From a virus: 64,000 nucleotides of DNA. The stretch's first letter is position 1. The number at the start of each line of letters is the position of its first letter. A program made the translations under genes and the position numbers. The notes beneath the pieces are model-generated. The model was not told the origin of the DNA. It searched no databases and saw only the letters and a list, made by a program, of their open reading frames with translations. The DNA is taken from the IMG/VR virus record IMGVR_UViG_3300047509_000085, positions 1-64,000 of that record. One strand, given 5' to 3'. Below are positions 1 through 64,000 of the stretch, piece after piece.

Positions 1-34
1 ATGACGGCGGCGTTCTCAAATCGGTGACACTCGC

Positions 35-571
35 ATGATAAAAGCATTCTTCCTGGCACTGTCGCTCGCCGTCCTTTCGCTATGCGCTCACGCGCAGAAA
101 GTGGAGCAAGGCCCCTCCGGCTTCCAGCGGCTCTACTCGACCGGCGTCTCGGTCGGCAACGGTGCCGATCTCACAGAGGATACGCTGGCCACCTATACGC
201 TGCCGGCCGGCACGCTCGCCAATGCCGGCGATACGATCGACATCATGGCATCAGGCAGTTTTGGCGCCACGACGGACAGCAAGGCGATCCGGCTACGGTT
301 CGGCGGTGGAAATCTCGGCGGGCCTGCCGGGGCGGCGGCAACACTGACCAAGTGGTCTTTTCATGCGCGGATCGTCAAGACCGGCGCCAGCACGCAGTCC
401 TATGATTTGCTCGGTTCGACGGTGAACGGCAATACAGGAGGTACGACAAGCGGCGTTGCGGCGGTGACTGACACCGCAGGCATTGTGATCCTGATCGGTG
501 GCATCAACACCACGAACAGCGTCGCAGGTTCGGTGACGATCCAGACGCTGACGATTGATCTGAACCGATGA
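35..571 (+). CDS. Secreted protein with signal peptide, unknown function
   Basis: 178 residues. The first ~20 residues form a clear signal peptide: a Lys near the start, a hydrophobic core (FFLALSLAVLSLC) and an AHA|Q cleavage site. The cysteine is not in a good lipobox, so type I cleavage is more likely. The rest is rich in Gly, Thr and Ser, as in beta-rich virion or surface proteins. It overlaps the fibre gene downstream by four bases (ATGA), so the two are probably co-translated. A signal peptide is unusual next to a tail-fibre gene; it could be a secreted accessory or surface-binding protein. No family recognised. Confidence 0.7.
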   Translation: MIKAFFLALSLAVLSLCAHAQKVEQGPSGFQRLYSTGVSVGNGADLTEDTLATYTLPAGTLANAGDTIDIMASGSFGATTDSKAIRLRFGGGNLGGPAGAAATLTKWSFHARIVKTGASTQSYDLLGSTVNGNTGGTTSGVAAVTDTAGIVILIGGINTTNSVAGSVTIQTLTIDLNR

Positions 572-3087
572 GCGCCAGCATCCCCGACTTTGTGCCCGGC
601 TCGCGGCTGGCATCGGCCTCGCTTGATACCATCAAGCCGGCGGTGGCGGCCGTCGAGATCGCCGCACAGGCGGCCAGAAGCACCGCCGAGCAGGCACAAG
701 CAACGACCGACATCAACAGGAGCACCAACGACATGGCCCAAGCCTCCAACGCGCAGCGGCTCGCCGCGCTGGAGGCCAGTGTCGCATCGCTCACCTCCGG
801 CCAGACCGACATCCACACCAGCGTCGCCAGCCTCGCCACGGGGCAGACCGACATCCAGGCCAGCCTCACGTCGATCAACGCGCAGCTCACCGCGCTCGGC
901 ACCGTCACCGTGCCGAATGCGCCGACCAGCATCCACCAAACGGCTATCACCACGACCTCGATCACCGTGGCCGGAACCGCGCCGGTCGCAGGATCGCCGC
1001 CTGCGTCATACCAGGCGTTCTACCGCACGCCGCAGGGCTCGGGCGCGTGGATCCCTGGTCCGACCGGCCCCACGCCCTCCATCGTCATTACCGGGCTCAC
1101 GGCATCGCCCGCGGGCACGCCATACGATGTGACGCTCGCGGGCGTGAACTCGGCGGGCATCGGCGCGCAAGGCACATCGGCACCAGTCACCACCACGGGC
1201 ACGGGCGTCATCACAGTGCCGCAGGCACCCACGGCGATCCACTCGACCGGCACGACCACCACGTCGATCAGCGCCGCGCTGACGGCTCCTGCGGCGGGGT
1301 CTCCGCCGACTGGCGGCTATCAGTGGTACTACCGCACGCCGGGCGGACTTGGCCCGTGGACGACCGGGCCGGTGTCCGCTGGCCTCACCGTCACCATCAC
1401 GGGCCTGACACCATCGGTCGGCGGAACACCGTATGATGTCACTGCGGCGGGCATCAATTCGGCTGGCGTCGGCGCGCAGGGAACGCTGTTCAACGTCTCG
1501 ACCACGGCGGTCGGCACAGTCACGTCGGCTGATGGTACGATGATGCCGCCGACCTCGCCGCTGATCGACAAGTACGGGGCGTCGTGGACGATCATCGGGG
1601 GCGTTCTTCAGCGGAATGCCGTCGCGGACACGAACACCTCGAACGTGACCCTTGGCGTCGTTGACAGCGGCGGTATCTTCTTTCAGCAGAACGCTGCGGG
1701 TAACTGGTTCTTCGACGATCCGACGCAGCCGTTTCCCTGGTTCGTGACGACCTCGCCGCCGTCGCAGGTCGCGCCCCCGCCTCCGCCGGTCATTGGCGGC
1801 TTCACCATCGGCGCGGCGGTCGCCACGCCGACTGACGGTTCAATCAACGTGAATCTGACATCGCCGACCGGGTTCACGCTCGCGGGCGAACTGTTCGGCG
1901 TCGCGCAAAGCACGTCTTCCGGCTCATGGGCGAACAGCTTCGGCAACGCCGGCTGGGTGACGGCGATGGGGCAGCTCGATGTCCGCGGCTGGCGGTTGCA
2001 GGGTGAGGATGTGCTGGCGCGCATCTTCCCCTCGATAAGCGTCACGACAGGCGCGAACTTCGCACCGATCGAGCCCTGGGTTGCGAATATGAACCGAGCG
2101 TTTCCGAACGCCATAAGGACAGTGACGATCGTTGATCCGGCATTCACCGCTTATGCGGGTGTGTCGCCCGCGATTGCCGCCAATCAGGTAGGGCAACTCG
2201 CCGACTACCTGGAAAGCCGCGGCGTTCACATCCACAATTGGGATATGTACAACGAGCCGGACGGTGCGGGCAGCATTCACGCCACATCGGCACAGTGCCG
2301 CGACGTTGGCAGCGCGGTGTTCACCACGCTGGCGTCACGCAACCGAGGATACAAGTTCGGCTCCAGCCCCACCACGGCACCGATCATCGGACCCTACCCG
2401 AACGATGCGGTTAGTGGATACCCGGCGCTCGATTACCTATCCGGCCATTGGTATGCCGGCGCGCGGGATCGAGGCGAGGCCGGGCAGATCACCAACGACC
2501 TGTTCCTGAGCACCGACCCGTGGTGGGTCACGAATGTGCTGGCCGGCGAAACGATCGGCGCCAAGAAGTACCCGTTCCAACTGACCGAATACGCCATGGG
2601 ATATGGCGGCGGCGGCGTGCTCGGTCCCGAGTCCACGAACATGGCCGCATCGACCATGTATGCTGGTCTGCTGGCGTTCGGCGGCCGGCAGAACATATTC
2701 CAGGCGACACACGTCTGGGACGGTGCGCAGGCGGTCTATGGCTGGACCGGCAACGCCAGCACGATGGCACCGCACTGCTTCATGTTCGCGCGCTGCGGCC
2801 AGGTCATGCCGGGCAACGTGGTAGCCGCCAACAACGCGCTCGGGCTGATCGTGTTGGCGACAACCGGCGGGCTGCTGGTCGTCAACACCAGCACCACGGT
2901 TGCGCAGAACGCCAAGAAGGTCTCCATCGGTGGCTTGGCGAACACGACGCTACACCGCTGGCAGCAGAGCGCGACGGACAGCAACGGCGGGTTCTCCAAC
3001 CGCACCGGCACGACCACGACGATCGCCGCGGCGGAACTGGCGAGCCAGAGTTTCCCGGCGCTCAGTGTAACGGTGTATTCGCCGTGA
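568..3087 (+). CDS. Fibre-like protein with two FnIII repeats and a clan GH-A glycosidase-like domain
   Basis: 839 residues. The N-terminal ~110 residues look coiled-coil with a repeated unit (SVASLTSGQTDIH, then SVASLATGQTDIQ). Two tandem fibronectin type III-like repeats follow (about 112-212 and 216-315), each starting VPxAPTxIH and ending NSAGxGAQG. The C-terminal half (about 420-790) has the landmarks of a clan GH-A beta/alpha barrel: NEP at 562-564 (acid/base Glu563) and LTEYA at 672-676 (candidate nucleophile Glu674). It probably binds and cuts a host surface polysaccharide as a tail spike or fibre, and is less likely to be a secreted enzyme. The substrate cannot be told from sequence. 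Confidence 0.75.
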   Translation: MSASIPDFVPGSRLASASLDTIKPAVAAVEIAAQAARSTAEQAQATTDINRSTNDMAQASNAQRLAALEASVASLTSGQTDIHTSVASLATGQTDIQASLTSINAQLTALGTVTVPNAPTSIHQTAITTTSITVAGTAPVAGSPPASYQAFYRTPQGSGAWIPGPTGPTPSIVITGLTASPAGTPYDVTLAGVNSAGIGAQGTSAPVTTTGTGVITVPQAPTAIHSTGTTTTSISAALTAPAAGSPPTGGYQWYYRTPGGLGPWTTGPVSAGLTVTITGLTPSVGGTPYDVTAAGINSAGVGAQGTLFNVSTTAVGTVTSADGTMMPPTSPLIDKYGASWTIIGGVLQRNAVADTNTSNVTLGVVDSGGIFFQQNAAGNWFFDDPTQPFPWFVTTSPPSQVAPPPPPVIGGFTIGAAVATPTDGSINVNLTSPTGFTLAGELFGVAQSTSSGSWANSFGNAGWVTAMGQLDVRGWRLQGEDVLARIFPSISVTTGANFAPIEPWVANMNRAFPNAIRTVTIVDPAFTAYAGVSPAIAANQVGQLADYLESRGVHIHNWDMYNEPDGAGSIHATSAQCRDVGSAVFTTLASRNRGYKFGSSPTTAPIIGPYPNDAVSGYPALDYLSGHWYAGARDRGEAGQITNDLFLSTDPWWVTNVLAGETIGAKKYPFQLTEYAMGYGGGGVLGPESTNMAASTMYAGLLAFGGRQNIFQATHVWDGAQAVYGWTGNASTMAPHCFMFARCGQVMPGNVVAANNALGLIVLATTGGLLVVNTSTTVAQNAKKVSIGGLANTTLHRWQQSATDSNGGFSNRTGTTTTIAAAELASQSFPALSVTVYSP

Positions 3088-3182
3088 TGCTGGGCTGGCT
3101 GATGCTGGTGATAGGCGTCGCGATCGGCATCGTGGCAACGCTTGTTGCAGCGATGGCGTGGGATAGAGGGCGAAATCGATGA
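3087..3182 (+). CDS. 31-residue single-span membrane peptide
   Basis: Starts at an ATG overlapping the fibre gene stop (TGATG) and encodes one hydrophobic helix (about residues 3-25) followed by a basic tail (WDRGRNR). The next gene overlaps it by four bases. Position in a chain of small membrane proteins suggests a lysis-related or superinfection role, but this is inference. Below the usual gene-finder length limit. Confidence 0.55.
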   Translation: MLGWLMLVIGVAIGIVATLVAAMAWDRGRNR

Positions 3183-3340
3183 TCGTCCTGCTGCTCATCA
3201 TCGCGACGAGCTTCCTGACTGTGTATTTTTCACAGAGCCTGCCGATGCCGTTGAAGTTCGTCTGTTACGTGTTTTTGGCCATCGCGCTGCTACTGCTCAT
3301 CGTGCCGCTCGCGCCGATCCGTGCCGGTCCTATTTGGTAA
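3179..3340 (+). CDS. 53-residue two-span membrane protein
   Basis: ATG overlaps the previous stop (ATGA). Two hydrophobic segments (about 2-16 and 25-45) are separated by a short polar turn (SQSLPMP). Lies in the cluster of small membrane proteins after the fibre gene, so a holin or lysis-accessory role is possible, but there is no diagnostic motif. Confidence 0.55.
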   Translation: MIVLLLIIATSFLTVYFSQSLPMPLKFVCYVFLAIALLLLIVPLAPIRAGPIW

Positions 3341-3352
3341 GGAACCGAAACT

Positions 3353-3523
3353 ATGTCTCTGATCGTCATCGTCATCGTGCTCCTGCTCTTATTCGGAGGG
3401 TTGGGGGGCGGATATTGGGGCCACCAGCAAGGCTATTATGGGGGCGCTGGCTTCGGGGGGATCGGCTTGGTGATCTTGCTCGTGGTGCTGTTCCTCGTGT
3501 TCGGCGGCGGGCGTTTTTATTGA
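3353..3523 (+). CDS. 56-residue Gly-rich membrane protein (DUF3309-like)
   Basis: Hydrophobic segment, then a Gly/Tyr-rich centre (GGYWGHQQGYYGG), then a second hydrophobic segment. The layout resembles the small DUF3309-type membrane proteins common in alphaproteobacteria and their phages. The preceding GGAACC is a weak ribosome site. Function unknown; listed with the neighbouring lysis-type membrane genes. Confidence 0.55.
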   Translation: MSLIVIVIVLLLLFGGLGGGYWGHQQGYYGGAGFGGIGLVILLVVLFLVFGGGRFY

Positions 3524-3524
3524 C

Positions 3525-4109
3525 GTGGCACCAGCAGAGGCCATCGTGACCGAACCGCTGTTCAACTCGCTGCTTCTGGCGGTCGTCGGCGCGGTTCTGA
3601 CGTTCCTTGTCACCCGTTATTTTGCCAACCGCCGACTGATCGAGTCGGAACACGACAAGGCGGTCCTGTCCAACGCGCTGCGTGACGACCGGATTACCGC
3701 GCTGCAAACACAGCTTGCCGTGATCTCGGCCGCAGTGGTGCCAATCAGCACGGCGTTCCAATCGATACTCATTAAGGAGTTGACGCACTATCACACGCCC
3801 GAGCTCGATGAGCTGATGAAGCGCATCGGGCCGCCGTGCACACTGAGCGACATAGAGACCAAGCGGCTTGAGGTGTTGCTACGCGAGCGCGAGCGTGACC
3901 CGGATGTGAAGATACCGGAAAGCGAGCGGGATGCGGCTACCATGCTCCCTTTGGTTATGAAGCGCGCGACGGCTGAAGCCGCTGCCGCGCTCGACGAGCC
4001 AAACATCATTTTGTCCGGCACCATGGTGCAGTTCGTGTCACTGCCGCCGCACAGCGAAGGCGAGCCGCCGCCTGATCCGAAGCGGCCGCGTCTCGTTCAG
4101 CATCATTGA
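3525..4109 (+). CDS. Membrane-anchored helical protein, unknown (possible spanin-like)
   Basis: 194 residues from a GTG two bases after the previous stop. One transmembrane helix near the N-terminus (about 13-33, LLLAVVGAVLTFLVTRYF) is followed by a long charged helical region (about 35-135) and a Pro-rich tail. One N-terminal anchor plus a helical domain is the general architecture of inner-membrane spanins, and the holin-like neighbour supports a lysis module, but no family match can be claimed. Start uncertain: a second GTG lies inside the first ten codons. Confidence 0.6.
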   Translation: MAPAEAIVTEPLFNSLLLAVVGAVLTFLVTRYFANRRLIESEHDKAVLSNALRDDRITALQTQLAVISAAVVPISTAFQSILIKELTHYHTPELDELMKRIGPPCTLSDIETKRLEVLLRERERDPDVKIPESERDAATMLPLVMKRATAEAAAALDEPNIILSGTMVQFVSLPPHSEGEPPPDPKRPRLVQHH

Positions 4110-4117
4110 GCGCCGCG

Positions 4118-4438
4118 GTGAGCGACCAGCCGCCAGCGCCGGTCACTGTCGTTCCGCCTATGCCGGTCGAACCGCTGATAACGCCGCAGTCGATCATCGG
4201 CATCATCGGCATGCTGATCCTGGCCGGCACGGTCGCCGCGGTGTTCTACGTCGGAGATCCCGAGACCCGGAGCCAGACCATCGGCGGCGTGCTGGCGATC
4301 GGGGGGACGATCGTCGGGTTCTACTTCGGCAGCTCAAAGGGCAGCGCGAGCAAGGACGCGGCGCTCATTGCTGCCGCTGTGCCGCCTGCGCCGCCTGCGC
4401 CGGCTGTGGTGCCGCCGCCGGGGGCGCCGCGGCCGTAG
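4118..4438 (+). CDS. Holin-like two-span membrane protein
   Basis: About 106 residues from GTG 4118; a TTG at 4106 overlapping the previous stop is the alternative. Two transmembrane segments (IIGIIGMLILAGTVAAVFYV and IGGVLAIGGTIVGFYFG) are joined by a short charged loop (GDPETRSQT). The second ends in FYFGSSKGSAS, a pattern common in holin-like phage proteins. Both ends are Pro-rich. Class II holin topology fits, and it is the last gene before a convergent region. A separate soluble endolysin was not found nearby. Confidence 0.55.
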   Translation: MSDQPPAPVTVVPPMPVEPLITPQSIIGIIGMLILAGTVAAVFYVGDPETRSQTIGGVLAIGGTIVGFYFGSSKGSASKDAALIAAAVPPAPPAPAVVPPPGAPRP

Positions 4439-4523
4439 CAGCCGTCCGCCGCAGGCATGGACCGCCGAGGCACCACAAGCAGCACCAACGCCAGCGGCAG
4501 GGACTAGCGGGCATTAGTCATGA

Positions 4524-4908
4524 ACTCCGCCCTGAAGGACGGAGCTTGTCAGTGGCGCCAGCGGCATACGTATGGGCCGCTGGGAGGCCCCGACTTTGGC
4601 CCTTGCGTTGCTGGTTGGACTCGGCTCCACCAGCGGGCCGTTGCGCATCATGACGCGGGCTGCAAACCCGTCCCCGTATGGGGAATATACGACGCTGCAA
4701 GTCCTCGATTGCATGAGAGGTCCGGCAACGACCGAGTGTTTGAGGCTCAAGCTCCGTCCGCTGCAACCGTGTCCACCTTGCGGCTTCGTGCCTTTCGGAC
4801 GGTCGAGTTGCGCACAGATTTCCATCACCGTTGCGCTCCGTCAAGTGTGTCGTGCTGCGCACGACCCGCTATCCCTCCCCGGCCTGAAGGCCGGGGCCTC
4901 CCGCGGAG
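4524..4908 (+). ncRNA. HEARO-type structured RNA (IscB guide-RNA class), copy A
   Basis: A non-coding element of about 385 bases starting directly after ATGA (4520-4523), the insertion context reported for HEARO elements. It shares an ordered set of blocks with 36954-37247: a 5' hairpin, TGGCGCCAGC, ACGCGGG...AAACCCG, a short second hairpin (CCCC/GGGG, 4672-4683), GAGGTCCGGCAA, and the 3' block CCGCTATCCCTCC plus a perfect hairpin CCCCGGCC-TGAA-GGCCGGGG (4877-4896) ending CCCGCGGAG. Paired positions co-vary between the copies. HEARO RNAs are known as IscB guide RNAs, with the guide at the 5' end. No IscB gene adjoins it, so it would be a non-autonomous element. It lies between convergent genes. 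Confidence 0.72.
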
Positions 4909-4911
4909 CAG

Positions 4912-4983
4912 CTAGTGCATCGCCTTTGTAACCAGGATCCCGAACAATGCCCCATACAGAAACATTCGTAACCCAAAGTACAT
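4912..4983 (-). CDS. 23-residue membrane peptide
   Basis: A very short gene (MYFGLRMFLYGALFG...) preceded on the minus strand by a strong ribosome site (GAAGGAG, six bases before ATG), which decides the start. One hydrophobic helix and a basic end. Its stop codon lies three bases beyond the 3' end of HEARO copy A. It is the last gene of the leftward early operon. Confidence 0.55.
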   Translation of the reverse strand: MYFGLRMFLYGALFGILVTKAMH

Positions 4984-5027
4984 CGGCAACTCCTTCGACG
5001 TGTCTGTATAAGGCGTTGGTAAGCAGA

Positions 5028-5180
5028 TCATCGCGGCCTGGGTAGCGTGCTGGCAGCGTAGAGAGCGGCGGCGATGTGGACCTGATCGACCGCCCATTGC
5101 AGCATCTTGGCGGCTTCCTTCTCTGTGATGCCATGCTTTTCCACGATGTCCCAAACCCAGGGCTGAACCGTCTGCTTCAT
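5028..5180 (-). CDS. Small phage protein, 50 residues
   Basis: Encodes MKQTVQPWVWDIVEKHG followed by ITEKEAAKMLQWAVDQ, an all-helical sequence with HTH-like spacing but no clear DNA-binding signature. The ribosome site GGGAG lies about eight bases before the ATG. Leftward early operon. Function unknown. Confidence 0.6.
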   Translation of the reverse strand: MKQTVQPWVWDIVEKHGITEKEAAKMLQWAVDQVHIAAALYAASTLPRPR

Positions 5181-5219
5181 CGGCCTACTCCCTAAAACGA
5201 GCGTTTGCAGGCGAGCCCA

Positions 5220-5411
5220 TCACTCAGGCGCGGTAACAGATTCCGGCATCTCCCGCAGAGCCAGAAGGACCGCTTCCCCTACATTAGCGGCTAATTGCCC
5301 CTGGCGCTGCGGGCTGACCTTCATCTGTCGGATGTAGTCGGCGATCATCACGACATGCGCCGCTATGGCGTCTTCCAACGGCCTACTCGTTGCGTTGTAG
5401 TTGCTAACCAT
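5220..5411 (-). CDS. Small helical phage protein
   Basis: 63 residues from ATG 5411 (MVSNYNATSRPLEDAIAAHV). The reading frame stays open to a GTG at 5486, overlapping the upstream gene by 28 bases; the shorter form is preferred, though neither start has a good ribosome site. Mostly helical, ending SVTAPE. The TTACCGCGCC sequence near its end recurs at the ends of other genes in this operon. Confidence 0.55.
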   Translation of the reverse strand: MVSNYNATSRPLEDAIAAHVVMIADYIRQMKVSPQRQGQLAANVGEAVLLALREMPESVTAPE

Positions 5412-5458
5412 TAGAACGTTGTTATTGCTGCCAGATCCACTGAAACGACTTTCAAATC

Positions 5459-5803
5459 TTATGGCGCGGTAAGAATTTCCTCCCACTGGAGGAACATCTC
5501 ATAATCCCGATCGGGCACTGGCCAGACGGTGACATCTCCGTTGACAAGCATCGTGCAACAAACCGGCGTTGCCCACACCTCGCGGTCAGGCATGTCCGAT
5601 GGACGAATAATCTGGATCACGATCAGTGGTTGTCCGTCGAGTCGATCAAGCAGAACGCCTCTTAAACGTCCCGACGCGTTTGGTTTATAGGTCGGCTTCC
5701 CTGGCTCCAGTTTGACCGGCGTTGATTCTGCACGGAGTTTGGCTGAAACGAGACTGTAATGTCTCAGCATGTCGCTGCCAAGATATGATCCATCACCCGT
5801 CAT
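5459..5803 (-). CDS. Hypothetical phage protein
   Basis: 114 residues from ATG 5803, overlapping the stop of the zinc-finger gene upstream by 11 bases; the frame stays open to 5932 but that part shadows the upstream gene. The middle is beta-rich (LLDRLDGQPLIVIQIIRP) and the C-terminus acidic-aromatic (RDYEMFLQWEEILTAP). No family recognised. Confidence 0.55.
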   Translation of the reverse strand: MTGDGSYLGSDMLRHYSLVSAKLRAESTPVKLEPGKPTYKPNASGRLRGVLLDRLDGQPLIVIQIIRPSDMPDREVWATPVCCTMLVNGDVTVWPVPDRDYEMFLQWEEILTAP

Positions 5804-5978
5804 TGCTCGCGAGTTTCCCGCGACCTGAGCACACGACGCAGGGACCAGGAAGGAACGGCTGCGCCTTCGGATCGGGATCAAGATTGGACACGAGTCCGCG
5901 TCCGGTGCCGTCGCAGTTCCAGCACGAAACAAGCGGGGTTATGCTTGTCGTGTCGCCTATGATTTCAGGGTTTGACAT
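5793..5978 (-). CDS. Small zinc-ribbon protein with two CxxCxGxG motifs
   Basis: 61 residues containing CWNCDGTGRG and CVVCSGRGKL, the paired cysteine knuckles of the DnaJ zinc-ribbon type, so it should bind one zinc. Start ATG 5978; a TTG directly upstream would add one residue. Such small Cys-rich proteins are common in phage early operons, probably as nucleic-acid or protein adaptors. A second CxxCxGxG protein sits at the far end of the same operon (12332-12475). Confidence 0.7.
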   Translation of the reverse strand: MSNPEIIGDTTSITPLVSCWNCDGTGRGLVSNLDPDPKAQPFLPGPCVVCSGRGKLASNDG

Positions 5979-6034
5979 CAATGGGTTATACCAAATGTGA
6001 CGGCTGGCGCATAACGCGCGGTAAGCAATCTCGC

Positions 6035-6223
6035 TCAGTCATTCAGTCGCTCCCACAGGTCGGAAACGGCCACGCGAGCGGCGGTCTCGGCGATCAAATA
6101 CTCCCTTCCGGCCCACATCCTCTCTCCTCGCGGTAGGGCGCTAACAGCCTCTGCTGCGGCCTCAATTCCGGCCTCGATGGCATCCTGTAGATCGTCTCGT
6201 CCTGGCTTCCGTAGCATTGGCAT
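6035..6223 (-). CDS. Small helical phage protein
   Basis: 62 residues (MPMLRKPGRDDLQDAIEAG...), Ala/Glu-rich and predicted helical, similar in style to many early alphaproteobacterial phage proteins. GGATGGAACG upstream is a weak ribosome site. No function can be assigned. Confidence 0.6.
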   Translation of the reverse strand: MPMLRKPGRDDLQDAIEAGIEAAAEAVSALPRGERMWAGREYLIAETAARVAVSDLWERLND

Positions 6224-6252
6224 TAGCGACGTTCCATCCTGTTACCAATGAA

Positions 6253-6687
6253 CTACCTGATTTTCGCTGGCTCACCCCCGGTGGCTGGTAATGGCGGAAG
6301 CGGCATCCAGAGTGTTGGCGGCGGCGAGAGTTCCTGGAAGCCGCTGCCTGTCCAGTAGAACCACCCAGGACCGAACCGGGGTTGATCCTCCCCGCCACCG
6401 TGCGCGAAATGCACGATGAGCACGCCCCTGCATCCGGCCCGATTGGGGACGTGCGCGATGATGTCCGTAGCATTGCGCGGGGCTGTCTCAATCGGCTGCC
6501 ATGACTCGCTCATCCCGGCCCCCTGCCCTATGGCGTTGCCCTGTCTACATCGGACCTCCTGGTTGTGAACGTCAACGGCCTGCGCCAGCAATTGAGCCGC
6601 CACGCGAGGATTGGCCGCTCTGTTGGCCATATCCGCTAGTTCAGCGGCCCGAGCGCAGCGGCAGGAATGATGTGTGCAGTGTTTCAT
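6253..6687 (-). CDS. Cys/His-rich small protein fused in frame to a DUF551 domain
   Basis: 144 residues. The first ~50 (MKHCTHHSCRCARAAELADM...EVRCRQ) look like a separate small Cys/His phage protein. From the internal ATG at 6513 the sequence is a DUF551 domain (SWQPIETAPRNATDIIAHVP ... LWMPLPPLP). That ATG has its own ribosome-site context, identical over 19 bases to the one at 7629-7647, so the DUF551 part (6253-6513, 86 residues) may also be made separately. There is no stop between the parts. DUF551 function is unknown. Confidence 0.65.
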   Translation of the reverse strand: MKHCTHHSCRCARAAELADMANRAANPRVAAQLLAQAVDVHNQEVRCRQGNAIGQGAGMSESWQPIETAPRNATDIIAHVPNRAGCRGVLIVHFAHGGGEDQPRFGPGWFYWTGSGFQELSPPPTLWMPLPPLPATGGEPAKIR

Positions 6688-6789
6688 TTGGTCGGCCACT
6701 CCATCAAACGGTCGTATTTGGACCCGCTTTTCTGCGTGTCGTATTAGGAATGATATGTTGTTGGAATCGCTCAATTCCCATGTCTAAAC

Positions 6790-6975
6790 CTAAGGCGCGG
6801 TAAAACGCAGCTTCGACAGGCCGCTGAACCCCCCTGGCCCCTCGTATGAAAGGCGCAGCAATCCGGCCCGTATCAGAGCCTCATATTCCTCCGGCTTGCA
6901 CATGCCCGTGTAGATGCCATCGAAATTTCGAGCCTCGGCGATCATGCCTGGGGTCGGTTTTATGTCGTCATTCAT
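6790..6975 (-). CDS. Small phage protein, 61 residues
   Basis: ATG 6975 (MNDDIKPTPGMIAEARNFDG) is chosen because GGAGG lies nine bases upstream; a longer frame to 7110 shadows the upstream gene. Ends KLRFTAP. Overlaps the Cys-rich gene upstream by eight bases. Function unknown. Confidence 0.6.
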   Translation of the reverse strand: MNDDIKPTPGMIAEARNFDGIYTGMCKPEEYEALIRAGLLRLSYEGPGGFSGLSKLRFTAP

Positions 6976-7171
6976 TGGTGTAATCCTCCATCGGACTGCC
7001 CCCTGGACTGACCGTAGGTAAAACGGCCGAAGGCGGAGCACGCCGAGGGCAGTCCTGGCGCTCGCATTCCTTGTTCGCTCCTGGCGGGCAGATGCAGCCG
7101 ATCGGCACAAACATTGGATATGGCGGATATTGCAGCCATCCAGGGGGCAGAGGATTACTGGTGACCGACAT
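6968..7171 (-). CDS. Small Pro/Cys-rich phage protein
   Basis: 67 residues (MSVTSNPLPPGWLQYPPYPM) with GCICPPGANKECERQDCPRR, a four-Cys arrangement consistent with a small metal or disulfide knot. Similar Pro-rich GCICPP proteins occur in many phages of alpha- and betaproteobacteria. The ATG overlaps the stop of the upstream gene by one base (TAATG). Confidence 0.65.
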   Translation of the reverse strand: MSVTSNPLPPGWLQYPPYPMFVPIGCICPPGANKECERQDCPRRAPPSAVLPTVSPGGSPMEDYTNE

Positions 7172-7335
7172 TATGGCGCCTCGCATATCAGGCGTGGTAA
7201 AACGTTCTCTGACCCGGTACCAACGGCTCGTATGAGCCCTGCAGGACCGAAGAAACCTGCGGGGCATAGGCTTTTCAGCAGCTTTTGCAAAGTCGCCAAC
7301 TCCTGGTAACGGTCGTTTGCATGCACTTTATGCAT
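7171..7335 (-). CDS. Small phage protein, 54 residues
   Basis: Reads MHKVHANDRYQELATLQKLL...LICEAP and fills the space between two genes with overlaps at both ends: its ATG overlaps the upstream stop by eight bases and its TAA overlaps the downstream ATG by one. That fit is the main evidence that it is real. Function unknown. Confidence 0.5.
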   Translation of the reverse strand: MHKVHANDRYQELATLQKLLKSLCPAGFFGPAGLIRAVGTGSENVLPRLICEAP

Positions 7336-7636
7336 CCGTGGAAACGAGGGATACCGCCCGGTAGTGCCCCGCCAACGCTTCGTCCCGCGTGGAATATCGC
7401 TCCTGATAGTCGTTGTGTTTGCCGGAAAAGATCATCGTCTCGTAGATCAGCGGCGGCCCTGATCCGAACGAGTGGTCGAGACCGAGGAACACCGTCGAGA
7501 CCACGGCATCGCCAATCTCATCGCGCGCCACGCGGCGGCGATCACCGCGAGCGTCCTGCATCCACTCGCCCCAGCGATACAGGTCCGGCTCCGGCACGGG
7601 ATTGCCGTCGTCGTCGAGGATGTATCGTTCGCTCAT
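7328..7636 (-). CDS. Conserved phage protein with VSTVFLGLDHSF motif
   Basis: 102 residues from ATG 7636; the open frame further upstream is out-of-phase Gly/Arg/Ala-rich sequence. VSTVFLGLDHSFGSGPPLIY followed by ETMIFSGKHNDYQERYSTRD is the hallmark of a very widespread phage and prophage protein of unknown function. The ribosome site GGGGGCCGGG before the ATG is identical to the one at 6513. Confidence 0.75.
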   Translation of the reverse strand: MSERYILDDDGNPVPEPDLYRWGEWMQDARGDRRRVARDEIGDAVVSTVFLGLDHSFGSGPPLIYETMIFSGKHNDYQERYSTRDEALAGHYRAVSLVSTDA

Positions 7637-7674
7637 CCCGGCCCCCTCCGCTCCGCAGCCGTTTCGCTCACGGC

Positions 7675-7911
7675 TCACGCCGCCCGCCCCATCGGTGCGC
7701 GTTCCGGCGGGTCCTCCTCCAGCCGCACCACGATCCGCACGTCCCCGCACCGGCTGATCGCCACGGCAGACCGGCTGCCGTCGCTGCGGGCGATGAACGC
7801 GCGGACGGCGTTGATCCCGGTCTCCAGGACCGCGGCGTCCATCTCCGCACGCCAAGCGGCGGTGTCGTCTGGCGGGTCGGGGTCGGCGAACGTGGGGATA
7901 CGGCGGAGCAT
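7675..7911 (-). CDS. Hypothetical phage protein
   Basis: 78 residues (MLRRIPTFADPDPPDDTAAW...) from ATG 7911, with GGGAGG eight bases upstream. A TTG 21 bases earlier would overlap the upstream gene. A short beta-strand section (AISRCGDVRIVVRLEED) ends the protein. Function unknown. Confidence 0.55.
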   Translation of the reverse strand: MLRRIPTFADPDPPDDTAAWRAEMDAAVLETGINAVRAFIARSDGSRSAVAISRCGDVRIVVRLEEDPPERAPMGRAA

Positions 7912-7924
7912 GGCGGGCCTCCCA

Positions 7925-8290
7925 TCAAACAAGGATTGCCGGCGGTCGAGGTAGTTCAGCGTCCACCAACCGCCACATATGAAGGCAGTTGGGATGGATG
8001 TTGATGTGATCCGTCACCGGGACATGGAACTGCACCCATGTTTCAGTCGGCTCGGCAAACATCTTCCTAACGTGCTCCATTTCCTGCCAGTTTGGCGTTC
8101 GGTTCTTGCGTGATACCGACAGGTGCTCCCATGACGTTCCCTCGGCGCCCGACGCAATGACGCACAGCATGCCGCCGTCGATCGGTGATGGCAGAGCAAA
8201 GGCGCCGCAGGTTTCGTCGCCGTCCCAACCGTAGTACTTCACGGCATCGCCGCGCATGCGGTAGCGGTCGAGGGCCGTCAAATCACGCAT
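7925..8290 (-). CDS. DUF7694-type conserved phage protein
   Basis: 121 residues. The central block SWEHLSVSRKNRTPNWQEME and the ending HPNCLHMWRLVDAELPRPP match a conserved phage family annotated as DUF7694 (recognised from pattern, not searched). Catalytic role unknown. ATG 8290 follows the neighbouring stop closely. Confidence 0.7.
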   Translation of the reverse strand: MRDLTALDRYRMRGDAVKYYGWDGDETCGAFALPSPIDGGMLCVIASGAEGTSWEHLSVSRKNRTPNWQEMEHVRKMFAEPTETWVQFHVPVTDHINIHPNCLHMWRLVDAELPRPPAILV

Positions 8291-8294
8291 CTGG

Positions 8295-8540
8295 TCAGTT
8301 CTTGGCGCGATCTGTTACATGCACGATGGTCTCCGGCCCGATGCCGTGCTTGATCTGGTCGTGCAGGTGCTCCTCCGTCTTGCCGCTGATGATCATCACG
8401 TCGAGCGGCAGACCAAGCTCCTCCGCCCTGATGCGGATGTAGGTATCGCCGGGTTTAGCCAGGAACTTTTCGAGGTTTCTGAACGACAGACCGATCAGCA
8501 GCATCTGCTTGCCTTCGGCCTTGATGATGGCTTTGATCAT
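8295..8540 (-). CDS. Hypothetical phage protein
   Basis: 81 residues from ATG 8540 (MIKAIIKAEGKQMLLIGLSF); AGGAAGG eleven bases upstream supports it, and the ATG overlaps the upstream stop (ATGA). The earlier part of the open frame is a shadow. Two alpha/beta units are visible; no family assigned. Confidence 0.65.
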   Translation of the reverse strand: MIKAIIKAEGKQMLLIGLSFRNLEKFLAKPGDTYIRIRAEELGLPLDVMIISGKTEEHLHDQIKHGIGPETIVHVTDRAKN

Positions 8541-8788
8541 GGCGATGCGCCTTCCTGTTGCTGCGGCATTTCCCGCACGACCAGCCTGCCGCGCCGCGTC
8601 TCCAGCACCACACCGGCATCGGCCATAGCGCCCCGTAGGTGCCGATGCGCGGCGGCGCGGTTGCAGCCCAGCGCAGGCGCCAGCGAGGGCGCGGAGGGCA
8701 GCACAGCCCCAACGTCGAGCGGCGGCAGCAGCGTGCGGACCACGGCGCGGACCTCGCGCGAGCGGGCGTGGTTCGGGTTTACTCCCAT
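8537..8788 (-). CDS. Small protein with winged-HTH-like segment
   Basis: 83 residues. PSAPSLAPALGCNRAAAHRH then LRGAMADAGVVLETRRGRLV has the spacing of a helix-turn-helix followed by a wing, so DNA binding is plausible. Overlaps the next gene by four bases. No trusted family match. Confidence 0.6.
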   Translation of the reverse strand: MGVNPNHARSREVRAVVRTLLPPLDVGAVLPSAPSLAPALGCNRAAAHRHLRGAMADAGVVLETRRGRLVVREMPQQQEGASP

Positions 8789-9048
8789 GGTTCTTTCGGG
8801 AGGTTCGGGAAAGCGCCGCGGAACCTGTCGCGCATCGCCAGAACGTCATCCTCCAGCACAGGCAATTCCGGTAACGCCCCTAAGATACGGGCATCGCCTG
8901 GGATCGCCTGGGCGCAGATGCGCAACGCATCGGCGTGGGAGTAGCGGCCGGCCCGCGATATCTCGCGGACATAGCCAGCCTCGCCCGGCCCCCACCATGC
9001 ACGGTGCTCGTGCGACCAGATCAGGTAAATCGGATTAGACACCGGCAT
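8779..9048 (-). CDS. Conserved small phage protein (PIYLIWSxEHxAWWGP type)
   Basis: 89 residues from ATG 9048; a GTG nine bases earlier is the alternative. PIYLIWSHEHRAWWGPGEAG is a recurrent motif of small phage proteins, followed by GRYSHADALRICAQA. Function unknown. Overlaps the ERF gene upstream by 14 bases. Confidence 0.7.
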   Translation of the reverse strand: MPVSNPIYLIWSHEHRAWWGPGEAGYVREISRAGRYSHADALRICAQAIPGDARILGALPELPVLEDDVLAMRDRFRGAFPNLPKEPWE

Positions 9049-9949
9049 ACTGCTCACCCGCGATGCGCGGGCCGCCGTCCGGGTGGTCGCCGGCGCCGGG
9101 GTCGTTCAGGGGGTCGTTCTCGATCGGCGCGTCAGTCACCACGAACCGCGCGTAACCCTCTGCGAGTATGGCAGTGATGTCGCGCTTGATGACATCGGGC
9201 GTCGACGGGTCTGCCAGCGCATCAGCAACGGTGGGTCGGCGGGCGATCTCCTCGACTTCGGCCTGGGTGTGAACGACCCTGACGGCAGCCCCGAGCTTTG
9301 CCGTCCACACGTCCCACTGCTCCTTCGTGCGCGTCGCCGGGTGGCCGTTGCCGTTGGTCGGTTCCGATCTGCGCGGCGCGCGTTGGACGGATGCGGCGAC
9401 GGCAGGACGGAACCCTTCGCCGTCGTCGTCATCGTCGGCCAGTACGGCATTCCAACACATGCCAAGAAGATAGCGGCGCAAGTAGGTGATTGTGCTGCCA
9501 ATGGCTTGCACCGGGGTTATCGCCATCCTGCCGCCCTGCGATCCTGTCGTGCTCACTGGCGCGTCGAGGTAGTTTTCCTCGAAATATCCAGCATCGTGCG
9601 CGACGGTGCAGGTGATCCGCATCCAACCCTCATGTGGACTTGGCGACGATCCATAGCGGACGCTAAAACCATGACCTGTGTAGATTGGACGAATTGCCGC
9701 ATCTATCGTCTCAAGTTTGGCGTACTTGTTGTTTAGATGGCTGTTCTTGGCGTCCCGAACGATTGGCAACATTTCAGCCTGCGCTGCTGCCATCGCGCGA
9801 TTGAAAGCCTTGCGCGCCTGGTCGTGCTCAACCTCACGCTGCATGCGAAGAAGCTCACCGAACTTCTGAACGTCGAAGTCGGGATTTATGGCGGCCCGCT
9901 CTATGAATGATACCAGTGGGCTGTTGGGCGCGGTTACGACTTCACTCAT
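9035..9949 (-). CDS. erf: ERF-family single-strand annealing protein
   Basis: 304 residues. Residues ~45-175 carry the ERF signature: FNRAMAAAQAEMLPIVRDAK, NSHLNNKYAKLETIDAAIRP, GFSVRYGSS and ITYLRRYLLGMCWNAVLADDDDDG. ERF proteins bind single-stranded DNA and anneal complementary strands for phage recombination, repair or genome circularisation. The C-terminal ~120 residues are variable and acidic. It follows a Gp157-like gene in the same operon, a pairing often seen in temperate phages. Confidence 0.88.
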   Translation of the reverse strand: MSEVVTAPNSPLVSFIERAAINPDFDVQKFGELLRMQREVEHDQARKAFNRAMAAAQAEMLPIVRDAKNSHLNNKYAKLETIDAAIRPIYTGHGFSVRYGSSPSPHEGWMRITCTVAHDAGYFEENYLDAPVSTTGSQGGRMAITPVQAIGSTITYLRRYLLGMCWNAVLADDDDDGEGFRPAVAASVQRAPRRSEPTNGNGHPATRTKEQWDVWTAKLGAAVRVVHTQAEVEEIARRPTVADALADPSTPDVIKRDITAILAEGYARFVVTDAPIENDPLNDPGAGDHPDGGPRIAGEQYAGV

Positions 9950-9960
9950 TGTCTCAACTC

Positions 9961-10485
9961 CTAGCGTGTCCTGATACTGATGCCGGTCGAGGCATTGCCG
10001 AGTTGCGCGCCCTCGACATCGCCGCCGGACGCCAGTTCCTTCCTAATCTCGGCTTTCATCGGCTCGCGTTTGGTTCTGAACCATTCCTCGCCGAGCGCTG
10101 CTTCATCCAAGATCAGAGGCGCGGGTATTTGCCGCAGGCTGGCGGTGTAGGCTGGGCGCTCCAGCTTGCGCATGTTCACGGCTTCAAGAACCGATTGAAC
10201 GATGGCGCGCATTGAATCACTGCGGCGCTTGAAGCGCGCTTGCCGTTCGGCAAGTTCCATCTTCCTTGCTTCAGCGGCGCGGGCCATGTTTTCGGTGTGA
10301 ATAGACGCCTCAACAAGACGGTCGATGATGTCGAATGCGTCTACCGTCTCACCTTCAAGCATGTCGGCAAGTAGCTGAGCGTCATCATCAATCGTCGGGT
10401 CTATGGCACGCAACCGTTCGCGCGCTTCCACCAACGCCGTCATGGCGTTCTGCATGGCCCAACCGGAAGGCGCTCCATTAGCCAT
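9961..10485 (-). CDS. Siphovirus Gp157-like protein
   Basis: 174 residues from ATG 10485 (MANGAPSGWAMQNAMTALVE). A long coiled-coil (about 60-115, ENMARAAEARKMELAERQAR) is followed by the family's C-terminal beta segment: RPAYTASLRQIPAPLILDEA, LGEEWFRTKREPMKAEIRKE and a GAQL ending. Gp157 proteins were linked to phage resistance in Streptococcus thermophilus, but the biochemistry is unclear; beside an annealing protein, a recombination-accessory role is likely. Confidence 0.8.
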   Translation of the reverse strand: MANGAPSGWAMQNAMTALVEARERLRAIDPTIDDDAQLLADMLEGETVDAFDIIDRLVEASIHTENMARAAEARKMELAERQARFKRRSDSMRAIVQSVLEAVNMRKLERPAYTASLRQIPAPLILDEAALGEEWFRTKREPMKAEIRKELASGGDVEGAQLGNASTGISIRTR

Positions 10486-10687
10486 GTGCCGGCTCCCGCG
10501 CGCTCGCCACCAAAGTCGCAGCTTCGAGCCTCGCGGCCATCCGCGCGTCGTCGTCGAGGATTTGCGCGAGCAACCGCAGGCGCGTCGCCATGGCGCGTGC
10601 GCGACGGTCGCCATTGAAAGCTGAGAGCTCGGTGGCGGCGATCTCCCGCAAGTGCGCCGCGGTGTTGGCGATGGCCGCCGCTATCAT
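10478..10687 (-). CDS. Small helical phage protein
   Basis: 69 residues, Ala/Arg-rich helices (RARAMATRLRLLAQILDDDA). Overlaps the Gp157 gene by eight bases and the upstream gene by four, so clearly part of the operon. Function unknown. Confidence 0.6.
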   Translation of the reverse strand: MIAAAIANTAAHLREIAATELSAFNGDRRARAMATRLRLLAQILDDDARMAARLEAATLVASAREPAHG

Positions 10688-10878
10688 GACGCGGGCCCGT
10701 CGCTATCGATCAGCCACACCACGTCGCCGTAGTCCTCGCCGGTATCATTGGCGACCATAGCCATCAGGCGCTCGGTCGAGATGTCCGGCTCGGCGTCCTC
10801 AATACGCTCCCACGCCTCGCGCACGCGGCGCTTGCGGTCGGCCATGTGGACGACATCGCGGCTGCGGCGGCGCGTCAT
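10684..10878 (-). CDS. Small phage protein
   Basis: 64 residues. After a basic start (MTRRRSRDVVHMADRKRR) it is acidic (ERIEDAEPDISTERLMAMVA). Overlaps both neighbours by four bases (ATGA). Function unknown. Confidence 0.6.
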   Translation of the reverse strand: MTRRRSRDVVHMADRKRRVREAWERIEDAEPDISTERLMAMVANDTGEDYGDVVWLIDSDGPAS

Positions 10879-11126
10879 GGCGCGTCCACCGCGCGCAGCG
10901 GATCGGGCAGCGGTCCCTGGCCGTCCGGCTTCAGGATGCCGCGCACGTCGTCTATCGCCTGCATGTTCCCTTTGCGGCGCTTTGCAACGCGCGAGCGGCC
11001 ATCGCGCAGTTCGGCGAGCAGTTCCTGGTAGGCCGAGCGCCGCGCCTCCAGTACGAGTATGTCCGCGGCGAGCTTGTCTACGCGCTCCGTCAGCAGTTCG
11101 ATCATCGGGTCAGTCGCGTCACTCAT
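10875..11126 (-). CDS. Small coiled-coil phage protein
   Basis: 83 residues from ATG 11126 (MSDATDPMIELLTERVDKLA), chosen by the overlap with the upstream stop; the long frame beyond it is a shadow. Heptad-like helix over residues ~8-50, then a basic stretch (AKRRKGN). Function unknown. Confidence 0.6.
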   Translation of the reverse strand: MSDATDPMIELLTERVDKLAADILVLEARRSAYQELLAELRDGRSRVAKRRKGNMQAIDDVRGILKPDGQGPLPDPLRAVDAP

Positions 11127-11326
11127 CGGTCGCGCCCCCTCTTTACGTTGTATGCCTCGAACAGCGCATCCTCGATCGCATCGGCGATCAAGCGGCGCGA
11201 CTTCGGGAATATCGGCCGAGACGGCGCCTGCGGCCCCTCCGCGAACCGCCCGGCGCAACTCGTGCAGAGCGGGATTCGGTCGTAGTACTCGGCCTCGTCG
11301 GCCTTGCAGTAGACACACGACGGCAT
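11123..11326 (-). CDS. Small zinc-ribbon protein
   Basis: 67 residues from ATG 11326, preceded by AAGGAGGGACTG, one of the best ribosome sites in the operon. CVYC and CTSC about 17 residues apart form a zinc ribbon at the N-terminus. The C-terminal helix (RLIADAIEDALFEAYNVKRG) is charged. Probably a nucleic-acid or protein adaptor. Confidence 0.65.
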   Translation of the reverse strand: MPSCVYCKADEAEYYDRIPLCTSCAGRFAEGPQAPSRPIFPKSRRLIADAIEDALFEAYNVKRGRDR

Positions 11327-11526
11327 CAGTCCCTCCTTGCCGAACCGCGGAACATCGTCGCCAGCAGCCGCAGCGCGGCTGGCGCATCCATCCATGGCGC
11401 CGCTTTTTCCAAATCGGCCGCCATCGCGTCGGCCTGATCGGCGCATAGCGCGAACGCATCGCGCGCAGCTCGTTTGAGCATCGCTAACGCGACCGCCTGC
11501 CGGTCGTCGGTTGCTAGATCGCCCAT
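11326..11526 (-). CDS. Small helical phage protein
   Basis: 66 residues (MGDLATDDRQAVALAMLKRA), Ala-rich helices throughout. Its TGA overlaps the next ATG. Function unknown. Confidence 0.55.
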   Translation of the reverse strand: MGDLATDDRQAVALAMLKRAARDAFALCADQADAMAADLEKAAPWMDAPAALRLLATMFRGSARRD

Positions 11527-11760
11527 CTATGCCGCCCTCCGTTGCCGCGCCTTGCTCGCTGCGACCGCGGCGCGGAATGCCGCAGCTTCCGGGATTAGGT
11601 GCCGCACTTTGAATTCCCGGATGCAGGCCAGGGCGTGACCGCGCCACCAACGACGCTCCGCCCCATGCGCGTCGCGATACTCGGCGATGGCCGCCAGCGC
11701 GTCCGCCAGTCGCTTGTCCCGCAGGATGCGCTGATGGTCGAGAACGTAGGGGCGGGTCAT
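11527..11760 (-). CDS. Small phage protein
   Basis: 77 residues, basic with a Trp pair (AERRWWRGHALACIREFKVR) and a Lys/Arg-rich C-terminus. ATG 11760 overlaps the HNH gene stop by four bases. Function unknown; nucleic-acid binding is possible from charge. Confidence 0.55.
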   Translation of the reverse strand: MTRPYVLDHQRILRDKRLADALAAIAEYRDAHGAERRWWRGHALACIREFKVRHLIPEAAAFRAAVAASKARQRRAA

Positions 11761-12290
11761 GGCGCGCTGTCCGTGGCTTTTTTAATTTGCCACCACTTGG
11801 TCATGGCCAGAGATTTCTTGGCTAGAGTTTCGGGGCTGTGCTTTCTTCCTTTGCCGTATGTTAGAGGCCCTGCTTCAAGTTTTAGCTTATTCTTAAACTT
11901 GCGGTCGGCTCGCTTTAGACAGATACGGCAAATACGCCCCCCATCTGATGGCCGTATGAAGAAGTTGTCTCCAGAAAAAGGATGTCCGTTGTCACAGTGG
12001 GTTTTGCGCGCCTGTCGCGCTGCGAAACTCTCGCCACGCAGGACGTTTACTTTAAGGGTGACGGCCTCAAGATGGTCTGGATTAACGCAGCATCTCACGC
12101 GGCAAAGGTGATCGATGGTGAGACCGGACGGAATTCCCCCCTTAAAGGCAATATAGGATAGTCGGTGGGCTAATGTTGTGTGCCTCTTGAAGGTCGATCT
12201 ACCGTAGCCGTCTCGGTCAATGCGGGGTTCCCAGAGCCAGCAACCCGACCATGGAACGGGAATAACCCGCGCAAAAATTCTCTCTTGCAT
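11757..12290 (-). CDS. HNH homing-type endonuclease
   Basis: 177 residues from ATG 12290 (MQERIFARVIPVPWSGCWLW). The core LAHRLSYIAFKGGIP, GLTIDHLCRVRCCVNPDHLE is an HNH_3 motif (DHLC...CCVNPDHL). A second Cys cluster (THCDNGHPFSGDN, CRICLK) and a basic C-terminus follow. Probably a free-standing homing endonuclease cutting allelic sites in related phages. Its A+T-richer codons than its neighbours suggest later insertion. Confidence 0.85.
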   Translation of the reverse strand: MQERIFARVIPVPWSGCWLWEPRIDRDGYGRSTFKRHTTLAHRLSYIAFKGGIPSGLTIDHLCRVRCCVNPDHLEAVTLKVNVLRGESFAARQARKTHCDNGHPFSGDNFFIRPSDGGRICRICLKRADRKFKNKLKLEAGPLTYGKGRKHSPETLAKKSLAMTKWWQIKKATDSAP

Positions 12291-12331
12291 GGGAAGCGAT
12301 CGCTCGGCCTTTAAGCTGTTCCGCCGCGCGC

Positions 12332-12475
12332 TCACAGTGCCCGCCCGGCGCCGCCGCAGATCGAGCAGCGCCACATCTCAGGCCAGTGGAAGTGCCGGCC
12401 GGTCCCGTCGCACGCGCCACACCGCAGATCGGCCGCAAGTTGCGCGCCTTCGGCCGCGAGGCGGTCGTTGATTAC
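12332..12475 (-). CDS. Small CxxCxGxG zinc protein, start unresolved
   Basis: The last ~35 residues contain CGACDGTGRHFHWPEMWRCS followed by ICGGAG, paired zinc knuckles like those of the gene at 5793-5978. The frame is certainly coding at this end, but no ATG, GTG or TTG lies between its useful part and the overlapping gene at 12472-12657; the nearest ATG is far upstream and would make ~65 residues of low-complexity shadow. It may use a rare start or be coupled to the upstream stop. Confidence 0.45.
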   Translation of the reverse strand, partial: VINDRLAAEGAQLAADLRCGACDGTGRHFHWPEMWRCSICGGAGRAL

Positions 12476-12657
12476 GGGCGCGTCCTGGGCGGGCGGCTTG
12501 CCGGACGCTTGGCCGCGATCAGCGCCGGCTCGATCAGCGCCAGCAGCGCCTCGACCTCGATCCGCATCATCCGCGGTATCCGCCGCTGCGGCTCGACCAT
12601 CACCCGTAGCCGCCGGGTCGTCTCTTCCAGCACTGCAATGAGTTCCGTCCAGGTCAT
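12472..12657 (-). CDS. Small helical phage protein, first gene of the leftward operon
   Basis: 61 residues from ATG 12657 (MTWTELIAVLEETTRRLRVM), with GGCGGGAG upstream; two further ATGs lie just before it. Charged helix followed by a basic Pro-rich tail (AAKRPASRPPRTRP). Function unknown. Confidence 0.55.
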   Translation of the reverse strand: MTWTELIAVLEETTRRLRVMVEPQRRIPRMMRIEVEALLALIEPALIAAKRPASRPPRTRP

Positions 12658-13029
12658 CAGGGCCATCTCCCGCCATTGTATCACAAACCCGTGTTAATGG
12701 GGCGGATAAGCTGGTAGATCGTTCCGGTTGTATGCGTGATTCGGAGCTATGTGTTTGATGGAACGAGCCTGTAACGCACAGAAGACGCAGAATTAACGGT
12801 TTTGCGTGTAATTGCAGCGGCGTTACACTTGCATCAGCCGACTTCGGAGGCGCCCACCCCCTCACGGCCGGCTCAGCCGTTCGTGCCGGTGCCGTGCCTT
12901 CGGACGAAGCCGAGGCTAACGCAGTCGCCGATGCCGATGCTTCCGCCGGACAGACTGGGAATCCAGCAGTATGGGGAGACTTGCTATGGCAGGACTGCGG
13001 CATGTTGGCCCCCGTGGAATACGGGGTAT
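12658..13029 (-). other. Untranslated leader of the leftward early operon
   Basis: About 370 bases between the leftward promoter and the first convincing early gene. A minus-strand frame is open across it, but the predicted sequence is Ala/Ser/Pro-rich and overlaps a better gene. A 21-codon plus-strand ORF with a fair ribosome site (about 12986-13051) is also too weak to call. A leader of this size could hold antitermination sites; I see no recognisable nut sequence. Confidence 0.35.
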
Positions 13030-13058
13030 TGTTAAGCCGGACTATACGTAGCCGTCAA
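13030..13058 (-). promoter_or_regulatory. Leftward early promoter (PL-like)
   Basis: On the minus strand TTGACG (13058-13053), a 17-base spacer, then TTAACA or TAACAA (13035-13030). The -35 box is the end of the 18-bp operator at 13054-13071. The arrangement mirrors the rightward promoter, so the repressor should control both. The -10 is weak. Confidence 0.5.
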
Positions 13059-13071
13059 GTGTCTCTGGACG
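13054..13071 (-). promoter_or_regulatory. Repressor operator, left copy
   Basis: GTCAAGTGTCTCTGGACG on the plus strand, the exact reverse complement of 13488-13505 on the other side of the repressor gene. Read toward the leftward promoter it is CGTCCAGAGACACTTGAC, ending in the -35 box. Confidence 0.65.
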
Positions 13072-13125
13072 AGAAATTGGTCCGCTTGACAAAAATAATG
13101 CGCGAGATCGCAAAAGCCAGCGCAA

Positions 13126-13464
13126 TCAATCGTCGGAGTCGGACCCGTCCCGCATCACCAGAAGAAGTCGCAAATAGGCTTCTTGCTGTTGCTCGTTCAT
13201 TGAGCCGAATAGCTCGTGAAGCAAAATCTGCTGCTTGTCACGGATCGTCACCTCTCCGGCGGTTGCCGAGGGAGGCAGCAACTCAGTAATCGGCAACTCC
13301 AGGGCTTCGCTTAGCTTGATCCGGTTCGCGACGGTAATGTTGGTGACGTGGCCATTTTCCCACTGATGAACCGCGCTCCGAGACACCCCGATCAGCCTGC
13401 CCAGGGCTTCCAGAGACAGGCCGCGGAATAGCCTAGCCCGCCTGATTTTAGCGCCTACTTCCAT
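13126..13464 (-). CDS. CI-like phage repressor, HTH_3 family
   Basis: 112 residues from ATG 13464 (MEVGAKIRRARLFRGLSLEA). Helix-turn-helix at residues ~16-37: LSLEALGRLIGVSRSAVHQW, then ENG. The C-terminal half (LLPPSATAGEVTIRDKQQIL...) is short, with no LexA-type peptidase domain, so RecA-stimulated self-cleavage is unlikely. It lies between two identical operators and is divergent from a Cro-like gene, as in lambdoid immunity regions. It should keep the prophage silent. Confidence 0.85.
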   Translation of the reverse strand: MEVGAKIRRARLFRGLSLEALGRLIGVSRSAVHQWENGHVTNITVANRIKLSEALELPITELLPPSATAGEVTIRDKQQILLHELFGSMNEQQQEAYLRLLLVMRDGSDSDD

Positions 13465-13487
13465 AGGCTTAATGGTAGCCCGTATCA

Positions 13488-13530
13488 CGTCCAGAGACAC
13501 TTGACAAGTCGTGTCCAGCATTGCTTTACT
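13488..13530 (+). promoter_or_regulatory. Rightward early promoter (PR-like) with operator
   Basis: Operator CGTCCAGAGACACTTGAC (13488-13505) runs into -35 TTGACA (13501-13506); 18 bases later comes -10 TTTACT (13525-13530). The same operator-promoter fusion occurs in opposite orientation at 13053-13071. ACTTGACAAGT (13499-13509) is also an 11-base palindrome. Transcription would begin within a few bases of the Cro-like gene's first ATG, so that message may be nearly leaderless. Confidence 0.65.
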
Positions 13531-13537
13531 GTCCTCC

Positions 13538-13762
13538 ATGGACGATCCAGGCATGTCACTCCTCAAGGGCGAAAGAGGGCGTATTCCCCGATTGGCGAAA
13601 GCTCTGGGCCTGACGCGCTCGGCCGTTCATCAGTGGGACCGAGTGCCGGCGGAGAGGGTGGTTGAGGTATCGCGGATCACCGGCATAAAGCGTGCGGACC
13701 TTCGGCCAGACCTGTATGCCGACGAACCAGAGCCGTGCCCCATGTCAGCGGCGGCGGCGTAG
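13538..13762 (+). CDS. Cro-like regulator
   Basis: 74 residues; a second ATG at 13553 (MSLLKGERGRIPRLAKALGL) may be the true start. The HTH reads IPRLAKALGLTRSAVHQWDR, then VPAERVVEVSRITGIKRADL, the YdaS/Cro arrangement. SRSAVHQW in the repressor and TRSAVHQW here share the recognition-helix core, consistent with both reading the same operator. First gene of the rightward operon. Confidence 0.8.
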   Translation: MDDPGMSLLKGERGRIPRLAKALGLTRSAVHQWDRVPAERVVEVSRITGIKRADLRPDLYADEPEPCPMSAAAA

Positions 13763-13764
13763 CT

Positions 13765-14283
13765 GTGCCGGTCTATATCGCGAGATTCGGCCTCGTCGGA
13801 CCATGTAAGATTGGCTGCACGTTCGATGTTGCGAGGCGGCTCGAAAATCTCGGCGCAAAGCTCTGGGATGATATCTATTTGCTGCGGCTGTTCGATGGCG
13901 GACGCGCTGACGAAGCAAGGCTGCATCGCCGCTTTATTCACCAACGCATCAAGCATGAGTGGTTCCATTATCACCCCGACATGATGGGTGATCTCGGATT
14001 GCCGGAGATCACCCGGCAGTTGGGGTTAGTGTTAAGCACGCTCGAACCCAGATTGCGCATCCATGCGCCGGAACGCGCCCTGGTCTCAGACCCGCTCCGT
14101 GCGTGGATGATACGTAACGATTTGCGCGAGGACGAATTGGCGCCGCTTGTCGGGTGCTCGCGTGGCACGGTGAGCGATTGGCTCCGGTGCGGGCACCAGC
14201 CGCAATACAAGTTCCAGGAGAAACTGCGCGAGTTGAGTGAGGGCGAGTTATTCCCGAACGCCTCCCCTGAGGCCGCCGCCTGA
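13765..14283 (+). CDS. GIY-YIG/T5orf172-like domain fused to a C-terminal HTH
   Basis: 172 residues from GTG 13765; a GTG at 13735 would overlap the Cro gene. The N-terminal ~85 residues (VYIARFGLVGPCKIGCTFDV, ARRLENLGAKLWDDIYLLRL) follow the GIY-YIG-like T5orf172/Mug113 pattern, with HRRFIHQRIKHEWFHYHPDM as the later block. Residues ~120-165 are an HTH (DELAPLVGCSRGTVSDWLRC). Domain order suggests a DNA-binding nuclease or regulator. Catalytic competence is uncertain. Confidence 0.65.
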   Translation: MPVYIARFGLVGPCKIGCTFDVARRLENLGAKLWDDIYLLRLFDGGRADEARLHRRFIHQRIKHEWFHYHPDMMGDLGLPEITRQLGLVLSTLEPRLRIHAPERALVSDPLRAWMIRNDLREDELAPLVGCSRGTVSDWLRCGHQPQYKFQEKLRELSEGELFPNASPEAAA

Positions 14284-15050
14284 TGACCGTGGCGCGCGAG
14301 GTGCAGATCGGGGACTGCCGGCTGATCCTGGCCGACTGCCGCGACGTGCTGCCGAGCCTGACGGGCGTCGATGCGGTCGTGACCGATCCGCCGTATGGTG
14401 CTGGCTTTGACACCGACAGTCGGCGCTTTTCCGGCAAGAACCTCGAAAAGCCGCGCGGACAAGGACGCTCTGACCGGCTGATTGCGGGCGATGACACACA
14501 GTTCGATCCGCTGCCATGGTTGCGGTTCCCGCGCGTCATCATGTGGGGCGCCAACTTCTATGCGGCGCGTCTGCCACTCGGTTCCACGCTCGTCTGGCTG
14601 AAGAAGTATGCCGAGCACTACGGCACGTTTCTGTCGGATGCCGAGATCGGATGGCAGAAGGGTGGTTGTGGCGTCTATGCGTTCCACGCGCCTGACAGCA
14701 ACGGTCGGCGACGGATGGAACTGAGCGGCGATCCGTTCGGCGAGGAAACCGCGCATCCAACACAAAAGCCTCTGGCGCTGATGTCGTGGTGCATTGAACG
14801 TCTTGGGCTTTCCACCTGCAGCACGATCCTGGATCCCTACATGGGCAGCGGCAGCACAGGCGTTGCCGCCATCCAGCGCGGTCATCCGTTCGTTGGGATC
14901 GAGTGCGAGCCGCTGTACTTCGAGACCGCTGTTCGCAGGATCGAGCAGGCTGCGCGTCAGGCCGATCTGTTCCACGGCCCCGCTCACGCGCCGGCCCCGC
15001 GCGCCGAGACGCTGGATATGTTCCCCGACATGGCGGCCACGGTGAGGTGA
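14283..15050 (+). CDS. DNA methyltransferase (N6-adenine/N4-cytosine type, DPPY)
   Basis: 255 residues. Catalytic motif IV DPPY at 35-38 precedes the SAM-binding motif I (DPYMGSGSTGVAAIQRG, from 184), the order of beta-class amino-methyltransferases; DPPY favours N6-adenine. HPTQKPLALMSWCIERLGLS is the conserved segment before motif I. Phages use such enzymes to protect their DNA from restriction or to alter regulation. No restriction enzyme is adjacent. Confidence 0.88.
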   Translation: MTVAREVQIGDCRLILADCRDVLPSLTGVDAVVTDPPYGAGFDTDSRRFSGKNLEKPRGQGRSDRLIAGDDTQFDPLPWLRFPRVIMWGANFYAARLPLGSTLVWLKKYAEHYGTFLSDAEIGWQKGGCGVYAFHAPDSNGRRRMELSGDPFGEETAHPTQKPLALMSWCIERLGLSTCSTILDPYMGSGSTGVAAIQRGHPFVGIECEPLYFETAVRRIEQAARQADLFHGPAHAPAPRAETLDMFPDMAATVR

Positions 15051-15439
15051 AGCAGCGCCAGGTAAGGCCGCGTGCTGGAGAGCCGGTGGGGACCGGCGGT
15101 GGCGGGACTGCGACCCTTGATGCCGAGCCTTGGGAAATCTGCACCATCGGATCGTGCCAGCGGCATCAAGCGTGCATGTATCGTCCGTGTCGCAACCCCA
15201 CGGCGCGCAAGTCCGTAGAACCACGTATTGCGGCTGACGATGCGCGCGACTGTACTGTGGTGAGCCATAGCGCGGTCCCTATCCGTGCGACGGTCCGGTC
15301 GCGTTCCGGGGCACAAACCCGGGCGCGGCCTCCGGCCAAGCATGGCCCGATCATGCCAGATTCGCAAGCACAGCCCGCGGCGGACGAGCCGCCATGGGAT
15401 GGCCGGGGCTTTCCTCCGCCTTGGGCGTGGTGGCCGTAA
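15047..15439 (+). CDS. Hypothetical Pro/Arg-rich protein with Cys cluster
   Basis: 130 residues from a GTG overlapping the methyltransferase stop (GTGA); its TAA overlaps the next ATG. The only ordered-looking part is EPWEICTIGSCQRHQACMYR, with Cys and His in a zinc-like pattern. The flanks are Gly/Arg/Pro-rich. The tight overlaps support a real gene, but composition is unhelpful. Confidence 0.45.
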   Translation: MKQRQVRPRAGEPVGTGGGGTATLDAEPWEICTIGSCQRHQACMYRPCRNPTARKSVEPRIAADDARDCTVVSHSAVPIRATVRSRSGAQTRARPPAKHGPIMPDSQAQPAADEPPWDGRGFPPPWAWWP

Positions 15440-16452
15440 TGGTCGTCCGCATCATCCAAGGTGACGCCCGCCTCGTGCTCCCGACGCTGGCGAGCGGCAG
15501 CGTGCAGTGTGTCGTCACCTCGCCGCCCTACTATGGCCTGCGGGACTATGGCGTTGCCGGGCAGATCGGCATGGAGATGACCCCTGCCGAATACATCGGA
15601 GCGATGGTCGAAGTCTTCAGCGAAGTGCGGCGCGTTCTCGCCAACGACGGAACGTGCTGGCTGAACCTGGGAGACAGTTACGCCAACGATGGTAAATGGG
15701 GTGGCGAGACTGGAGGGAAGCAGGCTTACCTCGATGACGCCAACCGCAAGCGAGTCGGTCGAGAGAAGCGGATAACCGGCCTAAAGCCCAAAGACCTCCT
15801 GATGATCCCCGCGCGCGTCGCCCTCGCCCTCCAGGCTGACGGCTGGTGGCTGCGCAGCGAAATCGTGTGGGCGAAACCGAATCCTATGCCTGAGTCGGTG
15901 ACTGATCGGCCGACCAGTTCGCACGAGAAGATATTTCTGCTGACCAAGAGCGCGCGGTATTTCTGGGATGCGGATGCGATTTGGGAAACTGCCGACAGAC
16001 CTGAAGGCTCTGGCAATGTGGAGCGTAAATACCGAATAGATGCTGGGGGCAATCCAGGACACAACGGACACCAGGGTTTTAGCGTCCCTTGGCAAGGCAC
16101 CACCCGCAACATCCGCAACGTCTGGACGATCGCCACCGCGCCCTACGCCGAAGCACACTTTGCTACATTCCCGCCCGAGCTTGCCGAGCGATGCATCAAG
16201 GCTGGCAGCCGCCCAGGTGACACGGTGCTTGATCCGTTCGCTGGCGCGTTCACGGCCCCGATGGTTGCTGATCGGCTGGGGCGTGATGCGATAGGCATCG
16301 AACTGTCGGAAGCCTACTGCGCGCTGGCCCGATCTCGCATCGCAGCCGATGCCGGTATGTTTGCTGACATCCGTGAGGGCGCCGCGCTTTCGCCGGTCAC
16401 TGTGCAGCCGCCGCCGGACCTGTTCACGCAGTTACCCGAGGCGGCCAACTGA
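15439..16452 (+). CDS. DNA methyltransferase (SPPY, N4-cytosine type) with altered motif I
   Basis: 337 residues. SPPYYGLRDYG (28-38) is the catalytic motif of N4-cytosine beta-class enzymes; SANDGTCWLNLGDSYAND-like and IVWAKPNPMPESVTDRPT segments fit the same family. Motif I near the C-terminus reads DPFAGAFTAPMVADRLGRDA (265-284), where the family normally has FxGxGT; Phe and Thr-Ala-Pro replace the Gly-Thr-Thr of the SAM loop. Activity may therefore be reduced. The gene is otherwise full length and co-transcribed with the first methyltransferase. Confidence 0.82.
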   Translation: MVVRIIQGDARLVLPTLASGSVQCVVTSPPYYGLRDYGVAGQIGMEMTPAEYIGAMVEVFSEVRRVLANDGTCWLNLGDSYANDGKWGGETGGKQAYLDDANRKRVGREKRITGLKPKDLLMIPARVALALQADGWWLRSEIVWAKPNPMPESVTDRPTSSHEKIFLLTKSARYFWDADAIWETADRPEGSGNVERKYRIDAGGNPGHNGHQGFSVPWQGTTRNIRNVWTIATAPYAEAHFATFPPELAERCIKAGSRPGDTVLDPFAGAFTAPMVADRLGRDAIGIELSEAYCALARSRIAADAGMFADIREGAALSPVTVQPPPDLFTQLPEAAN

Positions 16453-16718
16453 TGCGCCCGCGCATCCCGCCCCGCTATCGCTGCGAGGTCTGCGGCGAGG
16501 CGTTCCGCGGCAAGGCGGACAACGCCAACCGCTTCTGCTCGCGCGTCTGCGCGCGGTTCCGCAAGCACGCCCCCGAGGTGGTTGCGGCGGTGCGCGCCTT
16601 GTGGCACGGCCCGCTGTCGACACGCGAGATCGCGCGGCGGTGCGGCCTGCCATCGCGATGGGCGGTCAACGCGCTGGCGCAGCGGCAGGGCTGGCCGAGC
16701 CGGGCGGCGGCGTCGTGA
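16452..16718 (+). CDS. Small zinc-finger/HTH protein
   Basis: 88 residues. An N-terminal zinc knuckle (YRCEVCGEAF...NRFCSRVCARF) is followed by an HTH (LSTREIARRCGLPSRWAVNA). Similar small proteins are frequent between phage DNA-modification genes. ATG overlaps the methyltransferase stop by one base. Confidence 0.65.
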   Translation: MRPRIPPRYRCEVCGEAFRGKADNANRFCSRVCARFRKHAPEVVAAVRALWHGPLSTREIARRCGLPSRWAVNALAQRQGWPSRAAAS

Positions 16719-17194
16719 TCGCCGCGCTCTATGTCCAGGCCGATAGATTTCGCAGCCGTTTCTTCGCGAAAACTGAACGCGACGAAAATACGGGCTGCCT
16801 TGTCTGGACTGCGAGCAAAAGCAAGAAAGGATACGGCCAGATAATGGCTGTCAGAAATCGGCCCGTTCTGGCTCACAGGGCCGCATGGGCACTCGTCCAT
16901 GGCGTTTGGCCAAAGGATTGTCTGCTTCATATCTGTGACAACGCTTCGTGCGTCGAGATTACTCATCTCCGAGAGGGAAGTAGGGCTGATAACAACGCGG
17001 ATATGGAACGGAAGGGTCGCGCCCGTAGGGTAGTCACCCGTGGCGAGCGTAATGGTTCCGCAAAGCTGAGTGTGGAGGCTGTTTTACACATTCGTTCTTC
17101 AACCGCCTCTGGACCTGTCTTAGCGAAGCAATTTGGTGTTGGCCGCTCTCTGATCAGCCAAATACGTCGTCGCCTCGGGTGGAGGCATATATGA
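16715..17194 (+). CDS. HNH endonuclease with C-terminal HTH
   Basis: 159 residues from GTG 16715, overlapping the previous stop. HNH_3 core: AHRAAWALVHGVWPKDCLLH, ICDNASCVEITHLREG, with Asn in place of one His. The C-terminal HTH (GPVLAKQFGVGRSLISQIRR) would give site specificity. Typical free-standing phage homing nuclease. Its A+T-rich segments stand out from its neighbours. Confidence 0.8.
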   Translation: MIAALYVQADRFRSRFFAKTERDENTGCLVWTASKSKKGYGQIMAVRNRPVLAHRAAWALVHGVWPKDCLLHICDNASCVEITHLREGSRADNNADMERKGRARRVVTRGERNGSAKLSVEAVLHIRSSTASGPVLAKQFGVGRSLISQIRRRLGWRHI

Positions 17195-17820
17195 CGATTG
17201 CTGCATTGTTTGTTGCCGCAAACGGAATCTATGCCGGGATGCCGGGCGTTGACCTCTGGCCGGAGGCCAGAGACGCGCGGCTATATGCCGGACCATGGCC
17301 ATGCCTGGCGCACCCGCCCTGTCAGCGATGGGGACGCTACTGGCATGGCAGCCCGCGGAAGCCGCATCAGTTTGAGATGGGCGACGACAGCGGCTGCTTT
17401 GCCGCCGCGCTGGCCTCTGTGCGGGCCTGGGGCGGCGTGCTGGAGCACCCGGCCTACAGCCATGCGTGGCTTGCTCACGGCCTGCCGTGGCCGTCACCAA
17501 CGGGCGGTTGGCAGCGTGACATTGACGGCGGCTGGTGCTGTCAGGTCGAGCAGGGGCATTACGGGCACGCCTCGCGCAAGGCGACGTGGCTGTATGCGAT
17601 CGGCACCGATCTGCCGGAGTTGACCTGGGGCGGTAGCGGGCAGCGCATCGATCCCGGTCTGCTGGCGCGCCGCGGCTACGAATACGCGCGCCGCTGCGGC
17701 ATCGTCGGGTTGGCTGGCGGCAAGCACAAGCAGGAGATCAGGAACGCGACGCCGCTGCCGTTTGCCGAACTGCTGGTGTCGATCGCGCGGACGGCGCAGC
17801 CGCAGGCGGTGGCGGCGTGA
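17191..17820 (+). CDS. Conserved phage protein (AHPPCxRW type)
   Basis: 209 residues from ATG 17191 with GGAGG eight bases upstream. Conserved signatures: LAHPPCQRWGRYW, GGVLEHPAYSHAW, GWQRDIDGGWCCQVEQGHYG and ASRKATWLYAIGTDLPELTW. A widespread phage family of unknown function, sometimes linked to methyltransferase-like folds; here it follows two DNA methyltransferases. GVLEHP resembles the catalytic context of modification enzymes, but that is speculation. Confidence 0.7.
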   Translation: MTIAALFVAANGIYAGMPGVDLWPEARDARLYAGPWPCLAHPPCQRWGRYWHGSPRKPHQFEMGDDSGCFAAALASVRAWGGVLEHPAYSHAWLAHGLPWPSPTGGWQRDIDGGWCCQVEQGHYGHASRKATWLYAIGTDLPELTWGGSGQRIDPGLLARRGYEYARRCGIVGLAGGKHKQEIRNATPLPFAELLVSIARTAQPQAVAA

Positions 17821-17999
17821 TCTCCAGCACCACACCCATGCGCGCGACACTTTCCTTCCCGTCGCGCCGTCGGCTTCGTCGGCAGCCGCACGCCGCCGGC
17901 ACGATCGGATCGTTACCCCACACCTGCCGGGCGACGTGGCCGCCGCGTTGGCGTCGCCCGGTCCTTTTGGCGCGCGGGTAACGCGGTGAGGACGGCGCC
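17821..17999. other. Interval without a confident gene
   Basis: A 47-codon plus-strand ORF (ATG 17838) is possible but is extremely Arg/Pro-rich, and a second frame is equally open; neither has a ribosome site. No repeat or hairpin stands out. Confidence 0.3.
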
Positions 18000-18224
18000 A
18001 TGAGCAACGAGCAGCCCCGGTGCCTGTGCTGTCCGATCTGCGGGCGGGAGCTCGCGCTGTCGGCGCCAGTGCCGCGGCATTGGACGGCAGCGCATGTGTG
18101 GCTTGCGCGCAAGCTGCACGGCCTGGGCATGAACGCGCCGGGCATTGCGCACGTCATGAGCACGACGCGCCGGGCGGTCGATGGGCAGGTCTGGCGCGAT
18201 GCGCAGCGGGGGAGGCGGCATTGA
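18000..18224 (+). CDS. Small zinc-finger/GcrA-like HTH protein
   Basis: 74 residues. CLCCPICGREL is a zinc knuckle; HVWLARKLHGLGMNAPGIAH, VMSTTRRAVDGQVWR resembles the GcrA-type HTH that scans for N6-methylated promoters in alphaproteobacteria. With adenine-type methyltransferases upstream, methylation-sensitive regulation is conceivable but unproven. Confidence 0.55.
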   Translation: MSNEQPRCLCCPICGRELALSAPVPRHWTAAHVWLARKLHGLGMNAPGIAHVMSTTRRAVDGQVWRDAQRGRRH

Positions 18225-18343
18225 GCAACCGGCAACGCCCGTCCTGCGCGCACTGCGGCGGCCCACTCGACAAGCGGCAGCGCAAGTACTGCAACGCCAT
18301 TTGCATGCGTGCGGCGCGGCTGATCGCGGAGGTGGCCGCATGA
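18221..18343 (+). CDS. 40-residue zinc-knuckle protein
   Basis: From TTG 18221 overlapping the previous stop: SCAHCGGPLDKRQRKYCNAI, CMRAARL. CxxC and CxxxC form one treble-clef-like zinc site. The preceding GGGGGAGG is an excellent ribosome site, making this tiny gene credible. Confidence 0.6.
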   Translation: MSNRQRPSCAHCGGPLDKRQRKYCNAICMRAARLIAEVAA

Positions 18344-18543
18344 GACGCGCAGCCAAGCCCATCCGCGTGTTCTACAGCGAGCTCAGCCGTCGTTTCTACG
18401 CGACGCGCTCCTGGCGGGAGATCGCGCCGGGGCGGATCGAGGTCACGGGCGAGCAGTTCGACGTGACCAACGACATCGCGGCGCTGATCGAGCAGCACGG
18501 CATTACGTTCGCCAAGCGCGCGGACGAGGAGCAGGCCGCATGA
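18340..18543 (+). CDS. Hypothetical phage protein
   Basis: 67 residues (MRRAAKPIRVFYSELSRRFY), with four-base overlaps on both sides and a beta-strand-rich N-terminal half ending in an acidic tail. Function unknown. Confidence 0.6.
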   Translation: MRRAAKPIRVFYSELSRRFYATRSWREIAPGRIEVTGEQFDVTNDIAALIEQHGITFAKRADEEQAA

Positions 18544-18794
18544 TCCGAACGCGCACTCTATGGGCGATCTTGCGGCGTTGCGACAACGTGCTCGACGGCG
18601 CGCGGCAATGGCTGGACGGCGATCCCGACCATGTTACGCGCACGAAGCTGTTTGAAACACGCAGGGCAGCGCGTGAGCACATCCAGTTGGCATACGGATA
18701 CTTCGCAGAACGGCCGGACCTGTATGCCGAGCCGCACGGGTGGCGGATGCCGCAGGCAGTACGTGTTGTGGTGTCGGTCGAGGCGTCGGTATGA
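18540..18794 (+). CDS. Hypothetical phage protein
   Basis: 84 residues, helical (RRCDNVLDGARQWLDGDPDH ... RRAAREHIQLAYGYFAERPD). Overlaps both neighbours (ATGA). Function unknown. Confidence 0.6.
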   Translation: MIRTRTLWAILRRCDNVLDGARQWLDGDPDHVTRTKLFETRRAAREHIQLAYGYFAERPDLYAEPHGWRMPQAVRVVVSVEASV

Positions 18795-19042
18795 GCGCCC
18801 GGTCCTACTGGCAGTCCTGCGCTGCCGACACCGACCGGGCCAGGGACGCCATCCGCTCGTGGTTCGCGCCGCTGTCGGACGGGATGACGCCGTACCAGGC
18901 GGAAATCCTCTGCGATGCAGCAACGGACGCCGAGAAGCGGCTGCGGGCGTTCATGACGGACGATAGCGGCGCGCGCTTTCAGTTCGAGCGTTCGCGCGGC
19001 AGGCGCAGCACGGCGATCTCGATGCGACGGATTGCGTCATGA
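18791..19042 (+). CDS. Hypothetical phage protein
   Basis: 83 residues (MSARSYWQSCAADTDRARDA), helical, ending in a basic segment (RSRGRRSTAISMRRIAS). Four-base overlaps on both sides. Function unknown. Confidence 0.6.
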   Translation: MSARSYWQSCAADTDRARDAIRSWFAPLSDGMTPYQAEILCDAATDAEKRLRAFMTDDSGARFQFERSRGRRSTAISMRRIAS

Positions 19043-19311
19043 CCGCGCGTCTGGCCCTGCAATGCTCGACCTGCGGCGTCGAGGAGGTAACCATGAGCGC
19101 GATCAAAAGCAATACATCCGCCGAATATTACACAGTCGTTTACAGGGTCGAAGGCGACTGCGCGCAGCACAGCGAATGGTGGCACGGACTGCGCCCGCTG
19201 TTCCTGGCCGATGGTTCGCCACCAGTCAGTATCACCGTGATCGCCAGGGGTGATCTACTCGATCGGCTGGATCGCCTGGCCGATACGATTGCTAAGGCAA
19301 CGCCGCCGTGA
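19039..19311 (+). CDS. Small protein carrying a copied N-terminal Cys motif
   Basis: 90 residues if started at ATG 19039, where the first 14 (MTARLALQCSTCGVEEV) nearly repeat the start of the next gene. An internal ATG at 19093 has a strong ribosome site (GAGGAGG), so the functional gene may be the 72-residue part (MSAIKSNTSAEYYTVVYRVE). It looks as if a gene was inserted behind a duplicated start, keeping the reading frame. Function unknown. Confidence 0.6.
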   Translation: MTARLALQCSTCGVEEVTMSAIKSNTSAEYYTVVYRVEGDCAQHSEWWHGLRPLFLADGSPPVSITVIARGDLLDRLDRLADTIAKATPP

Positions 19312-19517
19312 CCGCGCGCCTGGCCCTGCGGTGCTCGACCTGCGGCGTGGCTGAAGCCGTGGTGATGGCCGTGACGCCGGGATCGGAGCCGGTGTGCATC
19401 CTTGGCTTCCCGATCGAGGCCGGTGAGCCGGAGCGACGTTACTGCTTAGGTTGCTGGTTGTCGCGCTTTGGCGATGGCCAGGCACGGGCGGCGGCAACGC
19501 TGGAGCGTGCGCCATGA
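19308..19517 (+). CDS. Small Cys-rich protein
   Basis: 69 residues from GTG 19308 overlapping the previous stop. CSTCG near the start and YCLGCWL near the end could form one zinc site. Its first ~40 bases are repeated at 19039 with few changes. Function unknown. Confidence 0.6.
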   Translation: MTARLALRCSTCGVAEAVVMAVTPGSEPVCILGFPIEAGEPERRYCLGCWLSRFGDGQARAAATLERAP

Positions 19518-19816
19518 ACGGCGGCAAGAAGGCTATACTGGCGTTCTTCCGGCAATACCTTGCGATGCCTGGTAATGCCGACATCGAGGTTAGCGTTGGC
19601 CATGCCCTCGATACCCCGACCGAGCGGCTGCTGCTGATCTCGGTGTCCCATGCCGGCCACGAAACTGCTGCGCTGGCGATGCCGCCGGACGACGCGCGGG
19701 CGTTTGCCGACATCGCGGAGCAAACGATGCACCGCTATCCGGATGTCGATGGTCTGGCGAATCTGATCCTCGCATTGCGTGGCGGGGCGGATTTGCTGGA
19801 GCGCGGTGCGCCATGA
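19514..19816 (+). CDS. Hypothetical phage protein
   Basis: 100 residues from ATG 19514 (MNGGKKAILAFFRQYLAMPG); the longer frame from 19451 is a shadow. Alternating strands and helices; acidic centre (PPDDARAFADIAEQTMHRYP). Overlaps both neighbours by four bases. Confidence 0.6.
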   Translation: MNGGKKAILAFFRQYLAMPGNADIEVSVGHALDTPTERLLLISVSHAGHETAALAMPPDDARAFADIAEQTMHRYPDVDGLANLILALRGGADLLERGAP

Positions 19817-20304
19817 GCGCGCCAGCCCCATCGACGCGGCGCGTGGGCGAAACGCGGGGGCGGCGGCCGTTCAGGCTGACGGAATACGTGGTGCCGGAGG
19901 ACACGTTACAGGTGTCGTGCGCCGATCTGCTGTGGAAGCTGGTGATGCCACCGGCCGAGTGGGCAGCTTATCCCGCCGGCCACATCAAGCTCACCGGGCA
20001 GCAGAAGGCAAAGCTCTACCGCATGGGCCTGAAGCCGAACTGGCCGGACTTCATGGTGAGCTACAACGGCATGCTCGGGATCGAATTGAAGACGGTCACC
20101 GGCCGGTTGTCGATAGAGCGCAACATCAAGGTGCGCGACCGGCGCGGCAACATCCGTATCAAGCGGGTGGAAGGCCAGCGCGAGGTATTCCCGCGCCTGG
20201 AGGCATCGGGCGGGTTCACGCGCATTGTGGTGTGCCGGACGCTAGAGGAGGTCGAGGCCGAGTTGCGAGCGTTCGGTGTGCCGCTGCGCGGATCGGTGGC
20301 ATGA
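19813..20304 (+). CDS. VRR-NUC-like nuclease
   Basis: 163 residues. LYRMGLKPNWPDFMVSYNGM then LGIELKTVTGRLS is the VRR-NUC core (G..PDF...IELK), with Asp and the Glu-x-Lys pair as likely metal ligands. The family's usual Gln on the following helix is not obvious. VRR-NUC proteins act on branched DNA in recombination; in phages they may resolve replication intermediates. Confidence 0.75.
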   Translation: MSAPAPSTRRVGETRGRRPFRLTEYVVPEDTLQVSCADLLWKLVMPPAEWAAYPAGHIKLTGQQKAKLYRMGLKPNWPDFMVSYNGMLGIELKTVTGRLSIERNIKVRDRRGNIRIKRVEGQREVFPRLEASGGFTRIVVCRTLEEVEAELRAFGVPLRGSVA

Positions 20305-20522
20305 CCGGCGCGGGGCGCAGCGGGCGGTATGTCACCACCATGGTCGACGTGTGGGTTGACGTGGGTGCCGCTGTGCTGGCTGTGCCGCTCGTGGCAATCG
20401 GGCTGGCCGAGGGGCATCCGCTGGCAGCGGTCGGGATGGCATGGCTCGGCGGCGGTGCGGCGGTCTACGCGCTGTCGGACTACCGCGACGTGCTGCGCCA
20501 TCGGGCGGGGCTGCTGCCATGA
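20301..20522 (+). CDS. Small two-span membrane protein
   Basis: 73 residues. Two hydrophobic stretches (VDVGAAVLAVPLVAIGLA and LAAVGMAWLGGGAAVYAL) are followed by a charged tail. The start (ATGACCGGCGCGG) is repeated at the next gene. Function unknown. Confidence 0.6.
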   Translation: MTGAGRSGRYVTTMVDVWVDVGAAVLAVPLVAIGLAEGHPLAAVGMAWLGGGAAVYALSDYRDVLRHRAGLLP

Positions 20523-20647
20523 CCGGCGCGGCGCGCGGCGGGCGGGGTGATGGCGTTGCCCACAAGAGAAACCCCACTGATGCTGGGCGCATCGGTGGGG
20601 CTGTAACCAACACAAGGAAGGAACTGGAACGCTATGGAACACGCTAG
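20519..20647 (+). CDS. 42-residue basic protein
   Basis: Starts MTGAARGGRGDGVAHKRNPT; Gly/Arg-rich with no hydrophobic segment. ATG overlaps the previous stop and the frame overlaps the next gene by 14 bases. Its opening bases copy those of the preceding gene. Modest support. Confidence 0.45.
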   Translation: MTGAARGGRGDGVAHKRNPTDAGRIGGAVTNTRKELERYGTR

Positions 20648-21698
20648 CACAAACACGACCGGGAATGGAACTGCCGGCAGCAAGTCGGCGCCCTATTCGG
20701 AGACACAGCTTGCCGGTCTGTCGTCGGAGCACCGGATGGTGACGCCGGCCGAGGCCAAGGCGCTGCGGGAAAGCTGCCTGTTCGCACGGCAGCGTTCGGT
20801 GAGGCCGGGCCATGTGCATCGGCTGGCGTTCGAGATGGGGCGTGGCTGGTTTCTGCAAGGGACGCCGATCTGGTTCTGCGTGCTGCCGGACAGGTCCATG
20901 CTGCTGGTGAACGGCAACCACACGCTTGAGGCGGTGGTTGAGGCCGGGGTTAGCGTGCCGCTGACGCTGATTTACCAGCAAGTCGCGGACGAGGAAGAAG
21001 CGGCGGCGGCATATGCGTGTTTCGACATTCAGAGGACACGCGGCTGGTCGGACGCTGCCCGGGCGATTGGTGCCGACCACGATCTTATCAATTCCGGTAA
21101 GGTCATTGCGGCGCTCACTCCGATTATGCTCGGCTTCGAGCGTCGGTCTGCTGGCACCTTGGCCCAGATGGATCTTCTTTCACGGCGGCGGCGTTTCGAG
21201 GTTCTGGAGGAATATCGCGGCGCAGCCGGTCTGTTGCATGCGGCGTGCCTGGGGTCGTCTGCGGTGAACCAGCGACTGATCCTCCGGGCTGGGGTTTACT
21301 CTGTCGCTCTGGTGACGGCGCGTTATCAGCCGTCGTCTGCGGAGGAGTTCTGGGGCGGCCTGGTGCATGATGACGGGTTACGGGTCAATGACCCGCGGAA
21401 GTCGCTGCTGAAATACCTCTCACTGCGGACTGTTGGAACGGCGGGAGAGGACCGTTACGACCTGACGATCGCGGCGGCGCAGGCGTGGAACGCGCACTTT
21501 GATGGCCGGACACTGAACAACCCGCGCCCCGGTCAATCCGTGCGGTTTACGCTGCTCGGAACGCCCTGGGGCAAACCGTCGAGAGCCTCCGTCACGACCC
21601 CCGTGACGGGGGCTGTTAAGCTCGCCATCGGAACGAAAACGAACGGCGGCGGCGGTCGCGAATCGGTCGCGGTGTACGGGGCGCCAAGGGCTCGCTGA
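20634..21698 (+). CDS. ParB/sulfiredoxin-fold-like protein
   Basis: 354 residues. Residues ~70-125 read FLQGTPIWFCVLPDRSMLLV, NGNHTLEAVVEAGVSVPLTL; the NGNHTLEA turn parallels the DGQHR/GERR turn of ParB-like domains, which bind or hydrolyse nucleotides. CFDIQRTRGWSDAARAIGAD follows, then an all-helical C-terminal half. It may be a DNA-associated regulator or nuclease, but no catalytic set is certain. A terminator-like hairpin follows. Confidence 0.55.
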   Translation: MEHASTNTTGNGTAGSKSAPYSETQLAGLSSEHRMVTPAEAKALRESCLFARQRSVRPGHVHRLAFEMGRGWFLQGTPIWFCVLPDRSMLLVNGNHTLEAVVEAGVSVPLTLIYQQVADEEEAAAAYACFDIQRTRGWSDAARAIGADHDLINSGKVIAALTPIMLGFERRSAGTLAQMDLLSRRRRFEVLEEYRGAAGLLHAACLGSSAVNQRLILRAGVYSVALVTARYQPSSAEEFWGGLVHDDGLRVNDPRKSLLKYLSLRTVGTAGEDRYDLTIAAAQAWNAHFDGRTLNNPRPGQSVRFTLLGTPWGKPSRASVTTPVTGAVKLAIGTKTNGGGGRESVAVYGAPRAR

Positions 21699-21735
21699 TG
21701 GTTGCCCGACTCCCCTTGTTCATGCAGAATCAAAA

Positions 21736-21763
21736 CGCCCCTGCCGTTGGAGCGGCAAGGGCG
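21736..21763 (+). terminator. Rho-independent-like terminator
   Basis: CGCCCCTGCCG / CGGCAAGGGCG pair over ten positions with one mismatch around a six-base loop, followed by CTGTTCTT. Located 37 bases after the ParB-like gene. Confidence 0.6.
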
Positions 21764-21864
21764 CTGTTCTTAACAGAACCGGCGGCGAGGCCGGATCGGG
21801 ATATAGGGAGCCGTCAACCCCTGTTTCTCACAAAGCCTCCTGCTGGTCAAGGCGGAGCTTTGTC

Positions 21865-22206
21865 ATGAGCGATCACCCGACAATCGCGTGTGTCCAAGCT
21901 GTTGTCGCGCGGCATTTCCGAACGCGGCTGGTGGACATGTACTCGAGGCGGCGGGGGCGGGCGGTGGCCCGGCCGCGGCAGGTCGCGATGTGGGTGGCGC
22001 GATACACCACGATGGCGACGCTGCTGGAGATCGGGCTGGAGTTCGGCGGGCGTCACCACACCACGGTCATGCAGGCGATCAGAGTGATCGACCACATCAT
22101 GACCATGCGGCCGGAGTTCGCGGCCGAGGTATGGGCAGCGGTACAAGAGATTGATTCTGTGGAAAGCGTAGGGATGCGCCGCGCGCTGATAAGGTTGGTC
22201 GCGTGA
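21865..22206 (+). CDS. DnaA domain IV-like DNA-binding protein, probable initiator
   Basis: 113 residues consisting almost only of the DnaA C-terminal DNA-binding domain: VQAVVARHFRTRLVDMYSRR, RGRAVARPRQVAMWVARYTT and GGRHHTTVMQAIRVIDHI. Host DnaA has GGRDHTTV here; the Asp that helps read the box is His in this protein. No AAA+ domain is present, so it cannot hydrolyse ATP itself. A perfect TTATCCACA lies 13 bases after the gene. It probably marks or competes for the phage origin with host DnaA. Confidence 0.85.
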   Translation: MSDHPTIACVQAVVARHFRTRLVDMYSRRRGRAVARPRQVAMWVARYTTMATLLEIGLEFGGRHHTTVMQAIRVIDHIMTMRPEFAAEVWAAVQEIDSVESVGMRRALIRLVA

Positions 22207-22218
22207 TGATTACCCAGG

Positions 22219-22227
22219 TTATCCACA
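22219..22227 (+). promoter_or_regulatory. DnaA box, candidate replication origin
   Basis: TTATCCACA, a perfect consensus DnaA box, in the ~120-base gap between the DnaA-like gene and the replication gene. This is the natural place for an origin. No clear iteron array is visible around it. Confidence 0.6.
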
Positions 22228-22327
22228 TCAGTCACCAGGTACCACATCCATCCCCAGAGTCTGCGCGTACGGGGCGTAGATTGTGGTGTAAATGGTCTGT
22301 TCAACCCGAGCAGGAAAGGTTGGACAC

Positions 22328-23260
22328 ATGAGCGGTCTGCCAGCGCCCCTAACCACAGTTGATTGCGATCTGCGCGGGATGGAGTGGATGCCGTTGTTCG
22401 GAGGCCGATTGTTCATGTCGGTATTCGAGGCAAAGGCGAGCGACGAGGTGTTTCACGTTGCGCTGAAGCTGTGGTGGACCGCCTGGCAGCAGGTTCCTGC
22501 CGCAAGCCTGCCGAACGACGACGCGTTGTTGTGCAAGTTCGCCGGGTTGAACAAGGACATCAAGGCGTGGCGCAAGCTGCGCGAGGCCGATGCCTTGCAC
22601 GGTTTCGTAGAATGCTCGGATGGCCGGCTGTATCACGCGCTGCTGGCCGAGCAGGCAATGGCTGCATGGGAGCGACGCTCGCGCGACCGGGAAAGGAAGG
22701 CTGTCTACCGCGCGAAACAGGCGAACGGATCAGCGCCTCCTGGGCAGGGCCAGAACGGTCCTGTCCCACATGAGGATAGTGGGGACAGAACGCGGATGTC
22801 CCACGGGACAGGACGCGGACGGGACGCGGATGTCCCAAACAGGAACGACGGGGACGGGCGCGTTCTGTCCGCGCTGACAGGACAGGACAGGAAAAGAGAA
22901 GAAAGAAAGAGTTCCGAGGCTACGCCTCGGCCAGCGGCAGTCGCCGCCGGCCCGCCCCCAGCCGGCCAGCGAGCGCAACTTTTCTCCGAGGGATTGGCGA
23001 TGCTGCGCGTCCTGACGGGGAAACCAGACCGCGCCGGTCGTGCCTCGATCGGCATGCTGCTTGGTAAGTGCGGAGATGATTGTGCCAAGGTTTTCAACGC
23101 CATATGGGACGCAGGCGAGGTGCGTCCAGCCGATCCGATGGCGTGGCTGGTCGCCGCCGTGCAACCCAGGAAAGCCGGATACAACCCGTTCCTAGACCCG
23201 GCTTTCGAGGATGAAAAACCGCGCGAAATCAGCAGATTGGCGCTCGATCATGTCCATTAA
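22328..23260 (+). CDS. DUF1376 (YdaU-like) replication protein
   Basis: 310 residues from ATG 22328, with AGGAAAGG upstream. The N-terminal ~90 residues (MEWMPLFGGRLFMSVFEAKA, AWQQVPAASLPNDDALLCKF) form the DUF1376 winged-helix-like domain found in phage replication proteins. A disordered middle (~135-220) is made of repeated Gly/Asp/Arg units whose DNA contains short palindromes (TGTCCCACGGGACA). The C-terminal part (LFSEGLAMLRVLTG...) resembles the tail of replication-initiation proteins. It likely works at the nearby origin. Confidence 0.78.
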   Translation: MSGLPAPLTTVDCDLRGMEWMPLFGGRLFMSVFEAKASDEVFHVALKLWWTAWQQVPAASLPNDDALLCKFAGLNKDIKAWRKLREADALHGFVECSDGRLYHALLAEQAMAAWERRSRDRERKAVYRAKQANGSAPPGQGQNGPVPHEDSGDRTRMSHGTGRGRDADVPNRNDGDGRVLSALTGQDRKREERKSSEATPRPAAVAAGPPPAGQRAQLFSEGLAMLRVLTGKPDRAGRASIGMLLGKCGDDCAKVFNAIWDAGEVRPADPMAWLVAAVQPRKAGYNPFLDPAFEDEKPREISRLALDHVH

Positions 23261-23738
23261 CCCAAACAATCACCGTGACTGGCTGCGCGCCCTCGGTGCC
23301 CTCGTTGCAACCGGCGGTATGTCGCTCGCCGATGCCAGGGAACGCCTGGTAGCCTATGCCGATCTGCTGGAATCCGAGTTCGATCAACGGTTTTTCACCA
23401 TGGCAACGCTTGCCTTCGTCGGCAGACGTTGCCGGTTTTTCCCCACATTCCACGAGTTGTGTTTGGCGCTCTCCGAGTGGGGGCGCGACAATCCCATCGC
23501 CATCCCCAACCAGATCATTCGCCTGCCGGACAACGCCACATCGCTGTCCGCCAAAGATCGGCACTGGCTCGCCTACTACCACGGCAGAGAGCGGGAAAAC
23601 TTCGCGCCATTGCGCGAGTCGGACGGCCGACTGAGTCGGCCCGATGTCGCCGACTGGCGCGGCCATACGCTGTCGCTGGTCAAGCAAATGTCGCGGCCGG
23701 CCTACGACTTCATCCGAGACGAAGAAGCCCGCCGGTAA
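23250..23738 (+). CDS. Replication-operon protein, possible helicase-loader-type
   Basis: 162 residues from ATG 23250 (MSINPNNHRDWLRALGALVA), overlapping the previous gene by 11 bases. Helical N-terminus with RFFTMATLAFVGRRCRFFPT followed by FHELCLALSEWG, the small-domain pattern of proteins that follow DUF1376 genes. No AAA+ motifs, so it is not a DnaC ATPase. Function inferred only from position. Confidence 0.5.
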   Translation: MSINPNNHRDWLRALGALVATGGMSLADARERLVAYADLLESEFDQRFFTMATLAFVGRRCRFFPTFHELCLALSEWGRDNPIAIPNQIIRLPDNATSLSAKDRHWLAYYHGRERENFAPLRESDGRLSRPDVADWRGHTLSLVKQMSRPAYDFIRDEEARR

Positions 23739-23947
23739 TGGTGAACGCCATCGCCGATCGCTTCGCTGCTGCCGAGCTAAGCTGGGCCACCATCACGCCG
23801 GCCCAGCTCCGCGCCAAGATCGCCGACATCGAGGAGATCCGCGTCATGGCCATCCGCGAGTCCTGCCGCCGCATGCTGGCCCACGCCGTCGCCAGCCACG
23901 CGCCGCACCACCGCGGCCTGCTGCCGCCGGAATGGATCGCGCCATGA
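23738..23947 (+). CDS. Small phage protein
   Basis: 69 residues (MVNAIADRFAAAELSWATIT), helical and basic, in the replication operon with overlaps on both sides. Function unknown. Confidence 0.55.
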   Translation: MVNAIADRFAAAELSWATITPAQLRAKIADIEEIRVMAIRESCRRMLAHAVASHAPHHRGLLPPEWIAP

Positions 23948-24129
23948 CCGCCGCCGAACGCCAACTCCTCCTCGCCATCGCCGCCATGGTCGTGCAACTC
24001 GCCGACAGCAACGGCACCCTCACATCAGCCGATGGCCGGACGATCGACGCACGCGCCATCCACCATCTCGCCGACAAGGTCAGGGCTCAGACGTCACATG
24101 CCCCGCCAGCCCCGGAGGACGCCCCGTAG
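23944..24129 (+). CDS. Small phage protein
   Basis: 61 residues (MTAAERQLLLAIAAMVVQLA); helical start and Pro-rich end. Last gene of the rightward early operon. Function unknown. Confidence 0.55.
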   Translation: MTAAERQLLLAIAAMVVQLADSNGTLTSADGRTIDARAIHHLADKVRAQTSHAPPAPEDAP

Positions 24130-24148
24130 CCGCCCCTGAACGCAGAAA

Positions 24149-24175
24149 GGGCGCCCACCTCCCGGCAGGACGCCC
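24149..24175. terminator. Bidirectional terminator candidate between convergent genes
   Basis: GGGCG (24149-24153) and CGCCC (24171-24175) pair across a C-rich loop in the gap between convergent operons. No T-run, so weak as a Rho-independent terminator. Confidence 0.35.
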
Positions 24176-24211
24176 CCAACCCGCACAGCGCGCTCTACGG
24201 CCCGAATTGGG

Positions 24212-24424
24212 CTATCCGTCAGAGGCGGACTCCCATGGCGTTATCTTGCTGGTGAAGTCATCCACCGCCACACCAAGCCGGCCCGCATGCTGGTCAATCC
24301 AGTCGCGCGCCGATGCTTCCGCATGCGCCAGATCACCCCTCACCGCCAGCGTATCAATCCCGTATGCCAAGCCGGGCGACTTCCCCACGTAAACCACGAT
24401 TTTCCACGTCCGAACGTCACCCAT
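24212..24424 (-). CDS. Hypothetical phage protein
   Basis: 70 residues from ATG 24424 (MGDVRTWKIVVYVGKSPGLA), with GGAGGGTGAG upstream. Alpha/beta pattern with RDWIDQHAGRLGVAVDDFTS. Function unknown. End of the small leftward operon. Confidence 0.65.
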   Translation of the reverse strand: MGDVRTWKIVVYVGKSPGLAYGIDTLAVRGDLAHAEASARDWIDQHAGRLGVAVDDFTSKITPWESASDG

Positions 24425-24481
24425 CGCACTCACCCTCCATCCCGCCCCCGCCACACCACGCAGCAGGGGCACCGTTGCACA

Positions 24482-24919
24482 TCACCAGCCGGCAGCCTCG
24501 TAAGCCGGCAACCCCGACACAATGCAGTGCGCAATCTCACCAGCCGCCGCATCCAACGCCCGGTAACACTCCGACTGATCCACGTCCCCCTCCGAGCACT
24601 GGTAGATCAGGCACCGCACCGCCTTGTAGCCATCTACCAACGTTCCCATCGGATTGATCTTCGCCCGATACGTCTGCGGCAGCACAGGAGCGTCATAACT
24701 CCCAGGCAGTTTGCCCGGCTTCTCCTCGCAATCAGGATACCGTTGCATCACCGCCTCGATGTTCAGCGTGAACAGCAACCGACCGATCCGCGTCGGTGCA
24801 TCACGCTCCGATGTGTCAATGCCCATGAACTTACGGATCACCTGCCCGTATCGGTTCTTGTGGCAGATCGCACGTACCACCCGGTTCATCGTTCCCTCGT
24901 CAATTACAAACGCACTCAT
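24482..24919 (-). CDS. Conserved phage protein (MSAFVxxxxTMxRVV type)
   Basis: 145 residues from ATG 24919, with GAGGG seven bases upstream; an ATG six bases earlier is the alternative. MSAFVIDEGTMNRVVRAICH at the start and GSYDAPVLPQTYRAKINPMG, LVDGYKAVRCLIYQCSEGDV later are features of a widespread phage protein of unknown function. Confidence 0.7.
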   Translation of the reverse strand: MSAFVIDEGTMNRVVRAICHKNRYGQVIRKFMGIDTSERDAPTRIGRLLFTLNIEAVMQRYPDCEEKPGKLPGSYDAPVLPQTYRAKINPMGTLVDGYKAVRCLIYQCSEGDVDQSECYRALDAAAGEIAHCIVSGLPAYEAAGW

Positions 24920-24954
24920 ATCCATACCCTCAGTTGCCGCTCGCTTCTCACCCG

Positions 24955-25278
24955 TTACAGGCCGCACACATCGCGGCCCGCATCCTCCCATCGCTCGTCC
25001 AAACCATCGCCCGCGTGATCGTTCACCGCGCGCTGCTCCATCGCCTTCCGCTGATTGTTGAAGCATTCGAGACTGACCCGCTGCCCCTCGTCCCACGAAT
25101 ACGCGACGTGCACGATCACGCCCTTGGCGTTCTCGCCATACGCACCCGGCGGGTAATACGTCGCCGTCTCCCCCACCTCGATCCGCGCGCCACAACACGC
25201 ACACGGGGCAGCGTACTTCACGGTCAACGTGCGCGGCTCGGGGCGGCGATTGCTGCGGTAGCTTCTGCGGTAACTCAT
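24955..25278 (-). CDS. Small phage protein with CACC zinc-type motif
   Basis: 107 residues from ATG 25278 (MSYRRSYRSNRRPEPRTLTV), overlapping the upstream stop. KYAAPCACCGARIEVGETAT resembles the half-ribbon of phage zinc proteins; the partner Cys is in LECFNN. Acidic C-terminus. Function unknown. Confidence 0.65.
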   Translation of the reverse strand: MSYRRSYRSNRRPEPRTLTVKYAAPCACCGARIEVGETATYYPPGAYGENAKGVIVHVAYSWDEGQRVSLECFNNQRKAMEQRAVNDHAGDGLDERWEDAGRDVCGL

Positions 25279-25577
25279 GCCACCGCACTCCGCTTGCCGC
25301 GGTAGATCATGCCAACGCCGCACCCACGGCCCTTGTAAGTGACGCCACCCACGCGCGCCGTGATCGCCGACATCGTGGCGCTCATCCACGACCGAGGCAG
25401 CTTCCAGGTCGAGGTCGCGCGCCATGTGCCCAGCACTGCGCCGTGCCAATCGCACAGCACACCATCAGCCGCCGGATACGCGATGATGTGGTCCGGTGTG
25501 ACGATCGCCCCGCCAGCTTCATAGCCGCGGCCCTCGTGGGTCCAGATGCAGTCGCGCTCGATGTAGATGTCCGCCAT
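25275..25577 (-). CDS. Hypothetical phage protein
   Basis: 100 residues from ATG 25577 with ribosome site AGGAGG. Beta-rich (IYIERDCIWTHEGRGYEAGG). First gene of the four-gene leftward operon diverging from the RHH regulator, which probably controls it. Confidence 0.65.
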   Translation of the reverse strand: MADIYIERDCIWTHEGRGYEAGGAIVTPDHIIAYPAADGVLCDWHGAVLGTWRATSTWKLPRSWMSATMSAITARVGGVTYKGRGCGVGMIYRGKRSAVA

Positions 25578-25620
25578 CTCCGCCTCCTGTGCTGTGAGAA
25601 GGACAATGACAGACGATGTG

Positions 25621-25698
25621 TTGCAATGCTATGTATTACATTGCATGGCAGGGTGGTGCATTACGCATGGCAGGATCGTGCAATGTCGTGCTATATAC
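25621..25698. promoter_or_regulatory. Divergent control region with repeated TGCAATG sites
   Basis: TGCAATG (25622-25628) and CATTGCA (25639-25645) form an inverted repeat with a ten-base loop, and a third TGCAATG lies at 25679-25685 just before TATATACT. Placed directly upstream of a ribbon-helix-helix gene, these are likely its operators. Confidence 0.55.
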
Positions 25699-25704
25699 TG
25701 CGGC

Positions 25705-25881
25705 ATGGCACAGACAACGCAATTCAGCTTCCGGCTGTCGGACGAGCTGCTCAATCAGATCAAGCAGCGCGCAACAGACGAGCGCCGCACAGTCTCGCAG
25801 TCGCTCGTCGTCACCCTAGAGGATGGCATCCGCGCTTGGCTCGCAACCCACAACACAACCGCGAAGGATGCCGCACCGTGA
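25705..25881 (+). CDS. Ribbon-helix-helix (Arc-type) regulator
   Basis: 58 residues from ATG 25705 (MAQTTQFSFRLSDELLNQIK, QRATDERRTVSQSLVVTLED). The strand QFSFRLS and two helices follow the Arc/MetJ pattern. Such dimers bind palindromes like the TGCAATG sites upstream. It probably controls itself and the divergent genes. Confidence 0.8.
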   Translation: MAQTTQFSFRLSDELLNQIKQRATDERRTVSQSLVVTLEDGIRAWLATHNTTAKDAAP

Positions 25882-26216
25882 TCAAGCGTCGCCTAGCCGT
25901 CGCCGCCGCTATCGCCGCGCTCACCCTCTCAGGCTGCGGACCAAACTGGCAATGGGACGGCAACATTAATCACAAGCCCTCAGTATGGGCCACTGACGCC
26001 GCATGGGAGGCCTACTACGACGCCGATAGAGAGCAACGGCAGCAAGCCCAGAACAGAAGCAGAGAAGCCCAGAACGCCTATTTCCGCGCGTTGTGCAAGC
26101 ATGGCTGCGCCATGGCTCCAGCCGCCCCAGAGGCGCCCTACGACACGTCAGAGCCCATCCATTCCAACTGCACCACATCACGCACGCCGTGGGGCTGGGA
26201 TACCGATTGCTATTGA
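25878..26216 (+). CDS. Small lipoprotein
   Basis: 112 residues from GTG 25878, overlapping the RHH stop. Residues 1-20 are a lipoprotein signal (KRRLAVAAAIAALTLSGC) with lipobox LSGC, so the mature protein starts at Cys20. The rest is Gln/Ala/Trp-rich and helical. It could be an outer-membrane spanin or a lysogenic-conversion surface protein; it is far from the holin-like genes, so the latter is at least as likely. Confidence 0.7.
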   Translation: MIKRRLAVAAAIAALTLSGCGPNWQWDGNINHKPSVWATDAAWEAYYDADREQRQQAQNRSREAQNAYFRALCKHGCAMAPAAPEAPYDTSEPIHSNCTTSRTPWGWDTDCY

Positions 26217-26255
26217 CCCTAGCGTTTTACGCATGAATGGCGCATTATTCATGCT

Positions 26256-26705
26256 ATGAGTGAGGCAGTCAGGACAGAGGTTCTTGATAGGCCGCCGCAT
26301 TATCCACCCAGCGGCGGCGTTTTGCGGCCCTTTGTGAAGGGCCTGTCTGGCAATCCAGGGGGCCGTACAGCCGAGTATAAGGCGTGTATCCAGGCAGCAC
26401 GCACAGCCAGCCCTGAAGCAATGCGTAAGCTGGTGCTGCTGGCCGATAGTGAAGATGAGCGCGTGGCCCTTATCGCTGTCCAAGCCATCCTAGATCGAGC
26501 ATGGGGCAAGCCCAAGGATTACGATCCACGCGAGGCTGACACTGGCGATCGGTTGGACTTTCGCAAGCTGCCCCCTGAATATCTCCGCATCATCCTCGAA
26601 ATCTGCAAGCTCGGCATTGTCGCGCCAGCACAAGCCGATGATGCGCAGCAACCGACCGACAACACCGTTGCACCTGAAACTATCGAGGCAACGACATCGG
26701 AATGA
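26256..26705 (+). CDS. DUF5681 protein, probable terminase small subunit
   Basis: 149 residues. FVKGLSGNPGGRTAEYKACI is the DUF5681 signature, often found in the gene before a terminase large subunit. The helical middle (ASPEAMRKLVLLADSEDERV) fits small-terminase DNA-binding domains. The large subunit starts about 1.4 kb downstream, separated by an HNH gene and two small genes. Role inferred from family and position. Confidence 0.65.
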   Translation: MSEAVRTEVLDRPPHYPPSGGVLRPFVKGLSGNPGGRTAEYKACIQAARTASPEAMRKLVLLADSEDERVALIAVQAILDRAWGKPKDYDPREADTGDRLDFRKLPPEYLRIILEICKLGIVAPAQADDAQQPTDNTVAPETIEATTSE

Positions 26706-26995
26706 GTCAAATGGCGCAATCCCCGACATTGACCAGCTCCGGCACCTGGACGTTCACCGAGTCGGGCCTGTCGTTCCGCCTCACCGCGGCGCTCCGCGTG
26801 CGCCACGACGCCACCGGCACGACGCTCGAACAGGCGTGGCAGTGCTTCGAGACCCGCGCCGTGCGGTGGATCGCAGTGCCCGACGATCACCCGCCGGCAT
26901 CACTTGTTCGTGATGCCAATGAGGCGTTCGGCGGCACCATCGACCAGGAGGGCGTACCAGTTGTGGCCTCTGCAACCGGGCCGGATGTCGGCTGA
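26702..26995 (+). CDS. Hypothetical phage protein
   Basis: 97 residues from an ATG overlapping the previous stop (MSQMAQSPTLTSSGTWTFTE). Beta-strand pattern; acidic Gly-rich end. Sits in the packaging region. Function unknown. Confidence 0.6.
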   Translation: MSQMAQSPTLTSSGTWTFTESGLSFRLTAALRVRHDATGTTLEQAWQCFETRAVRWIAVPDDHPPASLVRDANEAFGGTIDQEGVPVVASATGPDVG

Positions 26996-27060
26996 TCGGC
27001 TCGGGAATGCGATCAAACGTCCGTTTTCTCCCCTATCTATACATCTGTAACTCTTTATTA

Positions 27061-27774
27061 TCAGTCGGTTAGCTCGGTATAGGGGTCTTTTAGTGGGATA
27101 GCCGACGGCGGGGTGTATATACCGGCTTTTTCTGCCTTCCGAAGTAGATGCAGGATTGACGAAGCATGCCAGCGTGTTCCTCCGCGCGGGGTATGCTGCC
27201 CCATTACCTCAAGCTGACGGGCGATCTCTTGTAGCGTTCGGTCCTGGTTCGATGCTCGTATGCCAGCGATTACTCGTATCAGACGCTCATCGCTGTCTTT
27301 GCGAGCGGCACGGTCTAAGACGGAAGCATCTGTCCAACCTTCGGCCACTAACCGCCGCACTGATCGCCGCAACCGTTCAACTGTCCATTTAGGCCCTGGT
27401 CGTAGGTTCAAGGTCTTGGTCACATCGGCCCATGGCCAGGCTGGACGCATACGCTCGACGGTTGGTAGCCAACGGCTCATACCATCAAGCAGCTTCTTAC
27501 GCTCAACCGCGTCGCGTCCCTCACGCACCTTGCGGATTGCTTCCGGGTCTTTAGCTCGCAAGCCGGGATTACCGCCGATACGGCCCTGGGCTCGCGCTCG
27601 GGCAAGCCCAGCAATGGTGAGTGCGGTGTGTTCTGCATCCCAAACCGTGCCATGGATCAATCCATGGCATCGATTGCAGAGCCAGATCATGGGCGAACCA
27701 GAGCCGCCGATGTGGTGCTTGTCGTTGCCGACGTTGTGGCAGCCGATGACTGCGCATGTAGGGTTCTTTGCCAT
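27061..27774 (-). CDS. HNH nuclease with a recombinase-like C-terminal domain
   Basis: 237 residues from ATG 27774 (MAKNPTCAVIGCHNVGNDKH). N-terminal zinc-bound HNH fold: CAVIGC, HHIGG, LCNRCHGLIHG. The C-terminal part (LQEIARQLEVMGQHTPRGGT, RWHASSILHLLRKA) resembles the serine-recombinase segment following the catalytic domain, here probably serving DNA recognition. It sits opposite to transcription between terminase genes, a classical homing position. No catalytic serine-recombinase domain is present. Confidence 0.8.
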   Translation of the reverse strand: MAKNPTCAVIGCHNVGNDKHHIGGSGSPMIWLCNRCHGLIHGTVWDAEHTALTIAGLARARAQGRIGGNPGLRAKDPEAIRKVREGRDAVERKKLLDGMSRWLPTVERMRPAWPWADVTKTLNLRPGPKWTVERLRRSVRRLVAEGWTDASVLDRAARKDSDERLIRVIAGIRASNQDRTLQEIARQLEVMGQHTPRGGTRWHASSILHLLRKAEKAGIYTPPSAIPLKDPYTELTD

Positions 27775-27851
27775 GGCGCAGTGTGGACTATCAAACGCCG
27801 TTTGGTGATGCACTCTTACGGATGATGCTCACAATCGTGCTAACCTGCGCC

Positions 27852-28124
27852 ATGCCTCGCGCACCGATCAGCCGCATACCGCGCCAGCTCGCCGACCTCC
27901 CCGACATGGATGGCTTATCCGACCTCGACGACCCCGTGCTGATGCAGGAGATCGCCGATGCAATTCTTGACGCCTTCTCGGAACTGCATCCAGACATCAA
28001 GATGAACCGCGCGCAGTGGGCCGACTTGTCCGAGATGATCCAGCGCGAGGTGGCGGGAATGCTGGGCAGTTCGGAGGCTAGACTGAACGGCACAGCCCCC
28101 TACGCCCGCGATCTGCTATCGTAA
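27852..28124 (+). CDS. Hypothetical protein before terminase
   Basis: 90 residues from ATG 27852 (MPRAPISRIPRQLADLPDMD); an upstream ATG at 27822 would add a hydrophobic start. Acidic, all-helical. It ends three bases before the terminase start, so it is likely co-translated with it. Confidence 0.55.
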   Translation: MPRAPISRIPRQLADLPDMDGLSDLDDPVLMQEIADAILDAFSELHPDIKMNRAQWADLSEMIQREVAGMLGSSEARLNGTAPYARDLLS

Positions 28125-28127
28125 CGC

Positions 28128-29768
28128 ATGACTGTGCCCGTCTTCACCCAGTCCGACCTCGACGCCATCGCCAGCGCGTGCGCCACGTTCCCCATCGCCG
28201 ATATCGAGCGGGCGGCAACGCGGGCGCTTTGTGAAGGCTCGCTGCTGGAGTTCATCCGGGCGCACTGGCATGTGGTCGAGCCTGGGCGGCCGTTCGTGGA
28301 TAATTGGCATCTCCATGCGCTGTGCGAACACCTCGAAGCGGTCACTGACGGGCGCATATCGCGGGTGCTGTTCAACGTGCCACCTGGCGCGATGAAGTCA
28401 CTCACCGTCAACGTGTTCTGGCCGGCGTGGGAGTGGGGTCCGCGCAATATGCCGTATCTTCGTTACCTCTCCGCGTCCTACTCGGAAGACCTGACCGTCC
28501 GCGACAATCGGCGATGCCGCGCCATCATCGGCAGCGAGCTTTACCAATCGCTATGGGCCGACCGGGTGAAGATCGACCCGAACCAGGACGCGACCGGCAA
28601 CTATGCCACGATGGCGAAGGGCTGGCGCATTGCAACGTCGGTCGGGGGCGTGGGCACTGGCGAGCGAGCCGACCGCATCATTGTAGACGATCCGCATTCG
28701 GTGAAGACGGCAGACAGCGAGATCGTCCGCAAGGCGACGCTGTTGTGGTGGAATGAAGTGATGCCGACCCGACTCAACGATCCTGCAACCAGCGCCATGA
28801 TCGTGATTATGCAGAGGGTGCATGAAGAGGATGTGGCCGGCTCCATCATCAGCGGCGAGCAGCCATGGGCGCATGTCATGGTGGAGATGCGCTTCGATCC
28901 GAGGCTGCCGCATCGCAAGACGCTGATCGGCTGGCAGGATCCGCGAACGGAGGATGGCGAGCTTTACTGGCCGGAGCGGTTTCCCGAGTGGGTTGTCGAC
29001 CGTGACGAGCGGATCATGGGGCCGTTCGCGGTGGCAGCGCAGCACCAGCAGTCGCCATCGCCACGGGGCGGCGGAATATTGCGCCTCGACTGGTGGCGCT
29101 GCTGGCCCGAGGAGAGCGAAGCCGATAGCTGGACGCGCGAGGTTGAGGATGAGAACGGGAAGGTAGTTCTACGTACGTTGTTTCCCGATTTCGAGTTCAT
29201 CCTTGTGTCGATCGACACCGCGTATACCGAGCGTCAGGTCAATGACTGGAGTGCGTGCACGGTCTGGGGACTGTTCACCGATCGCGTGCGTCGGCCTCGC
29301 ATTATGCTGGTTGAGGCATGGCGAGAGCGTCTTGAACTTCACGAACTGGTCGAGCGGGTGCGGGCGACATGCACGCGGCGGAAGGCGGACGCGCTGCTGA
29401 TCGAGGCGAAGGCGTCGGGGTTGTCCGTGATCCAGGAGGTTCGACGGCTGACGCGAGAGGACGAATACCAGGTGATCGGCATAGACCCGAAGGGTGACAA
29501 GGTGGCGCGGGTTCATGCCATCGTGCCGATGTTCAGCGGCGGGCTGATCTTCGCGCCGAAGCGGCGTTGGGCTGACGTGGTGATGGAGGAATGCGCTCAG
29601 TTCCCGCGTGGGCGACACGATGATTTTGTTGATGCCACATCACAAGCTCTCGGCTACATGAGACGGACAGGCTTGGCTCAGTTGGTGGGTGAAGTAGAAC
29701 GCGACGAAGAAGAAGCGCTCACCTTTAGGGGACAGCGGCAGACCGTGGCCACGGCTTACGGCCTTTAG
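28128..29768 (+). CDS. terL: Terminase large subunit
   Basis: 546 residues. ATPase domain: Walker A-like NVPPGAMKS (83-91), Walker B IIVDDP with Asp187-Asp188, and coupling-region MIVIMQRVHEEDVAG. C-terminal RNase H-like nuclease: SIDTAY (Asp363), LLIEAKASG and HDDFVDATSQAL (Asp498, Asp499, Asp502). It packages phage DNA into proheads and cuts it. Sequence features are complete for an active enzyme. Confidence 0.95.
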   Translation: MTVPVFTQSDLDAIASACATFPIADIERAATRALCEGSLLEFIRAHWHVVEPGRPFVDNWHLHALCEHLEAVTDGRISRVLFNVPPGAMKSLTVNVFWPAWEWGPRNMPYLRYLSASYSEDLTVRDNRRCRAIIGSELYQSLWADRVKIDPNQDATGNYATMAKGWRIATSVGGVGTGERADRIIVDDPHSVKTADSEIVRKATLLWWNEVMPTRLNDPATSAMIVIMQRVHEEDVAGSIISGEQPWAHVMVEMRFDPRLPHRKTLIGWQDPRTEDGELYWPERFPEWVVDRDERIMGPFAVAAQHQQSPSPRGGGILRLDWWRCWPEESEADSWTREVEDENGKVVLRTLFPDFEFILVSIDTAYTERQVNDWSACTVWGLFTDRVRRPRIMLVEAWRERLELHELVERVRATCTRRKADALLIEAKASGLSVIQEVRRLTREDEYQVIGIDPKGDKVARVHAIVPMFSGGLIFAPKRRWADVVMEECAQFPRGRHDDFVDATSQALGYMRRTGLAQLVGEVERDEEEALTFRGQRQTVATAYGL

Positions 29769-30165
29769 AGTTCTGGCCTTTGACCCAATTACCAGCGTGC
29801 GGGAATGTGCCGTGTCGTCTGGCATCGTCGATGTTATCGGCTCTTGTGCCGTAGCAGAGATTGTCGAGCCTGGGGTTAGCGCGGTTGCCGTCACCATGCC
29901 GCACCTCGTGGCCGGGCGGAGGCGGACCGATGAACGTCAGCGCCACGAGAACATGGACATAGGTGTAGCGGGTTTTGCCGTCGCGCCGCAGCGAGACGCG
30001 AGGGTATCCGTCGCCTGGGTTGGGGGATGCTTTGAGCGGTTTCGCTTTGTGGAAGCGGACCTTGCCGTTGTGCTCTACGACTTGGCGCGCGAGGCTCCGC
30101 ATGCGACCGAAGCTGGACACCTCATAGCCGGGAAACCCTGCGGCAGCTCGCCAGATTTCGACCAT
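29725..30165 (-). CDS. NUMOD4-HNH homing endonuclease
   Basis: 146 residues from ATG 30165 (MVEIWRAAAGFPGYEVSSFG). NUMOD4 motif W...GFPGYEVSSFGRMRSL, then HNH_3 core YVHVLVALTFIGPPPPGHEV, RHGDGNRANPRLDNLCYGTR. It runs against transcription and overlaps the last 44 bases of the terminase gene. Likely homing nuclease of the terminase locus. Confidence 0.85.
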   Translation of the reverse strand: MVEIWRAAAGFPGYEVSSFGRMRSLARQVVEHNGKVRFHKAKPLKASPNPGDGYPRVSLRRDGKTRYTYVHVLVALTFIGPPPPGHEVRHGDGNRANPRLDNLCYGTRADNIDDARRHGTFPHAGNWVKGQNSKGRKPWPRSAAVP

Positions 30166-30221
30166 TGCGCATAGTAGGGTGACGGCGCGATAGTGTCCAC
30201 ACAAGACTGATGAGGTGGGCT

Positions 30222-30581
30222 ATGACCGAGCCGGCATCGGATATGATTGAGCGAGTGGCGCGTGCGATCCACGATGCGGAGTGTTCGTGTGGCTGCTGGC
30301 GTGAGCCGAGCAAGGTGTGGCGCGAGCGTGGGCTTGTATCGCCATACGATCTGGCGGCGAACCTGTATCACAGTCCGGATCAGATAGAGGACTGGGTAGC
30401 GGCTGCGCGTGCTGCGATTGCAGCGATGCGCGAGCCGACTGAGGCGATGTTTATGAGAGGCGGGAATGTCGAGCCGTACAACCGGGCGCAGACTGGACGG
30501 ATGCTCGGCAAGCGGATTGGAGACCTGCCGGCGCGGGACTGCTGGCGGATTATGATTGACTGGGCGTTAGCGCCCTACTGA
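30222..30581 (+). CDS. Conserved small phage protein
   Basis: 119 residues from ATG 30222 (MTEPASDMIERVARAIHDAE); GAGGTGGG upstream is the ribosome site. The IERVARAI opening and a helical EPTEAMFMRGG block occur in many phage proteins of unknown function. Confidence 0.65.
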   Translation: MTEPASDMIERVARAIHDAECSCGCWREPSKVWRERGLVSPYDLAANLYHSPDQIEDWVAAARAAIAAMREPTEAMFMRGGNVEPYNRAQTGRMLGKRIGDLPARDCWRIMIDWALAPY

Positions 30582-30616
30582 ATCACCAAGGGCGCCATTG
30601 CTGGCGCCCTGGTGTA
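30582..30616. terminator. Strong hairpin terminator between convergent genes
   Basis: AGGGCGCC (30589-30596), six-base loop ATTGCT, GGCGCCCT (30603-30610), extended by CACC/GGTG with one bulged A. No T-run, but it lies exactly between convergent transcription units. Confidence 0.6.
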
Positions 30617-30642
30617 GCCTCGGTTACCGATAATTACCGTGC

Positions 30643-31047
30643 TCAGGCGTTCATGCGTGGCCCGGCGGCGGGTGGTGTGGGCGGCGGGGCAGGTGGCGGC
30701 ATCCGCGTTGCTGCTGCGGGACCGGCTGCCGGCGCTGGTGCGTTGGCGCGTGCCTCGGCGATCGCGGTGTCTGCACTGGCGCGAGCGGCGGCCACGGCGG
30801 CATCGGCGTCAGCCTTCACGCGCTCATTCTCGGCGGCCATGCGATCGGCTTCGGCCTTGGCGGAGGCTGCGGCGGCGTCGGCCATGATCTGCACGTCGGC
30901 GGCGTGAGCGTTGACCTTGGCCATGGCGTCCATGTGGGCGTTGGTAACGACGCCACCGGGCTTGTGGGACGTGACGATGGCTTTGACGTGGTTGGCGAGT
31001 TGGCCGGCGGCGGCGGAGAGTGCGTTGAGATCGTCGTGTAGGGGCAT
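30643..31047 (-). CDS. Coiled-coil protein with Pro-rich tail
   Basis: 134 residues. Residues ~40-95 are Ala/Asp/Glu-rich heptads (ADAAAASAKAEADRMAAENE), followed by a Pro/Ala tail. May be a structural or bridging protein; it is on the minus strand within the late region. Function unknown. Confidence 0.6.
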   Translation of the reverse strand: MPLHDDLNALSAAAGQLANHVKAIVTSHKPGGVVTNAHMDAMAKVNAHAADVQIMADAAAASAKAEADRMAAENERVKADADAAVAAARASADTAIAEARANAPAPAAGPAAATRMPPPAPPPTPPAAGPRMNA

Positions 31048-31079
31048 GGTGGTTTCCTCCTGCTATTGCAGCGCGCGGC

Positions 31080-31409
31080 TTACGCCTTGGCGACGGCCGG
31101 GCCGAGATTCAACGTCACGACGGAGGCGAGGTTCGCGGGATCGACGGTGACGATGATATCTTCCGATACGCCTGTGATGGTGACGATGCCTGCGCCGAGG
31201 TCTGCATCGGCGGTGACGGTCAGGCGGGCGGTGCCGGGCGCGACGCAGGGAGCGACGGCGGACATGCCATCGGCGGCTGCGGTGACGTTGACGATGGTGG
31301 CGTCGGAGGTTGCCCAGACGGGCACGCCGTCGACGGTGGCGGGGACGCCTGCCGCGTTGGTGATGGCGAGGGTGACGTTGAACTGCTGGGTGTTGAAGGC
31401 GTTGGCCAT
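31080..31409 (-). CDS. Ig-like (Big-type) domain protein
   Basis: 109 residues of beta-strand pattern: FNVTLAITNAAGVPATVDGV, VWATSDATIVNVTAAADG, GTARLTVTADADLGAG, the repeat style of bacterial Ig-like domains. Phage Ig domains usually decorate virions and touch the host surface. Transcribed opposite to other virion genes. Confidence 0.65.
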   Translation of the reverse strand: MANAFNTQQFNVTLAITNAAGVPATVDGVPVWATSDATIVNVTAAADGMSAVAPCVAPGTARLTVTADADLGAGIVTITGVSEDIIVTVDPANLASVVTLNLGPAVAKA

Positions 31410-31430
31410 GGGTGTGGCTCCTGTTGGTGG

Positions 31431-31823
31431 CTACGGCTGGGTCTTCGCAGTCGGTTCGCCGAGTGAGACCGACAGGGTTGTGGCTTGCTGCGCCGTGAAC
31501 AGTGCCACGGCGGCGTCGAGATCGGTTTCCTCGCCCTGGAGTTCGGAGAACAGGGCGGGCGGGATGGGTGCGGAGGGGAGCGCCGGATATCCGTCGTTGG
31601 CGAGTGCGTTCAGGGCCTGGACGGCGCCGTCGAGCCATTGGATGACGGTGGATATGAGATCGCGGCGGCGTTCGCGTTCGGCGATCTGGGTGGCGATTTC
31701 GGCTTTGAGATCGGGGGAGATGGAGACGGCGGCGAGATCGTGGAGGCCGCGGATCTGGGGAGCCAGAACCTGGAGCGCCGCGGTCAGTTCGGCGCGGAGT
31801 GCTGGGTTCGGATCGTCGGCCAT
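31431..31823 (-). CDS. Hypothetical helical phage protein
   Basis: 130 residues from ATG 31823 (MADDPNPALRAELTAALQVL), with AAGGG six bases upstream of this ATG rather than the one at 31829. Amphipathic helices, then a Pro-rich linker and an acidic helix. Groups with the two preceding minus-strand genes. Confidence 0.6.
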   Translation of the reverse strand: MADDPNPALRAELTAALQVLAPQIRGLHDLAAVSISPDLKAEIATQIAERERRRDLISTVIQWLDGAVQALNALANDGYPALPSAPIPPALFSELQGEETDLDAAVALFTAQQATTLSVSLGEPTAKTQP

Positions 31824-31943
31824 GGGCATCCCTTGAGGGTGTGCCGACCGACGCGGTGCGGGCTTGTGTCTCGCCTAGGTGGCAAGTCTCACGGACTATA
31901 CAACCCGCGCATAAATTATGCTAGTGTGACCAACGGCTTCTGC

Positions 31944-31990
31944 ACCGCGTCGGTCGGGTAGCCACAACCAGCAACCTTCTCCGCGTCGGT
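31944..31990 (+). repeat. Two CCGCGTCGGT stem-loops in the portal leader
   Basis: ACCGCGTCGGT (31944-31954) and CCGCGTCGGT (31981-31990) each fold as CCG-CGT-CGG mini-hairpins. The same motif occurs three times in the capsid leader (40810-40900). The portal start follows 25 bases later. Confidence 0.5.
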
Positions 31991-32015
31991 GAGGTGGCAG
32001 ACTGATCGGTGCGCA

Positions 32016-34382
32016 ATGCCCGACGGCATGTCTATCAGAAGCCGGCAGCTCAATCATTCGGCGAACCCGCGCGAGGGGTTCGGCATGGGCGCGGCGCCGC
32101 CGGGCGGCGAGCCGCTGACGGCGGCGACGATTGAGATTGACGACGACGGCGGGGTGACGATCAAGGCGCCGGTGGCGGCGAAGGCGAACCGCCCGAAGCC
32201 CGACTCCTTCAGCAAGAACCTGGCGATGGAGGAGGACATTGCGCTGGCGTCGCTGGCGGAGGAAATCCTGGCCGGCATTGAGGCGGACCAGCAATCGCGC
32301 AAAATGTGGATCGAGAACTACAATGACGGCCTCGATCTGCTGGGCCTGACGATTGAGGACGCCAAGAGCACCAAGAGCGGGCCGGCGAGCAAGATTGGGC
32401 ATCCGCTGTTGTTGGGTGCTGTCATCAAGGCGCAGTCGGCGGCATCGGCGGAACTGCTGCCATCGGGCGGCCCGTGCAAGATCGCAACGCGGGATGGTGA
32501 CGACCAGGGCAGCGACGAACTGGCGCAGGCGCTGGAGTCGGATCTCAACTGGTACATCACGACGGGCAGCCCGGAGTTCTATCCCAATCTGGATCGTGGG
32601 CTGTTCGGGTTGTTTCTGAACGGGAACTTGTTTCGCAAGGTCTATGAGCACCCGGTGAAGCGCCGGCCGGTGGCGGAGACGGTCGAGGTATCGGACCTGA
32701 TCGTATCAGAGGATGCGGACGATCTGGAAACTGCGGTGCGGGTGACGCATCGGGCGGAGATGTCGCGGTCGGCTGTGAAGCGGATGCAATGGAAGGGGGT
32801 ATGGCGGGACATTGATCTCGCGTATCCGATGCCGATTGCGTCGAGCGAACAGAAGAAGCGCCAAGAGGTGCAGGGCACCACGAGTATCAGCCTGCGCCCG
32901 CAGGACATGAGTTACACGATATTGGAGACCACGACGGACCTCGATCTATCCGATTACGGGTATGAGGACCCGCACGCGCCGGATGATTTGCCGGTGAGCT
33001 ACATTGTGACGATCGACAAGGACAGCCGGCAGGTATTGGACATTCGGCGGGGCTGGAAGGCGGACGACGAGGAGTTTCAGCGCAAGCAGCGTTTCGTGCA
33101 TTACATGATGATCCCGGCGCTGGGTTTTCTGTGCCTGGGTCATTTGCACCTGCTGGGCAACCAGACGAAGGCGTTGCGGGCCATCTGGCGCATCCTCGTC
33201 ACCCTTGGGATGTACGGTTCGGCCCCGGCCGGTATCAAGGCGAAGAGCCTGCGGATGGGCACGAACGAGATCAACCCGCAGCCGGGTGAGTTCGTGGACA
33301 TCGACGTGGGTCCGTTCGACGACATATCCAAAGCGATCATGCCGTTTCCGTATAAGGACTTGTCGCAGGTGTTCGTGGCGTTTGCGGACAGCATCGGCAA
33401 GGAGAGCGGGAACCTGAGCAGTGCGGCTGATATGCCGGTTGGCGAGTCGCGTGTGGACATTCCGGTCGGCACGATCCTGGCGATGATCGAGCAGGCGACG
33501 CAGATGGCGAGCGCCATCCATAAGCGGCTGTATCGGGCGCAGGCTAGAGAGCTACAACTCCTCAAAGAATGTTTCGCTGAAAACCCGGAGGCGTTGTGGA
33601 AATTGAACCGGAAGCCGGCGCGGAAGTGGCAGAGTGCCGAGGAGTTTGCTGACACCGACCTGGTGCCGGCGAGCGACCCGAATGTGCCGTCACAGATCCA
33701 CCGGATCATGCTGGCGACGGCGATGGTGACGCTGGCGGGGCAGAACCCGGACATCTACGACCGGGTGAAGGTGCATGACCGCGCGTGGAAGAGCATTGGG
33801 GTGAATGATGCGGACACGTTCCTGCATGAGCCGGACCCGAATGCGGGCGGTGGCAAGCCCGGGCCGGCGCCGCCTGATCCGCTGATCGGGCAGGCGCGGA
33901 TGCTGGAGGCGCAGGCGAAGATCCAGTCGGCGCAGAACGCGCAGACGGACAGCCAGCGGAAGGCGGCGACGGAGGCGATTGAGGCGCAGCACAGCGGGCA
34001 GGCGTTGGCGCAGGAGGGTCAGACGCGGGCGGCGGAGTTGGCGTCGGAGCGTCAGATCGAGGCGGCGCGTCTGGCGGTGGAGCAGGAGCGGTTGCGGATT
34101 GAGCAGGTGCGGGCGGGCGCGCAGCATGACCTGGCGACACGACAGGCGGCGCACGGTGCGGCGATGGATGTTGCGGGGCACCACCTCGCGGTAGCGCAGC
34201 ACGGCCTCGACGTGGGGCAGGCGGCGGCGGAGCACCAGCGGGCGACGGACCAGCAGGAGCAGGACGCGACGAACGCCGAGCGCGAGCACGGGCGGGCGAA
34301 AGAGGAGCTCGGGATCAAGCGGAAGGTTGCGAACAAGCCGGTGCCGAAGCCGGCGGCGGCAAGACCGAGGGCGAAGAAATGA
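32016..34382 (+). CDS. Portal protein
   Basis: 788 residues from ATG 32016 (MPDGMSIRSRQLNHSANPRE); an ATG at 32028 is also possible. Podovirus portal features: SKIGHPLLLGAVIKAQSAAS, LPSGGPCKIATRDGDD and a crown segment (SAIHKRLYRAQARELQLLKE). The C-terminal ~180 residues are a long Ala/Gln/Glu coiled-coil barrel, ending in a basic KPVPKPAAARPRAKK tail. It forms the dodecameric DNA channel at the capsid vertex. The tail sequence is shared with another virion-type gene at 34898. Confidence 0.85.
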   Translation: MPDGMSIRSRQLNHSANPREGFGMGAAPPGGEPLTAATIEIDDDGGVTIKAPVAAKANRPKPDSFSKNLAMEEDIALASLAEEILAGIEADQQSRKMWIENYNDGLDLLGLTIEDAKSTKSGPASKIGHPLLLGAVIKAQSAASAELLPSGGPCKIATRDGDDQGSDELAQALESDLNWYITTGSPEFYPNLDRGLFGLFLNGNLFRKVYEHPVKRRPVAETVEVSDLIVSEDADDLETAVRVTHRAEMSRSAVKRMQWKGVWRDIDLAYPMPIASSEQKKRQEVQGTTSISLRPQDMSYTILETTTDLDLSDYGYEDPHAPDDLPVSYIVTIDKDSRQVLDIRRGWKADDEEFQRKQRFVHYMMIPALGFLCLGHLHLLGNQTKALRAIWRILVTLGMYGSAPAGIKAKSLRMGTNEINPQPGEFVDIDVGPFDDISKAIMPFPYKDLSQVFVAFADSIGKESGNLSSAADMPVGESRVDIPVGTILAMIEQATQMASAIHKRLYRAQARELQLLKECFAENPEALWKLNRKPARKWQSAEEFADTDLVPASDPNVPSQIHRIMLATAMVTLAGQNPDIYDRVKVHDRAWKSIGVNDADTFLHEPDPNAGGGKPGPAPPDPLIGQARMLEAQAKIQSAQNAQTDSQRKAATEAIEAQHSGQALAQEGQTRAAELASERQIEAARLAVEQERLRIEQVRAGAQHDLATRQAAHGAAMDVAGHHLAVAQHGLDVGQAAAEHQRATDQQEQDATNAEREHGRAKEELGIKRKVANKPVPKPAAARPRAKK

Positions 34383-34392
34383 GCGCCGCGAA

Positions 34393-34554
34393 TCACACGT
34401 CTGCATACTCAGCCAGCCTGTCGCGCTCGGCTGTTAGCCAGTCCTCAACCGCATCCTGGATGTGCTGTGCCAGTTCCGCCTTGAGCAGGGCAGATGCCGC
34501 GGTTGGCAGAAAATACTCGGCAAGTTCATGGCACCTTGGATCATGACCGGACAT
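34393..34554 (-). CDS. 53-residue conserved phage protein (HDPxCxELAEYFL type)
   Basis: MSGHDPRCHELAEYFLPTAA then LLKAELAQHIQDAVEDWLTA matches a widespread small phage protein pattern (HELAEYFL ... IQxAVEDWL). Minus strand within the late region. Unknown function. Confidence 0.6.
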   Translation of the reverse strand: MSGHDPRCHELAEYFLPTAASALLKAELAQHIQDAVEDWLTAERDRLAEYADV

Positions 34555-34565
34555 TGTTTTCCCTT

Positions 34566-34802
34566 TCAATCCATTCGCGGAGTCTTGTTTCGGTTTTCGA
34601 GGCGAACTATAGCGTTAATAGTAGTATCTCGGAGAGCGATTAAATCGTGCATCTTTAGAGCGTATGCGGTCATGTCTTCTCCGCCTGAGAATATCGTAAG
34701 GTCAAATGTGCCATTTCCACAGTCCTTCATCTCAATGGCGATTTCGCCATCTTTGATGGTGGCAACGACTGCTCCATACCGCTGTGTTTCAAAGGCTGCC
34801 AT
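34566..34802 (-). CDS. Small phage protein
   Basis: 78 residues from ATG 34802 (MAAFETQRYGAVVATIKDGE); beta-rich with an acidic middle and a helical end (HDLIALRDTTINAIVRLENR). Lower GC than its surroundings, suggesting separate acquisition. Function unknown. Confidence 0.55.
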   Translation of the reverse strand: MAAFETQRYGAVVATIKDGEIAIEMKDCGNGTFDLTIFSGGEDMTAYALKMHDLIALRDTTINAIVRLENRNKTPRMD

Positions 34803-34897
34803 GATGCGTTCCACCGACTGTGGTTTGCTTGATATAACCTTACGCAATGAGAGTAGTCGCATCGATGGAGGACTGCCAACCGAAGGAGCTGGCCATT

Positions 34898-35257
34898 ATG
34901 GCTGCTCGCCATAAAGCCAAAGCGATTGCGGCACTGAAGCGCGCCGGATATGCCGGCGGTGGTAGCGTTTATGCCGCTGACACCGGAACTGGTCTATCTG
35001 GCGATCCATTGTCCGAGATGGACATGCCGGAGACTGTCCGGCAGGCAGCTATTGCGCGGGGTAGCTATCTAACACCCGAGCAATCCCGCCGATACGAAGC
35101 TGCGCGCAATGCTAAGATTTCCGCGCAAGAGAACATGAATCAGGCGCACGGCAGCGGCGGCCAGCGTTATACAGCGCCGGAACAAGCGACTGGCTATCCC
35201 GCGTTTCGACGTGGCGGCAAGCCGGTGCCGAAGCCGGCGGCGAGGAAGAAGCCATGA
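34898..35257 (+). CDS. Gly/Ala-rich protein with HKAKA-ALKRAGYA motif
   Basis: 119 residues from ATG 34898 with ribosome site GAAGGAG. Opens ARHKAKAIAALKRAGYAGGG, nearly the same as the start of the gene at 35699, and ends in a KPVPKPAARKKP tail that copies the portal tail at DNA level. Likely a small virion protein. Confidence 0.6.
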   Translation: MAARHKAKAIAALKRAGYAGGGSVYAADTGTGLSGDPLSEMDMPETVRQAAIARGSYLTPEQSRRYEAARNAKISAQENMNQAHGSGGQRYTAPEQATGYPAFRRGGKPVPKPAARKKP

Positions 35258-35433
35258 TGCCGTGGCCGCTGTTCAATCGGTTTCTGGCGAACGGCCGGCA
35301 ACTGAGGGCGGCGATAGCGGCTGGAACTGACACCAGGGAGATACTGGCAGAGCAGGCGGCGATCATGCGGGAATGGGATGAGGCTACTCCCGATGCGTGT
35401 GAGTCGACATGGAAAGGCGCGTTGCCACGGTGA
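35254..35433 (+). CDS. 59-residue phage protein
   Basis: MMPWPLFNRFLANGRQLRAA, helical; starts overlapping the previous stop (ATGA) and overlaps the next gene by 25 bases. Function unknown. Confidence 0.55.
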   Translation: MMPWPLFNRFLANGRQLRAAIAAGTDTREILAEQAAIMREWDEATPDACESTWKGALPR

Positions 35434-35624
35434 TCCCTGGCACACCATCGTTGACGGCGAGCGGCACGTATTGGCCGACGGTTCGGGTGTGGGCGCAGTT
35501 GGACAGCGGCGCGTGGATCACGGTCGACAGCATGGATCGGCTGGACCCGTTGGGCGATGTGTCGCGGGCGATCTCGAACGTGGTGCAGGTGCGGCTGGAG
35601 CCGCCGGAGGGCATCCATGCTTAA
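35409..35624 (+). CDS. Small beta-rich phage protein
   Basis: 71 residues (MERRVATVIPGTPSLTASGT), beta strands with WITVDSMDRLDPLGDVSRAI. Function unknown; sits among head-assembly genes. Confidence 0.55.
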   Translation: MERRVATVIPGTPSLTASGTYWPTVRVWAQLDSGAWITVDSMDRLDPLGDVSRAISNVVQVRLEPPEGIHA

Positions 35625-35684
35625 CCTGGAATTTTTCCAGGTAGAACCTGGAATGTGTTTGATAACAGTGCGTTGTACCTGGAA
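35624..35684 (+). repeat. Cluster of ACCTGGAA repeats with hairpin
   Basis: ACCTGGAA-TTT-TTCCAGGT (35624-35642) is a perfect eight-base stem; two more ACCTGGAA copies follow at 35646-35653 and 35677-35684, just before the next ribosome site. The hairpin could terminate or stabilise mRNA, and the later copies could compete for pairing with TTCCAGGT, as in an RNA switch. Confidence 0.5.
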
Positions 35685-35698
35685 AAGTGAGAACTGAC

Positions 35699-36292
35699 AT
35701 GGCGACATCGAAGCATCGGGCCAAGGCTGACGCGGCACTGAAGCGTGCGGGCTACGCGACGGGCGGGGCGGTTGGTGCGGCCTCGCAGTGGCTGGGCGAT
35801 GCGGCGCGGCGCAAGGTGGTGGCGGCGGAACCGGGCGGCTATGCGCGCGGCGGGGCGACGAAGCACAGTGACGCGGCGGAGGACCGGGCCATGGTCAAGA
35901 GCATGGTGAAGCCGGGGGCGCTGGAGGGCAGGGCCAGAGGCGGGGCAACGCGCGGGAAGCATTCGACTCATGTGAATGTTTTGGTCGCGCCGCAGGGCGG
36001 GCAGCAACCGCCGCCGCGACCTGTCCCGGTGCCCGTACCTGCCGGCGGTCCTCCTGGCGCTGGCCTCGGTGCACCGCCCGGGATGCCGCCTGGCGGGCCA
36101 CCGGGAATGCCGCCGCCTGGGTTGCGTCCACCGATGGGAGGGCCACCACCGGGGCTTGCTGGCGGTCTGCCACCGGGCGCTGGGCTGCCGATGGGGCGCA
36201 AGCGCGGCGGCAAGGTGGGCTATCCGCTCGACGACGGTGCCGGTGGTGGCGCGGGGCGGCTCGAGAAGATCAAGGCGTATGGCGGCCGGTAG
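35699..36292 (+). CDS. Gly/Pro-rich virion-type protein with RGG motifs
   Basis: 197 residues from ATG 35699. SKHRAKADAALKRAGYATGG opens, then repeated RGG turns (YARGGATK, RARGGATRG, KRGGKVGYPL) flank a Pro/Gly-rich section (~100-160) of PPGMPPG-type repeats. These motifs recur in four other virion-type genes here. Low complexity makes fold prediction unreliable. Confidence 0.6.
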   Translation: MATSKHRAKADAALKRAGYATGGAVGAASQWLGDAARRKVVAAEPGGYARGGATKHSDAAEDRAMVKSMVKPGALEGRARGGATRGKHSTHVNVLVAPQGGQQPPPRPVPVPVPAGGPPGAGLGAPPGMPPGGPPGMPPPGLRPPMGGPPPGLAGGLPPGAGLPMGRKRGGKVGYPLDDGAGGGAGRLEKIKAYGGR

Positions 36293-36294
36293 CG

Positions 36295-36537
36295 GTGGCG
36301 ATCGCGGATGATCTGCGGCTGAGCTACCGGGATCCGGCACTCTGGAACCGGCTGGGGCCGCGGGTTGCGGCGCATGCGGCGGAGACCTCGGAGGGGATAC
36401 TGACGCACAAGGCGAAGACCTACGAGGACTACCGCGACCAGCTTGGCTACCTGCGGGCGCTGCGCTGGGTGATTGCCGAGGCGCGGGAGATGCAGCGGGC
36501 CGACGATGACGGGCGACCAATGGGTGAGGACTGCTGA
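36295..36537 (+). CDS. Hypothetical phage protein
   Basis: 80 residues from GTG 36295 (MAIADDLRLSYRDPALWNRL), helical with an acidic end. Its TGA overlaps the GroES-like ATG by one base, suggesting translational coupling. Confidence 0.6.
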   Translation: MAIADDLRLSYRDPALWNRLGPRVAAHAAETSEGILTHKAKTYEDYRDQLGYLRALRWVIAEAREMQRADDDGRPMGEDC

Positions 36538-36941
36538 TGGCGACGGCGATGCAGATGGTACATGCGAAGGACCCGAAGGCCGAGATACTCGACGAGGTGG
36601 GGCCGTTCCTGAAGGACGTGCAGCCGTTGGGGACAGGGGTGCTGATCGGCGTCTACATCCGGCCGAACAAGACGGCCGGCGGCATTATGCTGGTCGATAC
36701 GGTCGGCGCGCGGCGTGAAGATGCGTTTCAGGGCAAAACGGCTTTGGTGCTCGCAATGGGCGAGATGGCGTTTACCGAGGATGCGAACCATCGCTGGGGC
36801 GGCGTGATCCCGAAGGTGGGCGACTGGGTGGCGATCAACGTCGGCGATACCTGGGCGTTTGAGTTGGGCAGCCGAAGATGCCGGGTTGTCGAGGACGTTG
36901 ACGTGAAACTGGTTCTGCAACGACCTGACATCGTGTGGTAG
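36537..36941 (+). CDS. GroES-like co-chaperonin
   Basis: 134 residues. VQPLGTGVLIGVYIRPNKTA, GGIMLVDT follows the GroES beta-barrel and its GroEL-binding mobile loop; later IPKVGDWVAINVGDTWAFEL matches the roof region. Longer than host GroES (~97 residues) by a helical start. By analogy with T4 gp31, it may redirect host GroEL to fold a capsid protein; its place in the head operon supports this. Confidence 0.75.
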   Translation: MATAMQMVHAKDPKAEILDEVGPFLKDVQPLGTGVLIGVYIRPNKTAGGIMLVDTVGARREDAFQGKTALVLAMGEMAFTEDANHRWGGVIPKVGDWVAINVGDTWAFELGSRRCRVVEDVDVKLVLQRPDIVW

Positions 36942-36953
36942 CCGTAACCATGA

Positions 36954-37247
36954 AACCCCGCCGTAAACGACCGGGCTTTCTTGTCCCTGGCGCCAGCTCC
37001 CTACGCAACGGAGCCGTCCGAGACCTTAGCTCCTTCACCTCGGTTTCCCTACAATACCGAGCAGAGCGATTTGGCCGGGTTACGCGGGTGACAAACCCGC
37101 CTGGGTTCACCAGGGGCGGCCCGATCTTGCCAGCGCTCGTTTGTCCAGTGAGGTCCGGCAAGACCGCAGGATGTTGGTCCGAAGTGTATCACGCTGCGCA
37201 TGGTCCGCTATCCCTCCTCGGCCTGAAGGCCGAGGTTTCCCGCGGAG
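36954..37247 (+). ncRNA. HEARO-type structured RNA, copy B
   Basis: About 294 bases beginning directly after ATGA (36950-36953). Same block order as copy A: TGGCGCCAGC, ACGCGGG...AAACCCG, a second hairpin CCTGG/CCAGG (37100-37114), GAGGTCCGGCAA, then CCGCTATCCCTCC and a perfect hairpin CCTCGGCC-TGAA-GGCCGAGG (37216-37235), ending CCCGCGGAG. The T-A pair replaces the C-G pair of copy A. The next gene starts seven bases later; no IscB gene follows. Confidence 0.72.
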
Positions 37248-37254
37248 TTTACCG

Positions 37255-37959
37255 ATGACGAATTTCCCCTTGATTCCAATGCCGCGTGTCTACGCCGATA
37301 CCGAGACGATCGACAGCCTGCGGCGGATGCTTGCGGCGGCGAACGAGCTGCTGGGCGTTCGCGATCTCCAACTCACCGCGCTCCGCCAGGCGCTGCACGA
37401 GGCGACGACGGAGCGAGATGCGCTGGCGCATGCCTCTGCACTCGTGCTGACCGACGCCACGGACCCTGGCCCGGCGCTGGTGGCGGAAACTGCGGCGACC
37501 ATCCGCGCCACTGAGTTCAGCTTCAGCGATGACTGCTGGAAGTACGCGCTTTCGGACGGCACGATCGCGAAGGGTAATCCAGGCGATGCGCGCATGCCAT
37601 GTGGGATGCCTTTCAGCGAACGGTCGCAGTGGGGGGCGAACCAGGTAGCTCGAACCGACGACGGCAGCGATGCCCACGAGCCGCAGGCGATGATGGCGCG
37701 TCTCGGTGGCATCATGGACCGCGCATTGCGCGATAGCGTTACGATCCTGCCAACCGACTCCGACGATCCGCAGTCGCCAGCGCCAGAGACCGCCATCGAC
37801 ACCGTGGTCGATGCGCTGGGCAAGCGGCTGGTGGGGGCGCCGGATCGGCAGCGTCTCGGCCGTGCGCTGGACGTGGCGAACGCGCCGGACGCGACGGATG
37901 ACCGGCGGGAGCAGGACGCGGCGGTGAACCGGGCGTTCACGGGGCGCGTGCTGCCGTGA
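37255..37959 (+). CDS. Hypothetical protein downstream of HEARO copy B
   Basis: 234 residues from ATG 37255 (MTNFPLIPMPRVYADTETID). N-terminal coiled coil (~20-60), an aromatic-rich middle (FSFSDDCWKYALSDG) and an Asp/Arg-rich tail. The start codon is itself ATGA, like the sequence left of the RNA element, so excision would leave a usable start. Function unknown. Confidence 0.6.
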   Translation: MTNFPLIPMPRVYADTETIDSLRRMLAAANELLGVRDLQLTALRQALHEATTERDALAHASALVLTDATDPGPALVAETAATIRATEFSFSDDCWKYALSDGTIAKGNPGDARMPCGMPFSERSQWGANQVARTDDGSDAHEPQAMMARLGGIMDRALRDSVTILPTDSDDPQSPAPETAIDTVVDALGKRLVGAPDRQRLGRALDVANAPDATDDRREQDAAVNRAFTGRVLP

Positions 37960-38162
37960 TAACCGCGCTCGACCGCGTGACCCGCACGCTGGATCGCACC
38001 GGCTCGTGGGCAGCCTGGCGCATCGATGCGGCGCAGCACGCGGCGATGGTGGTGGAACTGCGGGAACTACGGATGCGCCAGGGGCTGCACGTCATTGAGG
38101 AGCCGGACGGTTCCGTGTGGGTGCAGGGGCGCAGGATCGGGGTGTGGCGGGAGGCTGAATGA
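37956..38162 (+). CDS. Small phage protein
   Basis: 68 residues from GTG 37956 overlapping the previous stop. Helical then beta hairpin (GLHVIEEPDGSVWVQGRRIG). Function unknown. Confidence 0.55.
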   Translation: MITALDRVTRTLDRTGSWAAWRIDAAQHAAMVVELRELRMRQGLHVIEEPDGSVWVQGRRIGVWREAE

Positions 38163-38398
38163 CGCCCTCTGCAAAGACAGCGCGGGAGTGGTGCACGCTG
38201 GAAGCGATCATGGAGCGGCGCGCGATAGCGGCAACCGCCTGCATGTTCCCGCCGGAACCGCCGCAGCGTTTTCAGGATCGGTTATGGGGGGTGTTTCTGG
38301 CGGACATGCCGGAACCGGCCATGCGGCTTCAGATCAGGCGAGTGCGTGGGCGCATTCGATGGCGTCACAAGAAGCGCCAGTTTTATGCCCGACGCTGA
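38159..38398 (+). CDS. Small basic phage protein
   Basis: 79 residues (MTPSAKTAREWCTLEAIMER), very basic C-terminus (RVRGRIRWRHKKRQFYARR). Nucleic-acid binding possible. Overlaps both neighbours. Confidence 0.55.
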   Translation: MTPSAKTAREWCTLEAIMERRAIAATACMFPPEPPQRFQDRLWGVFLADMPEPAMRLQIRRVRGRIRWRHKKRQFYARR

Positions 38399-38627
38399 CG
38401 CGCCCCCCAAGCTCGACGACCTGCTCGCGGTCTGCGCGCGGCAGTCGGGGTTACGGGAGCACGCGATGACACCGAGCCACGACACGCTGCGCGCAGCACT
38501 GGTGGCGTATCCGGCGCTGGCGGACGAAGCGCGGCAGCGGCTGGCGACGATCGATGCCAGCGTGCTGCTGCGGGATCACATCAGCCGATGGCTGAAGGCG
38601 ACATTGGAGGCCACGTTGGCCGGATGA
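38385..38627 (+). CDS. Small helical phage protein
   Basis: 80 residues from ATG 38385 (MPDADAPPKLDDLLAVCARQ); an ATG at 38466 would give a shorter form. Helical repeats. TGA overlaps the next ATG. Confidence 0.5.
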   Translation: MPDADAPPKLDDLLAVCARQSGLREHAMTPSHDTLRAALVAYPALADEARQRLATIDASVLLRDHISRWLKATLEATLAG

Positions 38628-39022
38628 AGATCGAGGAACTACCCATCTCGGTTCGGCTACTGAACGCGCTTAGGACGGCAGGGGTGCGGACGACGGATGA
38701 GATATGCGCCAGAAGTCGCACGGAACTTCTAAGAATACGCAACCTTGGTCGAAAGAGCGCTAACGAGTTGACCGAGGTATTGCAGGAACTTGGATTGAAG
38801 CTGGCGGCCGAACCGCTCGAAGCAGACCCATTGAAGTGGCCGGCATATACGCTCGATCCAAGAGCCGCCGAACGACGAGAGCGTGCCGGCGCCATGCGTC
38901 AGCGCGGGATGACGTTCCGAGAGATCGGAGCAAAGCTGAACGTAAGTACGGGGCGAGCACGCGCGATCGTCGTCAAATACGAACGGTCCCTGCGATATCC
39001 CGAGGGAGCAACCAGGACATGA
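38624..39022 (+). CDS. RNA polymerase alpha C-terminal-domain-like protein with HTH
   Basis: 132 residues from ATG 38624. Residues 3-55 (IEELPISVRLLNALRTAGVR, TTDEICARSRTELLRIRNLG, RKSANELTEVLQELGL) match the host alpha-CTD without gaps. Arg11, Asn14, Gly42, Lys44, Ser45 and Glu48 correspond to E. coli Arg265, Asn268, Gly296, Lys298, Ser299 and Glu302, the UP-element and activator contacts. The C-terminal half is an HTH (RGMTFREIGAKLNVSTGRAR). It could direct or block host polymerase at A+T-rich promoters. No alpha N-terminal domain is present. Confidence 0.8.
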   Translation: MKIEELPISVRLLNALRTAGVRTTDEICARSRTELLRIRNLGRKSANELTEVLQELGLKLAAEPLEADPLKWPAYTLDPRAAERRERAGAMRQRGMTFREIGAKLNVSTGRARAIVVKYERSLRYPEGATRT

Positions 39023-39960
39023 GCGGCGTAGTAGACGACGACGAGACCGGCACGCAGGGCAACGGCCATGCGGCGGTATCGGACGACGACCTTCGCGAAC
39101 TGCTGGCGCAGGAAAAGCGCGCACGGACCACGGCGGAGCAGCGGGCGGCAACGGAGCGCGAAGCCCGCGCCCGGGCCGAACGGGACCGCGACGAAGCCCG
39201 CGGCCAGGCGACATCGGCCACCGATCAGCGCTGGGTGGCGGAGGAGCAGAGCCTGGAGGCGGGGCTGGCGGCGGCCGAAAGCGAAGCCGAGGCGCTGGAA
39301 CACCGCATTGCGCAACTGAACGCCGACGGCTCGTTTGCCGAGGCGGCCAAGGCGTCGCGGGCGCTGGCGCGGGCCGAGGCGACAATCGGGCTGATCGGGC
39401 AGAAGAAGGAATGGCTCGCCCAGGCCAAGGAGATGGCAAAGCAGCCGCCACCGCCGGAACGGACGGAGCGGCGTGCGGGTCTCGACCTGTCGGGCTACTC
39501 GGCCAAGCAGCGCCGCTGGATCGAGGATCACCCGGAATACACGCAGATGGACGCGGCCGGCGAGCGGTTCCGCGCCCGAGTCGCTGCGGCGCACTACTCC
39601 GCCATGGCTGACAACATCCCCATCGATTCGGAGGATTACTTCTCTCACATCGAAAGTCAGAGTGCGACGGGATCACGGCGCCAGCGCGAGGTGGATGTTG
39701 ATGAGGGCGACGATCCGCCGCCGCGCGTGCAGCGGCGCGATGCTGGCGGAGCATTGCCGGTAACTCGACGCGCTCCTGGTGGCAACGGTGCGAGGTCAGG
39801 AGAAGTTAGACTGAGCCCGGAACAAAGGGAGGCCGCCGATTTTACGATGCCTGATGTTCCGATCGACGATTACGAACTGAATGGCATCCGCCAGCCGGGA
39901 CGTTATCGAAAGTATGCCCAGCTTCATGCGAAACTCAAAGGAGAGGGACGCTTGAACTAA
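39019..39960 (+). CDS. Scaffold protein candidate
   Basis: 313 residues, acidic N-terminus, long coiled coil (~25-145, rich in Ala/Glu/Arg) and a helical C-terminus (IRQPGRYRKYAQLHAKLKGE). It precedes the capsid genes, is highly charged and lacks enzymatic motifs, all typical of scaffolds. Direct homology not established. Confidence 0.6.
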   Translation: MSGVVDDDETGTQGNGHAAVSDDDLRELLAQEKRARTTAEQRAATEREARARAERDRDEARGQATSATDQRWVAEEQSLEAGLAAAESEAEALEHRIAQLNADGSFAEAAKASRALARAEATIGLIGQKKEWLAQAKEMAKQPPPPERTERRAGLDLSGYSAKQRRWIEDHPEYTQMDAAGERFRARVAAAHYSAMADNIPIDSEDYFSHIESQSATGSRRQREVDVDEGDDPPPRVQRRDAGGALPVTRRAPGGNGARSGEVRLSPEQREAADFTMPDVPIDDYELNGIRQPGRYRKYAQLHAKLKGEGRLN

Positions 39961-39985
39961 TGTATCAGCATGGTAGAGTTGAGTC

Positions 39986-40065
39986 TGTGGTGCGGCGCGG
40001 TGCGGTCAGGTTAGGTGAGGCGCGCTGTGGTGGGGTGAGCCGAGGCATGGTGCGGCAATGTATGG
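39986..40065 (+). repeat. Degenerate pentanucleotide array YNNGG, copy 1
   Basis: Sixteen consecutive five-base units, perfectly in phase: TGTGG, TGCGG, CGCGG, TGCGG, TCAGG, TTAGG, TGAGG and so on. All sixteen begin with C or T and thirteen end in GG. It fills the gap between scaffold and capsid-associated genes. GG every five bases could form two-tier G-quadruplexes. Confidence 0.6.
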
Positions 40066-40069
40066 AGAG

Positions 40070-40106
40070 TGGCGGCAGGGGTTATGCTCTTGCCGCCATT
40101 CGCATT
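40070..40106 (+). terminator. Hairpin terminator candidate
   Basis: TGGCGGCAGG pairs with CTTGCCGCCA over ten positions (one wobble), followed by TTCGCATTTT. It separates the array from the capsid-gene ribosome site. Confidence 0.45.
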
Positions 40107-40122
40107 TTAGGAGCTTGAACTG

Positions 40123-40584
40123 ATGGCCATCACACTCCAACGCAGCGATCAGCGCAGCGAGCAGAGGCCGAGGCAAAGATTGCAAATCCGCACGCCCGGC
40201 AATCGCTTCGACATCGACCAGAGCCGTATACCGCAGGGGATGGCGTACGAGTGGAAGCGCAAGAACTTCATGGGCGCCGAGGACATCGAGCATCTGGTGA
40301 ATTTGGATGCGAACGGCTGGACCGCGGTGCCGGCCGAGCGCCATCCGGAACTGAGCGGCACGCGGTTGCAGTCCGGTTCCGAGATCGTGCGCGGCGGCCT
40401 GATGCTGATGGAGCGCCCGGTCGAGATCACCGAGGAGGCGCGCGAGCTGGACGGCTTCGCGGCGAAGAACGCGGTGGCAAGCCAGGTGCAGCGGCTTGGC
40501 CTGAGCGCGCGCACGGTGAAGGGCGGGATCAAGAGGAGCTACGCTCCGCCGCCAGAGGATGCGATGGTGGCAGAGGATGAATAG
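40123..40584 (+). CDS. Conserved virion-operon protein before the capsid genes
   Basis: 153 residues with ribosome site AGGAG. RFDIDQSRIPQGMAYEWKRK, then GAEDIEHLVNLDANGWTAVP, AERHPELSG and IVRGGLMLMERPVEITEEAR match a conserved podovirus protein found just upstream of the major capsid protein. Function unknown. Confidence 0.7.
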   Translation: MAITLQRSDQRSEQRPRQRLQIRTPGNRFDIDQSRIPQGMAYEWKRKNFMGAEDIEHLVNLDANGWTAVPAERHPELSGTRLQSGSEIVRGGLMLMERPVEITEEARELDGFAAKNAVASQVQRLGLSARTVKGGIKRSYAPPPEDAMVAEDE

Positions 40585-40925
40585 GGGTATCCTGCGGCCT
40601 CGCATGGCGCAGCGTGTTTCTATGCAGCGTGTACCTGGTTCGGCAGCCCGGCAAGCGTGTCGCATAGGAATGATCGGATGACCTGCTGCCGACTGATTCC
40701 GGTGCCTCGCCGCCATGCGCCTTGCTTTTCCCACGAATACAGCGCGATAGTGCGCCTAGCCGCCCGATCAGATGTAGCGCTCTACCGCTTTCCCTGATCT
40801 GAGCCGCCTCCCCGCGTCGGGGAACATACGGAACCTGGGAGGTGGCACCGCGTCGGTCCACCTCCCGCCAGAACCTCAACCAGAGCCTCGCCGCGTCGGT
40901 GGGCCGCACATAGCGGAGCACGACG
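40585..40925 (+). promoter_or_regulatory. Structured leader of the capsid genes
   Basis: 340 bases without a convincing gene. It holds CCCCGCGTCGGGG (40810-40822), a long hairpin GGGAGGTGG...CCACCTCCC (40837-40866) enclosing ACCGCGTCGGT, and CCGCGTCGGT (40891-40900). Three copies of the motif seen before the portal gene suggest shared post-transcriptional or promoter control. A minus-strand ORF across it is low-complexity and rejected. Confidence 0.5.
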
Positions 40926-41546
40926 ATGGCAGCCAATCCCCTGGCGCCTTCCGGTTTCAGCACTGCCAGGCAATTCGCCGGCGGTGTGCCGAACTACGGC
41001 AACCGCGAAGCACGCATTGCCTACAACTACACCGCCGCCCAGATCGCCTACGGTGATCCGGTCATCCTGTTCACCGACGGGACAATCCGCCTCTACACCA
41101 AGGGGCTCACCACCTGCTTCGGCATCTTCCGCGGCTGCAAGTACCTCAACCCGAACTCCGGGCGAATGGACTGGTTCGCCGGCTGGACCGCGCCCACGCT
41201 GCCGTCAACCACGGTGGTCGAGTGCTCAATCGACGCCGATCCGCTGATGACGCTGCAATGCCAGATGCGCGGCACGGCGCTCACCCAGGCATCGGTCGGG
41301 CTGAACGTCGATATCTTCACCGGCACGTCCGGCGTCCCGACGCTGGCCCCGGCACTCATCTCCACCTGCGCGCTGGATGGCACCGCAGCCAACACCGCGA
41401 CGCTGCCGTTCCGGCTGCTGCGCCTGGTGCCGGCGCCCGTCAACAGCGGGCCGTTTGGCTACAACGAACTGAACGACAACCAAATCTGGGAAGTCGCCAT
41501 CAACACCAGTCCGAACCCGACTGGCACGCGAACCGGCCAGGCATAG
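40926..41546 (+). CDS. Virion structural protein next to capsid
   Basis: 206 residues (MAANPLAPSGFSTARQFAGG), beta-rich, with GDPVILFTDGTIRLYTKG and LRGCKYLN-type blocks seen in head-decoration or minor capsid proteins. Immediately upstream of the major capsid gene. Precise role unknown. Confidence 0.6.
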   Translation: MAANPLAPSGFSTARQFAGGVPNYGNREARIAYNYTAAQIAYGDPVILFTDGTIRLYTKGLTTCFGIFRGCKYLNPNSGRMDWFAGWTAPTLPSTTVVECSIDADPLMTLQCQMRGTALTQASVGLNVDIFTGTSGVPTLAPALISTCALDGTAANTATLPFRLLRLVPAPVNSGPFGYNELNDNQIWEVAINTSPNPTGTRTGQA

Positions 41547-41558
41547 GGAGCAGCGGAC

Positions 41559-42467
41559 ATGGCAATCAACAGATCCCAAATCCGTGACTTCCTGCTGCCG
41601 GGTCTGGCAGACATCGAAGGCAAGTATCCGCAGATACCCACGCGCTGGCGCGAGTTCCTGGCGACGGGGACGAGTAAGATGGCGCTCGAACGCATCGCCG
41701 AGGCCCGCTACACGGGTCTCGCGCAGCTCAAGAGCGAGGGCAGCGCCACGACGTTCGACAATGCGCCGGGCGAGCGGTTTGTCTGGAACATCGAGCACAA
41801 GACCATCGGGCTCGGGTTCGCGATCACGGCGGAAGCGCTGGAGGACAATCTCTACAAGGACCAGTTCAATCCGCAGAGCATGGGGTTGCTGGAGTCCTTC
41901 GCGCAGACCAAGGAGATTTTGAACCATCAGTTGCTGAACAGCGCCGGCACATTCAATCCACTGTTCGGCGGCGATGGGCAGGCGTTGCTGTCGACTGCGC
42001 ATCCGATCGACAACGGCACCTACGCCAACCGGCCGGCGGTGGACCTGGACTTCAACGAGGCGGCCGTGGAAACCGCGCTGAACCAGATCAGGCAGTTCCC
42101 CGATCAGGCTGGGCTGCTGTCGATGAGCCGCGGGCTAAAGGTCATCGTGCCGCTGGCGCTGCAGTGGCAGGCGGAACGGCTGTTCAAGACAGAACTGCGG
42201 GTTGGCACGGCGAACAACGATGTGTCGGCGATCCTTTCGTCAGGAGCCTTGCCCGAAGGGTTCGCAGTCAGCGAATTTCTGACGAGCAACTTCAGCTGGT
42301 TTATTACCACTAACGTTAAGGGGTTAGTGTACTACGAACGCGCGGCGTATGAAATGGACCTCCAAGTCGATCCCACAACCGGCAACCTACTCGTTATTGG
42401 ACGGGAACGATATGGAAGCGGAATAAAGAACCCTCGCGGAATTTGGGGAACAATGCCGACTTCGTGA
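41559..42467 (+). CDS. Major capsid protein, HK97-fold candidate
   Basis: 302 residues. Key segments: SKMALERIAEARYTGLAQLK (N-arm), VWNIEHKTIGLGFAITAEAL, ALLSTAHPIDNGTYANRPAV and FLTSNFSWFITTNVKGLVYY, with MDLQVDPTTGNLLVIGRERY near the end: the pattern of Mu-like/podovirus major head proteins. Assembles the icosahedral shell. Confidence 0.8.
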   Translation: MAINRSQIRDFLLPGLADIEGKYPQIPTRWREFLATGTSKMALERIAEARYTGLAQLKSEGSATTFDNAPGERFVWNIEHKTIGLGFAITAEALEDNLYKDQFNPQSMGLLESFAQTKEILNHQLLNSAGTFNPLFGGDGQALLSTAHPIDNGTYANRPAVDLDFNEAAVETALNQIRQFPDQAGLLSMSRGLKVIVPLALQWQAERLFKTELRVGTANNDVSAILSSGALPEGFAVSEFLTSNFSWFITTNVKGLVYYERAAYEMDLQVDPTTGNLLVIGRERYGSGIKNPRGIWGTMPTS

Positions 42468-42488
42468 TTACGGAACAGGAATAACCCC

Positions 42489-42935
42489 ATGGCAGGACCA
42501 GGAACCAACGTCGGCGGCCCGCTGCTTGTCGGCTCGACCGCCGCCAACTCCGGCAGCACGCTGCTCAACCAGACGGTGACGCTCGTCGCCAGCACCACCA
42601 ATGCGGTGTCGGCGACCATGACCGTGCCGCCCAACACGCAGATCGTGGATTTCACCATCGACACGACGACCGCCTGGAACAGCGCCACGTCCGACACGCT
42701 CACCATCGGCACCGTGGCCGGCGGCACGCAGTACGTCGGGGCCATCGACACCAAGGCGGCTGCCAGCAGGCTTCGCCCGACCTACACCGGGCCGCAACTG
42801 CTCGCGATGTCGAACACCGCCGGCAACACGGCGGTTGTCGTCACGGTGACGCCGGTCGGTAGCGCGGCGGCCGGCAACACCATCGTCACGATGTTCTACG
42901 ACATGAACGTCACGCAGTTGGACAGCAACTTCTAG
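42489..42935 (+). CDS. Head decoration-like protein
   Basis: 148 residues, Thr/Ala/Val-rich beta pattern (LLNQTVTLVASTTNAVSATM, TVPPNTQIVDFTIDTTTAWN). Position after the capsid gene suggests a decoration or stabilisation protein. Confidence 0.55.
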   Translation: MAGPGTNVGGPLLVGSTAANSGSTLLNQTVTLVASTTNAVSATMTVPPNTQIVDFTIDTTTAWNSATSDTLTIGTVAGGTQYVGAIDTKAAASRLRPTYTGPQLLAMSNTAGNTAVVVTVTPVGSAAAGNTIVTMFYDMNVTQLDSNF

Positions 42936-42937
42936 CC

Positions 42938-43276
42938 ATGGTCGCGCCGATCACCCTGACACAGACCGGCGTCGGGTCCAGCGTCTGGAAAGTGCCAGCG
43001 CATAATATGGACCCGTTCTCGCTGCGGATCGAGATGTCCGTGACCGGCACGGTGGGATTCGCGCTTGAATACACCATGAGCGATGTGACCTCTGTCGGCG
43101 GATGGTTCGCCGCGGCACCTCCTGCGCCGATTGTTCGGCCAACAGCGGTTGCCGGGGCAGCCGGCGCGGCCGATTTTGTCTTCGATTCCCCGATCCGCGC
43201 CTGGCGCATCACCGTGGCATCCGGCACCGGGACAGTGACCGCCGAGGCCATCCAAGCCGGCATCGGCAACATCTAA
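42938..43276 (+). CDS. Beta-rich virion-type protein
   Basis: 112 residues (MVAPITLTQTGVGSSVWKVP), beta-strand pattern with Gly-rich turns; ends PIRAWRITVASGTGTVTAEA. Probably structural, unassigned. Confidence 0.55.
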   Translation: MVAPITLTQTGVGSSVWKVPAHNMDPFSLRIEMSVTGTVGFALEYTMSDVTSVGGWFAAAPPAPIVRPTAVAGAAGAADFVFDSPIRAWRITVASGTGTVTAEAIQAGIGNI

Positions 43277-43289
43277 AGGAGCACGACAC

Positions 43290-43646
43290 ATGGCACGCAA
43301 GCGTAAGCGCAGCTACGGCGGACGGACGGGGTCCGGCGACGCCTACAACGCCGTCGGCACGCCGGCCATGGCCCGCGCCAAGGCCACGACATCCAGCGGC
43401 TTCGCCTCCGGCGGCGCCACCACCGGGCGCAAGCGCGGCGGAATGATTGAAGGCAGCCCATCGGAAGAACGAGCCGATAAACGAGCGCGGGGCGGTTCTA
43501 TTCCCGGTCGCGCCCATGGCGGAGCGGTTCGCGGATTGAAGAGTTCCGGCGGCAGCCCGTTTTCGTCAGCCCGTAGCCTGACCGGAGCATCCGGCAAGAG
43601 CGGGGCGGGCATGGAGGGAAGCGAAGAAGCCCCTGGCGAGCCCTGA
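43290..43646 (+). CDS. RGG-rich small virion-type protein
   Basis: 118 residues. Basic and Gly/Ser-rich, with FASGGATTGRKRGGMIEG and ARGGSIPGRAHGGAVRG turns like those in genes at 35699, 51991 and 55106. Disordered throughout. Confidence 0.55.
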   Translation: MARKRKRSYGGRTGSGDAYNAVGTPAMARAKATTSSGFASGGATTGRKRGGMIEGSPSEERADKRARGGSIPGRAHGGAVRGLKSSGGSPFSSARSLTGASGKSGAGMEGSEEAPGEP

Positions 43647-43648
43647 AA

Positions 43649-44497
43649 CTACAAGAGAAATCCGCGCTCCCGCATGAACTCTATTGGGTCTTTTGCGCCC
43701 TTCTTAGCATTGCACCTTCGGCACAATATCTGAATGTTCTGCCGGACGTGCGGACCCCCTTTCTTGAGGGGTATGATATGATCGACCTGGAACGCGGTAA
43801 GACGCTCCCGACAGACCGCACATTTGCCGCGTTGGGCGGCGAATATGGCTTTCACTTCCTTTGCCGTGATCCTGCCGGACGATCGCTTGGCTTGGGTCCG
43901 CTTCTCTTCGTTGAGCCGCTTGATGGTGACGAGTTTCTGCGGGTCGGTAGCGCGCAGATTAGCGAACCATGCTCGGTTGTACTTCCTGACGTGATCGCCG
44001 TTCAGTATGCGCCACTCCCGCATGTACAGCTTTTGCTGTGGTTTCGCTCTTTCCCTATAGGCTGGCTTTTTGGCCTTTACATAATCTCGTTGGTGATAGG
44101 CGGCTGCATAGGCTTTTACATGTTCCTTATTAGACTGACGCCATTTGTCGATCTTGGTCTTGCGCTTCTCTTTGTTGTTCTCGCGCCACTCGCGCTGAGT
44201 GGCCTTCTCCTTTTCGATATTGGCTACGCGGTAAGCCTTTCTGTACGCCAGGAGCTTCGGTCTGTCTTTTGCGTATCGAGCCTTCTGGTAGCCCTTAACT
44301 TTTTCTATGTTCTTTTCGCGGTATTCTTTCGCGTAAGCCTTGACGTGCTCTTTGTTCTCAGCGCGCCAGTCCGACATGCTGAACTTGCGCGTCTCGCTTT
44401 CGCCAAGGGTGCGATACTTGCGCATGTAGGCAGCACGTTTGGCGCGATGCGCGGCCTTGCGCGCAGCTTCAATGTCATGGTCAAAGAGATCAGCCAT
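43649..44497 (-). CDS. HNH endonuclease with repeated basic helices
   Basis: 282 residues. Residues 25-175 are about eight imperfect repeats of a basic W/Y...NKEHVKAY-type helix, probably DNA-binding. The C-terminal HNH domain is CAVCRERLTAFQVDHIIPLK, KGGPHVRQNIQILCRRCNAK. It is antisense to the capsid operon and lower in GC, marking a homing insertion. Confidence 0.85.
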   Translation of the reverse strand: MADLFDHDIEAARKAAHRAKRAAYMRKYRTLGESETRKFSMSDWRAENKEHVKAYAKEYREKNIEKVKGYQKARYAKDRPKLLAYRKAYRVANIEKEKATQREWRENNKEKRKTKIDKWRQSNKEHVKAYAAAYHQRDYVKAKKPAYRERAKPQQKLYMREWRILNGDHVRKYNRAWFANLRATDPQKLVTIKRLNEEKRTQAKRSSGRITAKEVKAIFAAQRGKCAVCRERLTAFQVDHIIPLKKGGPHVRQNIQILCRRCNAKKGAKDPIEFMRERGFLL

Positions 44498-44598
44498 CGG
44501 TTCCTCTCACACAGGGCCATGGTCAGGGGCGGCAAACGGCGTTCGAGCGCCTTTGCCGTTCCGATTGTATCATGCCTCTCTAACGGGGCAATGGTGTA

Positions 44599-45651
44599 AT
44601 GGCATCATCGCCGGGATGGGTTCAAGGCTACGTCCCTACGGCGAATGAGTGGAACGCCGCCTTCGCCGCCAAGCTCGATGTCGCGACCGTCGTCACCAGC
44701 TTCAACACCCGCACCGGCCCGATCACCCTCGGGCCGACCGATGTCACCACCGCGCTCGCCTTCACGCCCTACGACGCCGCCAACCCCGCCGGCTACGTCA
44801 CGGGCGCCGACGCAGCCGCCACCTACCTCACCATCACCAACGCCACCGCGACCTATCTGACGCAGGCCGCGGCGGCTGCCACCTACCTCCCCGCCACGTC
44901 CGTCCTGCCGTCGCTGCAAGGCTTCCTGGGCGGCCTCAACGTGGCGCAGAACATCGCCACGCCGCTGACCTCGCTGGACATCGCAGCAGGCGGCGCGACC
45001 GACAGCTTCAACGCCTCGGTCATCATTCTCCCCTTCGGCCTCACCAAGAGCATCGCCGCGACATGGGCCGCCGGCACCGCCGCGGGCGGCATGGGAACCG
45101 GGCTCACCGTCGCCGCCTCCACCTGGTATCACGTCTACCTCGCCACCATCGGCGGCAATACCGATGTGTTCTTCGACACCACGTTCGGTCCGACACATGC
45201 GCCGGTCGGCACCACGGCCGTCCGCCGCATCCGCAGCTTCAAGACGGACGGCGCTTCGCACATCATACCCGACGCGCAGAACGGCGACCGGATAGATTGG
45301 CTGACTCCCATCAGCGAATTTGTCGGTATTCCAGGCGTCACAACCGCTATCGTCCAGACCTTGTCAGCCGTGCCAACCGGCGTTTCCGTTGCAGCCATAT
45401 TGTACTCTGAAGGCAGCGACGGTACTCCGGCTGCTGGCACATCTTATCTGTCATCACTTGCCCAGACAGACGTTCCATCCGGGTTTCCAGCGGCAACGGT
45501 GCATTGGACGGCGTCTGTCCTTAACCTGTCCACCGGGGTCGCAACCATTATGACCAACTCGGGTGCTAACATCAGACGGCGCGTCAGCACGACCACTGCG
45601 ACCGTCAGCATCGCAACGCTTGGCTACATCGACACGCGCGGGCGCGGATGA
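44599..45651 (+). CDS. Tail-fibre-like protein
   Basis: 350 residues. Short repeats (AATYLTITNATATYLTQAAA, AAATYLPATS) in the first 120 residues, then a beta-rich domain. WVQGYVPTANEWNAAFAAKL is a common opening of phage fibre proteins. Likely host-contact protein. Confidence 0.65.
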   Translation: MASSPGWVQGYVPTANEWNAAFAAKLDVATVVTSFNTRTGPITLGPTDVTTALAFTPYDAANPAGYVTGADAAATYLTITNATATYLTQAAAAATYLPATSVLPSLQGFLGGLNVAQNIATPLTSLDIAAGGATDSFNASVIILPFGLTKSIAATWAAGTAAGGMGTGLTVAASTWYHVYLATIGGNTDVFFDTTFGPTHAPVGTTAVRRIRSFKTDGASHIIPDAQNGDRIDWLTPISEFVGIPGVTTAIVQTLSAVPTGVSVAAILYSEGSDGTPAAGTSYLSSLAQTDVPSGFPAATVHWTASVLNLSTGVATIMTNSGANIRRRVSTTTATVSIATLGYIDTRGRG

Positions 45652-45995
45652 TGGCGTGGGTGCAGATCGACGGTGGCGGCAAGGTGACGGGCATCTATGG
45701 CGGCCCGCAGCCGAACATCGCAGGCGTGACCAGCATCCCCGACAACGATGCGCGCGTGGTGGCGTTCCTGACCCCCGGCAAGCCGCAGCGTATCACGTCG
45801 ACACAGTTCTTGAACCGGCTGCCGCCTGCTGTGCTGCCAGGGCTCACTGCCAACCCGCAGACCTTGATTATGCTCATCACGCTCGCCGCTGCCGGGGACA
45901 TCGATCTGACCGATCCTGCCGTGGCCGCCGGGATCAACGCGCTCGTGCCGTCAGTGCTGACCGCCGCGCAGGCAGCGGCGGCGTTGGATCACTGA
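45648..45995 (+). CDS. Small tail-associated protein
   Basis: 115 residues (MMAWVQIDGGGKVTGIYGGP), beta-rich start and helical end (VPSVLTAAQAAAALDH). Overlaps the fibre gene by four bases; possibly a fibre chaperone or tail protein. Confidence 0.5.
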   Translation: MMAWVQIDGGGKVTGIYGGPQPNIAGVTSIPDNDARVVAFLTPGKPQRITSTQFLNRLPPAVLPGLTANPQTLIMLITLAAAGDIDLTDPAVAAGINALVPSVLTAAQAAAALDH

Positions 45996-46002
45996 GGCAC
46001 CC

Positions 46003-46776
46003 ATGAGCGGCACCACATTCCCCTCCGACATCGGTGACTTCGACATCGGCCTCTCGCCCATCGGCGCCGCCGTGCCAGGCGGGACCAACCTGTTCGGGCC
46101 GCCGCTGTCCGACATGATGGTCGACATAATGGAAAGGGTCGGCATCGATCTGGCGAAGGTCGAAACGCGCCATGTAATTAGTTGCAGACGTAGTATGAAT
46201 CTGGTCCAGTCGGATCTTGCCAACATAGGCATCAATGCATGGACCGTGCGGCTGTTCTCCACGGTGCTTGTGCAGGGGCAGGCTGCCTACCCGGTAGCCG
46301 CCGGCACGATCGATCTCTTGGACGCTTATTTGACGCTTCCCGGAACCGGCGGCGGCAATGTGCCGGTCGATATCGGTATGGCGAAGCTATCGCGCTCTGA
46401 TTACGCGAATATCCCCCAGAAATTACAGGCTGGCCGCCCCACGAGTTTGTTCTACTTTGACGCTCCGTCTCGTGGTCCAAAGGCTGTCTACACATGGCCA
46501 GTTGCGGACGGTAACGGGCCATACATCCTCAACTGGTACGGCTTTATGCAGATGTATCAGGCCGATCCCATGTCGGGCGCCATCGCTGATGTGCCGGCGC
46601 GGTTCTATCGGGCCTATGTAAGTGCGGTTTCTGCCGACTTGTCGCTAAAATACGCTCCCGAAAAATACCAGATGCTCGCTGGCATTGCCGCCGATAGCAT
46701 GCAGCGCGCGGCCGATGGGGACACTGAGAAGGTCAACCTCAATCTGGCGCCGTCGCTCGATGATTACTTCAGGTGA
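46003..46776 (+). CDS. Podovirus head-tail adaptor-like protein
   Basis: 257 residues. VETRHVISCRRSMNLVQSDL, GINAWTVRLFSTVLVQGQAA, YPVAAGTIDLLDAYL and PARFYRAYVSAVSADLSLKY are the elements of adaptor/tail-tube (P22 gp4-like) proteins. Lies before a second adaptor-like gene. Confidence 0.65.
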   Translation: MSGTTFPSDIGDFDIGLSPIGAAVPGGTNLFGPPLSDMMVDIMERVGIDLAKVETRHVISCRRSMNLVQSDLANIGINAWTVRLFSTVLVQGQAAYPVAAGTIDLLDAYLTLPGTGGGNVPVDIGMAKLSRSDYANIPQKLQAGRPTSLFYFDAPSRGPKAVYTWPVADGNGPYILNWYGFMQMYQADPMSGAIADVPARFYRAYVSAVSADLSLKYAPEKYQMLAGIAADSMQRAADGDTEKVNLNLAPSLDDYFR

Positions 46777-46782
46777 TGCGCG

Positions 46783-47544
46783 ATGCAGTACCCTGATGTC
46801 CTCGCCGCTGTGCAGATTTACTGCCAGCAAGTAGCTCCCAATACGGGGATTGATTTCGCCGCCATCACGCCGGTTCTGCTGAACGCAGCGGAACTGCGCA
46901 TCTACCGGGACATGCCGCTGCTCGCGGCCGAGGGGCAGAACACGACCTTGATATGTGTGCCCGGCAATCCTCTGTTGTCGCTTGCCGCGTTGCCGGGTCA
47001 GGTGACGGCGCCTGTGGTACTGCAAGGTGGCGCGCTGGCATATCCCAACCCCCTCACCGTGCGCCGTGTCGCGCTGCTGGTACCCGGCATTCCGCCCGCG
47101 CTCAATGGCTGGGTGGAGTTCCTGCGAGTCAGCCTCGACCTGTTGCAGAACATCTGGCCACAACCGACCGAGGTGCAGGTGCCGGTCATCGGCAGTTCCT
47201 ACTGGGCCATGCAGGACGACGTTTCAATCTATGTGGCCCCCACGCCACCGCAACCCTATCAGGTCCGCGTCATCGGCCTGTGGCGGCCCGCGCCAATGTC
47301 CGGGACTAACCCCGAGACGTATCTGGGGGACGTGCTGCCCGATCTCCTGGTCGCGAGTCTGATGCTTGAGGCAAGTGGCTACATGCAAAACTATGGCTCG
47401 CAGGCTGATGATCCCAAGATGGCGGTATCTTGGCTGCAAATGTACCAATCGAAGCTGGAAGCGGCGAAGCGCGAAGAACGAATGCGCCGCGGCCTCGCCC
47501 CGGAACCGCCAGCACCGCAAGCCGCAGCGGCAGGAGCGCCGTAA
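46783..47544 (+). CDS. Second adaptor-like virion protein
   Basis: 253 residues. AALRIYRDMPLLAAEG-type start, VIGSSYWAMQDDVSIYVAPT, GLWRPAPMS and LPDLLVASLMLEASGYMQNY match adaptor-type neck proteins; a basic/Pro-rich tail ends it. Works with the preceding gene in the neck. Confidence 0.65.
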   Translation: MQYPDVLAAVQIYCQQVAPNTGIDFAAITPVLLNAAELRIYRDMPLLAAEGQNTTLICVPGNPLLSLAALPGQVTAPVVLQGGALAYPNPLTVRRVALLVPGIPPALNGWVEFLRVSLDLLQNIWPQPTEVQVPVIGSSYWAMQDDVSIYVAPTPPQPYQVRVIGLWRPAPMSGTNPETYLGDVLPDLLVASLMLEASGYMQNYGSQADDPKMAVSWLQMYQSKLEAAKREERMRRGLAPEPPAPQAAAAGAP

Positions 47545-47547
47545 GTC

Positions 47548-48591
47548 ATGGCAACGACCTTCACGCCGATCAGCCGAAGTATCGTGATTCAAAGTCTTGA
47601 TCCCGCCTGGCGTAATCGCTGGGGCGGCAGCGACGCGGTTGACGCATGGCCGGTGCTGCTGGAGCAAGTCGCGGCCGGCATCACCATCATCCCGATTGGC
47701 GGCCTTACCGCGAAAACACTGTCCGTCGCCAACAACGCGCCGGACCAGTCGCGGGCGAACCTGTTGCAGTTCAACGGTGCGCTCACCGGCGACTGCACCG
47801 TCACCATACCCGGCATTGCGCGCACCGGCTGGGCGGCGAACTTCACCTCTGGCGGCCACAACGTCATCCTGACGACCGGCGCCGGGCTCAGGCTGACGAT
47901 GGGCGCCGGCACCTACCGCTATCGCTGCGACGGCGTGAACGTCGTGTCGGATGGCATGGGGCCAGTGCCGGTCAGCGCCACCACCGTCACCGGCACCACT
48001 GGGACGTTCTCCGGCAACATCAGCAGCGGCAGCGCAAACCCGACGGCGACCGCGACAAACGGCGCGCTGATAACGCCAGCCGGTGGCGTGTCGATCTACA
48101 CGGCCGGCTTCCAGGCGCTCACCATCGGCACCGGCAACGGCGCCGCCGTGGGGTTCCAGTTCGGGCTCACGCCGGTCGGCTCGATCACCACCAACAGCAC
48201 CACCACGTTTTTCAACACCGCCTCTGATGCGCGGCTGAAGGTGACTTACGGCCCGGCCGACTGCGGCGCGCTGATCGACGCGGTGTCGGTGTGGGACGCG
48301 GCATTCAAGGCAACGCCGGACCAGCGCCGCCCGATGGTGCTGGCACACGAGCTACAGGCTGTCTGTCCGTGGGCAGTAACGGGAGAGCGGTACGCAGTAG
48401 ACATCACCGGAGACGTGCTGCCGCAGATGGTGGATCACAGCATGCTTGTTCCCATGCTGCTCGCCGAGATCAAGGCATTGCGGGCGCGCGTTGCGGCCCT
48501 GGAAGGCGTCCAGCCGGCTGCCGATACCGCCCATCCGAACATCCGCGCACTGGCGGCCGAAATCGCCAAGACGCAGGACCGGACGCGGTAG
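47548..48591 (+). CDS. Tail fibre with C-terminal S74 chaperone
   Basis: 347 residues. N-terminal tail-attachment and beta-helix-like part, then an S74 intramolecular chaperone starting TASDARLKVTYG (Ser226, Lys231 as the self-cleavage pair) and including PMVLAHELQAVCPWAVTGER, then VDHSMLVPMLLAEIKALRAR. The chaperone folds the trimer and cuts itself off. Confidence 0.82.
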   Translation: MATTFTPISRSIVIQSLDPAWRNRWGGSDAVDAWPVLLEQVAAGITIIPIGGLTAKTLSVANNAPDQSRANLLQFNGALTGDCTVTIPGIARTGWAANFTSGGHNVILTTGAGLRLTMGAGTYRYRCDGVNVVSDGMGPVPVSATTVTGTTGTFSGNISSGSANPTATATNGALITPAGGVSIYTAGFQALTIGTGNGAAVGFQFGLTPVGSITTNSTTTFFNTASDARLKVTYGPADCGALIDAVSVWDAAFKATPDQRRPMVLAHELQAVCPWAVTGERYAVDITGDVLPQMVDHSMLVPMLLAEIKALRARVAALEGVQPAADTAHPNIRALAAEIAKTQDRTR

Positions 48592-48593
48592 CC

Positions 48594-50666
48594 ATGCCGA
48601 CCAGAAGGATGGTGGTGACGCCAGGCGTGAACCTGGAGAAGACGCCGACCTTGAACAGTGGCGGATTGTCCGATGGTAATTTGATCCGCTTTTTTGCGAA
48701 GTTGGTCGAAAAGTTAGGAGGCTGGCAGCGTCTCACCAACCAGCTATTCGTCGGTACCGCGCGCTCACTTTTCGGCTGGGGCGCATTCGACGGGGTGCCT
48801 TATCTCGCCATCGGCACCGAACAACGCCTCGAAATCTTCGCCGGCGGCACGCTGTCCGACATCACACCCGTCATCGCCACCACCAACCCAGCCGTTTCGT
48901 TCTCGACCGTGCTCGGGTCCTCCATCGTCACGATCCAGGATCCCGTGGTCTCGCCTGGCATCGGCGACTGGATCCAGCTTGTTAACCGCGTCTCCGTCGG
49001 GGGCGTTGTGCTGCAAGGCTTCTACAAGGTTGTCGCCATCGTCGACGGCACGCACTACACAGTCGATGCTGGCACCGGAAACCTCGCCAACATCGCGGTC
49101 GTCGGCGGTGGCGTCACGGTGAATTATATCACCACCAACGGCTCCGCGACCGTTACCGTGCAGCTTCCGAACCACGGTTTTGCTGTCGGCGACCTGTTCA
49201 AGACGGGGCTTCCCACGACCGCCGCCGGCATCCTCATAGACGGTATTTACAGCGTGGTATCCGTTCTTCCGACCGTAGGGCCGCCGGATCAATTCACCAT
49301 CATCGCCGGGACGGCGGCCAACGCCAGCGGGATTTTCCCCTCGAACGGCGGCAACGCCCGCATCCAGTACCTGCTGCCGTCGGGCGTCGCCGTGAACACG
49401 CCTGGCGGCGGATGGGGTTCGGGGGACTGGGGCGCGTTCGACTGGGGCGGTGCCAATGACGGAACCAACGGCGGCCCCGGCGTGCCGTCGGTCATCCACC
49501 TGCGCAACTGGTCGCTCGATCATTGGGGCGAGGACCTGATCGCCTCGCCATGCGACGGCAAAATCTACACATGGTCGCCGCCGACCATAGTGCCGGCCGC
49601 GGTGCTGGCCGGAGCGCCCGTCATCAACGAGTTCGTCTTCGCCCTCGCGCAGGCGCAGATCCTGGTGGCCTGCGGCACCGAGACCGGCGGCGTGAAGTTT
49701 CCGACGCTGATCCGCTGGTGCGACTCGGGCAACCGCACCGCTTGGGTCGCCAGCGCCATCAACCAGGCGGGCAGCTTCCAGTTGCCGTCGGGGTCCAGGA
49801 TCGTCGCGGGCCTGACCGTCGGGCTCGGCGCGCTGATCTGGACCGACGCCGATCTGTGGTCGATGGTCTACCAGGGCCTGCCGTTCGTATTCGGGTTCAA
49901 CCGCATCGCGGTGAACTGCGAGGCGATCAGCGTCAAGGCGCCGCTGGTGGTCGGCGGCAGCGTCGTGTGGCCGTCCGATCGCGGGTTCTTCCGCTATGAC
50001 GGCGGCGGCGTGTCGCCGCTGGATTGCACGGTCTACGATTTTTTCTTTGACAACCTCGACGAAAACCAGACCGAGCAGGTGTTTGGCGCGCTCAACACGC
50101 TGTTCAACGAGGCAGCGTGGGGGTTCCCGGTCAGCACATCATCGCCACTTTATGACCCGGCCATCGGTAGCATGGCGTTCGTGAAGTGGAATTTTTCAGA
50201 AAACTCATGGGACAAAATCTACAGCGCGCAATACCAGCGTTCGGCATGGACGGACCACTCGCCGGTCGGCAATCCTATTGGCGCGGACTTTGCCGGGCTG
50301 CTGCAAGAGCACGAACGCGGCGCGGATGCCGACGGAGACCCGATGGTATGGTTCTGGCGGACGGGCGATTCTGACCTGGGTGAGTCCGGAGATTTTGCTC
50401 GCCTCGACCGTATCGCGCCTGATTTTGTGACGAAGCTGGAAGGCGGGGCAACGACCGTTCAGACGCGGATTACCGTGCTAGGACGCGATTTTGCGAACCA
50501 GCCCTACAGTCACTATGGGCCTTTCACGGTTACATCCGAAAGCCCCATGATCAACTGCAATATTCGGAACCGGCAGATCGCGTTGGAGGTGGGCGGCAGC
50601 GATCGTGGCACGTCAGAAAGATTAGGGGCGTTTAATCTGCGGATAGCATCGGCCGGACGCCGATGA
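48594..50666 (+). CDS. P22 gp10-like tail accessory protein
   Basis: 690 residues from ATG 48594; the longer frame from 48291 is a shadow of the fibre gene. RMVVTPGVNLEKTPTLNSGG then LSDGNLIRFFAKLVEKLGGW, and WTDADLWSMVYQGLPFVFGF, VVWPSDRGFFRYDGGG follow the gp10 DNA-stabilisation family. Closes the portal channel after packaging. Confidence 0.78.
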   Translation: MPTRRMVVTPGVNLEKTPTLNSGGLSDGNLIRFFAKLVEKLGGWQRLTNQLFVGTARSLFGWGAFDGVPYLAIGTEQRLEIFAGGTLSDITPVIATTNPAVSFSTVLGSSIVTIQDPVVSPGIGDWIQLVNRVSVGGVVLQGFYKVVAIVDGTHYTVDAGTGNLANIAVVGGGVTVNYITTNGSATVTVQLPNHGFAVGDLFKTGLPTTAAGILIDGIYSVVSVLPTVGPPDQFTIIAGTAANASGIFPSNGGNARIQYLLPSGVAVNTPGGGWGSGDWGAFDWGGANDGTNGGPGVPSVIHLRNWSLDHWGEDLIASPCDGKIYTWSPPTIVPAAVLAGAPVINEFVFALAQAQILVACGTETGGVKFPTLIRWCDSGNRTAWVASAINQAGSFQLPSGSRIVAGLTVGLGALIWTDADLWSMVYQGLPFVFGFNRIAVNCEAISVKAPLVVGGSVVWPSDRGFFRYDGGGVSPLDCTVYDFFFDNLDENQTEQVFGALNTLFNEAAWGFPVSTSSPLYDPAIGSMAFVKWNFSENSWDKIYSAQYQRSAWTDHSPVGNPIGADFAGLLQEHERGADADGDPMVWFWRTGDSDLGESGDFARLDRIAPDFVTKLEGGATTVQTRITVLGRDFANQPYSHYGPFTVTSESPMINCNIRNRQIALEVGGSDRGTSERLGAFNLRIASAGRR

Positions 50667-50678
50667 TATACTTTTGAT

Positions 50679-51395
50679 ATGGCAGAGGAAATCTGGCGGC
50701 CAGTCCCCGGTTTTGAAAGCTACTACGAGGTCAGCGATCTTGGCCGCGTGAAGTCATGCGCCCGCTCTGTGCTCCGTGTGCGTCAGGGGGTTGACGGCGA
50801 ACTGAAGATACCTGAACGCATTCTAAAACCACGCAAAAGTGGGAGTGGGTATTTTTCAGTCCACCTTTACAAGGACGGGTTGGGTAAGAATCACGATTTA
50901 CATAGGCTAGTCCTCTTAGCGTTTATGGGCCATTCACATGCCGGAGAAGAGGGTTGCCATAACGATAGGGATAAGTCGAATAACCGCCTTAGCAATCTAC
51001 GATACGACACGCCCAAGAACAACCATGCCGATAAGTACAGGCATGGCACCGCGCTCTTTGGAGAGAAGAACCATCTCGCTGGCCTCAACGATGAGGTTGT
51101 TATGGCGATTCGCGCATTAAAGGGTCGCAAGACCATGAAAGAAATTGGTGAAATGTTTGGCGTAAGACCGCTGAATATTGCAAATATTTTGGCGGGGAGA
51201 ACGTGGTCTCATCTTGGCGGCTTCGGGCCGCCGCCTAAACGATGGAAGATTTCAGACGAGCAGGCAGAGGCGATCAGGCAACTCACCGGCAAAGAAGTGC
51301 GTAGCGTGACGGCCAAGAGGTATGGCGTCACTAAAAGCTGCATCCAGCACATCCAACATGGTCGTGTCCGAATGCCGCCGGCTCAGGTGCCATGA
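50679..51395 (+). CDS. NUMOD4-HNH homing endonuclease
   Basis: 238 residues. NUMOD4 (IWRPVPGFESYYEVSDLGRV), HNH_3 core (LHRLVLLAFMGHSHAGEEGC, HNDRDKSNNRLSNLRYDTPK) and two C-terminal HTH units (TMKEIGEMFGVRPLNIANIL; VTAKRYGVTKSCIQHIQHG). Lower GC than the tail genes around it. Homing insertion between tail genes. Confidence 0.88.
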   Translation: MAEEIWRPVPGFESYYEVSDLGRVKSCARSVLRVRQGVDGELKIPERILKPRKSGSGYFSVHLYKDGLGKNHDLHRLVLLAFMGHSHAGEEGCHNDRDKSNNRLSNLRYDTPKNNHADKYRHGTALFGEKNHLAGLNDEVVMAIRALKGRKTMKEIGEMFGVRPLNIANILAGRTWSHLGGFGPPPKRWKISDEQAEAIRQLTGKEVRSVTAKRYGVTKSCIQHIQHGRVRMPPAQVP

Positions 51396-51634
51396 GTGGC
51401 ACTTTTGGAGGGGCGGCGGCTGGCGTTGGCGACGTAGGCCGCATCGTCGATGCGTTGCAGCAGATGATCAAGCTGCAAGGGTTGGTCTACCAGTTGCTGC
51501 TCACCGGGCCGTCCACGGTGACGGTGCGGCCGTTGCTGACGGCAGCGGCGAATGATGCGGCAGCGGCTGCGGCGGGTGTCGCCATTGGCGGGCTTTACCA
51601 GAACGCGGGTGCAGTTCGTCAGAGATTGGTGTAG
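51392..51634 (+). CDS. Small virion-region protein
   Basis: 80 residues (MSGTFGGAAAGVGDVGRIVD), Ala/Gly-rich amphipathic helices. Overlaps the HNH gene by four bases. Function unknown. Confidence 0.5.
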   Translation: MSGTFGGAAAGVGDVGRIVDALQQMIKLQGLVYQLLLTGPSTVTVRPLLTAAANDAAAAAAGVAIGGLYQNAGAVRQRLV

Positions 51635-51646
51635 GGTATTGATCTT

Positions 51647-51991
51647 GTGCAATTCATTCCCGCCATAGATGACCTTCTGACCGTCTCGCTGCCCGGTGAA
51701 ATCCTGCGGATGCCGGTCATCCGTGTCGTCGACCGCGATACCGTGTTCTGCGAACTGGATGGCAATCCGCTCAATCCCTCGAAGCAGCACAGTTACCGCA
51801 AGGGTGACGTGGTTGCCGTGCGCCGCAGGAAAGGCGCGCTTGGCGAGACCTGGCAGGCGGTGGACGACCGGGTGCTCTACGCGCGCCAGCCCGAGGAGAC
51901 CGAGCCGCCACTGCCGCCAAAGCGCAAGACGCGGGCGAAGGTGAAGGCGAAGCCGACGGTGGTGAAGCGGAAAGCGAAGGGACGACGCTGA
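51647..51991 (+). CDS. Hypothetical protein with basic tail
   Basis: 114 residues from GTG 51647. Beta-barrel-like N-terminus (TVSLPGEILRMPVIRVVDRD), then a highly basic Lys-rich tail (TRAKVKAKPTVVKRKAKGRR). DNA binding or ejection role possible. Confidence 0.55.
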   Translation: MQFIPAIDDLLTVSLPGEILRMPVIRVVDRDTVFCELDGNPLNPSKQHSYRKGDVVAVRRRKGALGETWQAVDDRVLYARQPEETEPPLPPKRKTRAKVKAKPTVVKRKAKGRR

Positions 51992-53067
51992 TGCCGAGCA
52001 CGAGTCAGGCACAACATCGGTTCATGGAAGCCATCGCCCACAACTCGGCGTTCGCCAAGAAGGCCGGAGTTCCGCAGCGCGTCGGCAAGGATTTCGCCGC
52101 AGCGGACCTGAAGGCAGGCATCACCAAGACGCACAACGGCAAGCCGATCAAGCGGGCGGACGGCGGCAGCGTCGACGATCCGAACGCCATCGGCGGCATT
52201 GCTCCCACGCAGGCAACCGCCTCGCCGCAGGTGCAGGACATGATGCAGCGGTTCGCCGGCATGCCCGCCGAGCAACTGCAAGAGGCGGTGATCCGCATGG
52301 GGCCGACCTCGCCGATGGGTGCGCTCGCATCGCGCGTGCTCGCGCAGAAGCGGATGATGCCGACCAGCCAGCAACAGGGATTCGCCAACCCTGGCCAGCG
52401 TGGAATGCCGCGCGCACCGACACCCGCCGCGCAACCGAACCTGCAACCAGGCGCCACCGCCGAGCAGCAGACCGGCCAGGGGCTCGCCAAGTCGCTCGGG
52501 CAGATCATGGGGAACGACACGGAGACGCCAGCCACGCAGCCGCAGGGGTTCGCGCTGGGCGGGATGCCCATGATGTCGATGTCGCAGGCCGATCCGCCAT
52601 GGTCGCGCGGGGCGTCCCGGTCGATGGGCGCTCCGATGCCGACGCGCGGGTTCCTGGCAGGGCCGACGCCAGGACGCGCCGATGCTATCCGTGGTGCGCC
52701 GGCTGTTGGTTCCTACGTGCTCCCGGCCGATATTGTTTCGCACTTCGGGTCCGGCAGTAGTCTCGCAGGTGCACACGCGCTATCGGCAGCGTTCTCCAGC
52801 GGACCCTATGGTACGTCGATCCCGCATGGTGGCGGACGTGGGCCGCCTCGCGCACCGGCTCCGTTCCACATGACGCGAGGCGGAGCGACGGACACCGTGC
52901 CGGTTGAACTTTCGGATGGCGAGTACGTCATCCCGCCGGAGATCGTAAGCCAGATCGGGCACGGCGATGTGTCCCGAGGTCACAAAGTGCTCGATAAGTT
53001 CGTGGAACATACGCGCAAGAAACTTATATCGACCTTGAAGAAATTACCGGGACCAGTTCGCTCATGA
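51991..53067 (+). CDS. Virion protein with QAQHRFM start and VPVELSDGEYVIP motif
   Basis: 358 residues. STSQAQHRFMEAIAHNSAFA, KKAGVPQRVGKDF is the start of a widespread phage protein. The middle is Pro/Gln-rich and disordered. RGGATDTVPVELSDGEYVIP, PEIVSQIGHGDVSRGHKVLD is a motif found at the ends of tape-measure and other virion proteins. Likely an ejection or internal protein. Confidence 0.65.
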   Translation: MPSTSQAQHRFMEAIAHNSAFAKKAGVPQRVGKDFAAADLKAGITKTHNGKPIKRADGGSVDDPNAIGGIAPTQATASPQVQDMMQRFAGMPAEQLQEAVIRMGPTSPMGALASRVLAQKRMMPTSQQQGFANPGQRGMPRAPTPAAQPNLQPGATAEQQTGQGLAKSLGQIMGNDTETPATQPQGFALGGMPMMSMSQADPPWSRGASRSMGAPMPTRGFLAGPTPGRADAIRGAPAVGSYVLPADIVSHFGSGSSLAGAHALSAAFSSGPYGTSIPHGGGRGPPRAPAPFHMTRGGATDTVPVELSDGEYVIPPEIVSQIGHGDVSRGHKVLDKFVEHTRKKLISTLKKLPGPVRS

Positions 53068-53603
53068 TCGAAAACCCACAGGGCATCCGCAAGGCTGGCA
53101 TCCATGATTTGCTGCCGCTGATCGGATCGGCCTCCATCATCCTTGGCGAAAGTGCGCTGCAAGCGTTGTCGCCAGAGAAAGTCGCGGCCCTGGTACAGAG
53201 ATGCGTGGAGTTTGATCGCGCGCTAGCGGGTATCATTTCCGGACCAACAGGCATCGAAGCATCAATCGGTCTTGTGATTGAATCCTTCGATTATAGCGAC
53301 GAGCAACATCTGAGCGTGAAGTGGCTCGGGGTTCATCCAGAATTTCAGCGGAAGAATCATGGTGCCACGCTGATGAGCTTCGCCAAGTGGGCGCAGGAAA
53401 TGGTCGGCGTTCCGTTGTTCATGGGCCTCTCTACGCTCGAAGCGCTGCAAGCGAAGCTGCACTTGTTCGTAAGAAGCGCGCCGCAGGTCGGAGCGCTGTT
53501 CTCTTTCGGAGGAGCGCCGCACGGGGCGTTTAACCAACGCGCTCCGGGGCATGATCCGTTCATGGAACACAAGAAGTCGCGTGCCAGACCGCAAGCCGCC
53601 TAG
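53064..53603 (+). CDS. GNAT-like acetyltransferase
   Basis: 179 residues. LGVHPEFQRKNHGATLMSFA carries the Q/R-x-x-G-x-G/A acetyl-CoA signature in a weakened form (RKNHGA), with LSVKWLGV as the preceding strand. It overlaps the second GNAT gene. Role among virion genes is unclear; protein modification of host targets is possible. Confidence 0.6.
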   Translation: MIENPQGIRKAGIHDLLPLIGSASIILGESALQALSPEKVAALVQRCVEFDRALAGIISGPTGIEASIGLVIESFDYSDEQHLSVKWLGVHPEFQRKNHGATLMSFAKWAQEMVGVPLFMGLSTLEALQAKLHLFVRSAPQVGALFSFGGAPHGAFNQRAPGHDPFMEHKKSRARPQAA

Positions 53604-54054
53604 CTTCCCGGCCGGCGTTCGCTTCTGCCAAGAGGGCGATTGCCCAGCGTTGTTCGACATTTTCATGGAAGCGCATCGGCTTGGCGGCTGGATGAACGTC
53701 AACGAGGATATTGTCCGTGACGTGATTGCCCGCGCGACTAGGCGAGACACATTCGCCATTGCGGTCATTCCTGGGCCAACGTGCGTTGAAGGTGTTATCG
53801 CTTTTCAGCCGGTCAGGCAATGGTACGGGAACCAAGATAGCTGGTATTGGAGCGAGCTTTTGCTATTTGTCAGGGTAGAATACCGAAAGTCTCGCCATGC
53901 TTGGAAGTTGCTGCAATTTGCTAAATGGTTCCAGCATGCAGTGAATGCGCCGGTGATGGTGTCTCTGATGCCAAAAGAGGATTTTGACAGAAAGGAACGC
54001 TTGCTGGGGCGCTTCGGTAAGCGCGTCGCCAGTAGCTTCCTGATCAATGTGTAA
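53581..54054 (+). CDS. Second GNAT-like protein
   Basis: 157 residues from GTG 53581 (alternative ATG 53551). SELLLFVRVEYRKSRHAWKL followed by LQFAKWFQHAVNAPVMVSLM repeats the layout of the preceding GNAT protein at low identity, with the acetyl-CoA loop degenerate (YRKSRHA). Probably a diverged duplicate. Confidence 0.5.
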   Translation: MPDRKPPSFPAGVRFCQEGDCPALFDIFMEAHRLGGWMNVNEDIVRDVIARATRRDTFAIAVIPGPTCVEGVIAFQPVRQWYGNQDSWYWSELLLFVRVEYRKSRHAWKLLQFAKWFQHAVNAPVMVSLMPKEDFDRKERLLGRFGKRVASSFLINV

Positions 54055-54083
54055 AGCGGAGACGGCTGAGATAGCCGCCTCCT

Positions 54084-54277
54084 CCCTGCCTTACCGCACC
54101 ACGGCTCGCCTCGCCCCGGCTAACCCAGCCTTGGCTTGCCACGCCGGACCTGACCAAGCCCGCCATGCCGCGCCACGCCTCACCATGCCAGTCCTAGCCC
54201 GGCCACGCCTCACATTGCCATGCCTCGCCTCGCCCAGCCCGGCCTCACCGTGCCTTACCCCGCCTAGCCCTGCCTGT
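54084..54277 (-). repeat. Degenerate pentanucleotide array YNNGG, copy 2
   Basis: Thirty-nine consecutive units: 38 pentamers and one four-base unit (54159-54162). Read on the minus strand: ACAGG, CAGGG, CTAGG, CGGGG, TAAGG, CACGG, TGAGG and onward. 32 of 38 pentamers match YNNGG. It touches the stop codon of the leftward gene at 54277 and lies in its likely transcript. Positions two and three vary freely. Confidence 0.7.
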
Positions 54278-54879
54278 TACGCCACTTTACGCAGAGTTGG
54301 CTTCTTCCCAGCCAACTCCGCCCAACGAACCAAAGCAAAACGCCCAAACGGCCCACCGCGTTCTGGCCGATAGTCGCCAAGTCCTAACCGCTTGCCAGAT
54401 TCTTCCAGTAACTGATGCACCGTGTCGGACTCAATCATTGATAAATCTATGTCGATGTTAATGTCGGCGCCCCACGAATTTAGCCGTGGACGGTGACGCA
54501 TGATCCTGCCCTTGGTGCTTGGAATGACCACTGGCCTTGAATCCACTTCAAAAGTGCGTAACGGGTTCCCGTCATCATCAATAAGACTGATTTCCTCATC
54601 CAACACGAGCACCGCTGCTGGGACAACAAACTTGAGGGACTTCCGACTGCCGCGCTGCTTGTGACTGCCGCCGGCCTCACGCAACATCCGAGCTACTGAA
54701 CTTCCCGGAATAAACAGCGTTCCGTCTGTTCGCTGATAGGCAACTTTTGTCGCTTCCTCGCGCGGATCGCCACGTTTGATGTGGATGGCTCGCGTTGTTT
54801 CTTCGACCTCTGATGCCTCCGCCCAGCGGTGCATCAGCATTGCCGACGTGCCGGATATACTAGCTACGAAAATTGCCAT
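54277..54879 (-). CDS. Conserved phage protein of unknown function, adjacent to the YNNGG array
   Basis: 200 residues from ATG 54879 (MAIFVASISGTSAMLMHRWA). Conserved points: GTSAMLMHRW, DPREEATKVAYQRTDGTLFI, DSRPVVIPSTKGRIMRHRPR and the Gly-rich end GLGDYRPERGGPFGRF. This pattern occurs in many phage and prophage genes. A fold like RAMP/Cas7 RNA-binding proteins is possible from the Gly-rich segment but unproven. The only leftward gene in this region. Confidence 0.65.
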   Translation of the reverse strand: MAIFVASISGTSAMLMHRWAEASEVEETTRAIHIKRGDPREEATKVAYQRTDGTLFIPGSSVARMLREAGGSHKQRGSRKSLKFVVPAAVLVLDEEISLIDDDGNPLRTFEVDSRPVVIPSTKGRIMRHRPRLNSWGADINIDIDLSMIESDTVHQLLEESGKRLGLGDYRPERGGPFGRFALVRWAELAGKKPTLRKVA

Positions 54880-55105
54880 GCCTCTTGTCCTTGTGCTTGG
54901 ATTGATGCCACTGGACACAGACATGGATGCTGTATGATGTTCGATAAGCCATCGCGAGGTCTGATCTCCGGTGGTCAGGGTGGCCATCACCTCCGCACGA
55001 GGTGGTGGTCTCCCGCATCCTAGCATGACAATCGGCCACGTCTAGCCTATAGTGGCCTCATTCGATCATTCTCGCGCGTCGCGAGCCTCACGTGGAAGGC
55101 TCTAG

Positions 55106-58100
55106 ATGCGTGGCATCCTGCACTCGGAAGATTTCGGTTGGGCAAGCGCACCGCGCGGCAAGGGCGGTGGCGGCACAAACACCTCCACCACGGTACAAAA
55201 CACGACCCCTCCGCCGGCCTTTACGCAAGCGTTACAGGGCGCGCTAACCCAAGGCCAAAACGCGGCATCCGCGCCGTTCACACAATACCCCGGCCAGCTT
55301 CAGGCGCCGTTCGCGCCGCAGCAGTTGCAAGGCTTCGGCATGGTGGGCAGCACGCCCGGCATCGCCGCGCCGTATGTCAATGCGGCAGCGCAGCACTACG
55401 ACGCCGCGACCAATCCCTTGTGGCAGAACGTCCAGCAGTTCTCGCCGCAGGCCATCAGCCAGTACTCAAACCCCTACACGCAGAACGTCATCAACGCGAC
55501 GCAGGCGCATTTCAACGACCAGAACGCGCAGGCCGCGAACCGTCTTCAGGGCGACGCTGCTTCACGTGGAGCATTGGGCGGCGACCGGGCTGGCGTGGCG
55601 CAGGCGGTGCTGCAAGGCCAGGAGGATTTCGCGCAGGCCCCGGTGATTGCCGGCTTGCAGAACCAGGGCTATGCGCAGGCGTTGCAGGAGTTCAACCAGC
55701 AGCAGGGCACGCAGCTTGGTGCCGATCAGGCGAATGCGTGGCTCAACAGCCAGGCGGCAGCCGGTTTTGGCGGTCTCGGCACCGAGGCGCTGAATACGAC
55801 GCTTGGTTCCGCCAATGCGCTGATGGGCGCGGGCGCGCAGCAGCAGGCGCAGGCGCAGCAGGGGCTCAACATCCCGTTCGCGCAGTTCCAGGCGCAGCAG
55901 GCGTATCCGTTCCAGACGGCGGGATGGTTGTCGGGGCTGACGAGCCAGCTTGCCAACGCGGCGGGCGGCACGGCGTCGACCACATCGCCTGGACCATCGC
56001 CGTTCTCGCAGGGGGTTGGTGCGCTGACGGCTGGCGCGGGCGCCATTGGCGCGCTGAACAAGGCAGGGGTGTTCAACAGCACGCCGTCGACCGGCTTCGG
56101 CTCGCCCGGCATCGGCGACATCAACTCCACCATCCTGCCGAGCGAGCAGGCGGCAGCAGATGCAGCGGGAGGATTTGGAGCGGGCGCGTCCAACATAGGA
56201 GACTTCATACCAGGCGGTGCCCGTGGTGGCGCCATCCCGCATCGCGCACCTGGCGGCATGGTGCCGGGGAACGACCCGATGGGCATGGGCAACCCGGGCG
56301 GTGCTCCGCCTGGCATCGCGCCCGGGCTCGGGGCCGGCGTCCCGATGGGCTTCAACGGCGGCGTGCCAATGGGCGGCGACACCCTCGCCGGCATGGGTGT
56401 GCCGGATGTGTCGGTCTCCGTCGTGCCGGACGCGCCGCCAGCCGGCCTGCCGTCGGGCGCCAAGACATCCACCAGCGTTACATCGGGCGGTGGTGGCGGC
56501 AAGGACAGCATCTTCGGCACGCTGCTCAAGACGGCCGGCAACATTGCGGCCGGCGTGTTCGGCGGTCCCGCCGGTGGTCTCGCGGCGAGTGCGCTCGGCT
56601 CGCAGGTGCATTTCGGCCATGGCGGCGGCGTTCCCAACCGCGCCCCTGGCGGTTCCATCGCCGTGCCGCAGATGCCCTCTGTGGCTGGCGGTGCCGGCCC
56701 GGTCAGCGTGAGCAGCTCACCGTCCTCGCTGACCGGGTTCGCGCTCCCCCAGATGACCGTGAACGCGGGCGGTAGCGGATCCGGCTCGCCCGACGAGGTG
56801 AATGCGTTCCTCGACAGTGTGGCGAAGGGGCAGTTCCACATTCCGGCCAAGCCCGCGCCGACTGCCGCAGCGCCACCGCCGGTCGCTGCACCAGTGACGC
56901 CGCCGCCCCCGCTGATCGATCCGTTCTTCGCCGAGCAGGCGGGGCAGTCGAACACCGGCGGGGCGCAGAGCGAGGGCGGCGGCGATCAGGGCGGCGCGCA
57001 GGCGCGTGGCGGCCCGGTGCACGGCTTTGCCATGGGCGGGATGCCGCTGCGCGGGTTCGCGGATGCCGGCGCGGTGACGGATGACCTGACGCCAGATGAC
57101 ACCTACGATACGGAGCCTGGCGGGCCACCACGGCAGACCATCGCAAATCCGCACGGGCTGCCGACCGTCAGCGATCCATGGGATACGTCGGGGGGCAAAG
57201 CTCCGTCCAGCATGGGGAATCCGCCACCAGCCAGCGACTCTGCCAAGGAGCGCTTCTTGCAGGGCGTTGTCACGCGCGAGAGCGGCAACCGGAATGTCCC
57301 CAATCAGCAGGGGCCAGGCGGCACGCCGCTTAGCTCTTCGTCTGGATACTTCCAGATAACCGACCCGACGTGGCGCGAAAACGCCAGGCTAGCCGGTGTG
57401 GACACGGACAAATACCCGACCGCCATGTCTGCGCCGAGGGAGGTGCAGCACCAGGTCGCCGGCCTGCTCTACGACCGGGAAGGCGAGCGACCGTGGGCGG
57501 CTTCCGCTCCGGGCGCAACCGGCACCGCCGGCCTCGGCAATCCCCCCGACCTTCCTCCGGCACCGGATCGTCAGGTGTCCGACTGGACGCCAGCCGAGCG
57601 CAAATACGGCCCCGACGACATCCACATGCCAGCCAAGCCGAACGGGTGGCTCTCGCTGATGGAAGCCGGCTTCGGCATGATGGGCGGCACCAGCCCGTTC
57701 GCCGCGGTGAACATCGGCCGCGGCGCCGAACAGGGCGTGCGCAGCTACCAGAACTACGACCTCGCGGCGCAGAAGCTCGCCACCAACGTCGAGGAAGCCC
57801 GGGCGCGCATCAGCGAGAACCAGGCGTACCACGACGACACGATCAACACGCGCCGGTTCGGCATCGACACACGCAGCGCCGACCGGCAGCAGCAATTCGC
57901 CAACCAGATGTCCATCGCGCAGTTGCGAATCCAGGCGCAGCAGGCCGCCGCCGCAGCGCGCGGCGCTGGCCACATGACTGAGGCGGAGGCGGAACAGACG
58001 CGGGTGCAGCAACTGATGCTGCCGACCGAACAAGGCGGCATGGGCATGACGATGCCCGACGCCATCGAGGCAGCGAAGGGATTTGCCGGTCGAGCGGCGC

Positions 58101-58435
58101 GGGCCGGGCGCACAGCCGACCAGGGCGATCGACGCTTGGATCAAGGCGATGCGCGGTTGCAGCAGGGTTGGCAGAGGCTTCAGCAGTCAGCCGACACCGC
58201 CGAAGCAAACCAGCAGATCAGGCGTGATGCGTTGACGCAGGCGCGCACCGAGCACGAAAAGACACTGCTGAACACGGCGACGAACGCGGAGGTTTCGGCG
58301 GCGGCGCGGATGTCGTTCAGCGCCGACGGGTTCCCGGCCGCGCTGGAGAAGGTGATTGCCGGACGCAAGACGGCAGCGCCAGCATCGGCTGCACCTGCGA
58401 CGGCGGCACCGCCTGATCCTCTCGGCATTCGCTGA
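55106..58435 (+). CDS. Ejection protein with transglycosylase-like domain
   Basis: 1109 residues. N-terminal 300 are Gln/Ala-rich helices (NPLWQNVQQFSPQAISQYSN). Disordered Gly/Pro sections carry RGGAIPHRAPGGMVPGND-like turns. Residues ~714-795 hold a lysozyme/transglycosylase-type domain: VVTRESGN (Glu725 as candidate catalyst), SSGYFQITDPTWRENARLAG, and PREVQHQVAGLLYDREGE. Helical C-terminus. Likely injected with DNA to pass the cell wall. Confidence 0.72.
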   Translation: MRGILHSEDFGWASAPRGKGGGGTNTSTTVQNTTPPPAFTQALQGALTQGQNAASAPFTQYPGQLQAPFAPQQLQGFGMVGSTPGIAAPYVNAAAQHYDAATNPLWQNVQQFSPQAISQYSNPYTQNVINATQAHFNDQNAQAANRLQGDAASRGALGGDRAGVAQAVLQGQEDFAQAPVIAGLQNQGYAQALQEFNQQQGTQLGADQANAWLNSQAAAGFGGLGTEALNTTLGSANALMGAGAQQQAQAQQGLNIPFAQFQAQQAYPFQTAGWLSGLTSQLANAAGGTASTTSPGPSPFSQGVGALTAGAGAIGALNKAGVFNSTPSTGFGSPGIGDINSTILPSEQAAADAAGGFGAGASNIGDFIPGGARGGAIPHRAPGGMVPGNDPMGMGNPGGAPPGIAPGLGAGVPMGFNGGVPMGGDTLAGMGVPDVSVSVVPDAPPAGLPSGAKTSTSVTSGGGGGKDSIFGTLLKTAGNIAAGVFGGPAGGLAASALGSQVHFGHGGGVPNRAPGGSIAVPQMPSVAGGAGPVSVSSSPSSLTGFALPQMTVNAGGSGSGSPDEVNAFLDSVAKGQFHIPAKPAPTAAAPPPVAAPVTPPPPLIDPFFAEQAGQSNTGGAQSEGGGDQGGAQARGGPVHGFAMGGMPLRGFADAGAVTDDLTPDDTYDTEPGGPPRQTIANPHGLPTVSDPWDTSGGKAPSSMGNPPPASDSAKERFLQGVVTRESGNRNVPNQQGPGGTPLSSSSGYFQITDPTWRENARLAGVDTDKYPTAMSAPREVQHQVAGLLYDREGERPWAASAPGATGTAGLGNPPDLPPAPDRQVSDWTPAERKYGPDDIHMPAKPNGWLSLMEAGFGMMGGTSPFAAVNIGRGAEQGVRSYQNYDLAAQKLATNVEEARARISENQAYHDDTINTRRFGIDTRSADRQQQFANQMSIAQLRIQAQQAAAAARGAGHMTEAEAEQTRVQQLMLPTEQGGMGMTMPDAIEAAKGFAGRAARAGRTADQGDRRLDQGDARLQQGWQRLQQSADTAEANQQIRRDALTQARTEHEKTLLNTATNAEVSAAARMSFSADGFPAALEKVIAGRKTAAPASAAPATAAPPDPLGIR

Positions 58436-61400
58436 TGCCGCCGCTGGACGACACGACGCAGGCCGTCACCGATGACATGGTGCCGCAGGGGGCGGTTCCG
58501 CCTGTTGTCGCGCCACAGCCACCGTCAGAACCAGTCGCCGCGCCGTCGCCGGCCCCTGCGGCTCCTGCCATCACGCTTGGTGCCATTCGCCAAAAGTACC
58601 CGCAGTATCAGGACCTCTCCGACGAGCAACTGGCGCAGGGACTGCACCGCAAGTTCTACAGCGACATGCCGTTCGACGTGTTCTCCGGCAAGATCGGCTA
58701 CCCGCCGCGCATTCCCGAAACCGGCGGCCGGCCCATGTCGAACAGTGCGTCGGTGCGAAAGTTGCCGATGGCGCAGACCGGATCGGACGAACCCGTCACG
58801 ACCGGCATGGACCCCGCGGCGATTGCCGCCCCAGCACTGACGCCAGTTGTGGGGCGTGCGCTCGATACCGCGCGACAGGGCATCACCGATGCGCTGCACC
58901 CGAAGGCCGGGCAACCGTCCGTCGCTGAGACCGCCGGCATGGACCCGGCAGCCATCGCTGCACCCGCACTGACAGAACCGTTCGGAAGGGTCCTGAGCGC
59001 CGGAGCGGAAGCGTTCGGTGATGAGCCGCTCGGGTTGTCGGACAAGTCAGCCGGCGCATTGCGGCGCGCTGGGGTATTCCCCCAACCAGGGCAGGGCTTG
59101 CAGCCGCTGCGGCAGATCAACGAAGCATTGCTGCGGCCCGTTGCGGCGCTCGCCGACCTATTCTGGCGTGGGAGCGGAGCGGGCTTTGCTGGCTTGCAGC
59201 AGACGCTGCACGACACCGCGCTGCAACTCGGCATGCCGGAAGAAATGGCGCGCGATATCGCGGCATCGCCGGAAGCGTTCTTTGGCTCGCCACAGCTTGC
59301 GCACATCCGGCCGGTCGAGACAGTGCGCAACGCGGTTCAAACACTGCAAGACAGGCAGACACTCCGTGCGCAGACGATGCTGGCGCCAGAGCATTCGCCG
59401 CTTATGCCCGGCGAGGTGGATACATCGTATGCCGCAGCGGAGGCGGCGCGTCAGCCTCGGCAGGCGCCACCACCAGAAGCACCACCGGAACCACCGGGTT
59501 CTGCTGCGACCCCGGAGACGCCGCCCGGAACGCCCCCTGGTGGGGGCGATGCTACCGTAGCACAGCCGTCGCCAGCACCGGCAGCGGACCCCGCCGCCGC
59601 GGCGCACGCGGACCTTGCGGCAATCGCCGCGGGCCAGCCGCCGTCGGGCACCGCGCTGCCGACGCTGGAGGCCATGGCGGCACGGGCAAAGCCGCCGGAG
59701 GTGCCGCCGGAGCAAGCGCCCGCCATCGCAATGCCTGGACCGACACCGGAAACGCCGCGCAGTGAGGCCGCGGAAAGTGCGGCCGGTCCATCCGGTGGAA
59801 AGTCCGACACCGGACCTCCGGCCGGGGGGCAGGCATCTACGCTACCAGAGTCCACACCCCGCACTTGGCAACAGATCATGGAGCAGGAAGGCGTCTCAGC
59901 CGGGGACGCGATCAAGATCAGGGACGCAGAGGCGCGACAGGCACAGGAAGCGCAGGCCGATCCGCCACCATCCACGGTCTCCCCGTTCCTGCCTCTGCCG
60001 CGTGAACCGGAGCGTCTCGCGTCGTTCCTGAAGCGCATGGGCGGCGTGCGCGATCCTGGCGGCGATGTGCGTTCGTCCATCGGTGCTGCCCGCTATCGCC
60101 CCGGCCTCATAAACCAGCGCGGCCGAACGCTCGATGACGCTGCGCAACTTGCGCACGAAGCGGGCTATTTCCCAGAGCTTGGGCCGGGTGAGCGTCCGTC
60201 GATCAACGATCTACTCGACCGCCTGGACGACGATCTGAAAAGCCGCCCGGTCTACTCCCACGCCGACGATGCTGCTGTGACGGCGCTTGAAGCGGTGCGC
60301 GACCGCAATCGCGAGATCACCCTGCTGGGCGACCAGTACGGCATCCCGACGGCCGGCATCACCCATGCGCAGTTCATGGACCAACTGAACGCCGCGCAGT
60401 TGCGGCAGGTCCATGGCAAGCATGGCGATACCGCAGACGCGGCTATGCGCGATGCGGAGCGTGACGCCCGCGGAGACATCGCGCCGCTTGAATGGTCCAA
60501 CACCGACGCCTACGGTAGAAACCAGTTGCGGTCGCTGGAGGAGCTTGAGCGTGAGCGTGAGTCAGAAGCGACTGCTGACCATCTTCCTCAACGCGCGGCG
60601 GGGGATGCACAACGAGGCGTTCTCCCAAGCGACACGGGAGAAGTTCCGCAAGGCGGCGGAACACGCGGAGGTGGCGCTGGAGGCGCGGGCAGCCCTTACC
60701 CGCAAGGCACAGGCCGGCCGGACACCGGGACAGGCGTAGGGCCGCAGGGCTTTGCGGAGGACCGCCGACCGCTAGGTGCGGTTGATGTCCGCGACATGGT
60801 TCCGGCGCTGAAGATTGCGCCGCCTGGGCGCCGCCCCACCGTCTTCCAAGGCAAGCGCGGCGAACTCCATGAGCATGTGATTTCGCGCGCCGCAGACGAT
60901 CATCCCGCTCTCTACGACAACCCGAAGAACGTCAAGGAACTCGGTTTCGTTGATGAGACGACGGGGCGGTGGTATTCGCGAGACGATGCTGCAAAGGTAG
61001 CCGGCATCTGGGAAGCCTCGATGTTGCCGGGCGGTTCCGGCTTCGCCGAGAGCGGCACGCCGATCCCGCTCTACTCCGCCGTCTCGCGCGCGGTGGATGC
61101 GCTGAAGCAGGCCAAGGGCACCGGCCCGCAGATGCTCGCCATGATCCAGAAGACGCCCGGCGTGAAGCCGGAGGAGGTGAAATGGATCGGGCTCGACGAT
61201 TGGCTGAAGTCGCAAGGTCATGTGACCAAGGCGCAGATCGCCGACTACGTGCGCGCCAACTCGCTGGATGTGCGGGAGGTGCATCGAGGCACGGTTGATC
61301 CTGCGACCGAGCAGCGTCTTGCTGACATGGACGCTGAGATCAGGCGCCTAGAAGCGGCGGGCGATCTACGATGGCGCGAACTATCACGAGAACGCGGCGC

Positions 61401-64000
61401 GCTGATAAGGCAGTCGCCGAAAGAGACCAAGTTCGGCCAGTGGCGTCTCGGCAATGGCGCAGGCGGCTCCAACTACCGCGAGGTGCTGATTACGCTGCCG
61501 GGCAAGCCGCGCGCCGTGAATATCGATGAAGCATCGCAGAGGCTATTCGGCAAGCCGTTTGAACAACTGACCATGGCCGAAAGGGTGAAGGCGCAGCACG
61601 AGTTATCCTACAACCCATCGGAATACCGCAGCTCTCACTGGGACGAGCCGAACGTGCTGGCGCATCTGCGCATGGACGAACGTGTTGCGCCCGATGGGGC
61701 AAGAGTGCTGTTGGTCGATGAGGTGCAGAGCGATTGGCACCAGTCTGGGCGGAGAGCCGGCTACGGTCCCGGTACAAAGGAATACACCGTTGTCGATGGC
61801 AATGGCGACCAGCGCGGAACCTTTGCGACGCGAGAGGATGCGCAGGCATGGCTCGATCATCCGCCGGATTGGTTTACGAGAGAGCGCGCCAGGGTTGCCG
61901 AAGTAGAGGGCCAACCCGGCGTGCCATCCGCCCCGTTCAAAACCACATGGCCGCAACTGGTCATGCGCCGCGCCATCAAATACGCGGTGGATAACGGGTT
62001 CGACAGGATCGCGTGGACCCCGGGGGATGTGCAGGCGGCACGGTATGATCTGAGCAAGCAGATCAGCAGCGTTACGCTGCATGATGGCGCGTACGAGAAG
62101 AACTGGCTGATTGCAACGGATCACTCAGGCCGAAGGGTCATTGACGAGAGGCTGCCGGATCAAAGCAAACTGGTTGATTATGTCGGCAAGGACGTGGCCG
62201 ACAAGCTGCTCGCGCAACCGTTTGAGGAGAGCAAAAGAGACGGCATTCCGACGCGCGCCCGTTCGCTTTCTGGCCTTGATCTAAAGGTTCCGCATGAAGG
62301 CATGCGCGCGTTCTACGACCGCATGCTCCCCAACGAGGTGCAGAAGATCGTCGGCAAGTTCGGCGCGAAGGTGGGTATGAGCGAGGTGGGGACGGGTAAG
62401 CCAGCGCGCGATACGCTGAAACCGGATGAACAGGCCGCTCGCGATCATGGTTCTCTGTGGCAGCAACTGGTCGATGAACGAAGGGCCGCCGAGAACCGAT
62501 CTATGGCCGCTGGCGTCTATGACTACACGCGCGATGCACACATACAGGCCATCGACCGCCGCATGGATGATCTACATGCTCGCATGGTCGACGAGACCCT
62601 AGCCCGCGCGCAGCCGACGCAGACCGTCCACAGCGTCGATCTGGTCCCGAGCCTCGTCCACGCTGTCTCGACCGAGGGCCTCGCGCTGTTCCAACCGCGT
62701 CGCCTGCCGATCCCGCGCCCGACCGGCACCGACCTGTTCGGCGGCGAGCGCGCCGCGCCCGCACCGCGGCCTGCACCAGAACCGACGATCAAGGGCGACC
62801 CGCGCCAAGTCGATATGTTCGGCAAGCAGGATGTCGCCGTGCAGGCGCAGGCAGCGGCGGACCAGGCAGGCGGCGGACGCGGCACGCTCACCGGCAAGGG
62901 CGAGCAGAAGCCGGCCGACATGGGCCTGTTCACGCCCAAGCCTCCCAACCAACCCGGCCTGTTCGGTGTCGAGCCGCCAAAGCGACCGGGGGCACCGCCG
63001 CGCGTCTCTCGCTGGCTCACCGACCACGGGTTCGTCGACCACCTCGCCAGTTTCCCCGAGATCCGCCCAGGCCAGGACCCGCACGCGGTCGCCGCCGACT
63101 GGGTGTTCCAGAAGGGCCGCGAGACGGGCCACGAATACATCGCTGTGGTCGACAACCGCACGGGCGAGGTGGTGCATGCGGGGACGGCCAATCTGACGAG
63201 CCAGATCCCGTTTACTGCCGAGAACGTCGCCGGCCATACCGACGCATTCACCATCCACCACAACCATCCTGGTGGCCGCGCGCTGTCGCCCGAGGACGTG
63301 TCCATGCTGGGCAACCGCGGTATCGGTCACGTTGTCGCCCACGGCCACGGCGGCGATACCTACACGGCATCGCTTGGCGCGGCGCATAAAGGCGATACTC
63401 CCCCGCCGCGCGATCTGCTCATTGCCGCGATTGCAGCAAAACAGGCTGCGCAAGACATGGTGCAGAGGCTGATTGACGCCGGGAAGATCACATATCAGCA
63501 GGGCAACGATACCTTCCACGATGTCGCCAACCGGATTTTGCAGGCCCATGGGGTCATCGACTACACCTCGACCAACAAGATGCCGGCGGCGGTCGAGGCC
63601 GCGTTGCGTGAGGCGCTGGCAAAAGGCGGAGTAAATGCAGACCATATTGATCGATCCACCGTCGCCGTTCGCCCCGAGGAGCGAGTTGCTGGCCTTCCTG
63701 CGCGAGTGCGAGGCCAGCAAGTCCAAGGACCGGCCGGAGGTGCAGCGGGCAATGGCCGAGGTGCGCGGCTACCTGGCACGCCGGAAGGCCGACTCTTAGA
63801 GCCGCAGGGGTTCGCGGAGGACGCGACCACACCGCTGACGCCGCCGGAGCAACGGCGGTTCGCACCGCTGCGGCGGGCGATGGGCGCTGCCACTGAAGCT
63901 GCGCGCGATCTCGGAACCTCCATCGCCAGAGGCTTTGTGCCGATGCGGACGGGCACGGTTCGCTCGCAGGCATTCGCGGCCGACTTCGCCAACAAGCTAC
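58435..64000 (+). CDS. Giant polyvalent protein, partial (runs off the window)
   Basis: At least 1855 codons with no stop. Recognisable parts: LPP-type N-terminal segment; GMDPAAIAAPALT twice (124-136, 168-180); FLKRMGGVRDPGGDVRSSIG, then a RPGLINQRGRTLDDAAQLAH domain; a central domain with NYREVLITLPGK, HWDEPNVLAHLRMDER and VLLVDEVQSDWHQSGRR; and a JAMM-like region HHNHPGGRALSPEDVSML (His1609, His1611, Ser1618, Asp1621). Such proteins travel in the virion and act early in infection. Starts in TGATG overlap with the ejection protein. Confidence 0.8.
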   Translation, partial: MPPLDDTTQAVTDDMVPQGAVPPVVAPQPPSEPVAAPSPAPAAPAITLGAIRQKYPQYQDLSDEQLAQGLHRKFYSDMPFDVFSGKIGYPPRIPETGGRPMSNSASVRKLPMAQTGSDEPVTTGMDPAAIAAPALTPVVGRALDTARQGITDALHPKAGQPSVAETAGMDPAAIAAPALTEPFGRVLSAGAEAFGDEPLGLSDKSAGALRRAGVFPQPGQGLQPLRQINEALLRPVAALADLFWRGSGAGFAGLQQTLHDTALQLGMPEEMARDIAASPEAFFGSPQLAHIRPVETVRNAVQTLQDRQTLRAQTMLAPEHSPLMPGEVDTSYAAAEAARQPRQAPPPEAPPEPPGSAATPETPPGTPPGGGDATVAQPSPAPAADPAAAAHADLAAIAAGQPPSGTALPTLEAMAARAKPPEVPPEQAPAIAMPGPTPETPRSEAAESAAGPSGGKSDTGPPAGGQASTLPESTPRTWQQIMEQEGVSAGDAIKIRDAEARQAQEAQADPPPSTVSPFLPLPREPERLASFLKRMGGVRDPGGDVRSSIGAARYRPGLINQRGRTLDDAAQLAHEAGYFPELGPGERPSINDLLDRLDDDLKSRPVYSHADDAAVTALEAVRDRNREITLLGDQYGIPTAGITHAQFMDQLNAAQLRQVHGKHGDTADAAMRDAERDARGDIAPLEWSNTDAYGRNQLRSLEELERERESEATADHLPQRAAGDAQRGVLPSDTGEVPQGGGTRGGGAGGAGSPYPQGTGRPDTGTGVGPQGFAEDRRPLGAVDVRDMVPALKIAPPGRRPTVFQGKRGELHEHVISRAADDHPALYDNPKNVKELGFVDETTGRWYSRDDAAKVAGIWEASMLPGGSGFAESGTPIPLYSAVSRAVDALKQAKGTGPQMLAMIQKTPGVKPEEVKWIGLDDWLKSQGHVTKAQIADYVRANSLDVREVHRGTVDPATEQRLADMDAEIRRLEAAGDLRWRELSRERGALIRQSPKETKFGQWRLGNGAGGSNYREVLITLPGKPRAVNIDEASQRLFGKPFEQLTMAERVKAQHELSYNPSEYRSSHWDEPNVLAHLRMDERVAPDGARVLLVDEVQSDWHQSGRRAGYGPGTKEYTVVDGNGDQRGTFATREDAQAWLDHPPDWFTRERARVAEVEGQPGVPSAPFKTTWPQLVMRRAIKYAVDNGFDRIAWTPGDVQAARYDLSKQISSVTLHDGAYEKNWLIATDHSGRRVIDERLPDQSKLVDYVGKDVADKLLAQPFEESKRDGIPTRARSLSGLDLKVPHEGMRAFYDRMLPNEVQKIVGKFGAKVGMSEVGTGKPARDTLKPDEQAARDHGSLWQQLVDERRAAENRSMAAGVYDYTRDAHIQAIDRRMDDLHARMVDETLARAQPTQTVHSVDLVPSLVHAVSTEGLALFQPRRLPIPRPTGTDLFGGERAAPAPRPAPEPTIKGDPRQVDMFGKQDVAVQAQAAADQAGGGRGTLTGKGEQKPADMGLFTPKPPNQPGLFGVEPPKRPGAPPRVSRWLTDHGFVDHLASFPEIRPGQDPHAVAADWVFQKGRETGHEYIAVVDNRTGEVVHAGTANLTSQIPFTAENVAGHTDAFTIHHNHPGGRALSPEDVSMLGNRGIGHVVAHGHGGDTYTASLGAAHKGDTPPPRDLLIAAIAAKQAAQDMVQRLIDAGKITYQQGNDTFHDVANRILQAHGVIDYTSTNKMPAAVEAALREALAKGGVNADHIDRSTVAVRPEERVAGLPARVRGQQVQGPAGGAAGNGRGARLPGTPEGRLLEPQGFAEDATTPLTPPEQRRFAPLRRAMGAATEAARDLGTSIARGFVPMRTGTVRSQAFAADFANKL
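60551..60739 (+). CDS. Small gene nested in another frame of the giant gene, copy 1
   Basis: 62 residues from GTG 60551, preceded by GGAGGAG at seven bases. Coding-like helix: NEAFSQATREKFRKAAEHAE, VALEARAALTRKAQA. The giant protein in this stretch is Gly/Pro-rich and uninformative, as expected if this frame is the constrained one. Confidence 0.5.
   Translation: MSVSQKRLLTIFLNARRGMHNEAFSQATREKFRKAAEHAEVALEARAALTRKAQAGRTPGQA
63635..63799 (+). CDS. Small gene nested in another frame of the giant gene, copy 2
   Basis: 54 residues from ATG 63635 with ribosome site GGCGGAG. MQTILIDPPSPFAPRSELLA, FLRECEASKSKDRPEVQRAM, then AEVRGYLARRK resembles a small phage protein family. It uses the same relative frame as the first nested gene, and the sequence after both stops encodes PQGFAED in the giant frame. 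Confidence 0.5.
   Translation: MQTILIDPPSPFAPRSELLAFLRECEASKSKDRPEVQRAMAEVRGYLARRKADS

What the first reader, a model, noticed from the sequence alone, without database searches (positions are those of the whole stretch)
39986..40065. Second YNNGG array upstream of capsid genes
Sixteen units in perfect phase, all starting with a pyrimidine, 13 ending in GG, including units identical to those of the long array (CAATG, CATGG, TGAGG, CGAGG). It is followed by a terminator-like hairpin. Two arrays of the same rule in one genome, far apart and on opposite strands, argue against chance.
Basis: seen in the sequence. Interest (0 to 1): 0.7.

Follow-up and report, generated by a model that had tools for sequence, protein, structure and literature searches.

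The report
Orphan phage guide RNA against siblings
The odd five-base repeat is a guide RNA of a recently described phage RNA-guided system called VIPR; read with that system's code it spells a slightly different version of the gene it sits beside, which suggests that it silences that gene in closely related rival phages.

Summary
The 2026 VIPR preprint (PMC13142463, main text read) describes this rule: guide RNAs ("vrRNAs") of 9-16 YNNGG units whose NN pairs read DNA with a 1-nt skip, held by a RAMP protein, Vipr. The genome encodes a Vipr at 54277-54879 (-): phrog_4652, the family of SUSP1 Vipr, E 8e-15; its predicted fold matches Csm3/Cas7-type subunits. The second array lies directly downstream of it. 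The finding's array is thus an orphan guide about 14 kb from vipr on the other strand.

Decoded, array A reads VAAA[HQ]Y[DE]AVG[DE][DE][IM]A[NK][IM]. Its best genome match is in the probable capsid-assembly gene directly upstream (23/32, in frame); a related phage's homologue matches better (25/32). Tract B2 of the other array likewise decodes to its neighbour gene. Only the 1-nt skip gives this (4/4000 and 3/4000 shuffles); tract B1 is not significant alone. I infer guides against sibling alleles, each encoded beside the carrier's own diverged allele. No fully matching target was found; self-regulation is not excluded.

The parts
39986..40065 (+). Array A: guide tract of an orphan vrRNA, 16 YNNGG units (the finding)
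   Evidence: decoded
40066..40101 (+). Hairpin tail of array A (could also be drawn as a pseudoknot AGAG/CTCT with TGGCGGCA/TGCCGCCA)
   Evidence: fold -28.7 kcal/mol; local alignment with the tail of array B reached by 73 of 5000 shuffles
39019..39960 (+). Gene directly upstream of array A; probable capsid-assembly (scaffold-like) protein by position between portal and major head protein; own diverged allele of the inferred target. Start inferred from homologue L007; the ORF is open from 38836
   Evidence: no family hit
39580..39627 (+). Own counterpart of array A's decoded target, 23/32 NN bases, in codon phase (VAAAHYSAMADNIPID)
54277..54879 (-). vipr gene, 200 aa from the internal ATG (ORF open to 55026)
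   Evidence: phrog_4652 E 8.4e-15, phmmer to SUSP1 Vipr 1e-6, model and PDB matches to Csm3/Cas7-type subunits
54163..54277 (-). Array B, tract B1: 23 units directly after vipr
54084..54158 (-). Array B, tract B2: 15 units, out of phase with B1 by one 4-nt unit
54050..54085 (-). Hairpin tail of array B
   Evidence: fold -21.2 kcal/mol
53551..54054 (+). Gene convergent with array B (GNAT-like by eye; no family hit); own diverged allele of the inferred target of B
   Evidence: homologue at 33% identity in G001
53803..53847 (+). Own counterparts of B2 (53803-53838) and B1 (53818-53847) targets, in frame, overlapping

Best explanation
Array A is the guide tract of an orphan vrRNA of a VIPR system. 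It is probably transcribed with the late genes (inferred), ends in a hairpin tail, and is bound in trans by the phage's own Vipr (gene at 54277-54879, -), a Cas7/Csm3-like RAMP protein. The GGY letters seat the protein; the NN letters pair with DNA, skipping every third base, which falls on the codon wobble position. The decoded sequence is an allele of the capsid-assembly gene of sibling phages, so the complex would bind and silence that gene in a co-infecting relative, while the phage's own diverged allele, encoded directly upstream of the guide, escapes. Array B uses the same logic against its own neighbour gene. Shown here: array, vipr gene, code match, location. Inferred: expression, binding, silencing, immunity of the own allele.
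For: Same repeat rule and same code as in the preprint; scanner control finds four arrays in SUSP1, one upstream and three downstream, as described there. Vipr homologue in the genome with RAMP fold. 28 of 29 Vipr-encoding loci carry arrays, 0 of 80 capsid-related loci do. Decoded A and B2 match their neighbour genes in frame only at the 1-nt skip: A 4/4000, B2 3/4000 shuffles, against 37-396 of 400 at other skips. 13 contigs matched the first 8 units of A; one of them is a syntenic relative, and the match is in the homologue of that very gene, 25/32. The homologous column is the best in-frame place in 4 of the 6 family members scored (own, L020, L024, L021) and tied in one (L023).
Against: No expression data. 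No target with a full match was found. B1 alone is not significant (960/4000). Genome-wide the 23/32 self-match of A is reached by 13 of 200 shuffles. L018 and L022 homologues do not score best at the column. No vap gene recognised; SUSP1 vap1 family not found, without a positive control ringing.
Confidence: 0.78

Rival explanations
1. The vrRNA regulates the phage's own genes: partial pairing with the adjacent own gene tunes capsid-assembly expression, as degenerate self-targeting CRISPR guides do (recalled comparison).
For: The own gene next door is the best match in the genome and its first six NN pairs match 12/12; both arrays sit beside their match.
Against: A relative's allele matches better, 25 against 23 of 32; 5 of the 7 units that miss the own gene agree with a relative at the same column, but this is weak (788 of 5040 permutations, 777 of 20000 random draws do as well).
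Confidence: 0.15
2. The array is a relic: a vrRNA that once targeted a competitor or an ancestral allele and is no longer used.
For: 3 of 16 units have lost the GG; no exact target found.
Against: All 16 starting pyrimidines and the phase are intact; SUSP1 arrays, sequenced as RNAs in the preprint, also carry GG deviations; the hairpin tail is stable.
Confidence: 0.12
3. A transcription terminator or attenuator element, or a simple repeat without guide function.
For: Hairpin after the array.
Against: Vipr gene in the genome and identical rule; 28 of 29 Vipr loci with arrays against 0 of 80 others; no terminator found; decoding result.
Confidence: 0.03

Closest known systems
VIPR systems (Vipr + vrRNA), PMC13142463, bioRxiv 2026.04.26.720920
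   Same: YNNGG units, structured tail, RAMP-like Vipr of phrog_4652, in a phage, array beside vipr, 1-nt skip decoding into coding DNA.
   Different: One guide (A) lies about 14 kb from vipr on the other strand; guides decode to homologues of the gene beside them; no vap gene recognised. The main text describes guides against satellites and resident prophages; its supplement was not read.
Free-standing homing endonucleases and marker exclusion in T4-like phages, PMC2988022 (passages read)
   Same: Element encoded next to the carrier's own allele of the gene attacked in a co-infecting relative.
   Different: RNA-guided binding instead of an endonuclease; no cleavage, no gene conversion and no spread shown here. 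Analogy only.
Csm3/Cas7-type RAMP subunits of type III and type VII CRISPR effectors
   Same: Predicted fold.
   Different: 8-16% identity in the listed VIA-align rows; the vipr gene is followed by a YNNGG array, not by CRISPR repeats.

Membership tests
VIPR system | 9-16 tandem YNNGG units with conserved GGY and variable NN | tested here: met
   16 units in array A. Array B has 23 + 15 units, longer than 9-16; other vipr loci have up to 87.
VIPR system | vipr gene (RAMP homologue) in the same genome | tested here: met
   phrog_4652 E 8.4e-15; PDB matches all Csm or type VII in the 50 rows shown.
VIPR system | 3' structured tail after the repeats | tested here: met
   Hairpins of -28.7 and -21.2 kcal/mol; similarity between the two tails is modest (73/5000).
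VIPR system | 1-nt skip decoding to a target | tested here: inconclusive
   Related alleles found only at skip 1 (A, B2); a fully matching target was not found.
VIPR system | vrRNA expressed and bound by Vipr; repression of the target | not testable with these tools
   Needs experiments.
VIPR system | vap accessory gene (typical, not universal) | tested here: inconclusive
   phrog_5926 (SUSP1 vap1 family) not found in the own record, no positive control rang; other vap families not tested.
CRISPR-Cas (class 1) | CRISPR array and cas genes beside the RAMP gene | not tested
   No CRISPR-specific search was run; the repeats beside vipr are YNNGG units and PADLOC gave nothing for the 4 proteins tried.

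The most novel reading that the evidence does not exclude
VIPR guides can be unlinked from vipr and planted beside the carrier's own, diverged allele of the gene they attack in siblings: an RNA-guided form of marker exclusion in which guide and immune allele travel together, so that recombination rarely creates a phage that targets itself. A similar placement is seen in another vipr locus, L127, where an array starts just after an ORF that it decodes to (19/26).
Probability: 0.4. Interest if true: 0.85.

Novelty: new variant of a known kind. Interest (0 to 1): 0.72.

Why it matters
It adds a phage lineage to a system described only months ago, supports the 1-nt skip code from sequence alone, points to sibling phages' structural genes as targets, and suggests a placement rule (guide beside the carrier's own diverged allele) that bears on how a phage avoids targeting itself and perhaps on where guides come from. 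Both are testable with a reporter.

Tried and rejected
Terminator or attenuator: no terminator found at 39800-40200. Known RNA family: no Rfam match in the window at gathering threshold. Defence library: PADLOC none for 4 proteins. Nucleotide relatives of 38000-47000 in the phage collection: none. Close relatives of the Vipr or of the upstream gene in viral contigs by single-protein scan: none; the upstream gene in the phage collection: none. Tblastn of one peptide consistent with decoded array B against phages: only weak hits, best E 0.8. Capsid protein in genome contigs: no relative. Vipr family in 6 capsid-related records: none, without a positive control ringing. B2 likeness to QKSFQNSYGDEFTNR in capsid-related phages (20/30): rejected, since 26 of 200 shuffled guides reach 20 or more in the own genome alone. 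At the amino-acid level B1's best own match is elsewhere in the genome (score 39, below the shuffled 95% point of 45). Survey of adjacent self-likeness over 70 distinct arrays: skip 1 gives 5 with p<=0.01, against 1 of 70 at each other skip; two of the five are this window's, one is L127; those of L121 and L126 contain in-frame stops and are probably chance. In one search the column for L022 was located by a pattern and is probably misaligned; I left L022 out. B1 was never scanned as a DNA pattern in the collections.

Full report
Observation. The 16 units at 39986-40065 are as described. The log-odds score of 48.6 compares with a maximum of 19.3 in 60 whole-window simulations and 14.3 in 2000 local-composition simulations. 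The other array lies on the minus strand at 54277-54084, as 23 and 15 units with one 4-nt unit between. No further array exceeded a score of 15 in the window or 13 in positions 63001-69619 of the record.

Identification. A paper search returned PMC13142463. I read its whole main text, not its supplement. It reports phage-borne VIPR systems: a RAMP-like Vipr protein and vrRNAs of 9-16 YNNGG repeats followed by a structured tail, reading DNA through the NN dinucleotides with one skipped base between them. A search for the terms vrRNA, Vipr, VIPR systems and YNNGG from 2024 on listed 20 of 608 papers; among those listed only this one is about the system. As a positive control my scanner found four arrays in the first 50 kb of SUSP1, one upstream and three downstream of two hypothetical genes, as the paper describes. 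The larger gene, which I take as vipr, belongs to phrog_4652.

Vipr in the window. ORF 54277-55026 (-) matches phrog_4652 at 8.4e-15 and SUSP1 Vipr at 1e-6. A model from 20 homologues has mean pLDDT 80.9; its best PDB matches are Csm and type VII Cas7-like subunits, Z up to 12.5 over 164 residues. The long array begins where vipr ends. Related vipr loci (41-44% identity in alignment A5) carry arrays just downstream, up to 47 and 80 units. Of 29 loci found with the Vipr alignment A3, 28 carry at least one array; L130, matched near a contig end, has none (several loci are near-identical). Of 80 loci of capsid-related phages, none does (some of these are AT-rich distant relatives). In the 5 named phages and 29 loci examined the arrays lie within about 2 kb of vipr (three phages and the loci were seen only in part), so array A's distance of about 14 kb is unusual.

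Decoding array A. Read with a 1-nt skip, the NN letters give GTxGCxGCxGCxCAxTAxGAxGCxGTxGGxGAxGAxATxGCxAAxAT, an open reading VAAA[HQ]Y[DE]AVG[DE][DE][IM]A[NK][IM]. The best place in the 69.6-kb genome is 39580-39627, in frame within the gene directly upstream, 23/32. Over the whole genome that score is not remarkable (13 of 200 shuffles reach it). Within 1.5 kb, 4 of 4000 shuffles reach the local score at skip 1, and 385, 347 and 220 of 400 at skips 0, 2 and 3. A scan of viral contigs with units 1-8 gave 13 contigs. One, L007, is a syntenic relative (portal 63%, head protein 89% identical) and its match, 25/32, is in the homologue of that gene. In homologues the aligned column scores 25 (L020, same contig as L007), 22 (L024), 19 (L021), 18 (L023, tied with another place), 15 (L018, not the best place) and 6 (L022, probably misaligned). 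I conclude that the guide fits an allele of this gene that is neither the phage's own nor L007's. A scan with units 4-13 found no contig.

Decoding array B. B2's best place within 1.5 kb is 53803-53838, in frame in the gene convergent with the array (FQPVRQWYGNQD), 3 of 4000 shuffles. B1's best place is 53818-53847, overlapping it; its score is not significant (960 of 4000), but its location coincides. B1 and B2 may be two guides against different alleles of one gene (inference). A scan of viral contigs with B2 units 1-9 found nothing.

Mechanism. In the preprint's experiments a Vipr-vrRNA complex represses transcription at its target on either strand without a PAM. Applied here, the phage would silence a sibling's capsid-assembly gene and a second gene in co-infection, while its own mismatched alleles escape. 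Placing the guide next to the immune allele keeps both together through recombination. This resembles marker exclusion by free-standing homing endonucleases, where several known target genes adjoin the insertion site (PMC2988022, passages only). It is an analogy; no cutting or spread is shown. L127 gives a third case: an array that starts 4 nt after an ORF whose last sense codon ends at 3429 and that decodes to that ORF, 19/26, with 0 of 40 shuffles as good in that locus and p = 1/301 locally.

Limits. No expression data, no complete target, unknown host. Self-regulation is not excluded: 5 of the 7 own-mismatched units agree with some relative, but 788 of 5040 permutations do as well. The role of the 39019-39960 gene in capsid assembly is inferred from its place between portal (31989-34382) and major head protein (41559-42467). 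The novelty label rests on guide placement; the system itself is known.

Noticed in passing
L100:32030-32203 and L101:47026-47110 (Gordonia phages Trine, MakoManhole): Sequence after the arrays looks like the 3' half of a tRNA (GGTTCGACTCC), so these guides' 3' ends may be made by tRNA processing.
   Followed up: no
L099:8019-8088 (Pseudomonas phage Medea1): The guide decodes to the phage's own tape measure gene at 13369-13410 with 23/28 matches (0 of 60 shuffles as good), about 5 kb away: again a guide resembling an own structural gene.
   Followed up: partly
L127:3433-6773: Eight arrays of up to 87 units interleaved with genes around vipr; the first lies directly after an ORF that it decodes to.
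   Followed up: partly
GU169904.1 (hit H15): A record named Staphylococcus phage SA1 carries a Vipr 98.5% identical to that of E. coli phage SUSP1; the host label may be wrong.
   Followed up: no
window 53064-53603 (+): A second, weakly acetyltransferase-like gene (PF13508, below cut-off) overlaps the start of the gene matched by array B.
   Followed up: no
window 15394-16452 and 50679-51395 (+): A DNA methyltransferase and an HNH endonuclease in the same genome.
   Followed up: no

Follow-up and report, generated by a model that had tools for sequence, protein, structure and literature searches.

A divergent VIPR locus from an uncultivated phage, with a two-block GGYNN array directly downstream of its RAMP gene

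Background

What is the role of an array of GG dinucleotides, set at a fixed spacing of five bases, that begins exactly where a phage gene of unknown function ends? This arrangement occurs in the window analyzed here, namely the first 64,000 nucleotides of the IMG/VR virus record IMGVR_UViG_3300047509_000085. A preliminary description, made from the sequence alone, reported that the array starts at the stop codon and reads on the strand of the gene. Both statements are confirmed in the sequence: gene 54277-54879, on the minus strand, ends in TAA, and the array begins at the next base.

Viral Interference Programmable Repeat (VIPR) systems were first described in a 2026 preprint (bioRxiv 2026.04.26.720920; PMC13142463). 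They are composed of a RAMP protein, Vipr, and of vrRNAs of alternating GGY and NN, where the NN bases follow a one-base-skip rule when they pair with DNA, and transcription is silenced. Published vrRNAs have 9-16 repeats, and competing phages and satellites are given as natural targets (PMC13142463). We conclude with high confidence that the locus in the window is a VIPR locus that would work by the mechanism proposed for these systems. It is a new, divergent member from an uncultivated phage.

Results

The array downstream of the gene, which we refer to as array 1, is a predicted vrRNA region of 193 bases on the minus strand (54276-54084). It opens with CAGG and continues with 22 pentamers (block 1, 54163-54272), a 4-nt unit CGGG (54159-54162) and 15 further pentamers (block 2, 54084-54158). 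Besides the two short units, 32 of the 37 clean pentamers fit YNNGG, with CAATG and ACTGG as exceptions in block 1 (20 out of 22) and CAAGC, TTAGC and CGAGC in block 2 (12 out of 15). The earlier count of 39 units, 32 of 38 fitting YNNGG, was therefore essentially right, but it missed that CGGG shifts the pentamer phase. The NN code of block 1 is AG TA GG AA AC GA CG TG GA GA AT AA GA GT CG TA CT AT GA GT GC AT, and that of block 2 is TT CA CC GT AA AA TG TA GG GA GA GT GC AA AG. The CGGG unit possibly marks the boundary between two guides. Because its 15 units sit within the published range of repeats per vrRNA, block 2, which adjoins the hairpin described below, is the best candidate for a mature guide.

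We scored the array with a cyclic GGYNN model and obtained 122 bits, as compared to 15-21 bits for the best matches when the whole window was shuffled ten times with a first-order Markov model. Shuffled sequence is thus far from equally periodic, which had been named as a possible refutation. In 5,000 resamplings that kept the dinucleotide background of the array, the fixed phase richest in YNNGG held on average 5.3 and at most 12 such units, while that of the real array holds 20. GC-rich composition therefore does not explain the array, and the view that it is under selection and unlike a simple microsatellite, with GGY kept and NN free, holds. At the 3' end of the array lies a hairpin with a 10-bp stem and an AUCUC loop (54058-54082, minus strand), which is of moderate stability (-29.5 kcal/mol for the fold of 54035-54110, z -1.9) and is a candidate for the vrRNA tail or the transcript end. 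A 108-aa open reading frame that crosses the array on the plus strand (54047-54373) was discarded as an artefact.

The gene itself, vipr (54277-54879, minus strand), encodes a 200-aa Cas7/Csm3-like RAMP protein according to its profile, fold and Foldseek matches. The protein matches phrog_4652 (E 8e-15), a family of unknown function that is also matched by all 62 aligned relatives. A Pfam search returned no family and an Rfam search returned chance matches only. The family profile aligns over its full length with the PDB chain 36pp_D, 'SUSP1 Vipr protein' (E 7e-38). Since a pairwise alignment with this protein shows low identity, 32% over a stretch of 60 residues (E 4e-10), the kinship is drawn from the family profile. 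The AlphaFold model has a mean pLDDT of 92 and finds its best Foldseek matches in Csm3 chains (E 5e-7) and type VII Cas7-like chains. The reading frame is intact, the start at 54879 agrees with the N-terminus of homologues, and the protein carries the loop GLGDYRP..GPFGRF. We take its IPGSS and GxGDxRPxxxGRF motifs to be those of Cas7-type RAMP proteins. The locus therefore combines a RAMP homologue that is small, has a single domain and carries the RRM core and the G-loop, and an adjoining non-coding GGY/NN array, which are among the features by which VIPR is recognized. The suggestion that the adjoining Gly-rich protein binds the array gains from this result, as its end is the RAMP glycine-rich loop, which makes it the likely binder. 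The SUSP1 Vipr co-purifies with GGY/NN RNA in which NN serves as guide (PMC13142463).

This is the one RAMP gene of the Vipr family in the whole record. No vap gene lies beside it; no other minus-strand gene adjoins, its neighbours being encoded on the plus strand. Such accessory genes are typical of VIPR and not universal. An HNH endonuclease gene occurs among the virion genes (50679-51395). In the relative closest by capsid, MW202675 (55% identity in that protein), the 59.7 kb checked contain no vipr and no clear array, and the VIPR module is therefore accessory cargo. No Vipr matches were found in 369 genomes of one bacterial class, a result that is not informative alone.

We measured the association between gene and array in both directions. 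Starting from the arrays, we searched IMG/VR for 15 GG dinucleotides spaced five bases apart, irrespective of gene content, and recovered at least 120 stretches. Nearly all listed matches are GGYNN with free NN, and 106 listed arrays remained after removing simple repeats. Among the matches listed, a Vipr homologue is present within the fetched stretch for 82 of these 106 arrays, and 121 out of 123 arrays lie on the strand of the gene, at a median distance of 38 bp. The arrays, again among the matches listed, are downstream of vipr in 41 loci, upstream in 10 and on both sides in 31. In 2 of the 25 listed records whose array stretch lacked the gene, vipr was found elsewhere in the record; the remaining arrays may be fragments, neighbours of more divergent Viprs or true orphans. 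Five records of 18-105 kb (L015, L016, L023, L044 and L122) have GGYNN arrays and returned no Vipr with the family profile.

Starting from the gene, we collected by protein similarity 18 homologues, which are encoded by phages, by plasmids and by one IMG/VR contig. An array scoring at least 25 bits occurs no more than 1.5 kb away from all 18, always on the strand of the gene, as opposed to 2 of 116 control stretches; at a threshold of at least 35 bits the counts are 16 out of 18 and none out of 116, respectively. SUSP1 itself scores in this test, with arrays flanking the gene on both sides. The set is broad, as it covers phages of Gordonia, Mycobacterium, Pseudomonas, E. coli and Vibrio, and plasmids of Azospirillum, Bradyrhizobium and Paracoccus. 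Whether homologues carry adjacent period-5 arrays, the check proposed in the preliminary description, is thus answered in the affirmative, and the linkage between array and gene family is near-obligate. On the Azospirillum, Bradyrhizobium and Paracoccus plasmids (L195, L196, L198-L201) vipr is found together with arrays, with genes for a metallophosphoesterase and an AAA ATPase coming next in the Bradyrhizobium loci.

To characterize the repeat unit, we considered approximately 8,000 units of the family. The three constrained positions are G (92%), G (90%) and C or T (94%), while NN is near uniform. In a pair of Gordonia phages with vipr genes that are 88% identical, the arrays share only around 54% identity. 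GGY is therefore conserved and NN hypervariable between relatives, as is the case for VIPR. The NN composition fits best codon positions 1 and 2 in 94 out of 125 arrays (65 sense, 29 antisense), far above the other phases. Both arrays of the window fit best the sense phase, each being short. Such a fit is expected if the targets are genes and the skipped base is the wobble base. It supports a guiding function indirectly, and a composition bias of other cause is also possible.

The 4-nt unit of array 1 has counterparts in 15-18 other loci, where a 4-nt unit interrupts the arrays every 45-65 nt; this unit is GGCA in 94 out of 127 cases. Long arrays punctuated by GGCA, with a reset of the phase, are seen in L134 (3573-3886), L136 (3573-3797), L071, L101, L107, L060 and others. 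The GGCA unit looks like a guide delimiter, and the long arrays may be strings of guides. The preprint mentions staggered arrays for VIPR (PMC13142463), and this punctuation may already be known. A variant code, with GGANN for GGYNN, occurs at three loci that bear vipr (L082, L118, L121).

A scan of the 69.6-kb record with the cyclic GGYNN model returned one further array, 14 kb from vipr, on the opposite strand and with no vipr gene beside it. This array 2 extends over 39968-40080 in the scan (48 bits), with around 16 units when delimited by eye (39986-40065, plus strand), and is a predicted second vrRNA. Its NN code is GT GC GC GC CA TA GA GC GT GG GA GA AT GC AA AT. It lies in the head-gene region, between a 374-aa open reading frame ending at 39960 and another at 40123, and the major capsid gene follows further downstream, at 41559. 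A strong hairpin (40067-40101, plus strand) caps the array and is followed by GCATTTT. Its fold of -29.3 kcal/mol is exceptional (z -5.2), as none of 200 shuffles was equally stable. Block 2 has 15 units and array 2 has 16, each with a predicted hairpin 3' of it, that of array 1 at z -1.9. The last units of array 2 resemble those of block 2 (GG GA GA [G/A]T GC AA A[G/T]). We give about even chances to array 2 being a stand-alone vrRNA that is co-expressed with the genes of the head and that the distant Vipr takes up in trans, in which case VIPR phages would scatter guides into other operons. An array around 10 kb from its vipr is present also in one other record, that of L049.

We searched for the DNA that these guides may recognize. 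No one-base-skip target of any block was detected in the own genome or in the other loci examined. In 1.24 Mb of sequence, both own and related, no rule with skips of 0-3 bases performed better than shuffled guides. Six scans of IMG/VR and one of GTDB, with exact seeds of 8-9 units that would miss mismatched targets, returned 3-20 matches each, none of which could be prolonged past the seed clearly above chance. The peptide [KN]WYGE[DE]VA, which recurred under the matches of block 2, was set aside because its contexts differed.

Discussion

The locus resembles the VIPR of Escherichia phage SUSP1 in its phage-borne RAMP protein of around 200 aa and in the adjoining YNNGG arrays on the same strand, and it may do so also in the predicted folded element 3' of the arrays. 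SUSP1 has four separate vrRNAs of around 100 nt, both up- and downstream, and a vap1 gene, whereas the window has one continuous downstream array of two blocks, no adjoining vap and a second array 14 kb off on the other strand; the identity between the two Vipr proteins is low. A continuous GGYNN array directly after vipr is found also in the Gordonia phages UmaThurman, Pipp and Ecliptus, where GGCA recurs every 45-65 nt, as compared to the single CGGG of the window. With Cas7 of class 1 CRISPR (Csm3, type III-A) the protein shares the fold, the 'PGSS' helix motif and the C-terminal glycine-rich loop; by analogy, it may also share with Csm3 the character of an RNA-guided filament protein. CRISPR-Cas loci are recognized by direct repeats, unique spacers and a set of cas genes. 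The window instead has a period-5 array and a single RAMP gene, with no CRISPR repeats, spacers or other cas genes; the period is five rather than six, and the guide is non-contiguous.

Could the array be a structural DNA or RNA element, for instance an R-loop former or a stack of two-tier G-quadruplexes, to which the protein binds and which guides nothing? GG every five bases on one strand, and the strand bias towards the gene in 121 of the 123 listed arrays, would agree with it. However, quadruplexes, which the preliminary description had favored, need neither a pyrimidine at the third position nor units of exactly five bases; a constant spacing in which the third base is constrained and NN is free is what a Cas7-like filament with one pentamer per subunit would require. 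In addition, the partner is a Cas7-like RAMP protein homologous to the SUSP1 Vipr, and a structural element would not make the NN composition track codon positions 1 and 2. We therefore consider this explanation very improbable. The chance that the array is a degenerate, functionless microsatellite grown by slippage is slimmer still. The internal repeats of 10-35 bp within array 1 do suggest local duplication, but GGY is kept and NN free across unrelated phages, and the association with the gene (18 of 18 homologues, 2 of 116 controls) already refutes it.

A decayed VIPR, with vipr intact and degenerate guides lacking current targets, deserves more attention, and we judge it unlikely. Deviating units amount to 5 out of 37 in array 1 and around 3 out of 16 in array 2, block 2 and array 2 have GC and TG in place of GG, and the target searches found none. 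On the other hand, deviations of around 8-10% per G position are usual in the family, the reading frame is intact, the G-loop is conserved and hairpin caps are present. Counting against the VIPR reading itself are the exact-seed and one-base-skip searches that found no target, the absence of an adjoining vap, the units with GC for GG and the low pairwise identity with the SUSP1 Vipr.

In a functional VIPR locus, vipr would produce the small Cas7-like RAMP protein, and the 3' array would be transcribed with it or near it to release one or two guide vrRNAs. Each pentamer of the vrRNA would be covered by one Vipr subunit that holds its GGY bases, leaving the exposed NN pairs free to base-pair with double-stranded DNA, with one target base skipped between successive pairs. 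The bound complex would then block transcription of a competing mobile element, and array 2 may supply another guide in trans from 14 kb away. Expression and binding of the vrRNAs, the one-base skip and the repression are here carried over from what the preprint describes in relatives. For the phage of the window we infer that the array is transcribed, how the subunits are spaced, where the guides end, that array 2 acts in trans and what the target is. The repeat, its near-obligate association with the vipr family, the RAMP fold of the protein, the homology with SUSP1 Vipr and the hairpins come from the present analysis.

Conclusions

VIPR is a newly described RNA-guided system and the proposed ancestor of class 1 CRISPR effectors. 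The present case reached it independently from raw sequence and adds figures of gene-array linkage in both directions, while the fit of NN to codon positions offers an independent statistical sign that the target base left out is the wobble base. For the arrangement and processing of guides, the distal array and the GGCA units provide leads. If guides are indeed scattered into other operons, this could serve to time attack or self-protection in what appears to be a CRISPR-like, RNA-guided weapon that phages use against each other.
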